From contig JAKAMG010000001.1 of the NCBI GenBank assembly GCA_021812985.1, positions 1 through 64,000 on the forward strand: a stretch of DNA of 64,000 nucleotides. Direction: 5' to 3'. This DNA comes from Bacteroidota bacterium. Its GTDB lineage: Bacteria; Bacteroidota; Ignavibacteria; Kryptoniales; JAKASW01. Below are positions 1 through 64,000 of the stretch, piece by piece. Each line of letters opens with the position of its first letter. Within the stretch, counting starts at the first letter, position 1. Position numbers and translations under genes: made by a program. The notes under the pieces were generated by a model. The model saw only the letters and a program-made list of their open reading frames with translations. It was not told where the DNA came from and ran no database searches.

Positions 1-2
1 GA

Positions 3-668
3 TCGCTTGACAGGATCGTGTCGGAGACACAGAAGTCTGTCGACATGATAAACCAGATAGCGGCGGCAAGCGAGGAGCAGTCAGCGACAAGCGAGCAGAT
101 ATCGAAGAACGTGGAGGCGATCTCGTCCGTGTCCAACGAATCGGCGGCGGGAGTCTCACAGATAGCCCGATCCGCCGACGACCTGAACAGGCTCACCGAG
201 AATCTGCGGAATCTCGTTTCGAAGTTCAGGGTAGACAACTCACGTGTCCAGTCTGCACTTGCCCAGCCCGGGAACGGTCACCATAACGGAAATGGACACA
301 ACCACAAAAAGCTGAGCATAGATTTCGAGAGGGCTAAATCGGCTCACCGGATCTGGAAGATGCGGCTGACCAACGTCCTCGCGGGGAAAGAGAAAGTCAG
401 CGAGAAGGAAGCTGGCGATTATCACAAGTGCGAGCTCGGAAAGTGGTATTACACCGAAGGGGCGCGCGTCTTCAAGGACAGTACCGCGTTCGAAGAAATG
501 GGTAAATGGCACGCGGATCTGCACAAGACGGCGGCGGACATCATACGGCTTGCCTCCGAATCGAAGAAGGACGAGGCGAAAGCCAGGCTGCCGCAGATTG
601 ACGAGTACAGCAAGCACATCGTAGCTCTTCTCGATGACCTTAAAGAACAATATCGGATAATGGCCTAA
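3..668 (+). CDS. Methyl-accepting chemotaxis protein, C-terminal part with CZB domain (5' end outside window)
   Basis: The reading frame is open from base 3, so this is the end of a longer gene; the GTG at 18 is an internal codon. The first 75 residues are the coiled-coil cytoplasmic tip of a chemoreceptor, with the segment IAAASEEQSATSEQIS followed by heptad-like repeats. After a Gly/His/Asn-rich linker (HHNGNGHNHKK) comes a chemoreceptor zinc-binding (CZB) domain. It shows the expected His in SAHRIWK, the Cys in HKCELGKWY and the paired His in WHADLHK. CZB domains bind zinc through a 3His/Cys site and tune receptor output to zinc, pH or oxidants such as hypochlorite; the ligand here is unknown. 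Any transmembrane and sensor parts lie upstream. A hairpin follows the stop. The family call is secure, the stimulus is not. Confidence 0.93.
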   Translation, partial: SLDRIVSETQKSVDMINQIAAASEEQSATSEQISKNVEAISSVSNESAAGVSQIARSADDLNRLTENLRNLVSKFRVDNSRVQSALAQPGNGHHNGNGHNHKKLSIDFERAKSAHRIWKMRLTNVLAGKEKVSEKEAGDYHKCELGKWYYTEGARVFKDSTAFEEMGKWHADLHKTAADIIRLASESKKDEAKARLPQIDEYSKHIVALLDDLKEQYRIMA

Positions 669-679
669 GCAATACTCTT

Positions 680-722
680 ACCTGGGAGAGGAGGCGAGTC
701 CTTCTCTCCCAGGTTGGTCTTT
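680..722 (+). terminator. Probable rho-independent terminator after the chemoreceptor gene
   Basis: A perfect 11-bp inverted repeat (ACCTGGGAGAG at 680-690 and CTCTCCCAGGT at 704-714) encloses a 13-nt loop and begins 11 nt after the stop codon. The following TGGTCTTT is only moderately T-rich, so termination may be partial. Confidence 0.6.
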
Positions 723-862
723 GAAGAGAATCCCGCCCGCTACATCTCTGCCTCTCAGAGCTGCTCTGACCCCAATCGGCGTTGCTCTTTCAATCTTTCG
801 AATACGCGTGTTCCCCGGTGGAAGCGCGACTTGGAGGGCCTTGCGGGATTCGAGTCGAGGCG

Positions 863-1879
863 TCAGGCAGCGGGAGCGACGCCCAAACCGGGACTGTCGC
901 TTAGTATCAGCTTCCCGTCTTCGTTTCTCGCCCCCGTGAACGGGTCGTTTGAAATGAGGACGTTGCCGTCGAGGTCAGCCCAATCAACGAGTGGCGAAAG
1001 CTGTGCCGCCGCCGTGATGCCGACGGATGATTCTATCATGCATCCGAGCATTATCTTCATCCCGTGAGCGCGTGCCGTGTAGACCATTTTGCGGGCCTTG
1101 AGGAGCCCGCCGTTCTTCTGAATTTTTATGTTGATGCCATCATACGCGGTTGACAGCTCCGCAATGTCGAAGAGCGAGCCTACAGCCTCATCGGCGACGA
1201 TAGGAATGTGCACCCTCTCTCTCAGCCACCGTACGTCATCGATCATGGAAGCGGGCATGGGCTGTTCGATTAACTCTACGTTCTGCTTCTCCAGCCAGAG
1301 GATCCGATCAAGCGCCTCATCTCTCGATTTCCATCCTTCGTTCGCGTCGACTCGCAGCGGCTTGTCGGTTGCGTCGCGTACGGCTTTGATGATCTCCTCG
1401 TCGTTTGCGAGCCCAACTTTTATTTTCAGGACCGGATAATTGGCGGCCTCTCTGACTTTTCGTGTCACCACTTCCGGGGTGTCGATCCCGATGGTAAACG
1501 TCGATAGCGGAGCCCTGTCCCTGTCCGCTCCGAAAAACCTGTAAAGTGGGATAGCGAGTTTCCTCCCTATCCAGTCGTGCATGGCTATGTCTATGGCCGC
1601 CCTCGCGCTCGCGTTGTGGCCGCCAAGCGAGTCAAGATAGTCGTTGATGCTCTCGAGCCGGAATGGATCGGACAGCTTGTCGAGGTCCAGCTCGCTTAAA
1701 AACTCAGCGACGCTTTCCGGAGTCTCGCCGTACCTGGCGTTCGGAGACGCCTCACCGTATGCCGTGATGCCGTCTTTCTCGAACTCGACAAGGACCACGG
1801 GCACGACGTCGCGCGAACTGCGTGATATCGTGAATGTGTGCCTTAGTCTCAGATCAAATCTGTGAAAATTAAGTCTCAT
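863..1879 (-). CDS. Dipeptide epimerase, probably L-Ala-D/L-Glu epimerase (enolase superfamily)
   Basis: A 338-residue enolase-superfamily protein of the muconate-lactonising subgroup. Visible active-site elements are the KIK motif (K152, K154), metal ligands D178 (VDANEGW), E205 (IEQPMP) and D230 (ADEAV), and the opposite-face lysine K252 (NIKIQKNGG). The DLDG segment (D302, D304) matches the two aspartates that bind the substrate ammonium group in Ala-Glu epimerases. In that family the enzyme converts L-Ala-D-Glu from murein peptides into L-Ala-L-Glu so that ordinary peptidases can finish the job. It lies last in a leftward operon, 93 bp after an NlpC/P60 gene whose family can release exactly this dipeptide, which supports the substrate. 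GGAAGAGAG precedes the ATG. Other dipeptide specificities exist in the family. Confidence 0.88.
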   Translation of the reverse strand: MRLNFHRFDLRLRHTFTISRSSRDVVPVVLVEFEKDGITAYGEASPNARYGETPESVAEFLSELDLDKLSDPFRLESINDYLDSLGGHNASARAAIDIAMHDWIGRKLAIPLYRFFGADRDRAPLSTFTIGIDTPEVVTRKVREAANYPVLKIKVGLANDEEIIKAVRDATDKPLRVDANEGWKSRDEALDRILWLEKQNVELIEQPMPASMIDDVRWLRERVHIPIVADEAVGSLFDIAELSTAYDGINIKIQKNGGLLKARKMVYTARAHGMKIMLGCMIESSVGITAAAQLSPLVDWADLDGNVLISNDPFTGARNEDGKLILSDSPGLGVAPAA

Positions 1880-1972
1880 TCTCTCTTCCGTTCTCCCCGG
1901 GCTGATAACGGCTGTAACGAATCAGCTCCCATGATTAATTCTGGCGAACTCCTCTGCGCAGGGATACTATAG

Positions 1973-3139
1973 TCAGTCGTTCGCTTTCTCTGGCGCTTGC
2001 TGAGTTGTCAGTATTCTCTTTGCTCTGACGAACCTGTTCAGGTCGTACTGGTCGAATGCTGAGTCGCTTTTCAGGAGGCCGCTGATCCTGACGCGGTCGC
2101 TCGAGTGGATGAAATATCCGTTTCCTAGATATATCGCGACATGGACTATTTTCTCGGGCTTCCCGTCGGCGGCCTTCTGTCCGAAGAACAGGAGGTCACC
2201 CTTCCTCAGGTTTTGGAAATCGGTTCCGGGATCTATGCTTTCACCCGTATTTACCTGCTGGCTCGCGTCGCGCGGAAGTCTGATCCCGTTCATCCTGAAG
2301 ACTGTCTTCGTGAAGCCGGAGCAGTCGACGCCCTTCGCGCTCGTTCCCCCCCAGAGGTAAGGGAATCCGAGGAATTCCTTCGCCACGCTTTCTATGCCTT
2401 CCGGCGTCGGCTTGTGCGCCGCGTAATACTTCTCAAGGTCCTGCACGCTCGAAGAGGGGACGTAACCAACTCTGCCGTCAGGAAGCTGAACTTCGAAGGC
2501 GGGGCCGCTCTTTCCGACAGGCTTCAGGAGGTCCGCCATGACGAGATCTGACACAGTGTTCCCTGAGTTTCCGGGAAGTGTGCTCATGCTCGAAAAGACA
2601 GATGTGACGATGAGCTTGGGCGTCTCGGTGTAAGAGGAGAGGGAGCCGGAGTCGACAAGAACTATGTTGCCCGGTTCAATCCAGCCAAGGTAGTTGTCTT
2701 CAGATTTGATGTAGTACCAGCCGTGAGATTTCTTGAGCACCCGCACGATATGTCCGAGTAGAACCTGGTTGACGAGTTCAGCCTGGTACTTCGGAGTCGC
2801 GCGGACATTGCCCACGCTGACGTCAACTATGCCGTAGATCTTCCCGCCAAGCGACGGATCGGGAAGTACCACCACGGAGTCGACCAAGTGCTTCGAGGTG
2901 AGAGGGGATATTCCGGCGAACACGGCTTCCTTTGCGTTCAGGTTGTCGGTTTCGCCGCTCAGTATAATTTTCTTCCCTTCTTCCCTTGCGGTTATGGAGA
3001 AGACCGCGGTCCTCGGGTCCGGCGCGAAAGCGCTTCTCAGTGAATCTATGGTCCGGTCGATGCTTACGACGCGCATATTGTTCGTGCCGCATCCCGCCGT
3101 GATCAGAGCCGTGAGTAGAATGAAGTAGAATCGTTTCAT
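1973..3139 (-). CDS. NlpC/P60 lipoprotein endopeptidase with SH3 domains (YkfC-like)
   Basis: A 388-residue lipoprotein: the signal peptide ends in ITAGC with lipidated C17. After an N-terminal region (about 40-100) come two bacterial SH3-like segments (about 105-160 and 175-230), then the NlpC/P60 catalytic domain. The catalytic residues are visible as C273 in VDCSGF, H333 in VHVAIYLG and H345 in FIHSS. This layout matches gamma-D-glutamyl-L-diamino-acid endopeptidases such as YkfC, which cut murein stem peptides with a free N-terminal L-Ala and release L-Ala-D-Glu. It lies between an amidase, which frees the N-terminal L-Ala, and an Ala-Glu epimerase, the order expected for sequential breakdown. 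It is probably membrane-anchored and periplasm-facing. The exact cleavage site is inferred. Confidence 0.88.
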   Translation of the reverse strand: MKRFYFILLTALITAGCGTNNMRVVSIDRTIDSLRSAFAPDPRTAVFSITAREEGKKIILSGETDNLNAKEAVFAGISPLTSKHLVDSVVVLPDPSLGGKIYGIVDVSVGNVRATPKYQAELVNQVLLGHIVRVLKKSHGWYYIKSEDNYLGWIEPGNIVLVDSGSLSSYTETPKLIVTSVFSSMSTLPGNSGNTVSDLVMADLLKPVGKSGPAFEVQLPDGRVGYVPSSSVQDLEKYYAAHKPTPEGIESVAKEFLGFPYLWGGTSAKGVDCSGFTKTVFRMNGIRLPRDASQQVNTGESIDPGTDFQNLRKGDLLFFGQKAADGKPEKIVHVAIYLGNGYFIHSSDRVRISGLLKSDSAFDQYDLNRFVRAKRILTTQQAPEKAND

Positions 3140-3180
3140 TTATGGCACCTCTTGTAGCTTATGGTTAGCATCGAATGATA

Positions 3181-5751
3181 CTATTTCATGAGAATCATTT
3201 TTCTTGTTTGTGAGAAACTTCCCGCATCCATCCTGCAGAAATAAACGCCGCTCGGGAGCCCTGTGGCGTTGAAGCTTAGCACGTGCAAGCCGGGGCCCTG
3301 AGATTCATCCATAAGCGTCCTAACTTCTCTCCCAAGGACGTCGTAAATCTTCACAGAAACGCGCGTGGCCGTTGAAAGCTGATAGATTATGTCCGTTGTC
3401 GGATTGAACGGATTCGGGTAATTCTGGAACAGGCTCGTTGAAGTCGGTATGCCGACAAAACTATTTGCCTTCCCGCTGACCTGTATATCGTCGACATAAA
3501 TCGAGCTGCTGTCGAGGAGCGCGGACTCCAGATGCCTGACGGCGAATCCCTTTAAGATGCTCGTGGACACGTCTCCCTTGTCGCGCCACATGCCTACGTA
3601 CTTCCAACCATACCAGTTTATCGTGTCTACGGGCGCAACGTACCGCGCAGGCGAGCCAAATATAAGGTCGAGCTCGTTGCCGCTGTTGTCCCCGAAGATC
3701 CACATGCCGAACGAGCCCGATGAACTGACGTCGATGCCGTTCGAGTTCTCAACCGCGCAAAGTGCCTGTGTTGAGTCGAATGAATACCGGAGCATCCCGG
3801 CCTCGCTCCCGTCATAGCACTTGGACGTAAGGCTGAACGTGCTGAGCGTCGTGTCGGTACCTGTCGTCAGCGTGCTCGACTTCGGCTGCGTCCACGCTCC
3901 CGCCGATGTCTCAAACCCTTCGACTAGCTTTCCGCCTGTCGAATCGGATGTGTCGACGGTGAACGTAATCGAATAGGTGGTCTTGCTCACGTTGCCGTAA
4001 AGGTCGACGAGCCCGGGCGCGAGTGAGGCTGTGTATCTCATTCCCGGGGCAAGCGGCGAGAGTGAACGCAGTCCTATCAGCGTAAGGTTGTTATCCGTGA
4101 CCTGAAAAAGGTCCTTGCCGAAACCAATGTTCTTTCCTGTCGAGTCCGTGAATGTGATGCGCGAAGGGAGGGAGTTGTATTGTATCGGCTCATCGAGGAC
4201 GAATTCCATGTAGGCCTTAGAAACTGAAGAGCCGTCGACTCGCGGTGACGCGGCCAGGAGCCCGGGGCCTGTCGTGTCTATCGGAACAGTCGTGAAACTG
4301 TAAATGAACGGCGATGAAAGCGGAGTCCCGTTTGTGGCTTTTGCCGTCGTGTCTATGGTAATGGTGTACTTCGTGGACCATGCGAGGAGCGAATCGGGAT
4401 GCGTAAAATTCAGTTTCATTCCAGAGACATCCAGCATTGGCACCCCGGGCATTCTGGGTGTTACTTTGCAGGCGGCATAGAGCGACGTGGGATCCATCGG
4501 TACGTTGAAGGTGATTGTCGGGGTCGCGTAGGCGGGAATGTCAGCCGTCTCGCCGGCCGGGCGCGCAGAAGCTATGTAGGGTTTCGTCGTGTCGTAAGAA
4601 TGTATCAAATCGAAATAGTGATGCCACTTCCAGTATTTCCCGGGGTCGGTGTGGTTGTTGCACGTCGCGTAGCCGGCACCGACGTAGCTGACATAATTCC
4701 CGAACGGGATGAGATTGAACCAGGGATAGGTCCAGGCATTGTGACCGAAAACATGTATCGAGTCTTCCGGGATATTGAACTTGCGGCAGAGATACTCCGT
4801 AAGGTGCGCCGAAGCCTCGTACATCGTCTCGGTGAAGTAGGAGGAATCCGCGACATATCCTTCGTGTTCAATGTTCAGCGTTATCGGATTCCAGCACCTT
4901 ACCGCCCATGCTTCGTCTGCGTCATGGACGAGCTGGTCAATGTAGCCGTCGTTGCTTCTGATGACGTAGTGCGCGCTCGCCTGCGCCGACGGATTCTTGA
5001 GCCACGAAACGCTGGCGTCGAAAGGACCCTCCGTGTCATGAATAATGACGAAGACGACCGGAACACCCGGTCTGGTGTCAAAGTTTGGGCTTGGATCCCA
5101 TGTCGCGCCCGGATAATCCGCTCCCCCGCCGACTACTGCCGACGTCTTCATGCGGCCGCTCCTGTATCCCTTTTCCTTCACTGACTCGGGAAAGCCGCTG
5201 AGGTTAATTGGCTGGGGTGGTATGACGATGCCGCGTTCGTTGATTCCCCCCTTGGCCGTCTGCAGCACATGATAGGCGAATTCATCGGCGATGTCCTTCT
5301 GCGGTATGCCGCTGAACCTGGCGACGACCCCGGCCCAGGTGGAGAGGTCATCTGTCACCTCGGCCGAGTCTTTGTTCGCCTGGTCGCGGTAGCTCGAGAG
5401 GAGCGCTGCCGCGCCGCGTATGTTCTGAAACGCGTCATCCTTTAACGCAGTCACCGGCTTGCCGAGGAGCGTCGCTGCATCTGTAAGGGAATGGCCGAAC
5501 CAGTCGTCGTCGCGGAGTCCCATCACCCCGAACAAGGGCGGCTGGACGTCGCTGGGACGGTTGGCCAGCTGTGAGTCTGTGTACGTCAGCTGGTGCCATC
5601 TTGTCTGGACGTAGCCAATGGATTCGAGGAGCGGTGCCGGAACGTTGAACTCCGCAGATGCGGATTCAAAGTAAGACGACAATTGGTCCGGAGTCTGGGC
5701 GAATAATGCCCGGGAAAGCAATAAGGGGAGGAGAAAAAAGTACTTCTTCAT
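3181..5751 (-). CDS. Secreted N-acetylmuramoyl-L-alanine amidase with T9SS sorting domain
   Basis: An 856-residue exported protein with signal peptide ending ALFAQ. Residues 20-170 form a helical region with a lytic-transglycosylase-like look (PLLESIGYVQT, FGVMGL), but a catalytic role there is unproven. Residues about 215-385 are an Amidase_2 zinc amidase: H238 in VIIHDTEG, E295 in NIEHEGY and H367 in NNHTDPGKYW. An Ig-like domain follows (about 385-490), then a further beta-rich region, and finally a type A T9SS sorting domain beginning QNYPNPFNPTT and ending MILMK. The family cleaves the bond between MurNAc and L-Ala. The T9SS tag places the enzyme on or outside the outer membrane, so it probably attacks foreign or shed peptidoglycan. 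Its start overlaps the upstream stop by 4 bp (ATGA), indicating translational coupling. Confidence 0.92.
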   Translation of the reverse strand: MKKYFFLLPLLLSRALFAQTPDQLSSYFESASAEFNVPAPLLESIGYVQTRWHQLTYTDSQLANRPSDVQPPLFGVMGLRDDDWFGHSLTDAATLLGKPVTALKDDAFQNIRGAAALLSSYRDQANKDSAEVTDDLSTWAGVVARFSGIPQKDIADEFAYHVLQTAKGGINERGIVIPPQPINLSGFPESVKEKGYRSGRMKTSAVVGGGADYPGATWDPSPNFDTRPGVPVVFVIIHDTEGPFDASVSWLKNPSAQASAHYVIRSNDGYIDQLVHDADEAWAVRCWNPITLNIEHEGYVADSSYFTETMYEASAHLTEYLCRKFNIPEDSIHVFGHNAWTYPWFNLIPFGNYVSYVGAGYATCNNHTDPGKYWKWHHYFDLIHSYDTTKPYIASARPAGETADIPAYATPTITFNVPMDPTSLYAACKVTPRMPGVPMLDVSGMKLNFTHPDSLLAWSTKYTITIDTTAKATNGTPLSSPFIYSFTTVPIDTTGPGLLAASPRVDGSSVSKAYMEFVLDEPIQYNSLPSRITFTDSTGKNIGFGKDLFQVTDNNLTLIGLRSLSPLAPGMRYTASLAPGLVDLYGNVSKTTYSITFTVDTSDSTGGKLVEGFETSAGAWTQPKSSTLTTGTDTTLSTFSLTSKCYDGSEAGMLRYSFDSTQALCAVENSNGIDVSSSGSFGMWIFGDNSGNELDLIFGSPARYVAPVDTINWYGWKYVGMWRDKGDVSTSILKGFAVRHLESALLDSSSIYVDDIQVSGKANSFVGIPTSTSLFQNYPNPFNPTTDIIYQLSTATRVSVKIYDVLGREVRTLMDESQGPGLHVLSFNATGLPSGVYFCRMDAGSFSQTRKMILMK

Positions 5752-7226
5752 TTTGCCGAAATCTCTTTAATATCCAGTTCGTAATTGAACTGATTAAAAT
5801 ATATGTTTTGTTTAGCTGTTTCCATCTCGCCTCTCTGGAAATCCACATTGTCAGACCTGAAGAACTTCTTGGCGGGGATCAATTCCTGGTTGTTGTCGGA
5901 GTTGGCCGTCATCCTGTACTGGTCGAGACCTCCAAAATAAAAGTCGCGGACGCTGTCCCGTTGAACCCGACTGAGATCGTTCATGTAGCGGGAGGCGCGT
6001 ATCCCCATGTATGGATCTACCGGCACCCAACCGTAAGGGTTAATGTAAATCTGGGTCCAGTCGTGTATGTCCTTTCCGCCGGGGAAGAAGAACCATCCCG
6101 ATTGCCACCTCGCCGGGATGCCGTTGAAGCGGCAGAGAGTTATGAAGAGCATGGCCTCCTGGCCGCAGTCGCCGTATTCCTTCGTGAGGCAGTAGTCGCT
6201 GACATTTCGTATCGTGGAATACTCGCGGGCGAAGCTGTACCTGATGTTCCTTGCGACCCAGTCGTAAATCCGCCGGGCTTTGAGCAGAGGATTCGTCTCA
6301 CCTCCGACAATGGTGCGTGAGAGCCTTTCGATCCTCTTTGTAAAGACGATGTTTGGCCCCTCCGATGTGAATCTTCTGTAAGTTGCGTCCGATGTGTCAT
6401 AGGGTTTCACGCTCCCGGCTGACATTCGAAACTTCACGCCGAAGGTCTTATAGCTGTACCTGACGTCGAACGATGCTCCTCCGTTCCTGTCCGCCGTTTG
6501 TTCCAAATACGCCGACCGAATGGGGCTTTCCGGAGGGGCTACGTCAAGCGGCTTGCTGGACGATGATAAAAGCTCAAAGCCGCCCTGATACGGAAGCTTT
6601 CTCGGGATTGGGAGCCAGGCCCTTATCGTCTCGCCGGGCGCGGCGGCGCCTGAATCCACGCTCAGCCGCATTTCCATCTCGAACTTCATCGGAAGGACGT
6701 AGGGAGTTGTTGCGGTGTCGACGCATCTTTCGATCTGCTCGCAGGCGCTTAAAATCTCTCTGTTGACTCCCGATTCGTCGGCGGGAGGATTTCTCCTCGC
6801 GGCGATTGATGGGTACCTGAAGAATAGATTGCTCCTGCTCGCGTTCACGAAACGAAGTGTATCGTCGATTGTCCGCGCGTCGAACATCCCCTTCTTCACC
6901 CAGCCGTCGAACTCCGGGCGTGTAATGTCCTTCACGCTTACTTCAAGCTGTGCGTACAGCTGGCCGGCGGTGAGTGAGTAATCGATGCGAATCCTCCGCA
7001 TCCTCTCTATCTCGAAAAGCAGTTTCTTCTTTTCGTCCGCCGTGAAGCTTCCCGGAGACTTGTCGAGGTCGTTGATGAGGAGCCGGGTTGCCTCCTTGAA
7101 CTTGCCCCTTCTTTCGAGCTGCAATGCGGTCGTGTATTGGTTTCCCTGCGCGGCGATGTTTGCTGACGCGCTCGAGAGGATCATCCCGAATGTCAATACC
7201 GCCATCGTAAGCGTGGAGAGTCTCAT
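5748..7226 (-). CDS. Exported transglutaminase-like cysteine protease/amidase family protein
   Basis: A 492-residue protein with an N-terminal signal sequence. A helical region comes first, and a transglutaminase core occupies about residues 310-410. The catalytic triad is visible as C354 (YGDCGQEA), H388 (KDIHDWTQIYI) and D404 (VPVDPYMG). Bacterial proteins of this class are mostly peptidases or amidases, not cross-linkers. It heads the leftward operon with the amidase, NlpC/P60 and epimerase genes and is coupled to the amidase gene by a 4-bp overlap, so a role in peptide or peptidoglycan breakdown is likely but not shown. AGAGG stands 6 nt before the ATG. A 29-codon frame upstream overlaps this start (see 7223-7312). 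Confidence 0.85.
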   Translation of the reverse strand: MRLSTLTMAVLTFGMILSSASANIAAQGNQYTTALQLERRGKFKEATRLLINDLDKSPGSFTADEKKKLLFEIERMRRIRIDYSLTAGQLYAQLEVSVKDITRPEFDGWVKKGMFDARTIDDTLRFVNASRSNLFFRYPSIAARRNPPADESGVNREILSACEQIERCVDTATTPYVLPMKFEMEMRLSVDSGAAAPGETIRAWLPIPRKLPYQGGFELLSSSSKPLDVAPPESPIRSAYLEQTADRNGGASFDVRYSYKTFGVKFRMSAGSVKPYDTSDATYRRFTSEGPNIVFTKRIERLSRTIVGGETNPLLKARRIYDWVARNIRYSFAREYSTIRNVSDYCLTKEYGDCGQEAMLFITLCRFNGIPARWQSGWFFFPGGKDIHDWTQIYINPYGWVPVDPYMGIRASRYMNDLSRVQRDSVRDFYFGGLDQYRMTANSDNNQELIPAKKFFRSDNVDFQRGEMETAKQNIYFNQFNYELDIKEISAK

Positions 7227-7312
7227 CTGTTGCCTCTGATTGATTGCCTGAAAAAATGCGGAGCACTTCCCATGGCCTGAACGCCGCCATCGTCAATCAT
7301 GTGCTTCTTCAT
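7223..7312 (-). CDS. Possible 29-codon leader ORF coupled to the transglutaminase gene
   Basis: A short frame (MKKHMIDDGGVQAM..., 29 codons) ends in a TGA that overlaps the next ATG by 4 nt (ATGA), as the next gene pair in this operon does. A strong AAGGAGG lies about 35 nt upstream of its ATG, which is too far for direct use unless RNA folding shortens the distance. There is no recognisable domain. It could be a translated leader or simple chance. Confidence 0.25.
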   Translation of the reverse strand: MKKHMIDDGGVQAMGSAPHFFRQSIRGNR

Positions 7313-7562
7313 GCCTGAAAACTCTCATAATATAATTCAATTTGTGTTTACCTCCTTTTTGTTGAACGGACATACCCGCAACTCGGATCAGTCATGTGCC
7401 GGCGGGATACAGAGTCGAATGGGGTCGCCTTAAGCGAGGATCGGAGGGGCGGGAAATGTAGGAATAACGGAACCGACCTTATATTTTCTGTGAGGCCGAC
7501 CCGTTGTTCTGCCTTTGATATTCCATGAGTTTCGAAAGCAACAATACTGAGGTGGTGTCCAA
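7227..7562. other. Divergent intergenic region between the scavenging operon and the peptide transporter gene
   Basis: These 336 bp must carry promoters for both directions. An A/T-rich stretch near 7326-7346 (ATAATATAATTCAATTTG) is the likeliest leftward promoter or leader, and it adjoins an AAGGAGG on the minus strand at about 7351-7358. GAGGTGG at 7549-7555 is the ribosome-binding site of the rightward gene. No palindromic operator was recognised. Confidence 0.4.
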
Positions 7563-9065
7563 ATGTACAAGAATCATCCTAAGGGGCTCTTCGTCCTATT
7601 CTTCACCGAAATGTGGGAGCGGTTCGGCTTTTACACCGTCCTGTCGATATTCGTCCTCTACCTGATTGAGAACTTCCACTGGGATCCCGCGACCGTCGGC
7701 AATATCTACGGCATCTTTGTGGGGACGACATTTTTCCTCCCGCTTGTCGGCGGGTGGATCGCTGACAGGTTTCTCGGCTACGGGAGGACGATACTCATTG
7801 GCCTGTGTACCATGGCGGTTGGCTACGCGCTCCTCGCGACTCCGACGAGGGAGCCCTGGCTGTTGTTCCTCGCGCTGGTGGTCATTTCGTCCGGCACCGG
7901 CTTATATAAGGCGAACATATATGTGCTGGTCGGGAATCTTTACACTGGTTCGGCCGCCTCTCTGAAGGATGCCGCTTTCACAATCTTCTATATGGGGATA
8001 AATCTTGGGGCTTTCCTCGGCCCCATCGCAGCTTCGAGCATAAAAAATTTCATGATTGGAACGTACCATCTCCCTCTCGCTGAGGCCTACAACGCGGGTT
8101 TCGGCGCCGCCTCCGTCGGGATGCTCATAGCCATTACCATTTTTCTATCTTTCAGGAGACATCATAAAATGGCTGATTACCGGGTGGCCGCACGGGGGGC
8201 GGGGGAAGGCGTCGAGGCAGATATACCGAAGTCCGAGGAGAAGGAAAGGCTGTTGTCCCTCCTCGTTGTCTTCGCATCCATAATCTTCTTCTGGATGGCG
8301 TACTACCAGAACGGTTATACGCTGACGCTGTTTGCAAAGACCTATACAGCGTCGCACGTCGGCAGATTCACATACCTTCTATTTGACCCAGTCTCCCTTC
8401 TCGCACTCCTCGCTGTGCTGCTTGCGGTGTCTGCCGCGATCAGGAAGACTTCGACCGGCAAGTCGAGGATTATCGGCGGAATCGTGGCCCTCGCCGCGCT
8501 TGCCGTGATGGTATTCAAGGCGGCCGGTTTTCCGGAAAGCAATCCGATTTCGCCTGAGAGTTTTCAGGTTTTCAACCCGCTCTTCATAATTTTCCTGACA
8601 CCGGTCATGATATGGATGTTTGGCTACATGGGGAAGCATTCGAAAGAACCCTCCTCGCCCGGGAAGATGGCGATAGGCATGAATCTCGAGGCGTTGTCGT
8701 TTATTCTGATGATCATCGCCTCGATTGGGCTACCGCGCCTGGCCGCTGCCGGTTCGGGTTTCTTACCGGTGAGCCCGTACTGGCTCATCTCATCCTATTT
8801 CGTCATAACCGTGTCTGAGTTATTCCTGAGTCCGATCGGTCTTTCGTTCGTTTCGAAGGTCGCACCGCCGAGGCTGAAAGGCGCGATGATGGGAGGATGG
8901 TTCGCCGCTCAGGCACTCGGGAGCTATCTCTCAGGATTCGTCGGAAGGTTCTTTGCCAGGTGGGAACTCTGGGAGTTCTTCTTCCTCCTCGTGATCACGT
9001 CTCTCTTTTCGGCGTTCATAGTAGTCGTCTCGCTGAAGCGGCTGAAGAAGGTTAGCGGGGCGTAA
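7563..9065 (+). CDS. POT/PTR-family proton-dependent peptide transporter
   Basis: A 500-residue inner-membrane protein with many hydrophobic helices, of usual size for the family. The N-terminal signature FFTEMWERFGFYT contains the ExxER motif (E16, E19, R20) that couples proton and peptide binding in POT transporters. A soluble loop rich in charged residues lies near residue 210. The family imports di- and tripeptides with protons. It is transcribed divergently from the peptidoglycan-peptide operon, so import of murein-derived dipeptides such as L-Ala-D-Glu is a reasonable inference, though POT proteins usually prefer all-L peptides. The ribosome-binding site is GAGGTGG, 7 nt before the ATG. 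Confidence 0.93.
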   Translation: MYKNHPKGLFVLFFTEMWERFGFYTVLSIFVLYLIENFHWDPATVGNIYGIFVGTTFFLPLVGGWIADRFLGYGRTILIGLCTMAVGYALLATPTREPWLLFLALVVISSGTGLYKANIYVLVGNLYTGSAASLKDAAFTIFYMGINLGAFLGPIAASSIKNFMIGTYHLPLAEAYNAGFGAASVGMLIAITIFLSFRRHHKMADYRVAARGAGEGVEADIPKSEEKERLLSLLVVFASIIFFWMAYYQNGYTLTLFAKTYTASHVGRFTYLLFDPVSLLALLAVLLAVSAAIRKTSTGKSRIIGGIVALAALAVMVFKAAGFPESNPISPESFQVFNPLFIIFLTPVMIWMFGYMGKHSKEPSSPGKMAIGMNLEALSFILMIIASIGLPRLAAAGSGFLPVSPYWLISSYFVITVSELFLSPIGLSFVSKVAPPRLKGAMMGGWFAAQALGSYLSGFVGRFFARWELWEFFFLLVITSLFSAFIVVVSLKRLKKVSGA

Positions 9066-9157
9066 ACCATCGGAAGGGTTCCCGGCAGGCCGCGTTACCG
9101 CGCCGGCATGTCATCACCCGCAATAAGTCGAATTTCAAAGTGTAATAAGGAGAAGAA

Positions 9158-10039
9158 ATGAGAAAGTCGATATTCGTTTTCGGAGCCGTATTGCTTTTGG
9201 CGGGAGCCATCCGCGCGCAGTCCTTGCGAGATTCAGTCGCGGCGATGGCCAGGGCTTTCAAGGGGGATGTCGGAATCTATGCCGTCAACCTGCGAAACGG
9301 GGACACGCTGTCCTACAATGCCGACAAGAAATTCCCGACAGCCAGCGTCATAAAAATTTTTGTGCTCGGGAAGCTGTACCAGGAAGTGAGCCGGGGGAGA
9401 TTGTCGATGAACGACGAGGTGGTTCTCCACGATTCGGACAAGGTCCCAGGCAGCGGCATACTCCTTTTCATGCATGACGGGATGAAGCTGACGCTGAACG
9501 ACCTCGCATGGCTGATGATCAACATGAGCGACAACGTCGCCGCGAATCTCCTCACTGACGAGGTAGGAGGCGTGGGCAAGGTCACTGATTTCATAAGGTC
9601 GCTTGGGCTCACGAGGACCGCCGAGCTCGCGAGAATATTCGACAAACGCGTCTATGCCGACTCGGCCGAGCGGAAGATTTACGGAATTGGGGTCTCGACT
9701 CCGAGAGAGGCGGCCGAATATCTGGCGATGCTCTACAAGGGAGAGGTGGTCAGCCCGCAAAGCTCAAAGGCGATGGTAGACCTGATGAAGTATCAGTTCT
9801 ATGACACGAGCATTCCCCGTTTTCTCCCGACATACCGGGACACGATAGAGATTGCGCACAAGACAGGCGCGCTCGATGCAACGCGCAATGACTGCGCGAT
9901 CATATTCACGCCGGGAACAAATTACATCCTGTGCGTCTTCACGACGCATAACAAGGACCAGCGCTGGATAACCGATAATTCCGCCGAAGTTTTCATAGCC
10001 AACGTATCGAAATTAGTTTACCGACGCTTCGTGAAATGA
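9158..10039 (+). CDS. Exported serine hydrolase, class A beta-lactamase-like fold
   Basis: A 293-residue protein with signal peptide ending AIRAQ. The three active-site boxes of the serine penicillin-recognising fold are present: SxxK (S63-K66, TASVIK), SDN (S124-N126, MSDNVAAN) and KTG (K235-G237, HKTGALD). The omega-loop ExxLN that gives class A beta-lactamases their deacylating glutamate is not evident; the region reads AELARIFDKR. It may therefore be a D,D-peptidase, an esterase or another hydrolase instead of a resistance enzyme. It follows the POT transporter gene by 92 bp, with AAGGAGAAG before the ATG. That context suggests handling of cell-wall peptides, which is inference. A paralogous gene lies at 18923. 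Confidence 0.82.
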   Translation: MRKSIFVFGAVLLLAGAIRAQSLRDSVAAMARAFKGDVGIYAVNLRNGDTLSYNADKKFPTASVIKIFVLGKLYQEVSRGRLSMNDEVVLHDSDKVPGSGILLFMHDGMKLTLNDLAWLMINMSDNVAANLLTDEVGGVGKVTDFIRSLGLTRTAELARIFDKRVYADSAERKIYGIGVSTPREAAEYLAMLYKGEVVSPQSSKAMVDLMKYQFYDTSIPRFLPTYRDTIEIAHKTGALDATRNDCAIIFTPGTNYILCVFTTHNKDQRWITDNSAEVFIANVSKLVYRRFVK

Positions 10040-10475
10040 CACCCTGGTGCCAGTGATTTTCCATATAAGTTCCGATTAACCGGCGTCGCGCATGAATTTT
10101 TTCCGGGCGAGCCTATTGACATTAAAATGCGTTTATATTATCGTCAGAGCACAGTCAGAGATTCGAATTCCCCAACCTGGAGAATCCTGATTACGGGGGA
10201 CGAAGGGCAAAGCACTTTTATCGGCGTCCCTGCGATTTTGTCTTTAATGGTTTAAGCAGCACAAAACCGAGGTAAATCTGGTTGTTAGTTTTACAAAGAG
10301 ATCCGATCGGTCGTTTCATTCCTCTCATTCCGGTTCCACACCTAAAATCTAATTAAGTACAACCAGGAGGAAGACTATCGTCCTTTGATTACTGCATATC
10401 CCATTCCCATCGCAGACAAATCAGTCTCTCAACCTCTGGTAATATCGAAGCAGAACCTCACTCAAGGAGTCTGGT
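10040..10475. other. Long intergenic leader upstream of the first TonB-receptor module
   Basis: These 436 bp precede a four-gene operon. TTGACA at 10116-10121 with T/A-rich sequence after it (TATATTAT, 10134-10141) is a weak promoter candidate with a short spacer. A hairpin can form from GGGACG (10197-10202) and CGTCCC (10225-10230). AGGAGG at 10365-10370 stands about 105 nt before the receptor ATG and could serve a 32-codon TTG-start frame (10385-10483) that overlaps the receptor start. No known riboswitch class was recognised. Confidence 0.35.
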
Positions 10476-13160
10476 ATGAATAAGTTTGTGGCATCCTTGT
10501 TTATGCTCTTGGCAATTGCCGCGTCGAGTCTTGCGGGCACAACCGGAAAGATAGCCGGGACCGTAACGGATGCGAAAACCGGCGAGAAGCTCGTCGGCGT
10601 ATCGGTCTCGATCGAGGGGACTACTCTCGGCGCTGCCACGGACATAGACGGCCGTTATTTCATAATCAACGTTCAGCCTGGAACCTACACCGTGAAGGCG
10701 TCGGCGATAGGATACACTCCCATCGTGGAATCGAACGTTGTCGTGCACGCGGACCTGACGACGGAGATCGACCTCGGCATGCAGCAGCAGGCCGTCGGAC
10801 TCCCTGAAGTCCGCATCGTCGCGCAGCGTCCTCTCATACAGAAGGACGTGACGGCGTCCACGGTCACAATGACAAGTCAGCAGATCCGGACGCTTCCTGT
10901 CCAGAATCTTCAGGAGATACTCGCGGTGCAATCGGGAGTCGTCGAAGACGCGGGCGGGGGTTTCCATCTCAGGGGCGGCAGGTCTGACGAGACCGTTTTC
11001 GTGGTGAACGGCGTCGAGGTTAACGACCTCTATTCCGGCGGGTTCGGCAACATCGACCTGAACAGCTCCTCCGTTCAGGAGATGCAGACGATAACCGGTG
11101 CCTTCAACGCGGAATACGGTAACTCCGAGAGCGGCATCATCAACATAACCACAAAGAGGGCTCCTGACCATTTCCAGGGGCGCGTGACAGCGTACATGGG
11201 AGACTACGTTTCCAACAGAACCGACGTCTTCCCGGCGATTAACGTCATCGACCCGTTCAACGACAAGGACGCGGAGCTCAGCCTGGGCGGCCCGGTCCCC
11301 CTGATCAAGAACATGAAGATCCAGTTCGACGGCAGGCTCTTCAATACGGGCGGCTACCTGTACGGATATGAAAGATACAGGGTCAATCCTCCTGTCGACA
11401 CCGTAGCCTCGGATCCGTACAACTTCGGCGGGTACGCGGTAGCCCCCGATACGACAAACCCGAATTTCATGAAGAGGGTATCGCTGAATCACTCGAACGA
11501 ACAGGATTTCTCCGCGAACCTCTCGTACAGCATACTCCCGACGCTCAATCTCAACCTGAGCACAGTGTGGAGTAACAGGGACTACCAGGTTTACAACCAC
11601 AGGATGATGTTCGTTCCGGACGGACTCCCCCAGCTGAACACGCACAGCAACCTGGTCACTGCGCAGCTCACGTACACGTTCTCGCCGAGCACATTTGCCG
11701 ATCTGCAGGGGGCTTACTACTATCAAAGATTCCGGGAGTACGTGTATCCGAATTACATGGATTCGCTTTACATCACTCCGCCGATATATTTTTCGTACGG
11801 ATACATCAGGCTCGGCACGCTCGATTACTGGCTGTTCCGCGACCAGACGAAGTGGCAGTTGAAGGGAGACGTGACAAGCCAGATCGGCGATCATAACCTG
11901 GTCAAGGCGGGCTTCGAACTCAAGCCTTACAGGTTCTATTACAATGACTACACGCCCAGCGCGTACATTCCCGATCTCCTGAACAACAACCCCAACATCA
12001 TCTACTTCCATAATTATTTTCAGCGCTACCCGTTCGAAGGCGACGCCTTCGTCCAGGACAAGCTCGAGTTTAAATCCATCATCGTGAACATCGGTCTCCG
12101 CTACGATTACTTCAAACCCGACGCCGAGATGCTGGTCGATCAGGCCAACCCGTTTGGCGCGAAGAAACCGGTTGGACCATCGTACCAGTTCAGTCCGCGC
12201 CTCGGGGTCTCATACCCGATCACCGAGTCGTCCGTGATGTATTTCTCCTACGGACATTTCTTCCAGGTTCCGCCGTATTCGCTGATCTACACGAATCCGA
12301 ACTTCCTCATAGAATCGGGGCGGCCGACACAGAACCTCCTCGGCGGGGGAAACCTGAAGCCGGAGAAGACGGTCACGTACGAAATGGGATTCAAGCAGTC
12401 GTTCGAGGATATGTTCGCTCTCGATGCGTCGATATACTTCAAGAATATTCAGAACCTCACCGGCACGCGCCTCGTCGGAACCACGGCCGCAGGTGACGAG
12501 TATTTCCAGATCGTCAACAGGGATTACGGCGATGTCAAGGGTATCAACATAAGTCTCTCGAAGAGGCATGTGGGCATCGTCGGTTTCAGCATAAGCTACA
12601 CATATCAGGTTGCGGAGGGGAAGGCGTCCGATCCTGAAGCGGAGTTCATCGCAATAGCCAACAAGCAGCCTGTGAACAACCAGCTTGTCCCTCTAGATTG
12701 GGACCAGCGGCACACGCTGACGGGTACGATGGATTTCGGCGAGCAGGATAACTGGAACATCGGACTTGTAGCGAGGTATGGGAGCGGACTCCCTTACACA
12801 CCGACGGATGAGAAGGGAGAGATCATACAGGGGCAGCTCGAGAACAGCGCGCGCATGCCCGCCACTTTCTCCGTCGACCTTTATGCCACCAAGGATATCA
12901 AGGTAGCCGGAGTGAGCGGTCAGTTGTTCCTCAGGATTTACAATCTCCTGGACAACCTCAACCCGGTCGTAGTTTATTCCAACACCGGTCAGGCGACGTA
13001 CAGTCTGTCTTCCATAGATCCCGCAGTGACTTATCAGGGGGCGCCAGCGCTGTACCAGGAGCAGGTACCGCGGGGCCTGGTGCCTTCGGGATACTGGGTG
13101 CGTCCTGACTATTTTGCGCCTCCCCGGCATGTTCAGGTCGGGTTCTCGGTGCTTTTCTAA
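10476..13160 (+). CDS. TonB-dependent outer-membrane receptor with CarboxypepD_reg domain (module 1)
   Basis: An 894-residue protein. After a signal peptide (ending SSLAG) comes a carboxypeptidase-regulatory-like domain (about 22-100; GKIAGTVTDAKTGEKLVGVSV), then a plug domain (about 115-240; FHLRGGRSDETVFVVNG and GAFNAEYGNSESGIINI), then a long beta-barrel ending in an aromatic residue (VGFSVLF). Such receptors move large ligands across the outer membrane using TonB energy. It opens a tight rightward operon with a large secreted partner (16 bp downstream), a PorV-like protein and a T9SS cargo. The same order recurs at 28085. The ligand is unknown, and no glycosidase lies in this operon. AAGGAGT precedes the ATG. 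Confidence 0.93.
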   Translation: MNKFVASLFMLLAIAASSLAGTTGKIAGTVTDAKTGEKLVGVSVSIEGTTLGAATDIDGRYFIINVQPGTYTVKASAIGYTPIVESNVVVHADLTTEIDLGMQQQAVGLPEVRIVAQRPLIQKDVTASTVTMTSQQIRTLPVQNLQEILAVQSGVVEDAGGGFHLRGGRSDETVFVVNGVEVNDLYSGGFGNIDLNSSSVQEMQTITGAFNAEYGNSESGIINITTKRAPDHFQGRVTAYMGDYVSNRTDVFPAINVIDPFNDKDAELSLGGPVPLIKNMKIQFDGRLFNTGGYLYGYERYRVNPPVDTVASDPYNFGGYAVAPDTTNPNFMKRVSLNHSNEQDFSANLSYSILPTLNLNLSTVWSNRDYQVYNHRMMFVPDGLPQLNTHSNLVTAQLTYTFSPSTFADLQGAYYYQRFREYVYPNYMDSLYITPPIYFSYGYIRLGTLDYWLFRDQTKWQLKGDVTSQIGDHNLVKAGFELKPYRFYYNDYTPSAYIPDLLNNNPNIIYFHNYFQRYPFEGDAFVQDKLEFKSIIVNIGLRYDYFKPDAEMLVDQANPFGAKKPVGPSYQFSPRLGVSYPITESSVMYFSYGHFFQVPPYSLIYTNPNFLIESGRPTQNLLGGGNLKPEKTVTYEMGFKQSFEDMFALDASIYFKNIQNLTGTRLVGTTAAGDEYFQIVNRDYGDVKGINISLSKRHVGIVGFSISYTYQVAEGKASDPEAEFIAIANKQPVNNQLVPLDWDQRHTLTGTMDFGEQDNWNIGLVARYGSGLPYTPTDEKGEIIQGQLENSARMPATFSVDLYATKDIKVAGVSGQLFLRIYNLLDNLNPVVVYSNTGQATYSLSSIDPAVTYQGAPALYQEQVPRGLVPSGYWVRPDYFAPPRHVQVGFSVLF

Positions 13161-13176
13161 TGAATGAGGATAAAGG

Positions 13177-15984
13177 ATGAGACAAAGTTTTAAGCGCTCA
13201 ACTCTATTTCTCCTGATCGGCATCGCGTCGTACACGTTCATCCACGCGGGAGCGAATGGGGGCAACAAGCAGAATCAGAAACCGGTACTCCAGAAGTACG
13301 TCAAGGAAGGCGGGATGTCGCTGGACAAGGTTCTCTCCCACGCCGACAGACGCTCGATGGTGATTGCCGGCGACAAGATCCGTACGCGCATCGCGAACTT
13401 CGGATCGATAGGAGGACCACGCGCCTTCAACAGGCCGAAAATAGAGTGGCCTGCGTTCAGCGGGAGAGATTATGGCTATGAGTTCGGACCTCTCGTCGGC
13501 GCGAGGATCATGAACACTCACGGCGACTCCATCTCGATGACCGAAGACGGTATTCAGGACGGAGGATCCGACAAGTTCGAGCCGGACGGCCATTACCTGA
13601 ACACGTCGAACTCAAACGCCTTTGCAAGAAGCGACGACCCAACGACGTGGCCCTCGGGATGGTCGGCATGGCTGAGCGACTCCGTTTATGCTCAGCCCGG
13701 TCAGGTCCTAGCGGACCTCGAGACCATGTATGTCCTGACGGATCAGGACAGCACAGGTAATTTTGGTAACACCAATCCGCTTGAAATGCTCACTCCCAAC
13801 ATGAAAGGGCTTGGCGTTCAGATAACGGGACGGACGTACCAGTATTCGAATGCTCTTGCCCAGAACATACTCTTCATGACATACGAGCTGAAGAACATTA
13901 ACTCCAAGGCGATACCGAACATGTTCTTCGGCACGTTCAGCGACGGGAGCGTCGGAGGGAGCGACAATTTCGAGAACAACACAACGCGCACTGACATGAT
14001 AGACCAGGGAATTGTCTACACGTTCGCGACTAACGGGCATGGAAGCAGCACGATTCCTGAATGGCAGGGAGTTACCCCCGGCTGGATGGGCGAAGTTGTG
14101 CTCCAGACCCCGACGGGGGACGACGGCAAGCCGCTCGGCGTCACGAGCTGCTACGTGGTCCACTACGGCAACCTTCTCAACGTTCAGGACAGTCTTGTCT
14201 ATCAGCAGGCGATGACTCCTCGAAAACCAGCTAGCAACCTGGCCCCCTCGAACAGCTACGACGGCGACTCGATCTGGTGGCTCACATCCGGTCCTTTCAC
14301 GCTGCAGCCGGGTGAGACCAAGAGGTTCGAGCTGGCGATTGTCCTCGGCTCTGACAGCGTCAACCTGATGAAGAACATCGCGGCAGCAAAGCTTATAAAG
14401 GACGCGAACTACCAGAGCCCCAAGGCGCCTGTCCCCCCCACGCTTCACGCCGTTCCCGGCGATCACAAGGTGACGCTCTACTGGGACGACAGGTCCGAGC
14501 GATCTGTCAACCCGCTCACAGGCAAGCATGATTTTGAAGGCTACAAGATTTATCGCTCGACGGACGGCATCAACTGGGGCGCGCCGATAACCGATCTGCA
14601 GGGGAACGATGTCCTCGTCAAACCGCTCGCGCAGTTTGACCTTGACGATTCGGTCAGTGGTCCTTTCCCGCTCGATGTGAACGGATTGTCCCCCTCCGAC
14701 CCGGGATACGACGGCGTGCATTTCTACCTCGGGAGCAATTCCGGGCTCCAGCACATGTATGTGGACAACACAGTTACCAACGGTGTCACGTATTACTATC
14801 TGATCACCGCTTACACCGCGGGAGACGTATCACTGAAGCTTCCTCCCATCGAGGATGGGCTCACGATTTCCGACCTTAACAACGTGACGCAATCCAACGC
14901 GGTGAAGATAACTCCCAACGCGCCTCCCACAGGCCTGACTAACGGAAGCTTCACGCTAACGAAGACCGCCGGCATCTCGACAGTGACCCCGCAGGTAAGC
15001 GTCGTCGACCCTAACGCGGTCACGGGAGACACGTACTCCTTATCCTTTGATTACGACACATCCGGAACCAAACTGGCCGTCATAAAAGACGCGACGAAGA
15101 ACACCACGCTAGTCAGCGGCTCAAAGTTCGAAGGGGGAACGCAGCTTTTCGCGGACGGTCTTAGCTATGTTATAGATGACGTCCCGGTGACCACCCCGAT
15201 CGACTCTCTCACCGGCTGGCGAGTGGGGAACTGTTCCTACCAGGTTCAGGCCTCGCTGTACACCCAGAACCCGAGAATCAAGAGCGTCAGGGTCCCGGCG
15301 GATTACGAGATAAGATTCTTCGACACCGTGCAGGACACGGACCTGGTATTCAGGCACCCGGTGAAATTCCAGTGCTGGGACGTGACAAACAATGTCCGGG
15401 TGAGGCCCATTCTCCTGACGACACAGTACAACGTGGACACTCTCGCGTCCGGCTCGAGCATCGTCTTCGCTTACTCGCACGACGGGAAGACGATTGATTC
15501 GACGTCTTGGGATGTCACCTTCCAGCAGCCGGCGGGCGCCGCGTACGTGCCGCCTCAGGCAAACGATGTCGCGCTGATAAGCATCGCGAAGCCGATCGTG
15601 CCCGGTACCGATACCTATTCAATAAAGACCGTTCCGACGGCTACCATGGCTCAGGCGAGCAGCAGCCTCCTCGACAACGTGAAGGTTGTGCCGAATCCGT
15701 ATATAGTCGCAGCGGACTGGGAAACCGGGAGCACGGTGTTCAGCGGGACGCGCGGCGAGAAGAAGATTGAATTCACGCATCTTCCGGCGCACTGCACGAT
15801 CAGGATCTATACCGTTGACGGCGAGCTCGTCCAGACGCTGGATCACAACAGCATCGCCGACGGAAGTGAATCGTGGAACCTCAACTCGAAGGACGGGATC
15901 GAGGTTGCCTACGGAGTTTATGTATACCAGGTCGATGCTCCCGGGATCGGGACAAAGATCGGCAAGTTTGCTTTGATAAAGTGA
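13177..15984 (+). CDS. Large secreted beta-rich partner protein of TonB receptor, variant C-terminal sorting domain (module 1)
   Basis: A 935-residue exported protein (signal peptide near residues 1-25) of no named function. A fibronectin-III-like region at about 425-550 contains HKVTLYWDD and FEGYKIYRSTDG, with a partner strand region ending TYYYLITAYTAGD. The C-terminus reads VKVVPNPYIVA ... VAYGVYVYQVDAPGIGTKIGKFALIK in outline. This resembles a T9SS sorting domain in which NYPNPFNP is replaced by VVPNPY. The protein at 30914 shares all of these segments. In classical Sus systems this gene position holds a SusD lipoprotein, but no lipobox or SusD helical repeat is seen here. A surface ligand-binding role beside the receptor is a guess from position. 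Confidence 0.75.
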   Translation: MRQSFKRSTLFLLIGIASYTFIHAGANGGNKQNQKPVLQKYVKEGGMSLDKVLSHADRRSMVIAGDKIRTRIANFGSIGGPRAFNRPKIEWPAFSGRDYGYEFGPLVGARIMNTHGDSISMTEDGIQDGGSDKFEPDGHYLNTSNSNAFARSDDPTTWPSGWSAWLSDSVYAQPGQVLADLETMYVLTDQDSTGNFGNTNPLEMLTPNMKGLGVQITGRTYQYSNALAQNILFMTYELKNINSKAIPNMFFGTFSDGSVGGSDNFENNTTRTDMIDQGIVYTFATNGHGSSTIPEWQGVTPGWMGEVVLQTPTGDDGKPLGVTSCYVVHYGNLLNVQDSLVYQQAMTPRKPASNLAPSNSYDGDSIWWLTSGPFTLQPGETKRFELAIVLGSDSVNLMKNIAAAKLIKDANYQSPKAPVPPTLHAVPGDHKVTLYWDDRSERSVNPLTGKHDFEGYKIYRSTDGINWGAPITDLQGNDVLVKPLAQFDLDDSVSGPFPLDVNGLSPSDPGYDGVHFYLGSNSGLQHMYVDNTVTNGVTYYYLITAYTAGDVSLKLPPIEDGLTISDLNNVTQSNAVKITPNAPPTGLTNGSFTLTKTAGISTVTPQVSVVDPNAVTGDTYSLSFDYDTSGTKLAVIKDATKNTTLVSGSKFEGGTQLFADGLSYVIDDVPVTTPIDSLTGWRVGNCSYQVQASLYTQNPRIKSVRVPADYEIRFFDTVQDTDLVFRHPVKFQCWDVTNNVRVRPILLTTQYNVDTLASGSSIVFAYSHDGKTIDSTSWDVTFQQPAGAAYVPPQANDVALISIAKPIVPGTDTYSIKTVPTATMAQASSSLLDNVKVVPNPYIVAADWETGSTVFSGTRGEKKIEFTHLPAHCTIRIYTVDGELVQTLDHNSIADGSESWNLNSKDGIEVAYGVYVYQVDAPGIGTKIGKFALIK

Positions 15985-16004
15985 GAAAGCGGAGGTTTAA
16001 GGAC

Positions 16005-17000
16005 TTGAAGACTCGGATGTGTTTAATCGGACTATTCGTGCTGGCTGCATCCTCCGTTGCGTTCTCTCAGGGCGCATCCAAAGTTGCCACCACCGGCGCG
16101 CAGTTCTTGAAGATGGAGCCGGGAAGCAGGGCGATGGGAATGGGCGGCGCTTACGTCGCAATCGCGAACGATGCTTCCGCCATCTGGTGGAATCCCGCGG
16201 GCATGTCCCGCCTCGACAAGAACGAGGTGATGTTCATGCACGCCAACTGGTTCGCGGGGATAAAATACGAATACTTCAGCGCGGTCGCGCGGTTCGGCGA
16301 CAATGCCGTCGGAGCCTCCGTGACTTCGCTGAACTATGGACAGATGGAAGTGACTACCGTTGACCAGCCTGACGGGACGGGGCAGCTCTTTACCCCGACG
16401 AGCTTCGCGCTCAACGTGGGTTTCTCGAGAAGGCTCTCCGAGAATTTTTCATTCGGCGTCAACGGGAAGTATGTCAACGATCAGATAAAAAATTCGAGCG
16501 CGTCTGCCTTCGCGTTCGACGTGGGCACATTGTACGACATAGGCCTCCTCTCCATCGGAGCGGACGTGTCGAACTTCGGAACCAAGATGCAGATGGAGGG
16601 ATCTGACCTCACCCTCATCACGCCTGTCGGGAACGACCCGAACGTGGTGACCACTCTGCAGACTCAGCAGTATGACCTGCCGCTGAGGCTGCGTGTCGGC
16701 GTTGCCTTCCATCTCCTGCGGACTGAGATGAACAGCCTGATCGTGGCGAGCGACGTTGTCCATTCGAATGATAATTATGAATACGTGAATGTTGGCGGAG
16801 AGTACACTTGGAACGACGCGGTCTCTCTGCGGGTTGGTTACTCCGAGCTCGGCGTCCCTGACAGGGAAGCCGGACTCACTTTTGGTGCTGGCGTAAAAAT
16901 ATTCGTGACAAATGCCCTGGGTGCCAAGTTCGACTACTCTTACGGTTCCTATGGGCGACTTTCAAATGTTCAGCGCTTCACGTTCGCGCTGGATTTCTAA
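16005..17000 (+). CDS. PorV/UPF0164-like outer-membrane protein (module 1)
   Basis: A beta-barrel protein of about 331 residues, related to the PorV/PorQ (UPF0164) family. The family opening is visible as FLKMEPGSRAMGMGGAYVA followed by NDASAIWWNPAGMS, and the C-terminus ends in an aromatic (TFALDF). PorV binds T9SS cargo after translocation and shuttles it to the attachment complex; family members may serve particular cargo. The TTG start at 16005 was chosen because GGAGG lies 9 nt upstream and a compact signal peptide (ending VAFSQ) follows. Alternatives are GTG at 15981, overlapping the previous stop as GTGA, and ATG at 16017. It sits directly before the T9SS cargo gene at 17028, as its paralogue at 34661 does. 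Confidence 0.82.
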   Translation: MKTRMCLIGLFVLAASSVAFSQGASKVATTGAQFLKMEPGSRAMGMGGAYVAIANDASAIWWNPAGMSRLDKNEVMFMHANWFAGIKYEYFSAVARFGDNAVGASVTSLNYGQMEVTTVDQPDGTGQLFTPTSFALNVGFSRRLSENFSFGVNGKYVNDQIKNSSASAFAFDVGTLYDIGLLSIGADVSNFGTKMQMEGSDLTLITPVGNDPNVVTTLQTQQYDLPLRLRVGVAFHLLRTEMNSLIVASDVVHSNDNYEYVNVGGEYTWNDAVSLRVGYSELGVPDREAGLTFGAGVKIFVTNALGAKFDYSYGSYGRLSNVQRFTFALDF

Positions 17001-17027
17001 AAACTAAATCCACAGGAGGAGCTTCAA

Positions 17028-18800
17028 ATGAAACAAAACTACCGCGCTTTATGGTTTGTCGTAGTAGGTCTGCTGGTCCTCGCGGGAACACGGTTTGGCG
17101 TCGCCCAAGTCGCGGACGGAGTGAACCAGTTCGTCGCGGCGGCTGTCAACTCGCCAAGCGATTCCCTCTCCGCCGGAGTCGGAAGAGGAATGGCGGTTGT
17201 CCAGGCTACCGATCCGCTCAACCCGGTCGGTAAGACGCTTGTCGCGATAACCGATTATACCACGCACGGGATACACGTCTTCGAGATTAATCCGTCAGCG
17301 GGACACGGCCTGCCTCCAACGATCGAGCAGATATTCAAGTCTGCTCCGGTCCCGAGCAGCTATTCCACCACGCCGAGAACCGTCGCAGCGGGGGATCTGG
17401 ACAACGACGGTAACCTTGAGTTCATTGTCCCGGTCGGATATTTCACGTCTGACAGCGCCCGTGGACTCTACGTTTACGAATGGAACCCGACGACGCACAC
17501 GTTCGGCAACGACACGGCAGGGCCGTCCGCCATCATCACCCCCTCAATGATCGATACGGCTTACAACCACAACTCCTTTGGCCGCAGCGAAGCCGGCCTC
17601 TATGTCGGTGACATAGACGGCGACGGTGTCAACGAACTCGTGTGGGGAGACCTCGTTTTCAGTTTCGACGTGGCTAAGGTATATGTCGGATCCGTCTCTG
17701 GAACTTTCGAGTCCGGCTTCTGGTCGTACTCGACGGAATATGTTGACAGCACCATGACGCACGCCATCCCTTCTGCCAACGATGGATACGTGCCGTTCGC
17801 TCTCCAGAGGGTAGACAACCTCTTCGGCGACAGCAAGCCTGCAATACTCTGGTTCGGTTGGACAAACGTCCATTCGGGTGCGGCGATGGGTGCCTTCGAG
17901 GCCACCGGCAAGAACACGTATGCCGCGAGCAGCGTCCTAGTCGTGGACAGCACGAAGAGCCAGTTCCGCGTGAAAGGACATGCGGCTTATGTCACCTCAG
18001 CCTCGGGGAACGTCCTCTACTTCGAGAAAGACGCATCGGGCGAACTCTGGGCCGCCACCAACATAACAACTCTCGCCAACTTCGGAAGCGCGACACTCAC
18101 GAAAGTGGCCAAGCTTTCCGGATGGAATGAGATCTACACGGGTGATCAGGACCATGGAACGGGAAGCGACGGCTTCGACCTCTACATCCCCACAACTACG
18201 GGAGTCGAGGACGTCGAATGGAACCAGACTGGAAACCTGACCGACTCCGCGAACTTCTCGTATTATAAAATATTCGACATACTCAAGCAGGAGAACTATC
18301 TGAAGTACGGAGGCGCCATAACGACCATATACACGAAGGCCGGTATGGACGTTGATAACAACGGACACAAGGACATACTCGTCGCTAACAAGCCGGGTGG
18401 ACCGACCGCAGACAGCACGGCCGCAGGTTATGTGACCGACTTCCCGGGACTCTTCCTCCTCGAGTGGGGAGATTCCACGATGATAACCTCCGTGAAGGAG
18501 CTTCAGCCGATCACGCCGGCGGATTACAGGCTCGATCAGAACTACCCGAACCCGTTCAATCCGACGACCGAGATCAGCTTCTATCTTCCCGTCAGCAAGA
18601 CGATCCGCGTCAAGATCTACAACACGCTTGGCCAGCTCGTAAGGACACTCGTGAACAACGAGCGCTACTCGAGCGGTCACCATATGGTTTCATGGAACGG
18701 TCTGGACGACAACGGACGGCAGGTCGCCAGCGGCGCCTATTTCTACAGCCTGGAATTCAACCAGCAGAGAATGGTAAAGAAGATGCTTCTGGTGAAGTAA
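17028..18800 (+). CDS. Secreted FG-GAP/VCBS-repeat protein with T9SS sorting domain (module 1 cargo)
   Basis: A 590-residue exported protein. Repeated Asp-rich loops of calcium-binding FG-GAP/VCBS type are visible: GDLDNDGNLEFIVPV, GDIDGDGVNELVWGD and DVDNNGHKDILVANK. These suggest a beta-propeller. The C-terminus is a complete type A T9SS sorting domain (QNYPNPFNPTTEIS ... MLLVK), so the protein should reach the cell surface. No catalytic motif was found; binding or adhesion is plausible. AGGAGG lies 11 nt before the ATG. It is the last gene of the first four-gene module and is followed by a strong terminator. The second module carries an amylase in the same position. Confidence 0.85.
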   Translation: MKQNYRALWFVVVGLLVLAGTRFGVAQVADGVNQFVAAAVNSPSDSLSAGVGRGMAVVQATDPLNPVGKTLVAITDYTTHGIHVFEINPSAGHGLPPTIEQIFKSAPVPSSYSTTPRTVAAGDLDNDGNLEFIVPVGYFTSDSARGLYVYEWNPTTHTFGNDTAGPSAIITPSMIDTAYNHNSFGRSEAGLYVGDIDGDGVNELVWGDLVFSFDVAKVYVGSVSGTFESGFWSYSTEYVDSTMTHAIPSANDGYVPFALQRVDNLFGDSKPAILWFGWTNVHSGAAMGAFEATGKNTYAASSVLVVDSTKSQFRVKGHAAYVTSASGNVLYFEKDASGELWAATNITTLANFGSATLTKVAKLSGWNEIYTGDQDHGTGSDGFDLYIPTTTGVEDVEWNQTGNLTDSANFSYYKIFDILKQENYLKYGGAITTIYTKAGMDVDNNGHKDILVANKPGGPTADSTAAGYVTDFPGLFLLEWGDSTMITSVKELQPITPADYRLDQNYPNPFNPTTEISFYLPVSKTIRVKIYNTLGQLVRTLVNNERYSSGHHMVSWNGLDDNGRQVASGAYFYSLEFNQQRMVKKMLLVK

Positions 18801-18827
18801 CCTGAACTTGTGTTGGGCAGGTTAATT

Positions 18828-18867
18828 GAGAGGCAATCCGGCCTGCCGGGTTGCCTCTCTCGTTTTT
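18828..18867 (+). terminator. Rho-independent terminator ending module 1
   Basis: A perfect 9-bp stem (GAGAGGCAA at 18828-18836, TTGCCTCTC at 18851-18859) with an inner CCGG/CCGG pairing is followed by TCGTTTTT. It starts 28 nt after the cargo stop codon and separates module 1 from the serine-hydrolase gene. Confidence 0.9.
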
Positions 18868-18922
18868 CGGGCGCTTCGATGCCGCGTCTAAAAAGGGATG
18901 TCCCAATATTGAAAGGTGCAAT

Positions 18923-19867
18923 ATGAAATCATTGGCAGCCATGTTCGCTTTGCTGTTCGCGGCGGGAGCCACGCTCGCCCAGAACGTAAAGATCCCTTCC
19001 TACTTCACCGTCGACCCGGCCCTATCTGATTCACTTAGAGAATTCGTGAAAGAGGTCCGCCTTGACAGCACATTCGACGTCGGCGCTGACGGGAAGGAAA
19101 AGATCTCGCTCGCGGTGGTGGATCTGTCGGGTGAGACACCGGTTTTGGGCGGCGTGAACGAAGGAAGCTTCCTTTATCCCGCCAGCGTCTACAAGATGTT
19201 TGTCGCGATGGAAGTGCTCAAGGAAATAAGCGAGGAGGATTACAATCTTACCACCCCTTACGTCGTGCGCTTCCCGAACGCGGTGGACACGCAAAAGGAA
19301 ATCAGCTGGGATCCGCGGCCGCTTCTACAAAACGGAGACACGGTCAACATCAACTACCTTCTTGACCTGATGATAACTCGGAGCGACAACTCGGCGGCAA
19401 ACTGCCTGATAGACGTCGCCCGGAGAGACAGCATCAACTCGACAATCGACAGTTACGGATGGTACGGTAGCGAGGTTACGAGGAAGTTCCTGTCCCGTGA
19501 TGTCGAAGACTCCGCGTACAGGAACATACGCGGGACACAGTTATGCGCGCTTCATGCCGCCGACTTCATGTACCGGATCTATACGAACACCCTCGTCAAC
19601 CCGTGGGTCAGCATGGAGATGAAAGCGCTTCTCGGAAGGCAGCTCGACACAACGAAGCTTTCGGCCGGGCTTCCCCGTAATACAATGTTCTACCATAAGA
19701 CGGGATGGTGGAGCTACTGGACAAACGACGTGGGTATCGTCGACAACGGAAGAATCAGGTATATAGTCTCCTGCTTCGTGCCGGTCGAAGAAGGCGAGGC
19801 CGGGCCGAGGATGAAGGTGCTGTCCCGTGACATATTCAGGCTGATCGAGCGGAGACACAGGAACTAA
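18923..19867 (+). CDS. Exported serine hydrolase, class A beta-lactamase-like fold (second copy)
   Basis: The ATG at 18923 gives 314 residues with a clean signal peptide (ending ATLAQ) and AAAGG upstream. A longer frame would begin inside the terminator hairpin and is rejected. Active-site boxes are SxxK (S88-K91, PASVYK), SDN (S154-N156, RSDNSAAN) and KTG (K259-G261, HKTGWWSY). As in the gene at 9158, no class A ExxLN omega-loop glutamate is evident, so beta-lactamase activity is not assured. It stands alone between terminator-bounded or unrelated neighbours. Its function is unknown beyond serine acyl-enzyme chemistry in the periplasm or outside the cell. Confidence 0.8.
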   Translation: MKSLAAMFALLFAAGATLAQNVKIPSYFTVDPALSDSLREFVKEVRLDSTFDVGADGKEKISLAVVDLSGETPVLGGVNEGSFLYPASVYKMFVAMEVLKEISEEDYNLTTPYVVRFPNAVDTQKEISWDPRPLLQNGDTVNINYLLDLMITRSDNSAANCLIDVARRDSINSTIDSYGWYGSEVTRKFLSRDVEDSAYRNIRGTQLCALHAADFMYRIYTNTLVNPWVSMEMKALLGRQLDTTKLSAGLPRNTMFYHKTGWWSYWTNDVGIVDNGRIRYIVSCFVPVEEGEAGPRMKVLSRDIFRLIERRHRN

Positions 19868-20200
19868 GTAAGAGTGGCTCCGCCGGTCGTCTGCCGCGGT
19901 TTCTCTGAGTCAGTACAAGTCCGTGGTCACGTATTCGGCGCCGGTCCCGCTATAATTCGCCAAATAGGCGGTTTTTCACCGGATTTGAAAATATCCCAAG
20001 GAACTATCCCCGCGAGTTCGTTATATTGTCATATCAAAAGTAACATCTTCACCCTACTGAAATGAAGATCGGGCGACGGTGTTCGGAAGCCGGGATTTGG
20101 TCTTCTTCAAAGGGTACCCTCTGATACAAATCAGCCAATACTTCTTCTCAGCGGCTAACCTTCCCAGCACAATTACTATATATAAATATTGAAAGGATTT
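19868..20200. other. Intergenic region upstream of the RNA helicase gene
   Basis: These 333 bp have no recognisable gene. An A/T-rich run at 20174-20190 (ACTATATATAAATATTG) just before the helicase ribosome-binding site may contain a promoter -10 element. Long untranslated leaders are common for cold-inducible DEAD-box genes, but no structured RNA was identified. Confidence 0.35.
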
Positions 20201-21421
20201 ATGAAGTCTAAGACTTTTGTGCTTAGCAGCCAAATCACTGCTCTCCTGGAAGGAGAGGGGATTACGGATGCAACGCCCGTGCAGGAGCAAATCATTCCAG
20301 CAATCACAGAAGGAAGGGATGTCCTCGCGCAATCAGAGACAGGGTCGGGAAAGACGCTGAGCTTCGCTATACCGATAATTGAAACCCTCAAGAGGAGTGA
20401 CGGGCTCAAGGCGCTCATACTTGTTCCGACCAGGGAGCTGGCGACGCAGGTTGCGGGCGAGTTCGTAAAGTTCTCGAGAGGGAAGCACCTCGGGATCGTT
20501 CCGGTATACGGCGGGGTCTCGATAAACACACAGGCCGGGAAACTGCGTCAGGCAAATATAATAGTCGCCACGCCGGGCCGCCTGATCGATTTGTTGAATC
20601 GCCACGCGCTCAGGCTGAACACCGTGAAGTATTTCGTCTGTGACGAGGCGGACAGGATGCTCGACATGGGATTCATAAAGGACGTCGAGCGGATCGCCTC
20701 GAATCTTCCGGGCGAACATCAGACTCTCCTCTTCAGCGCCACCGTTCCGAAGGAGATAGAGAAACTTGCGTCGAAGTATCTTCACAATCCGATGAACGTT
20801 CGACTCGCCGCCACGGTTAAGCCGGTATTTCTTCACCAGACATATTACAAAGTGTCGCCCGAACGAAAGCTCGACCTGTTGGTCGCCCTCCTCGGACGCG
20901 AGCGGAGCCTCGCCATCGTATTCTGCAACAGGAAGCACATAACTGTGAAGGTTTCTAAGAAGCTGACCACTATGGGAGTGCCCGCAAAGGCGCTAAACGG
21001 CAACATGTCCCAGCCCCAGCGCGAGAAGGTGACGAACGACTTCCGCTCGGGCAAGTTCACTGTACTCGTGGCAACCGACGTCGCCGCGCGCGGCCTCCAC
21101 ATAGATGATGTCTCTCATGTTTACAACTATGAGATACCGAAAGATGTGGAATCGTACACTCATAGGGTCGGCCGGACTGCGCGCGCAGGGCAGGAGGGCG
21201 AGGCGATATCGCTTGTCGCGACCGAAGACGAGAAGAAATTTTTCCAGCAGATACTCTTCGAGTACCGCGGTGACATAAAGCTAAAGGAGTTTTCGGGTTT
21301 CGAGTTGAAGCCGGAGCAGCAGGATCGTCCGAAGGCCGCCGTGAAGCCGCAGAAGGAAGAGCGACCCTCATGGAGAAACCGATGGCGTCGTAACACGGGC
21401 GAAGGTAAGAAGAAGCGCTAG
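20201..21421 (+). CDS. DEAD-box ATP-dependent RNA helicase (RhlE/CshA type)
   Basis: A 406-residue helicase with the standard motif series: Q-motif region (ITDATPVQEQIIPAI), motif I QSETGSGKT, Ia PTRELA, II DEAD, III SAT, and motif VI HRVGRTARAGQEGEA. A short basic tail (WRNRWRRNTGEGKKKR) probably binds RNA. These enzymes unwind RNA duplexes in ribosome assembly and mRNA turnover. The ATG at 20201 is preferred over the in-frame TTG at 20189 because AAAGGA stands just before it. The gene appears monocistronic. Assignment to a named subfamily is not firm. Confidence 0.95.
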   Translation: MKSKTFVLSSQITALLEGEGITDATPVQEQIIPAITEGRDVLAQSETGSGKTLSFAIPIIETLKRSDGLKALILVPTRELATQVAGEFVKFSRGKHLGIVPVYGGVSINTQAGKLRQANIIVATPGRLIDLLNRHALRLNTVKYFVCDEADRMLDMGFIKDVERIASNLPGEHQTLLFSATVPKEIEKLASKYLHNPMNVRLAATVKPVFLHQTYYKVSPERKLDLLVALLGRERSLAIVFCNRKHITVKVSKKLTTMGVPAKALNGNMSQPQREKVTNDFRSGKFTVLVATDVAARGLHIDDVSHVYNYEIPKDVESYTHRVGRTARAGQEGEAISLVATEDEKKFFQQILFEYRGDIKLKEFSGFELKPEQQDRPKAAVKPQKEERPSWRNRWRRNTGEGKKKR

Positions 21422-21573
21422 ACGCGGCGAGGGAGGAATTCCGGAGGACCGAGAAAGCGCCCATGTGGGTGTCCCGGACTTGCCGGCCCCTCCCGGACCT
21501 GGTCCCGCGGTGACATCGCGCTTCGAGCTTCGTCTATTCATCCAGGCAAATCAAGAATTGAGGAGCAACTGTC

Positions 21574-22155
21574 ATGGACAATCTTGTTGAAATAGCAGAA
21601 TATCTTGAACCCACCAAAACAGTACTGGTATTGTGGGACGTTCAGAAGATGCTAGTCGACGCCATATTCAATCGTGAGGAGTTCCTTGAGAACGTGACGA
21701 ATCTGGCCGCTGCCGCCCGGAAGAAAGGGATCCCCGTCCTTTTCACGAAGATCACTCCCCTTTCCGAAAGGTTTGAGTCCCCCGGCCGGAAATTCATGAG
21801 GCGAAAAATGCCGGCGGGATACAAGCCGGGTTCAGACGGCTACGATCTGGCTCTTCATCCTGAAGTTGATGATATTGTCCTGAACAAGAATACGGCTTCC
21901 ATATTCGTGGCGACGAATTTCGAGCTTATGATGAGAAACGCGGGGATATCGACGGTCCTTTTCACCGGGATTGCCACGGAAATAGGTGTCGAGTCGAGCG
22001 CTCGTGACGCCCTCAACCGGGGTTTTTTCCCCGTCATAGTCTCGGACGCTGTATCCTCACGTGACAAGGAGGCGCATTTGCGCTCCCTCACGAACCTCAA
22101 AAACATGCTCCCCATCGTTACGAAGCAGGAACTTGTCGGCTTCTGGAAAAAGTGA
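21574..22155 (+). CDS. Isochorismatase-fold hydrolase lacking the catalytic cysteine
   Basis: A 193-residue isochorismatase-like protein of normal family length. The aspartate D22 (LWDVQ) and lysine K105 (LNKNTAS) of the usual Asp-Lys-Cys triad are present. The nucleophile position is glycine (G138, in [16 protein letters not shown], where TGxxTxxCV is usual). True isochorismatases such as PhzD also lack the cysteine, whereas amidohydrolase members (nicotinamidase, N-carbamoylsarcosine amidase types) need it. So this protein is unlikely to be a nicotinamidase and may hydrolyse another bond or have a non-catalytic role. GAGGAG precedes the ATG. Its neighbours give no pathway clue. Confidence 0.85.
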
Positions 22156-22212
22156 CATTCCGGCCACTTACGGATTAACCCTTTTACCGAAAGACGCATC
22201 TAAGAAGAAGTA

Positions 22213-22245
22213 ACAGACGGGCCGCGACAGGGGCGCCCCGTCTGT
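22213..22245 (+). terminator. Hairpin, possible terminator after the isochorismatase-fold gene
   Basis: A perfect 9-bp inverted repeat (ACAGACGGG at 22213-22221, CCCGTCTGT at 22237-22245) lies between two rightward genes. No T-run follows, so its role is uncertain. Confidence 0.4.
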
Positions 22246-22279
22246 ATCCTTCAACTTAAACAAAAAGGGAGCACCTGGT

Positions 22280-22684
22280 ATGAAGTATCTGATTGTCTTC
22301 TCGGCGGTAATCATGATTGCCGTTTCCGCGTTCGGGCAGGGGATGGGGCGCAGAATGATGTACGACCAGTCAAATGTCACGACGTTCACCGGGACCGTTC
22401 AGAGCGTAGACACGCTGACGGGACGGGGCGGGAATTTCCAAATGATAATGCTTACGGTGAAAGTGAAGTCCGGCACCGAGCGCGTCCACGTCGGTCCCGT
22501 CTCCTTCATCGAAAAGGAGAAGTTCTCCTTCAAGACCGGCGACGCCGTCGAAGTCACGGGGTCAAAGGTCGACTTCAATGGCTCAGACGTCATAATGGCG
22601 GCGAAGGTCAAAGATGGGGGGAAGGAACTGACGCTGCGTGACGAAAGCGGGAGACCACTTTGGGCCCGAAGAGGGATGAGGTAG
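22280..22684 (+). CDS. Small exported protein, OB-fold-like, function unknown
   Basis: A 134-residue protein with signal peptide ending SAFGQ. The mature part is beta-rich (TFTGTVQSVDT, MLTVKVKSGTERVHVGP, FSFKTGDAVEVTGSKVDFNG, VIMAAKVKDGGKELTLRDESG). This pattern is typical of small periplasmic OB-fold domains, and the terminal RDESGRPLWARR resembles the end of several such proteins. No function can be assigned. It is probably transcribed alone, with a hairpin before it and a good terminator 12 nt after its stop codon. Confidence 0.7.
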   Translation: MKYLIVFSAVIMIAVSAFGQGMGRRMMYDQSNVTTFTGTVQSVDTLTGRGGNFQMIMLTVKVKSGTERVHVGPVSFIEKEKFSFKTGDAVEVTGSKVDFNGSDVIMAAKVKDGGKELTLRDESGRPLWARRGMR

Positions 22685-22695
22685 ACTTATCGATG

Positions 22696-22731
22696 GCGGT
22701 GCGGGAATGAACCCGCATCGCTAATTTTTTC
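22696..22731 (+). terminator. Rho-independent terminator
   Basis: A 10-bp stem with one G-U pair (GCGGTGCGGG at 22696-22705, CCCGCATCGC at 22712-22721) is followed by TAATTTTTTC. It ends the small secreted-protein gene just before a convergent gene. Confidence 0.88.
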
Positions 22732-22780
22732 GGTGTACCCGGGCGTGCTGAAAAACAGACTAACCGCTCGGGAAGAGGGG

Positions 22781-23725
22781 TCAGTATGTCGCAGATAAAG
22801 TGATGGTTCCGCTGTAGTTACCTGAAGCGGTGCTCGCGGAAAGAGCGGGTATCGATCCTCCAAGCCAGAGATAGTAGTTGCCCGTACTCCCGGTTTTGCC
22901 ACTCAGCTTAACAATGCTACCGCTCGAGACCGTCGAAGACTTGGTTTGACTCAAGGTGCTATACCCTGCAAGATTTGGAGTGAACGTCAGGCTGTTCGTG
23001 CCCCAGGTGAGCGTGGCGGAAGAGGGGTATGTCACAGTTACTGACTGACCTCCGTTGCCTGTCAGTGTGATTGCCACGGCACTTGCGCTCGTCTGCGGGC
23101 TGATCGAGTTAGGGATCGTCCCTGCTATGAGGGTTCCGAAGTTGAGCGGGCCGCTGGCGCTCATCGTGAGCCCTTGAATGACTGTCGCTCCGACGGTCAG
23201 CTGATTGCTTTTGCTCGGACTACCACTGGCAATGTATGAAGCGCTCAAGCTGAAGAGCCCGCTGTAGCTTCCCGGGGGAAACGTCGATGTAAGGTTGGCC
23301 GAGCCATATACATATACATAAGCGGCATATGTAGTCTTGTTGATCCTTGTATTCAATGGAAACGATGCTGTAGTTCCGGCGAACGTTGTGGCCCCCGATG
23401 CACTGTTAGCACTGCTGTTGTACGAGGCCGCCCAGCTGTATGGTACATTATTTCCTGAATATGTCATGTTTGCCGGCGGAAGTAGGGTTACGTAAACAGT
23501 AGTGCCCTTGGTTCCGTAAATCGAAAAGGAGCCTTCGCCTGCCGCGCCGAGAGAGACGGTGTACGTCCCGCCTCCGGAAACGACAGTCCCGAAGCTGAGG
23601 TTGGATATGAAGTTGACCGTAGGTTGAGCATGCGCCCCTGGACTAAGTAAAAACAACGCGAGAAATCCCGCCGCGAGCGCAACACTTTTAGTCCCGAATG
23701 TTCTTCTTCTCAAAGCGAAAGTCAT
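22781..23725 (-). CDS. Exported protein with two DUF4402 domains
   Basis: A 314-residue protein, starting at the ATG whose minus-strand upstream sequence holds GGAAGG. An in-frame extension to 23821 lacks a signal peptide at its start and is rejected. The signal peptide ends GAHAQ. Two successive beta-sandwich repeats begin around NLSFGTVVSGG and PLNFGTLIAGT, the DUF4402 hallmark, and both are rich in Ser, Thr, Gly and Tyr. DUF4402 proteins are secreted and sometimes lie near pilus-like or adhesin genes, but none is seen here. The C-terminus ends TITLSATY without a T9SS domain. The gene is convergent with its left neighbour and divergent from the GH31 gene. Confidence 0.8.
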   Translation of the reverse strand: MTFALRRRTFGTKSVALAAGFLALFLLSPGAHAQPTVNFISNLSFGTVVSGGGTYTVSLGAAGEGSFSIYGTKGTTVYVTLLPPANMTYSGNNVPYSWAASYNSSANSASGATTFAGTTASFPLNTRINKTTYAAYVYVYGSANLTSTFPPGSYSGLFSLSASYIASGSPSKSNQLTVGATVIQGLTMSASGPLNFGTLIAGTIPNSISPQTSASAVAITLTGNGGQSVTVTYPSSATLTWGTNSLTFTPNLAGYSTLSQTKSSTVSSGSIVKLSGKTGSTGNYYLWLGGSIPALSASTASGNYSGTITLSATY

Positions 23726-24068
23726 GGTCTGGTTGTCCTTCCGTGAAAATACCAAAGGGCGTCGAGAAAATCCACAATCCCATCTCGCGGGTTTGTGTTC
23801 GTAAGAACTTTCCCGATTCATTTGGCAAATCGAGGCTCAGCCGAGTGAATCTCTCCTTCACATCCGCCGTGTAAGCGAAGTGGGGGCGGCAAGGAGCCAA
23901 TCTTCCTGGGCGGTGACCTTGAAATTGTGCCGTTCGAAAGCTATTGCTATCTTCTTACGCCCTCGTTACCGGAATAAGTAATCGGGCCGGCCATCGATGA
24001 GTAAGTTTTTCATTCAGCCCTGATAACAGGGGCATTATCATGCCGAAATCAACTCGGAGTAGGTTGCA
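23726..24068. other. Divergent intergenic region between the DUF4402 and GH31 genes
   Basis: These 343 bp should contain both promoters. A small hairpin CCCTG-ATAA-CAGGG (24018-24031) lies 38 bp before the GH31 ATG. GGAG near 24056 is the weak GH31 ribosome-binding site. No copy of the LacI-type operator found at 26866 was seen here. Confidence 0.4.
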
Positions 24069-26846
24069 ATGACGTTTCGAAAATTTGTCTGGTCCATCGC
24101 GTTCGTGCTCATCATGGAGTCTCTTCCTGCCGCATTGTTCGCGCAGGATTTCCTGGGCAACGTCACTACGTATTCTGTCAGCGGAAACGAGGTCACGGTA
24201 AATGCGGACACGTCGGCGGTGAGACTGGTCTTCTATAAACCGGAAGTCGTCCGTGTAGACTTCATGCCATCCCCCTCGACGCGCATTACTCGTTCACTTG
24301 TGATCGTGCCGGACTCACTGCAGCAGGTGGCGGTGAATGTGACAGAAGGTGACTCCAGTATATCAATTGCCACATCCGCCATGCGGATAGTCTGTGCGAA
24401 GTACCCTCTCCGACTCAGCTTCTTCGACGCCGGGGGGAATCTCCTTGTCGGCGAACCGGTGCAGGGGGGACTCGAGTCGGACAACCTCCTGCGCGCGGCA
24501 AACTTCTCCATCAAGGGAGGGGAGTCATTCTATGGGACTGGCGAGCGGGGGCTGAGTCTCAACCTCAGAGGCCTCGCGTTTGACAGCTATAACCAGCAGC
24601 ACGGAGGCTATCCAAACAGAGGCATACCGCCGGCTATGAACGTCAACATACCCTTTATTGTCTCATCGAATCATTACGGGATCTATTTCGATAACACGTA
24701 TCCCGGGCATTTCGATATAGCGAAAACCTTCCCAGGGATATTCACTTACAGCGCGGCAGGGGGCGAGCTGTCGTACTATTTCATATCAGATCCCACCTAC
24801 CAGGGGATATTATCGGATTACACGTGGCTCACAGGGAGGGCGCCGCTCCTGCCCAGGTGGGCGTACGGTTACATACAGTCGAAGTTCGGATACAGAGATT
24901 CTCAGGATGCAGAGCAGACGATAGAAAGATTCCGGACGGATTCAATTCCCGCTGACGCAATCGTGTTTGACCTGTACTGGTTCAGGGACATGGGGGATCT
25001 CGACTGGAATCCGAGCTCCTGGCCTGATCCGACGCAGATGAACGCGCAGTTCCGCTCGCAGGGGTTCAAGACGATAGTGATTACTGAGCCGTACATTGTC
25101 CAAAGCTCCGATAACTTCGCGACGGCCGACCAGAACGGGTATCTTGCGAAGTCTCCCGGCGGCGGGAGCTACATACTTAACGACTGGTGGTCATGCGGAT
25201 GCAATGCCGGACTCCTCGACATAACAAATCCGCAGGCGCAAAGCTGGTGGTGGAGCAAGTACCAGCATATCTTTCAGACTGGCGTCAGCGGACTCTGGAC
25301 AGACCTGGGAGAGCCGGAGCGCGACTCGCTCCAGATGAAGTTCATGATGGGGCCCGACGCGGAGGTGCACAACATCTATGACTTCCTTTGGGCTGAGACT
25401 CTTTTCAATGGAATGAAGGGGTCGTTTCCGGGCATGAGGATGTTCAACCTCACACGCTCCGGGTTCGCCGGAATTCAGAGATTCGGCACGGTAACATGGT
25501 CGGGGGACGTGGCAAAGACTTTCTCAGGCCTCGCCGTGCAGCTGCCAATTCTCCTCAACATGGGGATGTCCGGGATTGCCTATCACAACTCGGACATCGG
25601 AGGGTTTACGGGAAACTCGCCGACGACACCGGAACTCTACACGAGGTGGATGGAGTTTGGGGCCTTCTGTCCGGTCATGAGGGCGCACGGCTACGACGCG
25701 CTTGGTGGTACAGAGCCCTGGGCGTTTAATTCAAACAGCCCATCGACGGAGGGAATCGTGAGAAACCTGATCAGACTCCGTTACTCGCTCCTTCCTTACA
25801 ATTACACGATCGCCCACGAGACTTACGAGACGGGTGTGCCCATGGCCCGGCCTCTATTTGTCCAATACCCTGACGACCCGAACTTGTCCAACGAATCATC
25901 GGCGTACATGTGGGGGGACAATTTCCTCGTCGCCCCTGTCGTTGCATCTGGGGAGACCAGCAACACGTTCTATCTCCCCCCCGGAAAGTGGATCAGCTTC
26001 TGGGACGACCATGTTTATACTGGCGGTGGCGAGGTGACAGTGCCGGCGCCTATAGATGAGGTCCCGCTCCTTGTGAAATCAGGAAGCATAATTCCCATGC
26101 AGAATGTCATGGATTACAGCGATCAATATCCTCTTGACACTCTCAGGCTGGCGTTTTATCCAGACCCGGCGGCCTCTTCCTCATTCACTTTGTATGAAGA
26201 CGACGGAAAGTCGCTGGACTACCAGTCGGGGAGTTACTCTCAGACGCTCTTTGGCGAAAGGATGACCTCCGGAGGGAATGGCGGGACCATGGAAATTTCC
26301 ATAGGAGCGTCTGTCGGCGTTTATGCCGGCAAACCGGCTCGCCGTCTGTACGTTTGTGAGATTCACAAGGTGTCGCATCTGCCGAGCGGGGTATCTCTGG
26401 ATGGTGCGGGGATCGATCTGAGGCCCTCCCTCTCAAGCCTCTCTGCATCCTCCGAAGGGTATTTCTACGATGCGACGGCTGGTATTCTCTACATCAGGTT
26501 CAGCGCGAGCGCTGACAGCGCGTACTCCGTATCCGTTGACAGCGTTGAGGTCACGAGCGTGAAAGACGGAACCGGCTCCCCTACTGGGTATATGCTCCGG
26601 CAGAACTACCCGAACCCATTCAATCCGACGACGGTGATCAGTTACAGGCTTTCGACCTCCAGCCGTGTGAAGCTAACAGTGTTTGACATGCTTGGAAGAG
26701 AAGTGGCGACGTTAATTGACGGGGAGCAGGAGGCCGGTGGTCACTCGGTGGTATTCGACGGGACAAGCTTCCCAAGCGGGGTGTACATGTACGTCCTGAA
26801 CGGAGATGGGTTCCGGGACGCGAGGGAGATGCTCCTCTTGAAGTAG
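24069..26846 (+). CDS. Secreted GH31 alpha-glucosidase with T9SS sorting domain
   Basis: A 925-residue exported glycosidase (signal peptide ending LFAQ). An N-terminal beta-sandwich is followed by the GH31 barrel, with nucleophile D412 in LWTDLGEP and acid/base D480 in TWSGDVAKTF. The usual FDLYWFRDMGDLDW segment lies near 300-313. A C-terminal beta domain (DUF5110 type) and a type A T9SS domain (QNYPNPFNPTTVIS ... MLLLK) follow. GH31 enzymes release glucose from alpha-glucosides or, in some branches, xylose. Beside a LacI regulator and surface amylases, alpha-glucosidase activity on maltodextrins is the likely role, at the cell surface. It lies 198 bp before the regulator gene with no terminator visible between them. 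Confidence 0.93.
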   Translation: MTFRKFVWSIAFVLIMESLPAALFAQDFLGNVTTYSVSGNEVTVNADTSAVRLVFYKPEVVRVDFMPSPSTRITRSLVIVPDSLQQVAVNVTEGDSSISIATSAMRIVCAKYPLRLSFFDAGGNLLVGEPVQGGLESDNLLRAANFSIKGGESFYGTGERGLSLNLRGLAFDSYNQQHGGYPNRGIPPAMNVNIPFIVSSNHYGIYFDNTYPGHFDIAKTFPGIFTYSAAGGELSYYFISDPTYQGILSDYTWLTGRAPLLPRWAYGYIQSKFGYRDSQDAEQTIERFRTDSIPADAIVFDLYWFRDMGDLDWNPSSWPDPTQMNAQFRSQGFKTIVITEPYIVQSSDNFATADQNGYLAKSPGGGSYILNDWWSCGCNAGLLDITNPQAQSWWWSKYQHIFQTGVSGLWTDLGEPERDSLQMKFMMGPDAEVHNIYDFLWAETLFNGMKGSFPGMRMFNLTRSGFAGIQRFGTVTWSGDVAKTFSGLAVQLPILLNMGMSGIAYHNSDIGGFTGNSPTTPELYTRWMEFGAFCPVMRAHGYDALGGTEPWAFNSNSPSTEGIVRNLIRLRYSLLPYNYTIAHETYETGVPMARPLFVQYPDDPNLSNESSAYMWGDNFLVAPVVASGETSNTFYLPPGKWISFWDDHVYTGGGEVTVPAPIDEVPLLVKSGSIIPMQNVMDYSDQYPLDTLRLAFYPDPAASSSFTLYEDDGKSLDYQSGSYSQTLFGERMTSGGNGGTMEISIGASVGVYAGKPARRLYVCEIHKVSHLPSGVSLDGAGIDLRPSLSSLSASSEGYFYDATAGILYIRFSASADSAYSVSVDSVEVTSVKDGTGSPTGYMLRQNYPNPFNPTTVISYRLSTSSRVKLTVFDMLGREVATLIDGEQEAGGHSVVFDGTSFPSGVYMYVLNGDGFRDAREMLLLK

Positions 26847-26865
26847 CGGATTGGGGGGGAAGCAT

Positions 26866-26878
26866 GTTAGCGCTAAAG
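26866..26878. promoter_or_regulatory. Candidate LacI-family operator upstream of the regulator gene
   Basis: GTTAGCGCTAAAG contains the perfect 10-bp palindrome TTAGCGCTAA with a central CG, the typical form of LacI/GalR operators. A 12-of-13 match in inverse orientation lies upstream of the GH92 gene (57165-57177). Confidence 0.5.
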
Positions 26879-26988
26879 TTAGATGCGGGTCAAATGTGGA
26901 AGAAAAAATTCGACCGTTATAACTTCCAATAATTCCGTGATTTGCGGAAGTGTTTCCACGAAATGACACAAAGGGGCGAAAACAGGAC

Positions 26989-27015
26989 TTGACAGAGTCA
27001 TTTTTTTTGTACAGC
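26989..27015 (+). promoter_or_regulatory. Candidate promoter of the LacI-regulator operon
   Basis: TTGACA at 26989-26994 is followed by a T-rich spacer and a poor -10 (TACAGC, 27010-27015) at a short 15-nt spacing. The palindrome at 27016 lies directly at its downstream edge. Confidence 0.35.
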
Positions 27016-27033
27016 TTTGGAAGCCCTTCCAAA
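27016..27033. promoter_or_regulatory. 18-bp palindrome, candidate autoregulatory operator
   Basis: TTTGGAAGCCCTTCCAAA is a perfect inverted repeat of 8 bp arms with a CC centre, 11 bp before the regulator ATG. A looser GGAA-N4-TTCC element lies at 26946-26957. The position between promoter and start suits repression of the operon by its own first gene product. Confidence 0.5.
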
Positions 27034-27044
27034 AATGTGAGGTC

Positions 27045-28076
27045 ATGGCGAAAAAGGTTACTATTTACGACATCGCGAGAGAAGCCGGGTTCGGAATCGG
27101 TACCATATCAAGGGTGCTGAACGACCACCCGAGCGTTACACCCGAAACTCGCAAGAAAGTCATTGAGGTTGCCAAGCGTCTCAACTACCAACCTCATACC
27201 TACGCCCAGCGTCTCGCCCGCAGGCAGTCGGAAACCATCTCCGCCGTCATCCCATTCTTCACTAACTACTTCTTCATAGAGGTCCTCCGGGGAGTACAGG
27301 ACAAAATATCCGAGCTTGGATATGACCTCGTGCTATACGGAGTAGAGCACCCAGACCAGGTGGAAGGGTATGCCTCGAGGGCGCTTCAGAGGGGGAAGGT
27401 GGACGGCATACTCTTCTTCTCGATGAAGGTTCCGGACAAGGTGTTGGTCCGCCTGAAAGAAACCAACCTCCCGATAGGTCTCGTCGATTCCGTTTCTCCG
27501 GATTTCGACTCGATCTCAGTGGCAAACGCGGAAGGGGCTTATGCCGCGACGGCACACCTGATTGAACTCGGGCACAGAAGGATCGGCATGATAAACGCTC
27601 AGTCGGTGAGCGCCCCCGCTCTGGAGCGCCTGCAGGGATATCGGCGTGCCCTCGAGAGGCACGGTCTGTCGTTCACGGATGAGTTCGTGAGGATTGGCAG
27701 AAACACGAAGCAGGACGGTTTCAACAGGGACGCCGGCTACGAGGCGATGACAGATTTTATAAAAATGGGTTCCGAGATGCCTAAAGCATTCTTCGTGTCC
27801 TCCGATATACAGGCGATGGGAGCGATCGCGGCGCTCAACGAGAACGGTTTCAGAGTGCCGGAAGATGTCGCGCTTGTCGGGTTTGATGACATCGAACTCG
27901 CCCGCCACATGAGGCTTACAACCATGCGCCAGCCTATGTTCCAGATGGGAGTCCTTGCGATAGAGCGCCTCGTCGCCAGGATGGCGAATCCCGACATGGA
28001 AATCCTTCACACCACATTTTCGCCTACTCTCATAGTACGAGAGAGCTGCGGAGCTCTCATAAGAAATCAAAACTGA
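27045..28076 (+). CDS. LacI/GalR-family transcriptional regulator
   Basis: A 343-residue protein with an N-terminal helix-turn-helix (VTIYDIAREAGFGIGTISRVLN, shown here in outline, about 4-27), hinge helix (YAQRLARRQ) and a periplasmic-binding-protein-like sensor domain. The sensor contains the usual SDIQAMGAIAALNENG and VALVGFDDIELA segments. The family binds palindromic operators and is released or engaged by sugars. The gene lies 8 bp before a TonB receptor at the head of the starch operon, so it probably senses maltose or maltodextrin, though no ligand residue was identified. Two palindrome types upstream are candidate operators. GAGG precedes the ATG at a short distance. Confidence 0.94.
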   Translation: MAKKVTIYDIAREAGFGIGTISRVLNDHPSVTPETRKKVIEVAKRLNYQPHTYAQRLARRQSETISAVIPFFTNYFFIEVLRGVQDKISELGYDLVLYGVEHPDQVEGYASRALQRGKVDGILFFSMKVPDKVLVRLKETNLPIGLVDSVSPDFDSISVANAEGAYAATAHLIELGHRRIGMINAQSVSAPALERLQGYRRALERHGLSFTDEFVRIGRNTKQDGFNRDAGYEAMTDFIKMGSEMPKAFFVSSDIQAMGAIAALNENGFRVPEDVALVGFDDIELARHMRLTTMRQPMFQMGVLAIERLVARMANPDMEILHTTFSPTLIVRESCGALIRNQN

Positions 28077-28084
28077 GGTAAAGC

Positions 28085-30898
28085 ATGCGAAGAGTTACCA
28101 GTTTATTGATTGTCTTCATATTGTCTCTAAAGGCCTTCGCCGGCGACACAGGCAAACTTGCCGGTGTCGTTCTGGATGCGACTACCAAGGAGCCGTTGAT
28201 CGGCGCAAGCGTACTCGTCGTCGGAACGTCGATGGGTGCCTCCACCGATCTGGACGGAAGGTTCGTCATACTAAACGTGCCTCCCGGCGTTTATGCGCTC
28301 CGTGCTTCGGCGGTCGGGTACAGGCCGATGGAGGTGACGAACAACCGTGTGTCCATAGATCTCACGACGGATGTCAACTTTGACCTTTCGGAATCAGCAG
28401 TCACGACAGAAGCGGTCGTCGTAACCGCCCAGAGGCCGCTCGTTCAGAAGGACATGACAGCCACGACCGCAGTTGTAGACAACAAAGAGATACAGTCTCT
28501 TCCCGTGACAAACGTCCAGGACGTGCTCAACCTGCAGGCGGGAGTGGTCGCGGGGCACTTCAGAGGCGGCAGAGGCGGCGAAGTGTCGTACATGATAGAC
28601 GGCGTTCCCGTGTCCGACGCCTACAACGGCGACGCAGCGATAAGCGTCAACACCAGCTCAGTCCAGGAAATGCAGCTCGTCACCGGCGCCTTCAACGCTG
28701 AATACGGCCAGGCGATGAGCGGAATCGTGAACATAGCTACGAAGAGCGGAGGCGACAAGTTCAAAGGCTCAATCACAGCTTACACCGGAGCGTATGTGAC
28801 GAGCCACTCCGATATCTTTACCGGCTTACAGACGATCAATCCTCTGAACGACAACTGGCTCGAGGGTTCGCTCGACGGGCCGCTCGTCAAGGACAAGCTC
28901 TTCTTCTATGCCGACGCGAGGTATTTCCACAACAACGGATATTTCTACGGCATCAGAAGGTTTAACACATACGACATCACGAACGCCCGCGACGCGAGTC
29001 CGGCGAACTGGACAATACAGGCTACCGGCGACGGCAAGCTCGTCCCGATGGCCCCCTACTGGGAAATGTACGGCCAGGGGAAGCTCACGTATAAACTGTC
29101 GCCCGAATTTCAGATCTCGTATGACTACATACTCGACAACAGCAGGGGAGCCGATTACGACTTCAGTTATAAGTATAATCCTGACGGCGAACTGAGCAAT
29201 TTCACGAAGGGCTACCTGAACACGATCAACATTACTCACACCCTGAGCTCGAGAACATACTACACCGTCGGGCTGTCATATTTCTTCCACGACTACAGGG
29301 AATACCTCGATCAGAGTCCATTCTCCATTTCGGACTTTTTCACCCGGCAGGATCCGTTCAACCAGCAGTACGTGCATACGGCGCTCCTCCAGTCTCCTGA
29401 AGGGACGTTCGTGACGGGCGGTACGAACATGGCCCACAACGTCCGGAACACCGACACCTACGTCGCTAAATATGATATCACGAGCCAGGTGACGGACAAT
29501 CATCTCATCAAGGCCGGAATCGAGTACACGCAGTATCAGCTCTTCCTGCACAACATCAATCTTCAGATGGCGCAGGTTGACATAAACCGCGATCCGATAC
29601 TGAACGGAGGGCCGTTTCTCGAGGCGCCCCCCGTCATACCTGGCACCGAATCGCCCAACAATCTTTATTACGTCCACAAGCCTCAGCAGTTCTCCGCTTA
29701 TGTTCAGGACAAGATGGAATACAAATCGCTCATAGTGAACTTCGGTGTCCGCTTCGACTGGTTCCATCCGGATGGACAGGTCCTCGCGTTTCCGTCCGAC
29801 CCGAACGTTTACTCCCCGCTGGAGCCGCAGTACCAGGACAGCGTGATAGCTCCGTTGGGCAACGGGGTAACCGCGGCGAATCAGCATGCGATCGCCGTGC
29901 AGAGAAGGATGGGCTTCTGGTACAAGAACGCCACCAACAAGTACCAGTTCAGTCCGAGGCTCGGCGTCTCTTTCCCGGTAACCGACCGGGGCATACTCCA
30001 CTTCTCGTACGGTCTTTTCTTCCAGATGCCTTCCTTCGATCAGCTTTATCAGACTCCGGGATACAAACTCCAGATGGCGGGGAGCACCAACCTCGGTATA
30101 ATCGGGAATCCGAATCTCAGTCCTGAGCAGACGACAAAGGGTGAGCTCGGACTTCAGCAGCAGCTAACGGACGACATTTCGATAGACATCACTGGTTATT
30201 TCAACGACATCAGAAATCTTTCCGGCACTCTCAACGAGATCGAGTACGTTTACGGCGGCGCGGCTCAATACAGCAAGTACGTCAACACCGATTTCGGTTT
30301 TGTGAAAGGGGTCGTGGTGTCAATAGACAAGAGGTTGTCAGACTCATGGGCTGCGACACTCGACTACACGTTCCAGATCGCGAAGGGCGACGCCTCCGAT
30401 CCTAATTCCGCGTTCAATCTGCGGAACAGCGGCGTTCTTCCCGAGACGCAGCTGATACCTCTCGATTGGGACCAGAGGCATACGGTTAACGCGACTTTCA
30501 CTTACGCCAACGCATCCGACTGGGGGGCGAGTTTCGTATTCAACTTTGGGAGCGGGCTCCCATACACGCCGCAGGCCCTTTCAAACGTCGGTCAGCTTGT
30601 CTACAATTCCGCGCTCATGCCGGCGACGTATAATTTGAATGCCAGAATCTACAAGAATTTCAGGCTGGGACAGAATGCTTCCATTATGCTCTTCGCGCGT
30701 ATAAACAATCTCCTCGACACTAAGAACGCTTTGAGTGTCTACACAGACACAGGGCTGCCGAACGTCTCGCTCGCGGAGGAGGATCTGTTAGCGACAAACC
30801 CCTCACAGAGGATATCGACGGTTCAGGATTGGTACACGAAGCCGTATTTCTACTCCGAACCTCGCAGAATCGAAATTGGAACAACTATTTCCTTCTAA
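28085..30898 (+). CDS. TonB-dependent outer-membrane receptor with CarboxypepD_reg domain (module 2, starch)
   Basis: A 937-residue paralogue of the receptor at 10476, with the same layout: signal peptide, CarboxypepD_reg domain (GKLAGVVLDATTKEPLIGASV), plug (GHFRGGRGGEVSYMIDGVPV, GAFNAEYGQAMSGIVNI) and a beta-barrel ending GTTISF. It follows the LacI gene by 8 bp with GAGG before the ATG, and it is followed by partner, PorV-like and amylase genes. Import of maltooligosaccharides made by the surface amylases across the outer membrane is the likely role. Unlike a SusC locus, no SusD gene follows. Confidence 0.93.
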   Translation: MRRVTSLLIVFILSLKAFAGDTGKLAGVVLDATTKEPLIGASVLVVGTSMGASTDLDGRFVILNVPPGVYALRASAVGYRPMEVTNNRVSIDLTTDVNFDLSESAVTTEAVVVTAQRPLVQKDMTATTAVVDNKEIQSLPVTNVQDVLNLQAGVVAGHFRGGRGGEVSYMIDGVPVSDAYNGDAAISVNTSSVQEMQLVTGAFNAEYGQAMSGIVNIATKSGGDKFKGSITAYTGAYVTSHSDIFTGLQTINPLNDNWLEGSLDGPLVKDKLFFYADARYFHNNGYFYGIRRFNTYDITNARDASPANWTIQATGDGKLVPMAPYWEMYGQGKLTYKLSPEFQISYDYILDNSRGADYDFSYKYNPDGELSNFTKGYLNTINITHTLSSRTYYTVGLSYFFHDYREYLDQSPFSISDFFTRQDPFNQQYVHTALLQSPEGTFVTGGTNMAHNVRNTDTYVAKYDITSQVTDNHLIKAGIEYTQYQLFLHNINLQMAQVDINRDPILNGGPFLEAPPVIPGTESPNNLYYVHKPQQFSAYVQDKMEYKSLIVNFGVRFDWFHPDGQVLAFPSDPNVYSPLEPQYQDSVIAPLGNGVTAANQHAIAVQRRMGFWYKNATNKYQFSPRLGVSFPVTDRGILHFSYGLFFQMPSFDQLYQTPGYKLQMAGSTNLGIIGNPNLSPEQTTKGELGLQQQLTDDISIDITGYFNDIRNLSGTLNEIEYVYGGAAQYSKYVNTDFGFVKGVVVSIDKRLSDSWAATLDYTFQIAKGDASDPNSAFNLRNSGVLPETQLIPLDWDQRHTVNATFTYANASDWGASFVFNFGSGLPYTPQALSNVGQLVYNSALMPATYNLNARIYKNFRLGQNASIMLFARINNLLDTKNALSVYTDTGLPNVSLAEEDLLATNPSQRISTVQDWYTKPYFYSEPRRIEIGTTISF

Positions 30899-30913
30899 AG
30901 CAAAAGGTTGATT

Positions 30914-33900
30914 ATGAGAAGATTCGCCATCGCTTTTCTTGCGTTTGCCGTCTACGGAGTCGCCTTCGGGCAGACCAGCGAGTTCGTAAACTACGCGAAG
31001 ACACACAGAGGCAACGCTCTCTATACACGTTTCGGCGTGCACAACGGAAACAGAGTCGCCATATCTTTCAGGAACAACGGTTCGATCTCCGGCACGAACG
31101 CCAACGACGTCCGAGGATACTGGCCTTTCCCAGCCACTGAGGACAGCTACATAGGTGATGTGACGCCGCTAATCGGCATCGAACTTCCAATAAGGGACTA
31201 CACGGGAGACGGGATACCTGACACGCTTCATTCCGTCACGATCTCGCCCGGTCCGCGAAATGGGCAGAGCGCAAAGGTCGACCCGACCGACGGGCACTTT
31301 CAGGGATTTGCTCCGGAACCCGGGTATGTGAACCCGAACCAGGACACCGTCGCGATGAGCCAGATCCCCGGGTCGTGGCCTTCCGTGTGGCCTGACCATC
31401 CGGACTGGGTGGACCCTGCGACTGGAAAGCCGCTCTGGGACGGTTATTTCGGAAAGGGGGTCTTCAACGCCGATCAGGAAAGTTATTTCGTGATGGATGA
31501 TGCGCCGGACAACAGCGTCCAGCAGAGGACCAACGGCCTATTTCATCCTGACTCCACCGACACGACGAGGAACGGCATGGGACTCGTCGTCGCTGTTCGC
31601 GGACTGCAGTGGTCACAGATCCAGGCGCAGGATGTCCTCTTCTGGCTGTACGACATCACCAATATCGGGACCACGAACTACGACAAAGCCGACTTCGGAC
31701 TCATCATCGGTGGATGCGTCGGCGGATATGACAACGCGCTCGGCACGCTCGGCAACATCTGCAAGGACAACCTTGCCTACTTCGACCTGAACAACAACCT
31801 TACGTACACCTGGCAGGCTGACGACAACATGTATCAGCCGGGATTCATCCCGCTGACGCAGGTCCTCCCAGGAGTCAGAAATAACATAGGCTATGCCGGC
31901 TACGCGTATTTGGAGAGTCCGGGCAACCAGTATGACGCCATCGACAACAACAACAGCAGCGTCGACCCCACCGCACCGGTCTTCTCAAGCGCGGATTTCA
32001 CGTTTAACTCGGCGACGAACAGCTACACGGCCGCCAGGACTCTGAGCAGGTCGAGCGCGGGCAACAATCCAAACTGGCCCAATGACCGCATCGTACTTAT
32101 CAACCTTGTGCCGGTCACGATCAGCGCGGGGACTCAGACTCCATTCCAGGTGATACAGTACCAGAGAAAGGTTGTCCTGCTCGACACGCTTCTGAAGAGC
32201 CCGACGGACACCGAGACGGTTTATTCACAGGGGAGAGCATACAGGATTTATGACGGCGAGACACTCTCTGAGATTCCGAACAACGGCTACGACGACAACC
32301 TTAACGGCGTCATAGACGAGAATCACGACCTTCATTACGAGAGGCTGTTCAAAGACAGTCAGGGGAACGTCATCAAGCAGGACACCCGGCCACTCGCCTA
32401 CATCGATTACATGATTGACAAGGGAACGGACAACACGATGGTGGACGAAGCGCGCGACAGCGGTCCGGGAACACTCGTGACGAGCTGGGTCCCAGACTAT
32501 ACTCAGCCGCGTGACCCAACTACCGGGAAATATCCCGGCGTCATGAAGTCTCACTGGTCCGGGGACGAGAACGGGAACTGGAACCAGCAGTTTGACGATG
32601 TCGGCGCTGACGGCGTGCCGAACACGCATGACTTCGGAGAAGGCGACGGCATGCCTACCGAGGGGGAACCGCACTTTGACAGAACGGACGTCAACGAATC
32701 TGACCAGCTCGGTCTGACAAGCTTCAACTACTTCAACCAGCCTGATTCGCCCGACATGAGCAAGAGCGAAGTCCTCTGGAACAGGATGGTACCCGGATAC
32801 TTCGACGTCATTCCGCAGACGCCGATGGACGGAGACTTCATCTTCGCGTCCGGATACTTCCCGATGCCGTCGCTCCACACGGAGAGATTCTCGATGGCAC
32901 TCGTGTTCGGCGCTGACAGCTCGGCGATATTCGACAACAAGCAGATTGTCCAGCAGATATACGACAACAATTACAACTTCACGAAGCCGCCGTACAAGCC
33001 TACGCTCACGGCCGTCGCCGGCAACAGGAAGGTCACGCTTCTCTGGAACAATATTTCTGAAAGCTTCGTGGACAACACGATACAGGACACGACGAAGCAG
33101 CATACCTTCGAAGGTTACAAAATATACAGATCCACCGACCCGGGGTTTACAGAAGGGGGCGGTCAGGCAATCGCGACTTACGACCTCGTCGACGGAATCA
33201 GAGGTTACTTCCTCCCTCAGACGCAGGCCTTGGCTGCCCTGCCGAAGTTCTATCTCGGCAACGACATCGGCCTTGTCCACACTTTCGTCGACAGCGGTCT
33301 CCAAAACGGGCAGGGATATTACTTCGCGGTGACGGCTTACACGAAAGGGGACGCGCAGAACAACGTCTACCCTGCTGAGACTCCGAAGTTTGTCACCGTC
33401 GACGCTCAGGGCATCGCTCATCCTGATATAAACGTGGCATACGTGGTGCCCGAGGCTCCGACCGCGGGCTACGTCGGTCCGGACGTCCCGAACATGCTTC
33501 TCAGGGCTCCAGGCACGCAGTCGTTTGGCACAGGTCAGGTCTTCCTGAACGTCCTCAAGCCGAGCCTGGTCCCGAATAAGACTTTCCGCGTGACATTCGC
33601 CGACTCCGTACCAAACTACGTTCCGATCACTACCGGATATAACGTGATCGACTACAGTGACTCTACCGCGCCGGATACGCTCCTTAGAGCTCCCCTCGTT
33701 CCGAACGAGACCAACGGAGACTATGACAACTACGTGTTCGACGGAATGTATCTCACCTTCAACAACTCCTGGGGTGTAACACCGGTGGACTCACTATCCG
33801 GGTGGAACAGGTCTTATGCCCTCTCAAATCTGAGATACAAGGGTCCGGTAGCCTTCCCGCTCCAGAGCGGCTTCAAGGACGTTGGCATCGCGTACCCGAG

Positions 33901-34648
33901 AAACTATATCATTGTCTTCGACTCGACACTCGTCGATTCATCGACGCAGTTCGCGCTGCAGAAGACCAGCGGTGGTACCCAGACGATACCCGCCGTTCCG
34001 GTGAACTTCAGGGTTTACGACGCCGACACGCACCAGAGGGTCGGATGCATGTTTGTCCCGTTCCCCTCGAAGATAAGGCCGCTTGGCTTCGTCGTGCCGA
34101 ACTCTCAGATCGTGCTTCTTCAGAACCTGAAGACCAGGTCCGGTGCTGACACGACGGTCGTGACATGGTATTACACTTTTTCTGGGAACGATTCAACTTA
34201 TCACATCCCGACCGCGGGCGACACGCTCTTCCTCTACACCAGCAAGCCATTCAGCTCGACGGATATTTTCCAGATCCAGACTAAGGCGCCGACTGTGGAC
34301 AACAAATTGGCGAGTCAATCGCTCGGGAACATCAGGGTGGTTCCGAACCCGTACGTAGCCGCCACGACACAGGAGCAGCCGCTTCCGCCGGGAATCAACA
34401 GCGGCCGCGGTACGAGGCGGATTTCGTTCATTCATCTTCCGCCAAACTGCACGATATACATATTCACATCGCGCGGGGAGCTCGTACGCAAGCTCACGAT
34501 GCCCGCCGGCCAGAGCATCGGTGACGGGACGATGGACTGGAACCTTCGTACTGACGCCAACCTGGAGGTTGCTTACGGAGTCTACTTCTATCTCGTTGAT
34601 GCCCCGGGCATCGGTCAGAAGTACGGCAAGATTGCGATTATAAAGTAG
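30914..34648 (+). CDS. Large secreted beta-rich partner protein of TonB receptor, variant C-terminal sorting domain (module 2)
   Basis: A protein of 1,244 residues from the ATG at 30914; the in-frame TTG at 30908 is discarded because AAAGG fits the ATG. The signal peptide ends VAFGQ. It shares with the protein at 13177 a fibronectin-III-like region (NRKVTLLWNN, HTFEGYKIYRSTDPG, YYFAVTAYTKGD) and a C-terminus with VRVVPNPYVAATT-like wording, LEVAYGVYFYLVDAPGIG and KIAIIK. It also carries Asp/Asn-rich loops (NNGYDDNLNGVIDENHD; DENGNWNQQFDDVGADG) that may bind calcium. It has no lipobox and no SusD-like repeats. A surface glycan-binding or receptor-lid role is suggested only by its fixed place after the receptor. 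The extra length relative to module 1 lies mainly in the N-terminal two thirds. Confidence 0.75.
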   Translation: MRRFAIAFLAFAVYGVAFGQTSEFVNYAKTHRGNALYTRFGVHNGNRVAISFRNNGSISGTNANDVRGYWPFPATEDSYIGDVTPLIGIELPIRDYTGDGIPDTLHSVTISPGPRNGQSAKVDPTDGHFQGFAPEPGYVNPNQDTVAMSQIPGSWPSVWPDHPDWVDPATGKPLWDGYFGKGVFNADQESYFVMDDAPDNSVQQRTNGLFHPDSTDTTRNGMGLVVAVRGLQWSQIQAQDVLFWLYDITNIGTTNYDKADFGLIIGGCVGGYDNALGTLGNICKDNLAYFDLNNNLTYTWQADDNMYQPGFIPLTQVLPGVRNNIGYAGYAYLESPGNQYDAIDNNNSSVDPTAPVFSSADFTFNSATNSYTAARTLSRSSAGNNPNWPNDRIVLINLVPVTISAGTQTPFQVIQYQRKVVLLDTLLKSPTDTETVYSQGRAYRIYDGETLSEIPNNGYDDNLNGVIDENHDLHYERLFKDSQGNVIKQDTRPLAYIDYMIDKGTDNTMVDEARDSGPGTLVTSWVPDYTQPRDPTTGKYPGVMKSHWSGDENGNWNQQFDDVGADGVPNTHDFGEGDGMPTEGEPHFDRTDVNESDQLGLTSFNYFNQPDSPDMSKSEVLWNRMVPGYFDVIPQTPMDGDFIFASGYFPMPSLHTERFSMALVFGADSSAIFDNKQIVQQIYDNNYNFTKPPYKPTLTAVAGNRKVTLLWNNISESFVDNTIQDTTKQHTFEGYKIYRSTDPGFTEGGGQAIATYDLVDGIRGYFLPQTQALAALPKFYLGNDIGLVHTFVDSGLQNGQGYYFAVTAYTKGDAQNNVYPAETPKFVTVDAQGIAHPDINVAYVVPEAPTAGYVGPDVPNMLLRAPGTQSFGTGQVFLNVLKPSLVPNKTFRVTFADSVPNYVPITTGYNVIDYSDSTAPDTLLRAPLVPNETNGDYDNYVFDGMYLTFNNSWGVTPVDSLSGWNRSYALSNLRYKGPVAFPLQSGFKDVGIAYPRNYIIVFDSTLVDSSTQFALQKTSGGTQTIPAVPVNFRVYDADTHQRVGCMFVPFPSKIRPLGFVVPNSQIVLLQNLKTRSGADTTVVTWYYTFSGNDSTYHIPTAGDTLFLYTSKPFSSTDIFQIQTKAPTVDNKLASQSLGNIRVVPNPYVAATTQEQPLPPGINSGRGTRRISFIHLPPNCTIYIFTSRGELVRKLTMPAGQSIGDGTMDWNLRTDANLEVAYGVYFYLVDAPGIGQKYGKIAIIK

Positions 34649-34660
34649 ACGAGGCCACAG

Positions 34661-35668
34661 ATGAAATTGAAGATACTTGCATTGATTTTGGTCTTGAGTG
34701 CGGCTCAGGCATTTTCCCAGAACAAGGTGGGAACCACAGCCGCGCCATTTCTCGGCATAGGCGCGGGACCGCGAGCCATCGGTATGGGAGGCGCCTTCAC
34801 CGCGGTAGCCGACGACCCCTCGGCGCTCTACTGGAACCCGGGAGGTATTTCGAGGACCGGCCAGTCCGCCGTCCTCGTCGAGCACACCAACTACCTCGTT
34901 GGGACGAGCTTCAATTATTTCGCCGGCGTGGTCGCGCTTAACAGCGATAACGCACTCGGACTCAGCGTGACCAACCTGAACTACGGGAGCGATATCGTAA
35001 CCACCGTTTCGCAGCCTGACGGGACTGGGGAGACATGGAGCGCGAGCGACTGGGCGGTTGGCCTAAGCTACGCTCGGAACCTGACGGACAGGTTCTCCAT
35101 CGGCGGCACCGCCAAGCTGATCATGCAGAACATATGGCATGAATCGGCGACGGGATTCGCGGTGGATGCGGGCCTCCTGTACATCACCCCCTTCAATAAC
35201 ATGAAGATCGGGATGGCTATCTCTAACTTCGGAACCGACATGCAAATGGGCGGCACAGACCTCCTGATATCGTACGATCCGAACCCGTCAATGGCGGGAA
35301 ACAACAAGAACATCCCCGCTCAGTACTACACCGACTCTTATCCCCTTCCGCTTTTCTTCCGTGTAGGACTCGCCATGGACGTCATCAAGGCGGGGGACAG
35401 CAAGCTTACGCTCGCGGCGGATGCGATTCATCCGAGCGACAACGACCAGAGCGTGAATGTCGGAGCGGAATACTCATGGAGCAACACCCTTTATCTGAGA
35501 GCGGGCTACAAATCGCTCTTTATACCTAACAGCCAGGAAGGTCTGACCCTTGGCGTAGGTCTGCGCTACGCGATAACGATGCGTCTCATCCTCTCCCTCG
35601 ACTACGCGTACGAGAACTACGGCCTTCTGAAGAACATACAGGAGTTCGGCGTATCGGTGGGCTTCTAA
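34661..35668 (+). CDS. PorV/UPF0164-like outer-membrane protein (module 2)
   Basis: A 335-residue beta-barrel protein with signal peptide ending QAFSQ and the family opening FLGIGAGPRAIGMGGAFTA, DDPSALYWNPGGIS. It ends EFGVSVGF. It aligns by eye along its whole length with the protein at 16005 (LGLSVTNLNYGSDIVTT against GASVTSLNYGQMEVTT; SNFGTDMQMGGTDL against SNFGTKMQMEGSDL). PorV-type proteins collect T9SS cargo at the outer membrane. The next gene, 22 bp downstream, encodes a T9SS-tagged amylase, so a dedicated cargo relationship is plausible. Confidence 0.85.
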   Translation: MKLKILALILVLSAAQAFSQNKVGTTAAPFLGIGAGPRAIGMGGAFTAVADDPSALYWNPGGISRTGQSAVLVEHTNYLVGTSFNYFAGVVALNSDNALGLSVTNLNYGSDIVTTVSQPDGTGETWSASDWAVGLSYARNLTDRFSIGGTAKLIMQNIWHESATGFAVDAGLLYITPFNNMKIGMAISNFGTDMQMGGTDLLISYDPNPSMAGNNKNIPAQYYTDSYPLPLFFRVGLAMDVIKAGDSKLTLAADAIHPSDNDQSVNVGAEYSWSNTLYLRAGYKSLFIPNSQEGLTLGVGLRYAITMRLILSLDYAYENYGLLKNIQEFGVSVGF

Positions 35669-35690
35669 CCGAACAGAGGAGTTTAACAAT

Positions 35691-38600
35691 ATGCGCAAAG
35701 GATTACTGTTTGCTCTCATCTTTTCCGCGGCTGCCGCTTATGGGCAGGCATCGGGGAACGTTGTCCCCGTCACCTTCCAGTTCACGAGGAGCGTGTCCGC
35801 TCCGGACGCCGGCATCGGGCTGAACGGCAGCTTCAACAACTGGGGAAACAACCCTGACGGGACAGGAAGCAATGCGCATTTGATACCATTGACAACCTCC
35901 GGCTCGAATTATTGGACCGTCACGCTCAATCTGGTCCCGGGAACATACTCCTACAAGTTCGTCACATACAAGGTCAGCGCCGCGGGGGATACTTCGGTTG
36001 ATTCGTGGTTCACAGACCCACTCAATTCAAACGTCGACGGTTCCGGCTACTACAACAGCATCATCAGTGTCAGCGATCCGATGATATACTATGTCCTTCC
36101 GCTGAACAACGGTCTAATTAACACTAAGAAGCCTGACATCAGCGCGCAGATATCCTGGGCATCGGCGTCGACTATCGCAACCTCTTCGCTGAGCATACTT
36201 CTCGACGGCCAGCCCGTGGCGAACCCGGGCCAATATTTCGATGCGACGGCGCGCAAAGTGGACTACGTGCCCTCGCTGTCGCTTTCGCTTGGCACGCACA
36301 CCGCGCAGATATCGGTCTCAAACATGGCCGGCGGGGCTGACACGGTGAAGACTTCGTTCACCGTGACAAACGCGGTCGTCTCGGCTCCTTACACTTTTCG
36401 TTTCGATCCTCTATCACCGAACCTTAAGCTGGTCGGCCCGCTCGAGAGCGTTGCGGTGAAAGGAGCATTCAATAATTACGGCGCGGATCCGCTGACCGGT
36501 CCGGACAGCGACGGCGTCTATTCGTATACCGTTCCCCTCAACGTCGGCGCGGCCAACTCCTATCAGTACATTATCAACGGCGGTCAGTACATAGATGATC
36601 CTGACAATCCGATCCTCGACCAGAATTTCATGACCGTGGCAGTGAAGCAGGTGAGCCCTCTTCCGAAATTCAGGTTTGTCCAGCCGCGGCAGGGCCAGAT
36701 ATTCACGCCGGGAAGCTCAATGTCGGTTACGGCTGACCTCATGATGAGCGATTCGACAATTGCCATAAACAAGTCTTCGGTGACTGTTTCTCTCGACGGG
36801 ACGCCGCTCCCGATATCCGCGATCGACTCGATAGACGGCGGGGTATCTGTGCAGACAAACTCATTCACGCTCGTCCAGGGAAGGCATCAGCTGAAGTTCA
36901 CGGGCGCAGACGCGGACGGCAATTCCACGACATCATATGTCACGTTCGGCGCTTTCCCGGCTGGGTCGGGATTCCACTACGTCGATGCCGACTTTGACGA
37001 CAACGGACCGGGGAATTATTCATATCCTTCCTTCTCGCCGAAAGGATCAGCGGACCTCAAGGAAATCGACATTAACACGAACACGACGAACGATTCACTT
37101 GTCTTCACCGCGACCATGGGCGCTATCTCGGACTATACACGGCTTACGTTCGAAGTGCTGAACTCGGTTGGAACACCTTTGGTCATGGACCCTAACAATG
37201 CCGGCGTACAGATACCCGACTATACGAACCGCGGCGTTTATTTTGTGATTGCGCCCCCGAACTCATCCGTGCTTTCAGGGAAAGAAAACGCAGTCTACGA
37301 CAGCACTAATCTGGCGAGCGCCGGGATCTATGCGATCAAGGTGAACCAGGATGCTGAGAGCAGCGGTAAGTTCACGTTCAGCATACCTATCAGCCTCCTC
37401 GAGTCCAATCTCGGCACTTTCTCGAAAGGTTGGCACTTCATCGCCTTCACGACTCTCGGAAACACTTCGGGCGACTGGAAGGTGTCGAAACTCTACGGCG
37501 GATCCGGTTTCGACGAGCAGCCGAACGTTTATGACGCCGCCTTCTTTTACAATACTTCCATCGAGAAGAGAAACCTGTCCGACTACAACTATTCTTTTAA
37601 TTACGGCGGTTCGAAGTATGTCAAGCTGGCAACTGACATGCGAGGAGCTCTTCTCGTAAAACCGGGAGATATTTCGCAGGCGATAGCGGGCAAGCCATAC
37701 GTTCAAATACTGACGGGCGGCGGAAACATGCGCTGGAGCGATAGCGTTACAGTCTACATCGCGGTCAGCGATTCGTCAATCACATCAGGTACATTGACGG
37801 TGGGAGCGTCATCCCTTCCAATCACATTCACGAACGACACGGGCGAAGTGGTGGTCCCGCTGCAGGACGGCATGAACGACCTCCAAGCGTCGGTGCAGTA
37901 CGGCGCGTCGCAGACGAGCTACAGCACGAAGGTGTACTTCAACCTGATAAGGGAGCACAAGCCGCAAATCAGCATAAGCAAGTCTCTGTCCGGGGGAGCC
38001 GTTACTCTTGACGCGTCCGCCACGACAAACATAGATATGCTCCCGCAGGCCTATGTCTGGGCGCAGGATGCCACGAATCCTCAGCAGGTTTCGATGTCCG
38101 GCGCAAACAGCCCGACGCTCACGTTCCAGGCCCCCACTGTTCAAGGCGAATACTACTACACGCTTCATTGCTCGACGCAGAAGGACAGCTCGTTCGCGAG
38201 GGTCGTGCTCGAGGTGGACACATCTGGAGCTTATTTCCCCGGGACTTCGGACTGGCACGCGGCATGGATTGATTCGGCAATCATATATGAGGTTTACGTC
38301 AAAACGATGAGCGTCGACGGCAACTTCCAGGCATTGACCAACCGGATCCAGCAGATCAAGAGCCTCGGCGTCAATACGATTTGGCTCATGCCCATTTATC
38401 CGGGTCCGCAACTTTCACCGAGCCAGCCCGGATACGCCATCACGAACTACTTCAACATCAACCCGGTTTACGGTAATCTTTCGGACTTCAGGACGTTTGT
38501 CGATTCCGCGCATGCCAACGGAATCAGGGTGATGCTCGATTACGTCGTGAACCATACACACAATACGCATCCGTTCATGATCGACGCCATGAAGTACGGC

Positions 38601-39914
38601 AAGTATTCTCCGTACAGAAGATTCTACAATTGGAACTCCGACGGTTCGTATGCCCACCTTTACACATGGACTGATCTTCCGTCCATCAATTACGACTCCG
38701 CCGGCTATCAGCAGAACATGAATTACCTGATTGGCATGGCAAAATACTGGGTAGAGAACTACAATATCGACGGATTCAGGTGCGACGTAGCCTGGGGAAT
38801 CAACGATCTCAGGAAAAACGGCCCCATGTTCTGGCAGGATTGGCGGCAGGCGCTCAAGACGATAAAACCAGATTTGTTCCTCCTGGGCGAGATGGATGCG
38901 ACGAGATACGGCGCGCCATACAGCTACTTCGGAAAGAAATTTGACAGCGGCTACGATTACTCGACCATAACCGCTCTGAGGAACGCGTTCGACAACAGCA
39001 CGCTTACTCCTCAGCTTGATTCCGCCGAGGCCCACTACGCCTCGCCGTCATATCCGTCCTACGTGATGCCCATGCACTATATCGAGAACCATGATGAGCC
39101 GAGATTCATCTCGCAGTTCTCCCTGGCTCAGACGAAAGTAGCCGCAGCCCTCGACCTGACTCTCCCCGGCGTACCCCTGATCTATGCGGGGCAGGAGGTC
39201 GGCGAGGAAACAAACCGCGGCCTGATAGACTGGTCCGATCCGAACAGCCTTCTTCCATTCTACAAGAAACTTGTCGCGATTAGAAGAACCTATAAGGCGT
39301 TCGAAGTGGGAAAATATTTCAACATAAACACGACTTCTCCCGATTCCATTTTTGCCTTCGCGAGGGTGGTGGATTCGCTTCCGGCCCTGGTGCTTAGCAA
39401 CGTCACCGGCAACTCGGTGAAGTTTAACCTGACAGCCGATTCATCGATCTTCAACCTGGTTCCGGGCAAGGGGTATTTCCTAAACGATGTCTTGAACGGC
39501 GCTGTGTACCCTGTTACTTCAACGACTATAGGCCACCTGCAGATGACCATGTCCCCGAATTCGTCCGATATACTGGTCCTTTCGGATAAGGCGTTCGTGA
39601 CGGCGGTGAACGAGGAGACTAACATCCCGCTCAGCTATCAGCTTTACCAGAACTATCCGAACCCGTTCAACCCCACGACCACGATCGAGTTTTCGGTGGC
39701 GGATCGGGGGATGACGCGGGTCACGCTGACGGTTTACAACGTGCTCGGGCAGAAGGTGAGAACCCTCATCGACGATTTCAGGTCGCATGGCACATACAGC
39801 GCCGTTTGGAACGGGAGGAACGACGCGAATGTTGAAGTCGCCAGCGGAGTTTATTTCTATACTCTAAAGACAAATGGATTCGTTCAAACCAAGAAAATGT
39901 TGCTACTGAAGTAA
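35691..39914 (+). CDS. Secreted multidomain GH13 alpha-amylase with T9SS sorting domain (module 2 cargo)
   Basis: A 1,407-residue surface enzyme. After the signal peptide come two glycogen/starch-binding-like beta domains (near 20-120, NGSFNNWGNN; near 240-320, KGAFNNYGAD). A DOMON-type glucodextranase C-like domain follows (near 425-650, DDNGPGNYSYP signature). The GH13 barrel then carries nucleophile D1032 (GFRCDVAW), acid E1067 (LLGEMD) and D1135 (ENHDEPR). A type A T9SS domain (QNYPNPFNPTTTIE ... MLLLK) ends the protein. The family hydrolyses alpha-1,4 (or 1,6) bonds in starch-like glucans; pullulanase or neopullulanase activity is possible. The stop is followed closely by the starch-binding-like gene at 39992. 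Confidence 0.93.
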   Translation: MRKGLLFALIFSAAAAYGQASGNVVPVTFQFTRSVSAPDAGIGLNGSFNNWGNNPDGTGSNAHLIPLTTSGSNYWTVTLNLVPGTYSYKFVTYKVSAAGDTSVDSWFTDPLNSNVDGSGYYNSIISVSDPMIYYVLPLNNGLINTKKPDISAQISWASASTIATSSLSILLDGQPVANPGQYFDATARKVDYVPSLSLSLGTHTAQISVSNMAGGADTVKTSFTVTNAVVSAPYTFRFDPLSPNLKLVGPLESVAVKGAFNNYGADPLTGPDSDGVYSYTVPLNVGAANSYQYIINGGQYIDDPDNPILDQNFMTVAVKQVSPLPKFRFVQPRQGQIFTPGSSMSVTADLMMSDSTIAINKSSVTVSLDGTPLPISAIDSIDGGVSVQTNSFTLVQGRHQLKFTGADADGNSTTSYVTFGAFPAGSGFHYVDADFDDNGPGNYSYPSFSPKGSADLKEIDINTNTTNDSLVFTATMGAISDYTRLTFEVLNSVGTPLVMDPNNAGVQIPDYTNRGVYFVIAPPNSSVLSGKENAVYDSTNLASAGIYAIKVNQDAESSGKFTFSIPISLLESNLGTFSKGWHFIAFTTLGNTSGDWKVSKLYGGSGFDEQPNVYDAAFFYNTSIEKRNLSDYNYSFNYGGSKYVKLATDMRGALLVKPGDISQAIAGKPYVQILTGGGNMRWSDSVTVYIAVSDSSITSGTLTVGASSLPITFTNDTGEVVVPLQDGMNDLQASVQYGASQTSYSTKVYFNLIREHKPQISISKSLSGGAVTLDASATTNIDMLPQAYVWAQDATNPQQVSMSGANSPTLTFQAPTVQGEYYYTLHCSTQKDSSFARVVLEVDTSGAYFPGTSDWHAAWIDSAIIYEVYVKTMSVDGNFQALTNRIQQIKSLGVNTIWLMPIYPGPQLSPSQPGYAITNYFNINPVYGNLSDFRTFVDSAHANGIRVMLDYVVNHTHNTHPFMIDAMKYGKYSPYRRFYNWNSDGSYAHLYTWTDLPSINYDSAGYQQNMNYLIGMAKYWVENYNIDGFRCDVAWGINDLRKNGPMFWQDWRQALKTIKPDLFLLGEMDATRYGAPYSYFGKKFDSGYDYSTITALRNAFDNSTLTPQLDSAEAHYASPSYPSYVMPMHYIENHDEPRFISQFSLAQTKVAAALDLTLPGVPLIYAGQEVGEETNRGLIDWSDPNSLLPFYKKLVAIRRTYKAFEVGKYFNINTTSPDSIFAFARVVDSLPALVLSNVTGNSVKFNLTADSSIFNLVPGKGYFLNDVLNGAVYPVTSTTIGHLQMTMSPNSSDILVLSDKAFVTAVNEETNIPLSYQLYQNYPNPFNPTTTIEFSVADRGMTRVTLTVYNVLGQKVRTLIDDFRSHGTYSAVWNGRNDANVEVASGVYFYTLKTNGFVQTKKMLLLK

Positions 39915-39991
39915 GGAGGTGGTCTTTGCTCAAGGCCGTAATGAAGTTTGACAACCAACAATCTAAAACCACAAAAAAGAGGAGAAACACC

Positions 39992-41515
39992 ATGTTAAAG
40001 CGATTAACTGCTTTGGCTGTTGTGGCCCTGCTCTTCGCCTTCTCAAGCAAGGCGTTTGCCACGAAAAACGTGGTATTCCAGGTCCACATGGGTATCCAGA
40101 TGCAGCTTGGCACGTTCAACCCTGCCACTGACAGCGTCGTCATACGCGGCGACTTCCAGACGATGGCGGGCGACACGGCCAACTGGTCCGGCGTCATGTT
40201 TACCATGGCGAAGTCGACAACCAACGACTCGATCTACACACTGACCATTCCGTTCCCGGACACGGCGGCAGGCAAGTGGATACAGTACAAGTATGTCATC
40301 CACGCGAAGTCCGGAGACACTTGGGAGAGCGTAAGCAACCGTACTGATTCCATCACCACGGATGCGAACCAGCTTCTTCCGCTCGTTTACTTCAACGATC
40401 GTACTTTCGTGGGAGTTACCGCGAAGGTAACTTTCCAGGCTGACATGACAGATCTTCTCGCCGCCGGATTCAATCCGTCGACTGATTCGATCGGAGTCAT
40501 GGGACCCTTCGCGCCGAGCAACTGGGGCACTCAGGTTACGATGAGCCCCGTGTTCGGAACGCCTACCACGTACGCCGTCACGGTGACTTTGACCTATGCT
40601 GTTGGAACACCTGTGGAATATAAGCTTCACGCGATGGGCCAGGATCTCTTCACGAACGGCGGCTGGGAGAATTCAGGGAGCGGAGCAGGCTGGGATGCAG
40701 GCGGCAACCGTGTGTTCCCCTTCCCGAGCGCTGACACCGTGCTCGCTGCCGTGAAGCCGAACATCAACATTACCGCGGCGACCACAGCGGCAGACACCGT
40801 CACATTCACCGTCAACATGAACGGTGCTACGGAGAGATACCACAACACGGCCATCACCGGTCTGACGGGCGTGTTCGTCGGAGGCGCGGATGCCCCATTG
40901 AAATGGCCCAGCAACTGGACGTTCCCCGACACGGCTGCCGGCACAGGTTCACTCATTGCCCTCTATGACGACGGCAACCTCGCCCTTCACGGCGATAGCG
41001 TTGCGGGCGACAACAAGTGGTCCGCCATCGTAGTGTTCCCGAAACAGTCAGTCGCAGCCCTTCAGTACAAGTATGGCGCGATCTTCTCAGGCGTCGACAC
41101 ACTGAACGGCGGCACCAGCTACCTCGACAACGAGGCAGGTTACGCGAACAACCATACGGTGGTCCTCACGGGTACTCATCAGTACGTGTACAATAAGTTC
41201 GGCGATCAGATCACAGCGATCCGCGAGAATCCTGATGCCGTGAAGCTCCCCTCGACGTATCAGCTGACCCAGAACTATCCCAACCCCTTCAACCCGACGA
41301 CGCAGATAAGCTATTCGGTCCCGAAGAACAGCTTCGTGACGTTGAAGGTTTACAACGTGCTCGGTCAGGAAGTCGCGACTCTTTATGCCGGTATGCAGAA
41401 GGCCGGAAGCTACATCGCGACGTTCAACGCCGACAGGTTTGCCAGCGGTGTTTACTTCTACCGCCTGCAGGCCGGCAACTTCTCTTCAGTAAAGAAAATG
41501 ATGTTGCTTAAGTAA
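39992..41515 (+). CDS. Secreted starch-binding-like (CBM/E-set) protein with T9SS sorting domain
   Basis: A 507-residue exported protein from the ATG at 39992, chosen for GGAG 8 nt upstream and a clean signal peptide (ending SKAFA). An in-frame TTG at 39926 lacks these. Three beta-sandwich segments follow (VFQVHMGIQMQLGTF; VTFQADMTDLLAAGFNP; VTFTVNMNGATERYH), each of the type found in SusE/SusF-like or CBM-bearing starch proteins. A type A T9SS domain (QNYPNPFNPTTQIS ... MMLLK) ends it. No catalytic motif was seen. It could hold starch at the cell surface for the amylases encoded on either side, as SusE and SusF do in Bacteroides, which is an analogy and not homology. A terminator follows. 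Confidence 0.78.
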   Translation: MLKRLTALAVVALLFAFSSKAFATKNVVFQVHMGIQMQLGTFNPATDSVVIRGDFQTMAGDTANWSGVMFTMAKSTTNDSIYTLTIPFPDTAAGKWIQYKYVIHAKSGDTWESVSNRTDSITTDANQLLPLVYFNDRTFVGVTAKVTFQADMTDLLAAGFNPSTDSIGVMGPFAPSNWGTQVTMSPVFGTPTTYAVTVTLTYAVGTPVEYKLHAMGQDLFTNGGWENSGSGAGWDAGGNRVFPFPSADTVLAAVKPNINITAATTAADTVTFTVNMNGATERYHNTAITGLTGVFVGGADAPLKWPSNWTFPDTAAGTGSLIALYDDGNLALHGDSVAGDNKWSAIVVFPKQSVAALQYKYGAIFSGVDTLNGGTSYLDNEAGYANNHTVVLTGTHQYVYNKFGDQITAIRENPDAVKLPSTYQLTQNYPNPFNPTTQISYSVPKNSFVTLKVYNVLGQEVATLYAGMQKAGSYIATFNADRFASGVYFYRLQAGNFSSVKKMMLLK

Positions 41516-41538
41516 TATTTTCTCCTTCTGGTTAAACT

Positions 41539-41573
41539 GTCCCGGGGGCGCAAGCCTCCGGGACGGTTTTTTT
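41539..41573 (+). terminator. Rho-independent terminator ending the regulator-receptor-amylase operon
   Basis: An 11-bp stem with one G-U pair (GTCCCGGGGGC at 41539-41549, GCCTCCGGGAC at 41554-41564) closed by a GCAA tetraloop is followed by GG and seven T. It lies 24 nt after the stop codon. Confidence 0.93.
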
Positions 41574-41876
41574 GAGGAGGGAGGCGGAACGACGCAGCCT
41601 CCTTGATCTTCACGAAGTCGGCGCCGTAAATTTGACATCGCTTTTCAGTACTCAGCTTGCGGGAAAATCGACTCGCAACGATTTTTTATGGCCGGACAGT
41701 CAGGGCCGGCTCACCGGGCACAAAAGATTTGCTATCTCCCTAATGTGCGGCGCGGGGTGCTTCGGATTTACCCGTGCCGCATTTTGTTATCGTGTATTCC
41801 TTCGTCTCTTCGGGTGGTTGGGTCCTTTTGGGATCATGTGGATAAGGGCGAGTGTTATGAAAGGAGTTTTTGAAAT
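41574..41876. other. Intergenic region upstream of the second amylase operon
   Basis: These 303 bp follow the terminator and probably contain the promoter for the 41877-55918 genes. TTGACA occurs at about 41632 without a convincing -10 at the right distance. AAAGGAG at about 41860 is the amylase ribosome-binding region. No copy of the 26866 or 27016 palindromes was found, so regulation by the LacI protein is not supported here. Confidence 0.4.
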
Positions 41877-44800
41877 ATGAAATTGATGATTGCTGCATTG
41901 TTCGTGTTCACTTCAGCAGCACTATCCCAGGTGTCCCAGGTCCTGCCGTCGAGCGCCAAGCCGGGCGATACACTCACGGTTACTTATAATCCCGCCGCAA
42001 CTGGTGCAAATCTCACAAACCCGACAAGCCTGGTCCTTCATTGGGGAATTAACGAGGTCGGCGCCCAGGGCTCCGGCAATTGGGAACAGCCTCCACAATC
42101 CATGTGGCCGGCGGGGACTGTAGGCTTCGGCGACGGCAAGGCGGCCGAGTCGCCCATGCAGAAGAACCCGGACGGGACGTGGAGCCTAAAGATTGTCTCC
42201 AACGATACGACCAGGAGCATTCATTACGTCTTTCACACAGGCACCCCCGGTTCAACAGCCCAGACGGGGTGGAGCTGGTCGAACAATGGAAACTTTAATT
42301 TCTATCTTGTCTCTCCCCCAAATTACGGGAGCAAGGAGGTCGAGTTTGTATTTGATCCGCGGAGCTCTTCAGTGAATTATTCAGGCACGGTCGATACCGT
42401 GTATCTCGCCGGTTCATTCAACAGCTGGGCGAACAACAGCGCGGGCGTCGTCAGCAATCCGGCCTTTGCCATGACGAAATGGCCCGACGGGACGTTCAGG
42501 AAAATCGAGACGCTCCCGATAGGGGGCCCCGCCCAGTATAAGTTTGTCATACAGCCAAATAACTGGTACACGGACCCGGATAATCCGCTCATAGATCCTT
42601 CAAGCGGCAATTCCGTAGTAAATGTTGACTCCACGGCGCCATCGATTGTAGAGTTCTCTCCGGCCAGCGGAACCGTCTTCCGTTCTGACACCGCCTCACT
42701 GACTATTTCGGCACGCGTCCTTAGAGGGTCAATTCACGGGATAAATGCGTCGACACTCATCGTGACGCTTGATGGCTCGGCGCTCCCCGCCTCGGTCGAC
42801 GCTGCTGGAAATATCTCCGCGACGATCACGTCTCCGTCAGCCGGGAGGCATGACATGCTTTTCACAATCTCCGATTCGGCCGGTGCCACGGTGTCCGTGC
42901 CTTACGCCTTCGGGATATTTCCAACAAGCGCGGGATATGTCGCGGTGGATCCCACAGGAAACGATAACGGACCGGGGACTTACACATATCCCGCCGGATA
43001 CGCAAGCGGATCAGCGGACATGAAGGAACTGCGGATCGTCCCCACGGTCGGGCAGGATTCCCTGACTTTCGTCATGAAGTTTGCTCACGTCACAGCGAAT
43101 ACAGGCGCTTCGATTATCATAACTCCTTCTCCGTCCGGAAGCCTCGTGCAGGATCCCATAGTCTCAGATCTTCAGGAGCCTGACTGGCAGAGCAAGGGGA
43201 TATACATTGCCATTGCCCCCGGCCAGGACACGGGCAGATTCAACGCTGAATATACAAGCCGGTCGCCATTTACGAAGGCTGCCAGCATAGCACTCAATTC
43301 GGACGCTCTCACGTCGGACAGCCTGAGGTTCACGCTGGCTCTTTCGGACCTTCAGGGAATTCTCGGCTCCTTCACCGGAAAGTGGTACATCGCGGCGTTC
43401 AGTTATCTAGTTGACAATGGCGGCAACCTGGTGAAAATCGGAGCGGCGAACGGAGGCTCCTCGAACTTCGGAAATCCGTCTGTGTTCGACGTCATGTATC
43501 TTACACCCGACCGGCAGGCGAAGCTTCTTTCAGATTACACGGCGCCGTCATCCGGAACTCCGCTTCTCGCGAGGCTCGACAACGACGGAAGAGGCTTTCA
43601 TGGTGTCATGGCTGCAGACATGGGGCTCGACTACTCGGGTCTCCCAAATGTTGTTATTCTTACGCAGCCTGCCACGACTCACCAGGGGGCCTGGACCGTC
43701 GGTGGCAAGGTCCTTAGAAGTGACGGTACTCCAGACAGCAGCATAACTTCTGTCTCCTTCTACATCACAGGGGGAGGGCTTACATACGCGATGAACCAAA
43801 TCCCGGTCAGCGCGGGGGCATTCAGTCAGTATCTCACGATGCTAAGTCCCGGCGACAATAAGATTCAGGCGAAGGCGACGAATTCGGCGGGGAAATCGTC
43901 CTACTCAGCCGCGCTCCACATTTATTACGTCCTGGATAAATCTCCAACGGCTGTCATAAAATTCAAGGACAACGGTTCTTCTATACTTATATACGGAGAC
44001 TCGAGCATTTCGAAAATCGGCGGCCCGCTTACCTACTCATGGAGAATCGACACGGTCCTCAGCGCATCGAGGCTGACGCTCAATCCAGGGGCAATCCCAT
44101 CCCAGGTCAGCGTAGCCAGGCCAGCTGTGTCGGGTGAATACTATTTCACGCTGACCGTGGTCGACACGGCGAACGACAGCGACGTCACGAGGGATTACTT
44201 CACATACAGCAAAACTACGGACAGCGTCAGCGTACCGACTGTCGGAACGGTGCCGGATTACGTAAAGGCCGGAAGGGTATATCAGATTTTCGTAAAATCA
44301 TTCACGCCTCAAGGAACCATCGCCGCGGCGGCGCAGCAGCTCCAGTACATTAAGAGTCTCGGCTACAACATCATATGGCTGATGCCGATAATGAAAAACG
44401 AATACACGATCGACGGAGTCGGGGCCGGATACGACATTACTAATTTTTATCAGGTCGCCCCGGAATACGGGACCATGACCGACTTCCAGAATTTCATCAG
44501 GGAAGCTCACTCACTTGGGCTGAGGGTCATACTCGACATAACGCCCAACCATGTTTCGCCTTCTCACTTGTGGGTGACTGATGCCGCGAAGTACAAACAG
44601 TATTCTCAATACTGGGATTACCTGCAGCACAGTACAACGGGACCTATTAAGCCGGAACCGGACGGGTTGTCTCAGGGCATTAGTGCTGACGGAACATATG
44701 TACACTACAGCGACTGGGCGCTCGCGAATCTCAACTGGGACAATCCCGACCTTCGGTATGCCATGCTTAACGTTCTGAAGTTCTGGCTTAACGAAGGGGC

Positions 44801-46025
44801 GGACGGCTTCAGGCTCGATGTTTACTGGGGGCCGCATGGAAGGTCTGGCGACGCAAACTTCGATCAGCCCCTCCGCAACGCCATCAAACACAGGAAGATG
44901 GACGCGTTCATACTCGCTGAGGCTACAGGGACAGGTACTTCGAGTGAACAGTACTACGCCGACCAGGGGGGCGGGGCTGACGCCGCATACGACCGAAACC
45001 TCTGGAACACGATGACGAACAAAGGTTCTCAAAACGGGACTGTCCCGTTCACGTCAGGATTTGTCACCAGCATGAGCTCAGCGGTAGTCAACGGCAATTA
45101 TTATCCGGGTCCCGACTCTTATTTCCTGAGGTATCTCGAAAATCAGGACGAGTCGAGGCTTGCGTATGATTACAGCAATATAAACCAGACGATGCCGCTC
45201 GCCACAGTGCTGATGACAGTGCCCGGCATTCCGATGATCTACGCCGGTCAGGAGGTTGGGTTTGGGGCGGGGATGGACCAGTTCTCCGGCCGAAGAAACA
45301 ATGTGGTCTTCAAAACCCCTTATACCTCGCTTCTAATACCTCATTACGAGAAACTTGGCTGGATACGCGGGGCGTTCATGGCTTTCTACTCGCAGACTAT
45401 CACACCGATTCCGACCGGCAACGGCCTGGTTTACTGTTTCGCGCGTCCCTATCCCGACCAGAGCGCCATAACGCTCACAAACTTCAGCGATACCGCGGCG
45501 ACTGTCGGCATCACACTGACGGGGAGCGGGGTCTCCCCGAACGTGACATTCCCGGGGGGCGCCGTCGACGGCAAAACTTATTACATGAACGATGTCTACA
45601 ACGGCGGCTCAAACCCCGTTAAGTTCTCTAACGGCCAGGCTACTTTTACGGCGTCGCTACCCGCTTATGGCTCCGCTGTGTATATACTCAGCGACTCGAC
45701 GATAAGCATGACGTTCCCGACGATCACGTCAGTAAAGTCGGATGAGGAGACAAAGCTTCCCTCGACGTACGCCTTGTTCCAGAATTATCCCAACCCCTTT
45801 AATCCGACGACCGTGATAACGTATCAGCTCTCGGCGGTAAGCCGTGTTTCGTTGAAGGTGTATGACGTGCTGGGAAGGGAAGTGAGAACACTCGTCGATG
45901 AGACGCAGAACCCCGGAGTGCACGAGGCGGAGTTCAGCGGAAATGGCTTGGCTTCAGGCGTGTACTTCTATAAATTGACTGCCGGACCATTCACAAGAGT
46001 CCGCAAGATGCTGATGTTGAAGTGA
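41877..46025 (+). CDS. Second secreted multidomain GH13 alpha-amylase with T9SS sorting domain
   Basis: A 1,382-residue surface enzyme, similar in layout to the protein at 35691. Signal peptide; a starch-binding-like domain (LVLHWGINEVG, about 55-150); a second CBM48-like domain (VYLAGSFNSWANN); an Ig-like linker; a glucodextranase C/DOMON-like domain (NDNGPGTYTYP signature near 360); GH13 barrel; T9SS domain (QNYPNPFNPTTVIT ... MLMLK). Catalytic residues are D981 (GFRLDVYW), E1015 (ILAEATG) and D1091. The normally conserved His before the last Asp is Gln (ENQDES, Q1090), which may change transition-state binding or specificity. It opens the transport half of the starch locus. Confidence 0.92.
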   Translation: MKLMIAALFVFTSAALSQVSQVLPSSAKPGDTLTVTYNPAATGANLTNPTSLVLHWGINEVGAQGSGNWEQPPQSMWPAGTVGFGDGKAAESPMQKNPDGTWSLKIVSNDTTRSIHYVFHTGTPGSTAQTGWSWSNNGNFNFYLVSPPNYGSKEVEFVFDPRSSSVNYSGTVDTVYLAGSFNSWANNSAGVVSNPAFAMTKWPDGTFRKIETLPIGGPAQYKFVIQPNNWYTDPDNPLIDPSSGNSVVNVDSTAPSIVEFSPASGTVFRSDTASLTISARVLRGSIHGINASTLIVTLDGSALPASVDAAGNISATITSPSAGRHDMLFTISDSAGATVSVPYAFGIFPTSAGYVAVDPTGNDNGPGTYTYPAGYASGSADMKELRIVPTVGQDSLTFVMKFAHVTANTGASIIITPSPSGSLVQDPIVSDLQEPDWQSKGIYIAIAPGQDTGRFNAEYTSRSPFTKAASIALNSDALTSDSLRFTLALSDLQGILGSFTGKWYIAAFSYLVDNGGNLVKIGAANGGSSNFGNPSVFDVMYLTPDRQAKLLSDYTAPSSGTPLLARLDNDGRGFHGVMAADMGLDYSGLPNVVILTQPATTHQGAWTVGGKVLRSDGTPDSSITSVSFYITGGGLTYAMNQIPVSAGAFSQYLTMLSPGDNKIQAKATNSAGKSSYSAALHIYYVLDKSPTAVIKFKDNGSSILIYGDSSISKIGGPLTYSWRIDTVLSASRLTLNPGAIPSQVSVARPAVSGEYYFTLTVVDTANDSDVTRDYFTYSKTTDSVSVPTVGTVPDYVKAGRVYQIFVKSFTPQGTIAAAAQQLQYIKSLGYNIIWLMPIMKNEYTIDGVGAGYDITNFYQVAPEYGTMTDFQNFIREAHSLGLRVILDITPNHVSPSHLWVTDAAKYKQYSQYWDYLQHSTTGPIKPEPDGLSQGISADGTYVHYSDWALANLNWDNPDLRYAMLNVLKFWLNEGADGFRLDVYWGPHGRSGDANFDQPLRNAIKHRKMDAFILAEATGTGTSSEQYYADQGGGADAAYDRNLWNTMTNKGSQNGTVPFTSGFVTSMSSAVVNGNYYPGPDSYFLRYLENQDESRLAYDYSNINQTMPLATVLMTVPGIPMIYAGQEVGFGAGMDQFSGRRNNVVFKTPYTSLLIPHYEKLGWIRGAFMAFYSQTITPIPTGNGLVYCFARPYPDQSAITLTNFSDTAATVGITLTGSGVSPNVTFPGGAVDGKTYYMNDVYNGGSNPVKFSNGQATFTASLPAYGSAVYILSDSTISMTFPTITSVKSDEETKLPSTYALFQNYPNPFNPTTVITYQLSAVSRVSLKVYDVLGREVRTLVDETQNPGVHEAEFSGNGLASGVYFYKLTAGPFTRVRKMLMLK

Positions 46026-46059
46026 GCCGGATCTCCTTCTGAATTTAGATGAGGATTCT

Positions 46060-47934
46060 TTGCAGCTGAAAACCCCCGCCTCCAATGTGGGGCACAGGAA
46101 CGGGTCGGGAGGTGTGTCTCCCCGACAAGCGGCAGCGGCAGTCGCCGTGTTGAGCCTCCTTGTCTGCGGGAACGTCTTAGCGCGCGGAAAGGCAAAGGCC
46201 GAGAGCACCGACCGTCCGGACACACTGGCCCTCGTCGCGGGAAAGCCGATCACGAGCGGTGATTTCCTCACGCGTTTCGAAATGTCGCTTTATCCCGGCA
46301 AGGACGATCCGACGATGCTGGAGAAGACCAAGCGGGAATTCCTTTATTCCATGATCGCGGAGAAGCTCCTTGCCCAGGCCGCGTCTTCCATGAACATCCC
46401 GTACACATCATCAGAAGAACTCCTCAGGAAGCAGATGGAGGAAATCTTCATGAGGGACGCGCTTTTCAGGAAGGTGGTCGTGCCGCGCGCGAAGGTCTCC
46501 AGCGATGAGCTCCTGCATGGTTTCGACATCTCGGTTTACAAGTATCTGGTTGACGCGTTTTATTTCGACGCGGACAGCTCGAAGGCGTCCGCGCTTTACT
46601 CGGACGTCAGGAGAGGACAGAACATATACAAGATGGCACAGAGCCTCGGCGTGCGCCACGATACGCTCGAAATTCCTTACGGGGAATCTACCGAGGCTAT
46701 CGAGGATGCGTTCTTCGGTCATACGAAAGGCTTTGTGTCGAGGCCTACGGTCACGGTCGATGGCCTTGTAGTATTCAGAGTTATATCCCGTGAACTCAAT
46801 CAGAAGTTCATATCGGGCGGCACGCCGGACAGGCTGAACAAGATCAGGGAGATACTCGTCAACAGGCGGCAGACGGAGCTCGGCAACGAGTACATCGAGT
46901 CGGTGATGAAGGGCGTCCGCGTCGATGTCAACTTCAGGATCTTCAGGCCGATGGTCTATGAGATTCAGCGGATTTTTAAGAGGGAAGTTCCTCCTTCCTA
47001 CGATCCCTATTACAGGCTGTCGCCGGCTGACCTCGCCCTCCTAGCTGATGAGTTCAGGAATGAGCTCAAGGAGCCGTTCCTTTCGTTCCGTGACGGCTCC
47101 CTCTCGCTCGACGATGTCCTGAGGGAGATGCCGACGGCTATGTTTGCGTCCGACGACACGACGCTCCCCGGCGTGACCTTCGCGCTTCACGGCTCCCTCC
47201 GCTTCATCGCCCAGAATTACTTCCTGGTACGGAGAGCTGAGGAACTCGGACTTCAGGATTCGTGGGAGGTGAAGCATAACGTCAGGATGATGCTTGACGC
47301 TTTCAGGGCTTACAGGGCCGCGAACGCCGTGACCGACACTGTGAAGGTTACTCCCGCCGAGGTCGATTCCTATTTCGCGAAACATCACGACGAAGTGCTT
47401 AACGCCGTCAGGCTCAAGGTCCGAATGTACGAGGCAGATAACATCAACCAGGCCGTGGAAATCTACACGAGGCTCAGCGACGAAAAGTCGGAGATCTCCG
47501 ATAAGTCGGATACCACCATTCATTGGGTCAACGCCTACAACCTCGGCGAGCTCGGTGCCGTCCTTGCCCGGCTGAAGAGGGGAGATGTCTATGGCCCTGT
47601 CCAGGATCACGGAAAGTTTTACATATACCGGTTGATAGATGAAAAATCTTCGATCGGCGAAGAGGCTATTCAGAACAGTATAGACGTGGCAAGGGAGATG
47701 CTCCTCGCGAAAGAGAAACAGGAGGCGCTATCACGTTTCATAGCGGGTCTCGCCGAGAAAGAAGATGTCAGGATATTCAGGCCGAACGTGCTCTCGCTGA
47801 GGGTAACCCCGTTTCAGATGCTCACGTACAGGCTCATCGGTTTCGGCGGGAGGGTGCTTGCCGTGCCGGCTCTTTATCCGCGGGAAGGATGGATGAAATA
47901 CTTCCGCGAGAACATGAAACCGCCTCAGCCTTAG
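46060..47934 (+). CDS. Exported parvulin-type peptidyl-prolyl isomerase/chaperone (PpiC/SurA-like)
   Basis: A protein of about 624 residues beginning at TTG (GAGG 5 nt upstream) with a signal-like hydrophobic stretch (AAAAVAVLSLLVCGNVLA). A SurA-type N-terminal helical region (about 50-150; VAGKPITSGDFLTRFE) is followed by two PpiC-like segments (about 150-245 and 420-540; the second holds RLKRGDVYGPVQDHGKFYIYRLIDE). Such proteins assist folding of outer-membrane and secreted proteins in the periplasm. It sits inside the starch locus between a secreted amylase and the binding protein, so it may serve the many barrel and T9SS proteins made there. A GTG further in is an alternative start. Confidence 0.78.
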   Translation: MQLKTPASNVGHRNGSGGVSPRQAAAAVAVLSLLVCGNVLARGKAKAESTDRPDTLALVAGKPITSGDFLTRFEMSLYPGKDDPTMLEKTKREFLYSMIAEKLLAQAASSMNIPYTSSEELLRKQMEEIFMRDALFRKVVVPRAKVSSDELLHGFDISVYKYLVDAFYFDADSSKASALYSDVRRGQNIYKMAQSLGVRHDTLEIPYGESTEAIEDAFFGHTKGFVSRPTVTVDGLVVFRVISRELNQKFISGGTPDRLNKIREILVNRRQTELGNEYIESVMKGVRVDVNFRIFRPMVYEIQRIFKREVPPSYDPYYRLSPADLALLADEFRNELKEPFLSFRDGSLSLDDVLREMPTAMFASDDTTLPGVTFALHGSLRFIAQNYFLVRRAEELGLQDSWEVKHNVRMMLDAFRAYRAANAVTDTVKVTPAEVDSYFAKHHDEVLNAVRLKVRMYEADNINQAVEIYTRLSDEKSEISDKSDTTIHWVNAYNLGELGAVLARLKRGDVYGPVQDHGKFYIYRLIDEKSSIGEEAIQNSIDVAREMLLAKEKQEALSRFIAGLAEKEDVRIFRPNVLSLRVTPFQMLTYRLIGFGGRVLAVPALYPREGWMKYFRENMKPPQP

Positions 47935-47987
47935 AAGAATTGAATGATTGCACGATCGAAACTTCGAATCACGAATTCACGGGCAGA

Positions 47988-48021
47988 CGAATTGTCGAAT
48001 CGAAACGAATACGACAATTCG
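47988..48021. repeat. Inverted repeat upstream of the sugar-binding protein gene
   Basis: A perfect 10-bp inverted repeat (CGAATTGTCG at 47988-47997, CGACAATTCG at 48012-48021) with a 14-nt loop lies in a short region full of CGAAT units, 45 bp before the GTG start. No T-run follows, so an operator or RNA stem separating two operon parts is more likely than a terminator. Confidence 0.5.
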
Positions 48022-48066
48022 GTTAACATTGCGGCTGATTGCAGAGCGGACAAGGAAGTGTAAATC

Positions 48067-49278
48067 GTGAGATATCTCCTTTCGCTCCTGCTTCTTTCGT
48101 TCTTCATCTCTTCCTGCGCGAAGAGCACGCTCGAAGACCCGCACCAGATAGTAATCTGGCACCAGATGCGGCCGGACGAGAGGACTGTGTTGAAAGAGGT
48201 CCTCGACAAGTACATGGCCGCGAATCCGGGAATAAAGGTGACGGCGTTATACAAGGAGACCGAAGAGTTGAGGTCCGGTTTCCAGATAGCCGCGATCGGT
48301 GGAGCCGGTCCGGACATTGTCTACGGGCCTTCGGACCAGGTCGGGCCGTTCCAGGTCATGGAAATTATACTTCCGCTCGACACGCTCTTCAGCAAGGAAT
48401 ACCTTTCAAGGTTCAACCCGAAGGCGCTGGTCTACAGCCACGGCCGCCTTTATCAGATTGCCGACAAGATCGGCAACCATCTCATGCTGATATACAATAA
48501 GGCGCTTCTCCCGAACCCTCCAAAGACGATGGACCAGCTGATTGCCATCGGTGAGAAGTTTACTCATGCGCCGAGCAACTACGGGCTCGTCTGGAACTAC
48601 ACGGAGCCTTATTTCTTCATACCGTTCCTGACAGGTTACGGCGGATGGGTGATGGACTCGCTGGGGAACCCGACGCTGGATACCCCTGCAATGGTTGCCG
48701 CGCTGAAGTTCATGATGGAGCTGCGGGACAAGTACAAGATCATACCGAAGTCATGCGATTACGAGACCGCGGACGCGCTTTTCAAGGAGGGGAAGGCGCC
48801 GATGATCATAAACGGGCCGTGGTCGTTCGGAGATTACAAGAAGGCTGGCATCAACTTCGGCGTAACGAGGATCCCGTTCATAAAAGAAACCGGGCTGTGG
48901 CCCGCGCCGATGGTTTCTCCCGTTGGCTTCTCGATAAACGCCTCCGTTCCGCAGTGGAAGATCCCTGAGATCGTCAAGCTAATCAAGTACCTCCTCAGCC
49001 CGGAGGTCCAGCTTGAATACACAAGGCACTTCGACACGATACCTACTCTCGAGTCTCTTTACAGCGACCCGGTCGTGCGCAACAATCCGATAGTAAAGGA
49101 ATCGGAGAATCAGATGGAGGTCGGGAGGCCGATGCCGATAATCCCTGAGCTGCGCGCGGTGTGGGACGCGATGAGGCCAAGCTACCAGGCGGTCCTTGGC
49201 GGGACCGAGTCGCCGGAACAGGCGGCGCGCCAGATGCAGAAAAGCGCCGTTGAAAAGATCAAAGAGATGAACGAGTGA
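48067..49278 (+). CDS. ABC transporter solute-binding lipoprotein, maltose/maltodextrin type
   Basis: A 403-residue lipoprotein beginning at GTG (AAGGAAG 8 nt upstream); signal peptide with lipobox FISSC. The mature part is a family 1 extracellular solute-binding protein: IVIWHQMRPDE at the start, GGAGPDIVYGPSDQ, and GKAPMIINGPWSFGDYKKAGINFGVTRIP, the typical MalE-like stretch seen here in outline. It would bind maltooligosaccharides in the periplasm and deliver them to the two permeases downstream. Their gene order and the surrounding amylases support the substrate. MalE-like is a fair description; a gene symbol is not claimed because specificity is unproven. Confidence 0.9.
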   Translation: MRYLLSLLLLSFFISSCAKSTLEDPHQIVIWHQMRPDERTVLKEVLDKYMAANPGIKVTALYKETEELRSGFQIAAIGGAGPDIVYGPSDQVGPFQVMEIILPLDTLFSKEYLSRFNPKALVYSHGRLYQIADKIGNHLMLIYNKALLPNPPKTMDQLIAIGEKFTHAPSNYGLVWNYTEPYFFIPFLTGYGGWVMDSLGNPTLDTPAMVAALKFMMELRDKYKIIPKSCDYETADALFKEGKAPMIINGPWSFGDYKKAGINFGVTRIPFIKETGLWPAPMVSPVGFSINASVPQWKIPEIVKLIKYLLSPEVQLEYTRHFDTIPTLESLYSDPVVRNNPIVKESENQMEVGRPMPIIPELRAVWDAMRPSYQAVLGGTESPEQAARQMQKSAVEKIKEMNE

Positions 49279-49372
49279 CAAATGTCGAAGGGAAGGTTAA
49301 GGCCCGGAAGCGTGAACTCCGCGGATTTCATTTGTGGCTCGAACTGTATCCCTGACCTATGAGACCTGACGC

Positions 49373-50317
49373 ATGGCTTTCAACCGGAATAAAATGACAC
49401 AACCACAAGAGCGGAAGACGAGATTCTTCGATTCCGAAAGTCTTTCGCCGAACACTTTCGCCTACATCCTCATGATCCCGGCTGCGATTGTTATGTTCGG
49501 CGTCGTGGTATATCCTTTCTTCTACAACGTCGTCCTCTCCTTCTCGAACATGAGCCTGAGGCATTTCAGGGACTGGCATCTCATTGGATTCAGGCAGTAC
49601 ATAGAAGTCTTCAGGGGGCAGGTGTTCTACACGGTTTTCCTGAAGACTCTGGTGTGGACTTTCGTGAACATATTCTTCCACGTCACGATAGGCGTCTCGC
49701 TCGCGCTCGTACTCAACAGGAAGCTGTTCGGCAAGGCGGCTCTTCGGACTCTGCTCATACTTCCCTGGGCGATACCGCAGGTGATAGTGGCCCTCACATG
49801 GCGGAGCATGTTCAACTACGAGTACGGCGCGATAAACCTCTTCATCGCGCGGTATCTCCAGATGGCCCCAGTCGAATGGCTTGGAAAGCCGCTCGAGGCT
49901 TTCAGCGCCTGCATAATCACGAACATCTGGCTCGGTTTTCCGTTCATGATGACGATCGCGCTCGGAGGGCTTCAAAGCATACCGCAGGAGCTTTACGAGG
50001 CGGCTGACATTGACGGGGCGTCGGCGTGGCAGAAGTTTTGGTCCGTCACATATCCTCTCCTGAAGCCGGTCATGATACCGGCGATTACGCTTGGAATCAT
50101 CTGGACCTTCAACAACGTGAACATCATCTGGCTCGTGTCGAACGGGGGAGAGCCTTCAGATCAGACGCACATACTCGTGTCTTATGTTTACAAGGCAGCA
50201 TTCAACCTCTATCGTTACGGATACGCGGCCGCGCTCTCAATGGTGATATTCGCCATCCTCCTCATCTTCAGCCTAGTATTCCTGAAAAGGACTAAAGCGT
50301 CGGAGGCGGCGTACTAG
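49373..50317 (+). CDS. ABC sugar transporter permease, MalF type
   Basis: A 314-residue inner-membrane protein with about six hydrophobic helices. It carries the EAA loop EAADIDGASAWQKFWSVTYPLL (in outline), which docks on the ATPase, and a long second periplasmic loop is absent, unlike enterobacterial MalF. It follows the binding-protein gene by 94 bp without a clear ribosome-binding site; ATG at 49394 is an alternative start. It pairs with the permease at 50449 to form the channel for maltodextrins. Confidence 0.92.
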   Translation: MAFNRNKMTQPQERKTRFFDSESLSPNTFAYILMIPAAIVMFGVVVYPFFYNVVLSFSNMSLRHFRDWHLIGFRQYIEVFRGQVFYTVFLKTLVWTFVNIFFHVTIGVSLALVLNRKLFGKAALRTLLILPWAIPQVIVALTWRSMFNYEYGAINLFIARYLQMAPVEWLGKPLEAFSACIITNIWLGFPFMMTIALGGLQSIPQELYEAADIDGASAWQKFWSVTYPLLKPVMIPAITLGIIWTFNNVNIIWLVSNGGEPSDQTHILVSYVYKAAFNLYRYGYAAALSMVIFAILLIFSLVFLKRTKASEAAY

Positions 50318-50448
50318 TATGAACGTTGAATTGCCAATTTTAAAATCGCAATTCCCGGAAGGACGCCGGGATAATTGCCGCGAATCTATCCGTGAGGTTG
50401 TCTTCGAGATATATCCTACGGCTTCACTTAGGGAGCAAGAAGGCGCGC

Positions 50449-51303
50449 ATGAGTCATAAAGCCAAAACTCAGAATTTGAAATTGAGAATTCTCAATTTAG
50501 TGCTTTACTTCCTCCTGATCGGTTTCACGCTCGCCGTGCTTTATCCGATAGTCAACGTATTCAGCATCTCGCTCAGACCGGGGAACAGGCTCCTCTCAAC
50601 GTCTCTGAGGATAATCCCCGACGGCGCCACCTTTCACGCGTACAAGGAGCTGTTCACCCAGACTCAGTTTCTGCTCTGGTTCTGGAATTCGTCGATCATA
50701 GCCGCTACCGTGACGGTGACGGGAGTGGCGCTCGCCTCGACGGCCGGATACGCCTTCAGCCGGTTCAACTTCTACGGCAAGAAGAGCGCGATGGTCGGGC
50801 TCCTCGTCACTCAGATGTTTCCGCCGACTATGCTTCTGCTTCCCATGTACATCATGCTTCTCAAGCTCCACCTGATAAACAGTTACCTCGGCATAATCGT
50901 CATATACACTTCCACGGCTCTTCCTTTCTGTGTGTGGCAGATGAAGGGATACTACGACACCATACCGTTCAGTCTTGAGGAGTCGGCAAGGATCGACGGC
51001 TCGACAAGATGGGGTGCGTTCACGAAGATAGTACTCCCGCTCGCGGCGCCCGCGCTCGTCATAACGGCGCTGTTTTCCTTTATGACGGCCTGGGCTGAGT
51101 ACGTCGTGGCCGCGCAGGTATTGCAGGACACGAGCCTCTTCACGCTGCCTCTTGGACTGAAGCAGTTTGAGGCAAGCATGTCGACTCAGTGGGGGCTTTA
51201 CGCCGCCGGCTCTCTGATCATAAGCATACCGGCTGTCGCCCTGTTCCTTTTCCTGAGCAGGTGGCTGATCTCCGGCCTGACACTGGGGAGCGTTAAAGGG
51301 TGA
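50449..51303 (+). CDS. ABC sugar transporter permease, MalG type
   Basis: A 284-residue inner-membrane protein from the ATG at 50449, preferred over GTG at 50392 because AAGAAGG stands 5 nt upstream. The EAA loop is EESARIDGSTRWGAFTKIVLPL (in outline). The N-terminal coding sequence contains a perfect 20-bp palindrome (50479-50498), giving the residues LKLRILN, which suggests that a small AT-rich repeat has been taken into the gene start. Its partner is the permease at 49373. No ATPase gene lies directly beside it; the ATPase is encoded at 54809 after two further genes. Confidence 0.92.
   Translation: MSHKAKTQNLKLRILNLVLYFLLIGFTLAVLYPIVNVFSISLRPGNRLLSTSLRIIPDGATFHAYKELFTQTQFLLWFWNSSIIAATVTVTGVALASTAGYAFSRFNFYGKKSAMVGLLVTQMFPPTMLLLPMYIMLLKLHLINSYLGIIVIYTSTALPFCVWQMKGYYDTIPFSLEESARIDGSTRWGAFTKIVLPLAAPALVITALFSFMTAWAEYVVAAQVLQDTSLFTLPLGLKQFEASMSTQWGLYAAGSLIISIPAVALFLFLSRWLISGLTLGSVKG
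50479..50498. repeat. 20-bp perfect AT-rich palindrome inside the MalG-type gene
   Basis: AAATTGAGAATTCTCAATTT is a perfect palindrome in the second decade of codons. Related sequence (AATTGAGAATT within an A/T-rich patch) ends just before the next gene's ATG (51363-51395). It stands out from the GC-rich background. Confidence 0.5.
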
Positions 51304-51396
51304 GACGATTTTTAACAAATGGTTTCCTGTTTTGAATTAACCAGGCCTGGTCGACGGTGCCTAATTTGAGATTCGAAATTTAGAATTGAGAATTGT

Positions 51397-52899
51397 ATGA
51401 AAAAGCCTCGTTTGAGTTTCTGGCAAATCTGGAACATGAGCTTCGGATTCCTCGGAATCCAATTTGGGTTTGCCCTTCAGAACGCGAACGTAAGCAGGAT
51501 ATTTGAGACTCTTGGCGCGAAGATCGATGCCATACCGATCCTCTGGATAGCCGCTCCTGTTACGGGGCTGGTTGTCCAGCCGATCATAGGTCACATGAGC
51601 GACAAGACGTGGGGGCGGCTCGGAAGGCGAAGGCCTTACTTCCTTTCGGGCGCGATACTCGCCTCGATTGCTCTCTTCATCATGCCGAACTCTCCTCTCC
51701 TTTGGGTCGCCGCCGGAATGCTGTGGATCATGGATACGTCTATAAACGTTTCGATGGAACCTTTCAGGGCGTTTGTGGGAGACATGCTTCCGTCAGAGCA
51801 GCGTACTATCGGTTTCGCGATGCAGAGTTTCTTCATCGGTACGGGGGCTGTGGTCGCCTCGGCCCTTCCTTACATCATGACAAACTGGTTCGGAGTCAGC
51901 AATACTGCCGCAGAAGGGATGATACCTGAGTCTGTGAAGCTCTCATTCTATATCGGCGGCGCCGTCTTTTTCCTTGCTGTCCTGTGGACGGTCTCGGCGT
52001 CGAAAGAATACCCCCCGGACGAGCTGATGGCATACGGCGATGAGGCGGCGGCGAAGGCCGGGCATGTCGCGGCGCAGGTCCCGTCGTCAAAGTTCCTGAG
52101 AAACGGAATTATCTGGATGGTAAGCGGAGCCGTATTGTTCGCGGTCTTTTACTTTTTCATCTACATGGATTACGGCCTCGGCGTGTTCTTCGGCGGGTTG
52201 GTGGCGTTCGGCGTTCTGCAGATCATAGCGGGGATCCTTACAAATCGAAAGAGCACTGCTGGCGGACTCGTCGTCGTAATGAACGACCTGTTCAACATGC
52301 CGAAGACTATGGTACAGCTAGCATACGTGCAGTTCTTTTCATGGTTCGCGCTTTTCGCGATGTGGATCTACACGACGCCGGCGGTTGCCCATCATATATA
52401 CGGCGCGACGGACACGGCATCCGCCCTTTACAACGAGGGGGCGAACTGGGTCGGAGTTCTCATGGCGGTTTACAACGGCTTCGCGGCAGTGATGGCCTTT
52501 CTCCTCGTCTGGATAGCCGGCAAGACGAGCAGGAAGATGGTCCACGCCATCAGCCTCGTTTGCGGCGGGATCGGACTCCTCTCTTTCTACGTCATAAAGG
52601 ATCCGACTCTTCTCCTGGTACCTGAACTTGGAATCGGGCTCGCGTGGGCGTCCATACTGGCGATGCCTTACGCCATCCTGACCGGATCGCTCCCGGCGGA
52701 CAAGATGGGAGTTTATATGGGGATATTTAACTTCTTCATAGTTATACCCCAGATCACCGCGGCTGCCATACTCGGATTCTTCGTTAAGCACCTTTTCGGC
52801 GATGAAGCCATATACGCGCTCCTCCTCGGAGGGATATCCCTCCTCATCTCGGCGCTCCTTGTAATGAAGGTCGAGGACGCGGAAGGAAGGAATTCGTGA
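51397..52899 (+). CDS. MFS sugar transporter, glycoside/sucrose-maltose type
   Basis: A 500-residue inner-membrane protein with about twelve hydrophobic helices. GHMSDKTWGRLGRRRPYF is the MFS loop 2-3 signature in the form seen in plant-type sucrose and bacterial maltose transporters. The start FWQIWNMSFGFLGIQFGFALQNAN is also typical of that group. It lies between the ABC permeases and a cyclomaltodextrinase-like gene, so maltose or short maltodextrin import is likely, in parallel with the ABC system. The start lies directly after an A/T-rich repeat-like patch, and no good ribosome-binding site is visible. Confidence 0.9.
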   Translation: MKKPRLSFWQIWNMSFGFLGIQFGFALQNANVSRIFETLGAKIDAIPILWIAAPVTGLVVQPIIGHMSDKTWGRLGRRRPYFLSGAILASIALFIMPNSPLLWVAAGMLWIMDTSINVSMEPFRAFVGDMLPSEQRTIGFAMQSFFIGTGAVVASALPYIMTNWFGVSNTAAEGMIPESVKLSFYIGGAVFFLAVLWTVSASKEYPPDELMAYGDEAAAKAGHVAAQVPSSKFLRNGIIWMVSGAVLFAVFYFFIYMDYGLGVFFGGLVAFGVLQIIAGILTNRKSTAGGLVVVMNDLFNMPKTMVQLAYVQFFSWFALFAMWIYTTPAVAHHIYGATDTASALYNEGANWVGVLMAVYNGFAAVMAFLLVWIAGKTSRKMVHAISLVCGGIGLLSFYVIKDPTLLLVPELGIGLAWASILAMPYAILTGSLPADKMGVYMGIFNFFIVIPQITAAAILGFFVKHLFGDEAIYALLLGGISLLISALLVMKVEDAEGRNS

Positions 52900-52986
52900 T
52901 TCGTCGCGGGCGGGAGCAATGAATTTCCGCCGCCGGGCTGTCCGGGCGGCATGATTGTTTTTCAGAAAAAATATGTCGAGGCAAAA

Positions 52987-54771
52987 ATGAAGAAATGGAT
53001 TTCTACCGCTCTTGTCATGATCTGCGTGTTCGCGCAGGCCGAAGCTCAGGTTCACGTTCCCGACTGGGCCATGAAGGCGGTCTGGTATCAGATATTTCCG
53101 GAGCGTTTCCGCAACGGCGATCCGAAGAACGATCCGACGGCGACCGACGCTGAGGTCGCTAACCCGGCCTGGCGCATCTCTCCCTGGACGAGCGACTGGT
53201 ACAAAGTCCAGCCGTGGGAGAAGAAAGTTTCCGATAAGTTCTATGACGTCGTCTTCGACAGAAGGTACGGCGGCGACCTTGAAGGGGTGATCGACGAGCT
53301 CCCATACCTTCACAAGCTCGGCATCAACGCGATCTATTTTAATCCGCTGTTTGAATCCCCGTCGCTGCATAAGTACAACACCGCCTCCTACACTCATATC
53401 GACCATAACTTCGGGCCGGACCCGCAGGGCGACCTGAAGATAATGGCGGAGGAGAAGCCTGATGATCCCTCGACGTGGAAGTGGACATCGGCAGACCTGG
53501 AGTTCCTGAAGCTTGTCAGAAAAGCTCACTCCATGGGGATGAAGGTTATTATGGACGGCGTCTTCAACCATGTCGGCACGGACTTCTGGGCATTCAAGGA
53601 CGTGGAGAAGAACCAGGAGAAGTCCCGCTACAAGAATTGGTTCGTGATAAAGAGCTGGAACGACCCGGCCAAGGGGACGAAGTTCGATTATGACGCCTGG
53701 TGGGGAGTGAAGTCGCTGCCCATTTTCAGAAAGGACAGCATCACCGGCCTTGTGCACGGACCCTACGAATACATCATGGCCATAACGAAGCGATGGCTTG
53801 CCCCCAACGGAGACGTGAAGGACGGCATCGACGGCTGGCGGCTCGATGTTCCCAACGAAGTGCCGCACGTCTTCTGGAAGGACTGGAGGAAGGTTGTCAA
53901 GGGGATTAATCCGAACGCGATAATAATCGGGGAGATATGGACGGACGCGTCCGCCTGGCTGCAGGGGGACCAGTTTGACGGGGTGATGAACTACGAGTTC
54001 GCGAAGGCGGTCATGAGATTCTTCGTCGACCATAAGATGGCTATCACTCCCGAGCAGTTTGACTCGACGCTTGCGGCGATAAGGCACATGTACCCCGACA
54101 GCGTTGACTTTGTTCTCCAGAACCTTGTCGACAGCCACGACACCGACCGTCTTGCTTCGATGATCGTTAACCCTGACCGGACTTATAACGGCGACGCCAC
54201 CCCGAGAAGCAATCCGAAATACAGCGTGCGGAAGCCCAACGCGGCAGAGATCCAGCGCCAGAAACTGATCGTTCTCTTCCAGATGACATACGTCGGAGCG
54301 CCGATGATTTACTACGGCGACGAGGCCGGGATGTGGGGAGCGACAGACCCTGACGACAGAAAACCAATGCTCTGGCCTGATATGAAGTATCAGGACGAAA
54401 AGACGAGCCCCCTGCCTGGGGTCAGGAGGCCCGACGACAAGAACGTCTTCAACAGGAACCTCTTCGACTACTACAGTAAGCTGGTACACGAGCGGGAAAG
54501 CAATCCGGCTCTGACTGTCGGTACTTACAGGACGCTCGCCGCTGACAACGCGAAGAAGGTGTTCGTGTTCGAACGGAAATACGGAGCACATACCGCCGTA
54601 GTCGGCTTCAACCTCTCCGACAAGACTCAGAAGATGGAAGTTGCAGCCGAGGGAGGAACCTCCTCGTTTAGAGATGTGCTCAACGGTCGGAACGTACGCG
54701 CCGCCTCCGGCAAGCTGATGTTTTCGATCAGACCCGGATGGGGAGTGCTTCTCGTAAATAACGCCAAATGA
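52987..54771 (+). CDS. Exported GH13 cyclomaltodextrinase/neopullulanase-like enzyme
   Basis: A 594-residue enzyme from the ATG at 52987 (GAGG 5-8 nt upstream; signal peptide ending AEAQ). Residues from 25 on form the GH13 barrel: substrate loop DGVFNHVGTDFW, nucleophile D287 (GWRLDVPN), acid E316 (IIGEIW) and D385 (LVDSHDTDR), followed by a C-terminal beta domain. These motifs match the cyclomaltodextrinase/neopullulanase group, which acts on short or cyclic dextrins. It has no T9SS tag, so it should stay in the periplasm and shorten imported oligosaccharides before the ABC or MFS transporter. SusA of Bacteroides has this role by analogy. Confidence 0.92.
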   Translation: MKKWISTALVMICVFAQAEAQVHVPDWAMKAVWYQIFPERFRNGDPKNDPTATDAEVANPAWRISPWTSDWYKVQPWEKKVSDKFYDVVFDRRYGGDLEGVIDELPYLHKLGINAIYFNPLFESPSLHKYNTASYTHIDHNFGPDPQGDLKIMAEEKPDDPSTWKWTSADLEFLKLVRKAHSMGMKVIMDGVFNHVGTDFWAFKDVEKNQEKSRYKNWFVIKSWNDPAKGTKFDYDAWWGVKSLPIFRKDSITGLVHGPYEYIMAITKRWLAPNGDVKDGIDGWRLDVPNEVPHVFWKDWRKVVKGINPNAIIIGEIWTDASAWLQGDQFDGVMNYEFAKAVMRFFVDHKMAITPEQFDSTLAAIRHMYPDSVDFVLQNLVDSHDTDRLASMIVNPDRTYNGDATPRSNPKYSVRKPNAAEIQRQKLIVLFQMTYVGAPMIYYGDEAGMWGATDPDDRKPMLWPDMKYQDEKTSPLPGVRRPDDKNVFNRNLFDYYSKLVHERESNPALTVGTYRTLAADNAKKVFVFERKYGAHTAVVGFNLSDKTQKMEVAAEGGTSSFRDVLNGRNVRAASGKLMFSIRPGWGVLLVNNAK

Positions 54772-54808
54772 CAAATCTGATTTCACAACAGATGCTGAGG
54801 ATTGAAAA

Positions 54809-55918
54809 GTGGCAGGTGTAAGACTAGTCAACGTTTCAAAGACATACGAGGGGGGTGTTTCAGCGGCGAGGGACATCAACCTGACCGTCGAGGACAAGGA
54901 GTTTCTCGTTCTCGTAGGACCCTCGGGATGTGGCAAGACTACCGTTCTCAGGATGATAGCAGGTCTCGAGGAGATAACCGGCGGGGAGCTGTACATCGGC
55001 GATCAGCTGATGAACGACGTCGCCCCCAAGGATCGAGACATAGCCATGGTATTCCAGAATTATGCGCTTTATCCGCATATGACGGTTTACGACAACATGG
55101 CCTTCGGCCTGAAGCTGAGAAAGTACTCGAAGGAGGAGATCAGGGAGAGGGTTACCGAGGCGGCCGAGATTCTCGGGATAAAGGAGTATCTCGACAGGAA
55201 GCCGAAGGCACTTTCTGGCGGACAGCGCCAGAGGGTGGCGCTTGGCCGGGCGATAGTGAGGAAGCCGAAAGTCTTTCTGTTCGACGAGCCGCTCTCCAAC
55301 CTTGACGCCAAGATGCGCGTTCAGATGCGGGCGGAAATCTCGAAACTCCACGCGCGTTTGGATGCGACCATGATTTACGTCACCCACGACCAGGTCGAAG
55401 GGATGACCATGGGCGACAGGATAGTTGTCATGAAGAGCGGCGTCATACAGCAGGTCGGGAGTCCCCTCGAGCTCTACAACAAGCCTGCTAACAGGTTCGT
55501 CGCGGGCTTCATAGGAACTCCCGCGATGAATTTCTTTGACGGACGCATCGTCAAGGGAGAGAGACTCTACTTTGAAGAAAAGGGAGGGGGATTGAGGTTC
55601 GAAGTCCCGGCGGAGTACGAGAAGAAGATCGGCGGGATTATTGGAAAGGAAATCTTCCTCGGCATCAGGCCAGAACACATTGTGCTCGCCCAGACAAAGT
55701 CAGGAGAGTTCGACGCAAGCCGAAAGCTGAAGGTGGAGATTTCGGAGCCGATGGGAAATGAAGTGTTCCTCTACTTTCAGTCCGGCTCCGGTCAGATCGT
55801 CTCGAGAGTTACTACATCCGTCGACCCCAGGCCCGGGACCGAGCTTGAGATGTACTTCGACACGAAAAGGGCACATTTTTTTAGCAAAGAGAACGAAGAG
55901 ACTATCGCTGTCAGCTGA
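54809..55918 (+). CDS. ABC transporter ATPase, MalK/MsmX/UgpC type
   Basis: A 369-residue ATPase beginning at GTG (GAGG 8 nt upstream). Motifs in order: Walker [10 protein letters not shown], signature [14 protein letters not shown], Walker [13 protein letters not shown], and switch His in [10 protein letters not shown]-terminal TOBE domain of about 130 residues is of the MalK kind (IRPEHIVL). It supplies energy to the permeases at 49373 and 50449. MsmX-like ATPases can serve several sugar ABC systems, so sharing with others elsewhere in the genome is possible. It is the last gene of the locus and is convergent with the next. Confidence 0.95.
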
Positions 55919-55939
55919 GCCGGTCTTCGCATGGCGAGT

Positions 55940-57037
55940 CTAATATTGACCGCGGCCGGAATCCTTCCCGCGCAATTCCCTCTTCATTTCCCTGACAGTG
56001 GCCCTGATGATGAACGAAACAGGCGATACGCCGCTGAAGGCCCCCGCGATCGCATATAGAGCTCTGAATGAGACCCTGCGTTCGCTCGTTATGGCGTAAA
56101 TCGGTTCCCATCTGTCAGGGAGGAATTTGGACTTAAATGAGTCGAGTCCGTCGAAGTTGTAAAAGCGGGAGCCCAGCAGGCGGACGCCTGCCAGAAGAAT
56201 CCTAATCCAGGCCGCGAGCGGGACCTGCGGAATTCCCGATCTGATTGAGAGTGGAGAGAGGCCGAGCGTGACGTATTCAGAGCCTGCTCTCGCGAGGTCC
56301 CTCACCGCTGTGTCAAGCATTAGCTCCGCGGTGCCGTTTGGCGCGTCAGCACCTCTGATTATCTGCTCGATAAGCCACCCATGTCGCAAAGGAACAGGAG
56401 AAGCTACGATGAAACCTATGTTCCTTCCGTCGCGCTCCGCGACATAAACACGCCTGTCATAAATTCTCTCAAGAGTTTCGGGTTCGACCAGGAAATGCAT
56501 CGGCGGGAGACCCCGCGTCTCGAGCCACTCGTCAAGACACCGTTTTAGATCGAGATTGCCCGCCGCGAGGTCCGAACTCCACAGTCTTACGGTCACCCCT
56601 TTGTTCCTTGCCCGGGCAAACTGGGCGCGGAGCGAGGACTTGGAAGAAACGCGTGCCTCCCAGTTACCCGGATGCCAGACGGGCTGTGAGCCGAGAATCA
56701 GAGTGGCAACTGCTCCCATGGCCCCCAGCACCGAAGTTATCCTCTCCTGTGCCCCGAAGTAACAGACCCTCTTGCCGTCCCTCGCCGAGTCATTTGCGAA
56801 GGCGGAGACTATGCGAGACAGCTCCGAGGGTTCGCAGACCGGCGCGCCCGCGACGACGCGAAAGCCGTACGCCTCCACATATCCTACCACCGCATCTCTA
56901 TCCTCAGGAAACCATAGGCGTATTCCTGGATTCAATATCTGGTAACACATCGCATTCCAGCCGTATCTAGAAATCAGATCCCTGGCGTGGAGTATATCCT
57001 CGAGCTTTTCGGTCAGTGAGGGTGATTCTGGTGGCAT
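55940..57037 (-). CDS. DUF2156 acyl/aminoacyl-transferase-like protein, stand-alone soluble form
   Basis: A 365-residue protein with a GNAT-like fold of the DUF2156 family, the domain that forms the catalytic C-terminus of phosphatidylglycerol lysyltransferase (MprF). Typical wording includes FARARNKGVTVRLWS, NIGFIVASPVP and NGTAELMLDTAVRDLARAGSEYVTLGLSPL (in outline). There are no transmembrane helices before it, so the flippase half of MprF is absent. Substrate is unknown; lipid aminoacylation or peptidyl/acyl transfer are options. It is convergent with the ATPase gene (21 bp apart) and divergent from the GH92 gene, and is probably unrelated to sugar use. Confidence 0.82.
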   Translation of the reverse strand: MPPESPSLTEKLEDILHARDLISRYGWNAMCYQILNPGIRLWFPEDRDAVVGYVEAYGFRVVAGAPVCEPSELSRIVSAFANDSARDGKRVCYFGAQERITSVLGAMGAVATLILGSQPVWHPGNWEARVSSKSSLRAQFARARNKGVTVRLWSSDLAAGNLDLKRCLDEWLETRGLPPMHFLVEPETLERIYDRRVYVAERDGRNIGFIVASPVPLRHGWLIEQIIRGADAPNGTAELMLDTAVRDLARAGSEYVTLGLSPLSIRSGIPQVPLAAWIRILLAGVRLLGSRFYNFDGLDSFKSKFLPDRWEPIYAITSERRVSFRALYAIAGAFSGVSPVSFIIRATVREMKRELRGKDSGRGQY

Positions 57038-57164
57038 ATGATTAATCGTGTCGGGCCTGTCGCCTTAATTGGGGCGCATATCATTTTGTCCAAGATAAGA
57101 AACATTGCCTGATTTTTTTTAAATTCCAGAATTGACTTCCATGTTCCGCAGGCTGAAGGACAAG

Positions 57165-57177
57165 CTTTAGCGTTAAC
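57165..57177. promoter_or_regulatory. Candidate LacI-family operator upstream of the GH92 gene
   Basis: CTTTAGCGTTAAC, read on the minus strand as GTTAACGCTAAAG, matches the element at 26866-26878 in 12 of 13 bases. It lies 21 bp before the GH92 ATG, where a repressor would block transcription. TTGACT at 57132-57137 may be the -35 element. Confidence 0.5.
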
Positions 57178-57198
57178 AAGAGATGGAGAGGGAGGGAT

Positions 57199-59532
57199 AT
57201 GCCGGTGATTGATGGACGATTTGCAGAACGCTGTACCAGTTTAATGACTCGTGCGACGATACTTGTCACCGCGTTATTGATCGTAGCTATTTACGCCCCC
57301 GCCGATTTTGCCGGCGTCCTGCTACTTCGAAACCCTGCTGTTCGCGACACGACGAGCCGGCAGGCTGCTCCGGCAACTTCCCTCGACTCGTTCATGGATC
57401 CGGCGGATGAAGTTGATCCTTTCATAGGGGTACGCGATGAGGTGAGCAACTGCGTCATAGGTCCCCAGCTCCCTTTCGGTTCTATCAACCCCAGCCCTCA
57501 AACACCCGGCGGGTCCCACGACGGTTACGCGCCGGACCGACCGATAAGGGGCTTTGGTCAACTGCAGGTCAGCGGCACAGGCTGGGGAAAGTACGGGCAG
57601 ATATTCGTTTCACCGCAGACGGGGCTCGCCGTAGGTGAGGACATGCACGACTCGCCGAAGGATGACGAGGTCGCGAAACCGTACGAATACTCAGTTCGAC
57701 TGAAGAGATATAATATCAAGGTGAGCGTTGCCCCGTCCCGCCATACCGCGATATACAGGTTCACCTTTCCGAAATCGGATTCCTCCTGCGTGCTGATAGA
57801 TCTTACGCATAACATTCCGATGGATATCGCGACGATGGTCCATGGCCGAGTGTCCTCGGGAAGAGTCGTGATCAGGTCGTCTCGTTACTGGACCATAGAA
57901 GGCGAAGGGGTCTATTCGGGCGGGTTCGGAGACGGGAGTTACCCTGTCTACTTCTGCGCGGAGTTCAGCAGCAGACCGTCCGGTTACGGAACGTGGATCA
58001 ACGGCCAAACAGAACCCGGGACGAAGATAAGGAGTCTCCTCAAGCCGGACGACAGAGTGGGTGCTTACCTGCGATTCTCGACGAATGACGGGGAGGACGT
58101 CTACATGAGAATCGCGGTATCCCTGAGAAGCCTCAGGCAGGCGAGGAAATGGCTGGATTCCGAAATACAGTCATGGGATTTTGAGGCCGTGAGGGATTCC
58201 GCGAAGGCCGCATGGAACAGCGCGCTCGGAAAGATCGAAATAAGGGGAGGGTCGGATACTCTCCGAACGATGTTTTATACGGCGCTGTACCATGCCATGC
58301 TTATGCCGCGCGACAGGACAGGCGACATTCAGGGGTATCCGGCGGACGCGCCACTTTGGGACGACGAGTATGCTTCGTGGGACACATGGAGAACTGTCTT
58401 TCCTCTCATGGAGTTTGTCGATCCTGACATGGTGCGCGGAAACATCGGGTCCTTCATTACAAGGTACAGGAAGAACCACAAGGTGCGCGACGCATTTATC
58501 GCAGGGATAGACATGAACGAGGAGCAGGGAGGAGACAATATAGATAATATCATCGCCGACGCTTTCGTGAAGAAACTCTCCGGTGTGAACTGGAATGAGG
58601 CCTACAAAGTCGTGAAGCATGACGCGGACCACGAGCGCAAGGCCTTTCAAGGGCTCGACGGGATAAAGGGGAACGAGGAAGATGTCGGGGCGTACAGGAA
58701 GAACGGATGGCTCCCTGCCGGGATAATGTCCTGCTCCAAGACTCTGGAGTTCGCGTACAACGATTACTGTGTCGCAGAGATGGCGAGGGGACTTGATCAC
58801 ATGGGCGATTACAGAAAATACCTCAAGAGAAGCACCGGGTGGGAGAACCTCTGGGATCCGAACGCTGAAAGCGACGGATATCACGGTTTCATTGTCCCGA
58901 AGAATTCTGACGGTACATTCGTCAGCATAGACCCGAAAAAGAACTGGGGGTCGTGGCACGACTACTTCTACGAGGGGAGCTCCTGGACGTATTCCTACTT
59001 CGTGCCCCATGAGTTTGACAGGTTGATAAGTCTGTGCGGCGGAAAGAAAGAATATGTCGCCAGGCTGCAGCACGCGCTCGAGGACGGGCTCATCGATTAT
59101 TCCAATGAGCCCTCCTTCCTGGCGATACATACGTTCCACTATGCAGGCCGCTCCGATCTCGCAAGCTACTGGGTCCGCAGGCTCATGAGCACGGGTTATA
59201 CTTTGAAAGGCTATCCGGGCAACGACGACAGCGGGGCGATGAGTTCATGGTTCGTCTTCGCCGCGATGGGGTTCTTCCCTAACGCCGGTCAGGATTACTA
59301 TTATCTTCACGGTCCATCCTTTCCGGAGATTATCATACATCTGGAAAACGGCAGGTCGATACGCATAATCGGAGAGAACGCCTCGCCCAAGAATGTTTAT
59401 GTCCAGTCCCTGAGAGTGAACGGGAAGGAGTGGAACCGTCCCTATATTACGCATGCCGACCTGGCGAACGGCGCAGTCCTCGATTTTATAATGGGGGACA
59501 AGCCGTCTTTCTGGGGAGAGAGTGGAGAGTAG
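57199..59532 (+). CDS. GH92 alpha-mannosidase, exported
   Basis: A 777-residue glycosidase with an N-terminal hydrophobic signal or anchor (ILVTALLIVAIYAPADFAGVLL in outline). GH92 hallmarks are visible: DEVDPFIGVRDE near the start, GFGQLQVSGTGWG, YHAMLMPRDRTGD, DEYASWDTWRTVFPL, and GNDDSGAMSSWFVFAAMGF near the C-terminus. The family comprises calcium-dependent exo-alpha-mannosidases acting on mannan or N-glycan side chains. No T9SS tag is present, so it probably works in the periplasm. GGAGGG precedes the ATG. The operator-like element just upstream links it to the LacI regulator at 27045. A GH38 mannosidase lies nearby on the other strand. Confidence 0.92.
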   Translation: MPVIDGRFAERCTSLMTRATILVTALLIVAIYAPADFAGVLLLRNPAVRDTTSRQAAPATSLDSFMDPADEVDPFIGVRDEVSNCVIGPQLPFGSINPSPQTPGGSHDGYAPDRPIRGFGQLQVSGTGWGKYGQIFVSPQTGLAVGEDMHDSPKDDEVAKPYEYSVRLKRYNIKVSVAPSRHTAIYRFTFPKSDSSCVLIDLTHNIPMDIATMVHGRVSSGRVVIRSSRYWTIEGEGVYSGGFGDGSYPVYFCAEFSSRPSGYGTWINGQTEPGTKIRSLLKPDDRVGAYLRFSTNDGEDVYMRIAVSLRSLRQARKWLDSEIQSWDFEAVRDSAKAAWNSALGKIEIRGGSDTLRTMFYTALYHAMLMPRDRTGDIQGYPADAPLWDDEYASWDTWRTVFPLMEFVDPDMVRGNIGSFITRYRKNHKVRDAFIAGIDMNEEQGGDNIDNIIADAFVKKLSGVNWNEAYKVVKHDADHERKAFQGLDGIKGNEEDVGAYRKNGWLPAGIMSCSKTLEFAYNDYCVAEMARGLDHMGDYRKYLKRSTGWENLWDPNAESDGYHGFIVPKNSDGTFVSIDPKKNWGSWHDYFYEGSSWTYSYFVPHEFDRLISLCGGKKEYVARLQHALEDGLIDYSNEPSFLAIHTFHYAGRSDLASYWVRRLMSTGYTLKGYPGNDDSGAMSSWFVFAAMGFFPNAGQDYYYLHGPSFPEIIIHLENGRSIRIIGENASPKNVYVQSLRVNGKEWNRPYITHADLANGAVLDFIMGDKPSFWGESGE

Positions 59533-59554
59533 GAGTCGGATGGACTCTTATTCT

Positions 59555-60547
59555 TCAGAAAGTCAGTGAGAGTGTTAAAAGGGGTGACGTTACGGGTGCG
59601 ATGTACGCCAAGGCCTGCTGAGTCGGGCCGGCCGTTGAGATCCTGCTATAAGTGTCTCGGTAGTATTTGCCTACGGTTGAACCGATCGCGTAGGACATGA
59701 GCGCTGCCGCGACCGCGTCAGAAAACCAGTGCATCCCGCCCCTGTTCACTGAAGAGACGGCGTAGATGGTGTAGGCCACCAGCCCGTATCCCGCGATTTT
59801 CAGCTCCAGGCTATTGGGGTAGTAGCTCGTCAGGGCAGACACGACGGCCATCGTAGCTGCCGTATGGCCTGAAGGCCATCCCCAGAACACGCCTCCCCGA
59901 AGGATGCCGAAGCGGAATACCCTGCTGAGGCTGTCCATGTCGGAGTGGTGTCGCCAGTCAGGTCCTGGCCTTCCCGTGACGGCCTTGAGTGCCGTGTTGT
60001 ACAGCAACTCCATGACGCTCGCCTGGATGACAGCGTACGATGCGCCGAGGATCTCCTTGTCTCTCGCAATTCCGCCGTACAATAGGAGCGATCCGCCGGC
60101 GACAAAGGGGAGGAGCTGTCCGGTTATGAACACCCCTCTTCCGAATTGCCCGTCCTTCGGATTTGTATTGAAGAAGTGCTCGACGCGGTAGTCGACGCCT
60201 CCTGTGACGAGAATGCAAGTCGAAGTGATTGCTGCGAGATGGAGGTAAATGTTGTCGCCCTTGAAAGCGTCCACAAAGTTACCCGGCATGTTTCCAAACG
60301 GCGTTAAGGCTGGGCTCCCGGGCTCTGGCTGGTTAGTGGGAGTCGCAACTCCCGCCCGGCCTGCCTGCTGAAGTGTCTGATTCGCGATTCTAAACTGGCC
60401 GAAGGCCTGCGAGGTAGCTGATATCATAAGAATCGCCACGGGAACAAGAAGAAGTCGGATTTCAAGATCTTTCCCTATACTTAATATCCGGCTTGAAGAA
60501 AGTACAGGCTTTTGAGCCGAAGCTTCGTCACATCCAAAGTGACCCAT
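59555..60547 (-). CDS. PAP2-family (phosphatidic acid phosphatase type 2) membrane phosphatase
   Basis: A protein of about 330 residues with the three PAP2 phosphatase motifs: KAVTGRPGPD, WPSGHTAAT (catalytic His) and NRGGMHWFSDAVAA (second His and Asp). A hydrophobic signal-like segment (LLLVPVAILMISATSQAFGQ) precedes them, after an unusually long N-terminal stretch. The ATG at 60547 is preferred for its AAGGG; ATG at 60583 and one between are alternatives. The family removes phosphate from lipid phosphates such as undecaprenyl pyrophosphate or phosphatidic acid. It follows the DUF72 gene closely and is probably co-transcribed with it. Confidence 0.88.
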   Translation of the reverse strand: MGHFGCDEASAQKPVLSSSRILSIGKDLEIRLLLVPVAILMISATSQAFGQFRIANQTLQQAGRAGVATPTNQPEPGSPALTPFGNMPGNFVDAFKGDNIYLHLAAITSTCILVTGGVDYRVEHFFNTNPKDGQFGRGVFITGQLLPFVAGGSLLLYGGIARDKEILGASYAVIQASVMELLYNTALKAVTGRPGPDWRHHSDMDSLSRVFRFGILRGGVFWGWPSGHTAATMAVVSALTSYYPNSLELKIAGYGLVAYTIYAVSSVNRGGMHWFSDAVAAALMSYAIGSTVGKYYRDTYSRISTAGPTQQALAYIAPVTSPLLTLSLTF

Positions 60548-60591
60548 GAGCACGGCCCTTACCATGTTCCGGTGTTTTCCCACTAGTCTGT

Positions 60592-61530
60592 CTATTTCGA
60601 GGCGAGTGCAGTTATGAATTTAGAAATTGACAAAGGGGCGCTTCCTTCCAGGTGGTTGTTGAAGTTGGCATAGACGTCGAATTTTTGTGGAATGAGTTTG
60701 GTGACTAATTCCGCGATCTCTCCGATCGTCTTGTCGTGCGGGTCAACCACCTGCGTCCATCTCTTCCTCGTCTTTTTCTCGATCCCCTCCCTGTCGGAGC
60801 CGAGGAGTCTTATCACGACGCTCCTGGCGGGCAACGCGACCTTTCCGAATTTCTCGAAGACGCTCGCAGCGGAAGGCATGTAATATCCATCCACGAACAC
60901 GTGTCCCGTCCCGTGCTTCTTCAGGAAAGTAAAGTATTCCTCCTTCAGGTAGTTGGGGTTCCTAGTCTCTATCGCGAAGGCGTAATCGGATGGAAGAGAC
61001 GAGAGGAAGGGCGAGAGGTGGTCCATGAATGCCGCGAGGCCGGGCATCTTTTCCTTGTTTAGGTATTCGAACTCGAACATGATGACCCCGATCTTGCCCT
61101 TCAGAGGCTGGAGCGATCTGAGGAACGCTTTCATGAAGTCTAAGCTCAGGAAGTGTGGGTTCGGCTTCCCGGCGAATTCCTTGTTCGCCTGTTTGTAGAA
61201 GTGCGTGAGCGTAATCGAATTCGGTGCCTTAACGGTAAACCTGAAATCGTCCGGCGTCAGATCGGCATAAGCCTTCACATCCTCCGGGCGCGGGAGCCTC
61301 ACTACGTCAGGCGAGTCGAGGCTCCAGAACCACTGGTCGACTTCAGCCGTGCTGAAGCGCTCCGTGTATTCAGGAAGATAGTCGTAGTGCTTCTTCTGCC
61401 GTTGGGTGTAGACGCCTATCTCCTCCCATTCAGGGTAGTTCCAGCTGCAGGTGCCTATCCTCAGGCTCGGACGGAGTCTTTTGGGAAGGTCGCTTACCGA
61501 CTTCAGAGAGTCTTTGTCCACGAACCACAT
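60592..61530 (-). CDS. DUF72 family protein
   Basis: A protein of about 312 residues. LRIGTCSWNYPEW, FSTAEVDQWFW, FRFTVKAPNSIT and YAFAIETRNPNYL (in outline) are standard for the DUF72 (YecE-like) TIM-barrel family, whose function is not established. The ATG at 61530 is preferred over TTG at 61557, although no clear ribosome-binding site supports either. It is separated from the upstream GH38 gene by a terminator, so its promoter must lie in the roughly 50 bp before it or transcription reads through. The PAP2 gene follows after fewer than 50 bp. Confidence 0.88.
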   Translation of the reverse strand: MWFVDKDSLKSVSDLPKRLRPSLRIGTCSWNYPEWEEIGVYTQRQKKHYDYLPEYTERFSTAEVDQWFWSLDSPDVVRLPRPEDVKAYADLTPDDFRFTVKAPNSITLTHFYKQANKEFAGKPNPHFLSLDFMKAFLRSLQPLKGKIGVIMFEFEYLNKEKMPGLAAFMDHLSPFLSSLPSDYAFAIETRNPNYLKEEYFTFLKKHGTGHVFVDGYYMPSAASVFEKFGKVALPARSVVIRLLGSDREGIEKKTRKRWTQVVDPHDKTIGEIAELVTKLIPQKFDVYANFNNHLEGSAPLSISKFITALASK

Positions 61531-61576
61531 TATAGAGGGTGGGAGGTAAGAAAGCAAAGACTGGATGCTAGAAATG

Positions 61577-61613
61577 AAAAAGGGGACCCGAGCAGGGATT
61601 TTGCTCGCGTCCC
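61577..61613 (-). terminator. Rho-independent terminator of the GH38 gene
   Basis: On the minus strand, GGGACGCGAGCA and TGCTCGGGTCCC form an 11-bp stem with one mismatch around AAATCCC. It is followed by CCTTTTTC. It starts 27 nt after the GH38 stop codon. Confidence 0.85.
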
Positions 61614-61639
61614 CCGAAGTGATTAATGCTGGAGAAGCG

Positions 61640-64000
61640 TCAGTTGATACGGATAAACTTCACCTCGTAAGGATTGAACTTCACCTCGCTGGTTACTTTC
61701 CTGAGCGGTTCCTGAAGGCTGTTTACCTCTTCGACGCTATTCACGAGTCCTGATTTCCTGAGGCCTGAGAGATTTACAACGGCGTCCCTGCCGTATGTCT
61801 CTCTCATGCAGAGAACGATGCCGTGCCCGTCCCATGCCGGCCTGGCGTAAATAAGAAGCGGGTCGCCGTTCCCGAAATTCAGAAGCGACCTTGAAGCGAG
61901 CGCCGTCTTCTTGCCGCCTCCCTCAGACACTCGCGCCACCAGCGGGACGCGCGACTCCCAGCCGAACTTCGTGGCGTATCCAATCGAACTGTCCGCCGTG
62001 GAAGTCAGCTCGTACTGCCAATCCATTCCACCTTTCTGAGATGCGGGGAAGTTCGTCGTCCAGTAGTTGTTGAGAACCCATGAATAGATATAGGGGTTCT
62101 TGACGGTGGAGACCTCCTGAAATTTGCCGAGGTTGATGTCCCCGAACTCCATGATGGGAATCTGCGGACTCACGAGGACGATCTGTCCTTCTCCGCTTCT
62201 AACCGTCGCAAAGTTCTGTACTCCGTCCCAGTCCGAGGCGCTTCCGGGAAGCTGGTCCTTTCCTGGTACAACCGTTCCACCTTCCACTTCGAACGATATC
62301 TGTCCCCCCTTCATGTCAAATGGGAACGAGACGTACACGCCTTCCGGGGACGTCACCGGGAGCTTCTTCATGGAGTAGGCGAGCTCAATCCGCTTCTCGG
62401 TCTTGTAGAGTCTTATCTCGCAGGTGATACCGCTGTTGTCGGCGCAGGCCGGTACCTGGCCGGTGATATCGACGCTTGTCCAGAGCGGACCATCCACAAC
62501 CTTTCCTATCTTTATGTCGCTCATCGTGGTGCGAGAGTAGTTCTTCAGGTCGTGTCGAGAGATCTGCTCCCTGTCAGAGAGGGTCTCGTAGATAAACTGT
62601 CCAAGTTCCCAGGGAGCTTTGGCGTCCACAAGCTCCTTGCCAAGCGACTTATCGTATATCCCGCTTATCGCGCCCTTGACAGTGTCCACGGTGACTGTGT
62701 AGTACTTGTTGTCCAGCTTCCCGTCGAAATTGCTCGTTCGGTACTGAGCCGAGGGTTTGTCGCCGACCTCAATTTCGTATGTTTTGTAGCCGAACGCGGG
62801 GACGTCCTTCGCGTAGATAGCCCAGTAATTGCCTTCTGACCTGCTGCTGAGAATTTGCGCCGGGACGTCGTTTCCATTCGCGTCGACGAGCCTGAACTCC
62901 TTCTCGGGAGGAAGTATTTGGTTATATATGAATGCCTTGGTGACTCCTGATCTGGCGGAGCTCATGGTGTTGAACACAGTTATCGTCGGCTTCTCCGCCT
63001 TGGGGACAAGGGGCTCGAACAAGCCGACGGCTTCATCCTGCAGTATGCCGTTGAGCCGGAAGGCGTTCCAGGCGAAAGCTCTCTTCTCATTCCATTGGAC
63101 CGTCGAATTCTCGCTCAGCGGATCAGAAATCGATTCGGCCGCCCCGAACGTGTGTTCATCGTAAAAGGCGTCGTCTTCATTCACAGTTGTCACGTGGTCT
63201 ATGATTGCCGGGCTTGGGTGCTCGCCGAGGAGCGTCGCCATCGCGAGAAGTCCCTGATTTGCGATCATGTCAGCCTGGACGTCCCTCACGTGAGCGGTTT
63301 CCTCCTCAGCCGAGCCGAAGCCGTCTATCCACCAGTCGGGCCAGGCCATCCTGTACGTGCTCAGCTTGCTACCGTATTTCTTCTCGATGTATGAAAAGAA
63401 CGTCGAGACCGTGGAAAGCTCGAGCTTAGGCCATTCGTATCTCGAATCCCACTCCCTGACGAGGTCGCAGGCCTTTGTCGAAGGGGGAGCGTTGTCCGTG
63501 AGGTAACCAAGAAACTGGACCTGGGCCCTGTCGTAAGGGAATCCCTTCGCCTCGAGGCTTGTCAGGTAACGGAACAGGTTTCCGCCAAGAGTGTTCATGT
63601 CTCCGCTTAGTATCCCCAGGTTGTCGCCGAACATGTAGTGCTCTCCTCTGTAGGCAAGTATCTTCTTGCCTGAGGGAGACTCCCACCAGAATGCCGTGGG
63701 CATCTTAAAGGGTTCCATGGCGCGGTCGGTGTTCTGGCCCATCGTGAAGTACTTTACGCCGGCGCTGGTCAGATAGTCCACGAGGCACCATGACGCTCCG
63801 TTAACGTCATCCTGCATCCCCGTCTTCACCGGGATACCTTTCGCTTTGAATTCCTTTATGGTCTCCATGAGATTGGAGAGAGTCGGTTCGTCGTACAGGT
63901 TGGACATGTTGAGGAACGCGCCTGTCACTTCGATTCGCCCTTCCTTGATGCGCTGGAGAAGACGCGCAACCTGTGAAGGCGGACGTGTTCTGATGTACTC
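61640..64000 (-). CDS. GH38-family alpha-mannosidase, C-terminal part (5' end outside window)
   Basis: The frame is open to the window edge, giving at least 787 residues, and the N-terminal part of the catalytic domain is missing. The visible part includes GAFLNMSNLYDEPTLSNLM, MQDDVNGASW, an AFWWESPSGKKILAYRGEHY stretch, a helical middle, then the GH38 C-terminal beta domains with DNKYYTVTVDTVKGAISGIYD and ELAYSMKKLPV (in outline). GH38 enzymes are zinc-dependent retaining alpha-mannosidases. There is no T9SS domain at the C-terminus (KFIRIN). With the GH92 gene it suggests mannose-glycan degradation. The family call is good, but the divergent N-terminal wording leaves subfamily and activity open. 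Confidence 0.82.
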   Translation of the reverse strand, partial: EYIRTRPPSQVARLLQRIKEGRIEVTGAFLNMSNLYDEPTLSNLMETIKEFKAKGIPVKTGMQDDVNGASWCLVDYLTSAGVKYFTMGQNTDRAMEPFKMPTAFWWESPSGKKILAYRGEHYMFGDNLGILSGDMNTLGGNLFRYLTSLEAKGFPYDRAQVQFLGYLTDNAPPSTKACDLVREWDSRYEWPKLELSTVSTFFSYIEKKYGSKLSTYRMAWPDWWIDGFGSAEEETAHVRDVQADMIANQGLLAMATLLGEHPSPAIIDHVTTVNEDDAFYDEHTFGAAESISDPLSENSTVQWNEKRAFAWNAFRLNGILQDEAVGLFEPLVPKAEKPTITVFNTMSSARSGVTKAFIYNQILPPEKEFRLVDANGNDVPAQILSSRSEGNYWAIYAKDVPAFGYKTYEIEVGDKPSAQYRTSNFDGKLDNKYYTVTVDTVKGAISGIYDKSLGKELVDAKAPWELGQFIYETLSDREQISRHDLKNYSRTTMSDIKIGKVVDGPLWTSVDITGQVPACADNSGITCEIRLYKTEKRIELAYSMKKLPVTSPEGVYVSFPFDMKGGQISFEVEGGTVVPGKDQLPGSASDWDGVQNFATVRSGEGQIVLVSPQIPIMEFGDINLGKFQEVSTVKNPYIYSWVLNNYWTTNFPASQKGGMDWQYELTSTADSSIGYATKFGWESRVPLVARVSEGGGKKTALASRSLLNFGNGDPLLIYARPAWDGHGIVLCMRETYGRDAVVNLSGLRKSGLVNSVEEVNSLQEPLRKVTSEVKFNPYEVKFIRIN

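Follow-up and report, generated by a model that had tools for sequence, protein, structure and literature searches.

In Escherichia coli, the murein tripeptide pathway runs through MppA/Opp, MpaA, YcjG and Mpl, the peptide being cut inside the cell by a zinc peptidase and most tripeptide being reused through Mpl. The locus described here shares the chemical order of that pathway, an amidase followed by cleavage of the gamma-D-Glu-DAP bond and then by an epimerase, but is found in a genome without Mpl: no protein exceeded the cut-off of the Mpl model in this genome or in 12 congeners, the best match in the former (220 against 388.7 bits) being taken as MurC. Mpl-dependent tripeptide recycling was set aside with Mpl below cut-off. 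The ykfB-ykfC genes of Bacillus cereus and the ykfBC genes of Bacteroides thetaiotaomicron and Gramella encode, side by side, the same two enzymes as the core of our locus (PMC2954226). In B. cereus, an extracytoplasmic NlpC enzyme, YkfC, is combined with a cytoplasmic epimerase, YkfB, as predicted for our locus, and external cutting followed by import has been proposed; association of epimerase and NlpC genes occurs in several phyla, including Bacteroidetes (PMC2954226). Within Bacteroidota, a murein cluster of Flavobacteriaceae on an Urechidicola symbiont contig contains SusCD, murQ, ampG, an L-Ala-D/L-Glu epimerase, ampD, dacA and GH3 (PMC10199937).

Our locus differs from the ykfBC systems in the addition of an amidase tagged for type IX secretion (T9SS), a transglutaminase-fold protein and a PBP-A-like hydrolase, and in transport, which is represented by a POT symporter instead of Dpp/Opp. 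As in the Flavobacteriaceae clusters, wall-degradation genes are grouped with a dipeptide epimerase and an amidase; in contrast to them, a SusCD pair and AmpG were not recognised, the amidase is predicted to be T9SS-exported and an NlpC/P60 partner is present. A description of this locus was not found in the literature searched. The main novelty is the link to the transglutaminase-fold protein; the POT symporter, the PBP-A-like hydrolase and the wider locus are new as well.

Results

The window, the whole 64,000-nucleotide stretch analysed, begins with the first base of contig C26 in a 3.5-Mb genome, so that only a fragment of a methyl-accepting protein is visible to the left of the epimerase gene. 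The organism probably belongs to the class Ignavibacteria, since across this region a genome of its class shares about 74% DNA identity with a Melioribacter roseus record. The six genes of the locus are open and full length, and Pfam and NCBIfam assign them to the types given in the original prediction. The features, with the matches on which they are based, are as follows.

863..1879, minus strand: predicted dipeptide epimerase (YkfB/AEE-type, enolase superfamily), no signal peptide; MR_MLE_N/C
1973..3139, minus strand: NlpC/P60 lipoprotein with two SH3b domains, predicted YkfC-type L-Ala-gamma-D-Glu-diamino acid endopeptidase; PF00877, SH3_16
3181..5751, minus strand: T9SS-tagged N-acetylmuramoyl-L-alanine amidase with signal peptide; Amidase_2, two Big_5, T9SS tail
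5748..7226, minus strand: cysteine protein of transglutaminase fold with signal peptide, candidate wall peptidase; PF01841, 1.2e-24
7227..7562, no strand: divergent intergenic region, presumed promoters both ways; position only
7563..9065, plus strand: POT/PTR2 proton-coupled oligopeptide symporter; PF00854, 3.6e-51
9158..10039, plus strand: secreted class A-fold serine hydrolase, PBP-A-like DD-peptidase candidate; PF13354, 2.6e-58
10476..13160, plus strand: TonB-dependent receptor, membership uncertain; PF00593/PF07715/PF13715

The four leftward genes are tightly spaced, the transglutaminase-like gene overlapping the amidase gene by 4 bases, with gaps of 41 bases from there to the NlpC/P60 gene and 93 bases from the latter to the epimerase gene. 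The POT and serine hydrolase (Beta-lactamase2) genes, separated by 92 bases, lie on the plus strand beyond a 336-base spacer, confirming that this pair is divergent from the leftward genes. Scans of the locus for sigma-70 promoters and intrinsic terminators gave none above shuffled sequences, and a sigma-70-type site was not found in the divergent spacer. Thus, the single leftward operon originally predicted holds with respect to strand and tight spacing and is defined by these two features, since no promoter or terminator stands out over the shuffles.

By the sequence tests available, the core of the locus appears to be the known YkfC-YkfB pair, its central enzymes belonging to those families. 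The NlpC/P60 protein has a lipobox (AGC at 15-17), and its closest solved kin are the Bacteroides 'dipeptidyl-peptidase VI' structures 3npf, 3pvq and 4r0k (1e-61), followed by B. cereus YkfC (3h41). The YkfC-like subfamily is characterised by Asp256 and Tyr118, in B. cereus YkfC numbering, and a Cys-His dyad (PMC2954226). By alignment, D291 and Y150 correspond to these two residues, and the dyad is C273 and H333. Y150, D291, Y261, W263, D272, C273, S274, R290 and H333 are invariant in 11 NlpC homologs and H345 nearly so; the invariant set includes the catalytic dyad and the residues of the gamma-D-Glu pocket. Carrying both published hallmarks, the lipoprotein is a predicted member of the free-L-Ala-specific YkfC subfamily; a free L-Ala terminus is also required by the chlamydial YkfC (PMC9928106).

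The best PDB match of the epimerase is the set 3iji/3ijl/3ijq (2.8e-107 over 335 residues, 362 bits, the next match scoring 164 bits), which we take to be the B. thetaiotaomicron dipeptide epimerase. The residues expected of an L-Ala-D/L-Glu (dipeptide) epimerase are present, namely KIK (152-154), D178, E204, D229, K252 and DLD (302-304), which we assume to serve as the KxK motif, the D/E/D metal ligands, the second Lys and the DxD motif for the dipeptide amine, respectively. Scores against the curated L-Ala-D/L-Glu epimerase models were below cut-off (160 against 343 and 133 against 500 bits). The exact specificity is a prediction, as no curated epimerase or DgcA cut-off was reached, the epimerase models being narrow.

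The amidase consists of a degenerate SLT-like region (~20-165), an Amidase_2 domain (231-342), two Big_5 domains and a T9SS tail (778-853). Amidase_2 scores 81.8 bits against a Pfam cut-off of 26, the zinc-ligand motifs (His/His/Asp) are intact in IIHDT (236-240), GHNAW (336-340), HTDPG (367-371) and NIEHEG (293-298), and a PDB profile search with the catalytic domain retrieved AmpD, AmiD and AmpDh2 enzymes, as expected for an AmpD-like amidase. The T9SS tag claimed in the original prediction proved real (PF18962, 2e-10; TIGR04183, 8.3e-12, 44.9 bits against a cut-off of 23), and this C-terminal sorting domain is accompanied by the genomic translocon (SprA/Sov), SprA (TIGR04189) exceeding its cut-off in the same genome (G000:C56) and being absent from all 14 control genomes. 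Attachment of the amidase to the cell's own surface is compatible with such a tail. The N-terminal region is assigned as SLT/lysozyme-like from homologs, 10 of 23 matching PF01464 (best 5.8e-5); a single-sequence fold of this region was set aside (pLDDT 33). Gln49 aligns with the catalytic Glu of the SLT domain, a residue kept in six congener copies, and G002 carries both types in tandem. The lysozyme-like domain of the window amidase is probably inactive, as judged from this substitution.

In the transglutaminase-fold protein, the triad C354/H388/D404 is invariant. The best fold match of its model is the cysteine protease 3isr, although the model is only fair (pLDDT 59.5) and such matches support family membership only. 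The pseudomurein endoisopeptidase PeiP and TgpA-type proteins resemble it in the papain/transglutaminase fold with Cys-His-Asp, but the structural match to PeiP is weak (E 0.03) and the wall polymer of PeiP is unrelated. In 395 genomes drawn evenly from the phylum, a YkfC-type NlpC is found in 72, yet 28 of the 29 genomes with a transglutaminase-like protein also hold one (Fisher P=3e-22, kinship ignored). The two genes lie within 2.7 kb of one another in 6 genomes against 0.07 expected (in the window the amidase gene is between them), cases which span four families, one of them outside the class. These data suggest that the transglutaminase-like protein is tied to the YkfC pathway across the phylum.

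The transporter exceeds the cut-off of TIGR00924 (245 bits), matches PDB POT structures (8.5e-50) and contains the motifs ExxER, GLYKAN and VSELFLSP. The serine hydrolase carries SVIK (63), SDN (124) and KTG (235), the ExxLN omega-loop motif being absent anywhere in its sequence, and scores 148 bits against the class A beta-lactamase model (cut-off 200). An active class A beta-lactamase was rejected on these two grounds and a working one is unlikely. PBP-A (TLL2115, 2j9o) is third in its PDB list; PBP-A, which is specific for amidated muropeptides, is distinguished from class A beta-lactamases chiefly by lacking the deacylating Glu (PMC11189452). The hydrolase shares with PBP-A of Thermosynechococcus (PMC11189452) the class A fold, the SxxK/SDN/KTG motifs and the lack of an omega-loop glutamate, but the sequence match is remote, and we consider it a candidate, putative PBP-A-like DD-peptidase. 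In G005 and G031 a relative of this hydrolase gene adjoins the NlpC-epimerase pair, and in L117 and L113 one is found in its vicinity. The TonB receptor that follows scores 71 bits against 368 for the SusC model and the next gene lacks a SusD domain; a canonical SusCD polysaccharide utilisation locus was ruled out with SusC below cut-off and no SusD neighbour. The position of the receptor is kept in the closest relative, G010, with 82% identity over the 298 residues covered.

Gene order was compared among 149 relatives. The epimerase and NlpC genes are at most 200 bases apart in 29 of the 48 genomes having both, this module is found in 10 of 11 congeners, and it is the top conserved neighbour relation in 80 named genomes. 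Of the 9 congeners that possess a transglutaminase and an amidase gene, 8 have the two next to each other, and the POT and serine hydrolase genes are neighbours in 4 of 9. The full six-gene order was seen in the window and in no other genome among the relatives examined. In G010, NlpC is followed by two extra genes, the amidase and then POT, serine hydrolase and TonB receptor; the transglutaminase is absent and the epimerase is located elsewhere in the genome. Conservation of gene order in close relatives, proposed as a check on the original prediction, was thus lost for the six genes as a whole and kept for the modules and their linkage, and the comparative data show that clustering of the locus genes exceeds chance.

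In several congeners the modules are joined into one larger cell-wall utilisation locus. One strand of G011 carries, in order, genes for the epimerase, NlpC, a ROK kinase, an MFS permease, a 919-residue protein (p919), a fusion of a NagZ-like GH3 to a serine hydrolase, a BadF kinase, the amidase, the transglutaminase, an Amidase_3 protein with T9SS tail, PD40 and a GHL10 protein with T9SS tail. A similar locus in G009 adds amino-acid-permease-like and GH2-like genes, and its far end is formed by the serine hydrolase and POT genes. In G031, which is from another family, the genes are GHL10, NlpC, epimerase, serine hydrolase, a further gene, PD40 and Amidase_3. Domain labels are from Pfam on members in G001, G007 and G011, those of the ROK, MFS and amino-acid-permease genes being read from the sequence. 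GHL10 is presumably the family of E. coli DigH. The latter acts on denuded glycans (PMC12288456). In the genome of the window the kinase and GH3 genes, the sugar half, are on contig C33, which leaves the window with the peptide branch alone.

Discussion

The genes present, their sorting signals, the catalytic residues kept, the families to which the products belong and the conserved linkage point to a peptidoglycan-utilisation system of which the locus is the peptide branch and by which wall peptides would be freed outside the cell and catabolised, a reading to which we give a probability of roughly 0.68. The substrates, compartments and direction of flow would be as follows. The amidase would exit through the T9SS and cut the MurNAc-L-Ala bond of external wall, presumably foreign or from dead cells, so that stem peptides are released; its lysozyme-like domain, probably inactive, is likely to bind glycan. 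The transglutaminase-fold protein and the PBP-A-like hydrolase, each with a signal peptide and no T9SS tail, may trim or un-cross-link the peptides, the least certain step. The NlpC/P60 lipoprotein would split peptides with free N-terminal L-Ala into L-Ala-D-Glu and the diamino-acid part, and the POT symporter would import the small peptides; the TonB receptor, whose membership of the locus is uncertain, is a possible entry across the outer membrane. In the cytoplasm, the epimerase would produce L-Ala-L-Glu, from which common dipeptidases could release Ala and Glu as sources of carbon and nitrogen.

The two parts of the original prediction differ in strength. Murein-peptide breakdown by the amidase, NlpC and epimerase is well supported at the level of sequence, because the YkfC residues are present, the epimerase falls in the expected clade, the catalytic residues are intact and the conserved modules are part of a wall locus in congeners. 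Feeding on exogenous wall is likely; the evidence, namely the T9SS tag, the SprA/Sov translocon, the T9SS-exported wall hydrolases of congeners and the absence of Mpl, is indirect and falls short of proof.

Ordinary turnover would explain the same enzymes if stem peptides shed from the cell's own wall were recovered, the T9SS tag placing the amidase on the surface. NlpC and the epimerase are recycling-type enzymes (PMC2954226; PMC9928106) and a periplasmic lipoprotein could process the cell's own turnover peptides, but an exported amidase has no access to the sacculus of its own cell, which lies beneath the outer membrane, Mpl, needed for re-use of intact tripeptide, is absent and congeners carry several more T9SS wall hydrolases; we regard this explanation as rather improbable. 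The amidase and its partners could instead be a bacteriolytic or necrotrophic weapon that lyses neighbours, the remaining genes feeding on the debris, which would agree with the marking of amidases and of a GHL10 enzyme for T9SS export in congeners. An outer membrane would, however, protect prey against an amidase acting from outside, the lysozyme-like domain of the window amidase is probably inactive and neither a toxin nor an immunity gene was recognised near the locus, making a weapon unlikely. It is very improbable that the epimerase acts on other dipeptides or, like DgcA, on N-acyl-Glu, with the wall genes as mere neighbours. Although DgcA, an N-acetyl-D-Glu racemase, is the top NCBIfam match by score, its 232 bits miss the equivalog cut-off of 400 and this identity was rejected, the Bacteroides dipeptide epimerase is matched much more strongly in the PDB, and linkage with YkfC-type NlpC is spread over many families.

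Much nitrogen and carbon from dead cells is held in bacterial cell wall, the consumers of which are poorly known. Taking utilisation of external wall as the preferred reading, we propose, tentatively and with somewhat less than even confidence, a dedicated peptidoglycan-feeding locus in Ignavibacteria that is distinct from Sus-type loci and combines T9SS-exported hydrolases with uptake and catabolism of stem peptides and amino sugars, the transglutaminase-fold protein being a new, broadly conserved step of the YkfC-YkfB pathway in the phylum, such as a peptidase acting on cross-links or stems. If so, the locus could be used as a genetic marker to recognise wall-feeding among Ignavibacteria and their relatives, and the tie of the transglutaminase-fold family to the YkfC enzyme makes the function of this family directly testable. 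The transporter and hydrolases of the window could serve other peptides too.

Paralogues and gene order in relatives

Among the relatives, a second epimerase copy in G005 (contig C5) is followed directly by BadF kinase and GH3/serine-hydrolase genes (extracted locus L158, 7776-12903), an order which is an independent link between the peptide and sugar branches. Amidase copies are arranged in tandem in one congener (G002:C207; L133, 1-4519), the lysozyme-like catalytic Glu being retained in one copy and Gln occurring in the other, an arrangement which suggests duplication and division of labour. The window's own genome carries a second NlpC/P60 copy (35% identity; G000:C26:243697-244731, corresponding to L050, 9689-10732), neighboured by electron-transfer-flavoprotein-like genes. 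This paralogue retains the YkfC marker residues and is also present in most congeners. The congeners' wall locus also repeatedly contains a gene (L032, 5644-6612; L135, 15317-17629; L132, 7308-9620) from a family of T9SS-tagged proteins that bear the motif 'KGMWIW' in their N-terminal part, and this gene is often adjoined by that of a secreted protein of ~210 residues; no Pfam match was obtained for the N-terminal part of the family.

Other genes in the window

A second Beta-lactamase2 gene directly follows two genes of other kinds:

15873-17000, PorV-like
17028-18800, T9SS-tagged FG-GAP protein
18851-19867, + strand, Beta-lactamase2 protein, 31% identical to the copy at 9158-10039

Positions 24069-59532 form an apparent alpha-glucan/glycan utilisation region:

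24069-26846, T9SS-tagged GH31
27045, LacI-like regulator
28085, TonB receptor
41877-46025, T9SS-tagged alpha-amylase
48067-55918, sugar ABC transporter-like genes
57199-59532, GH92
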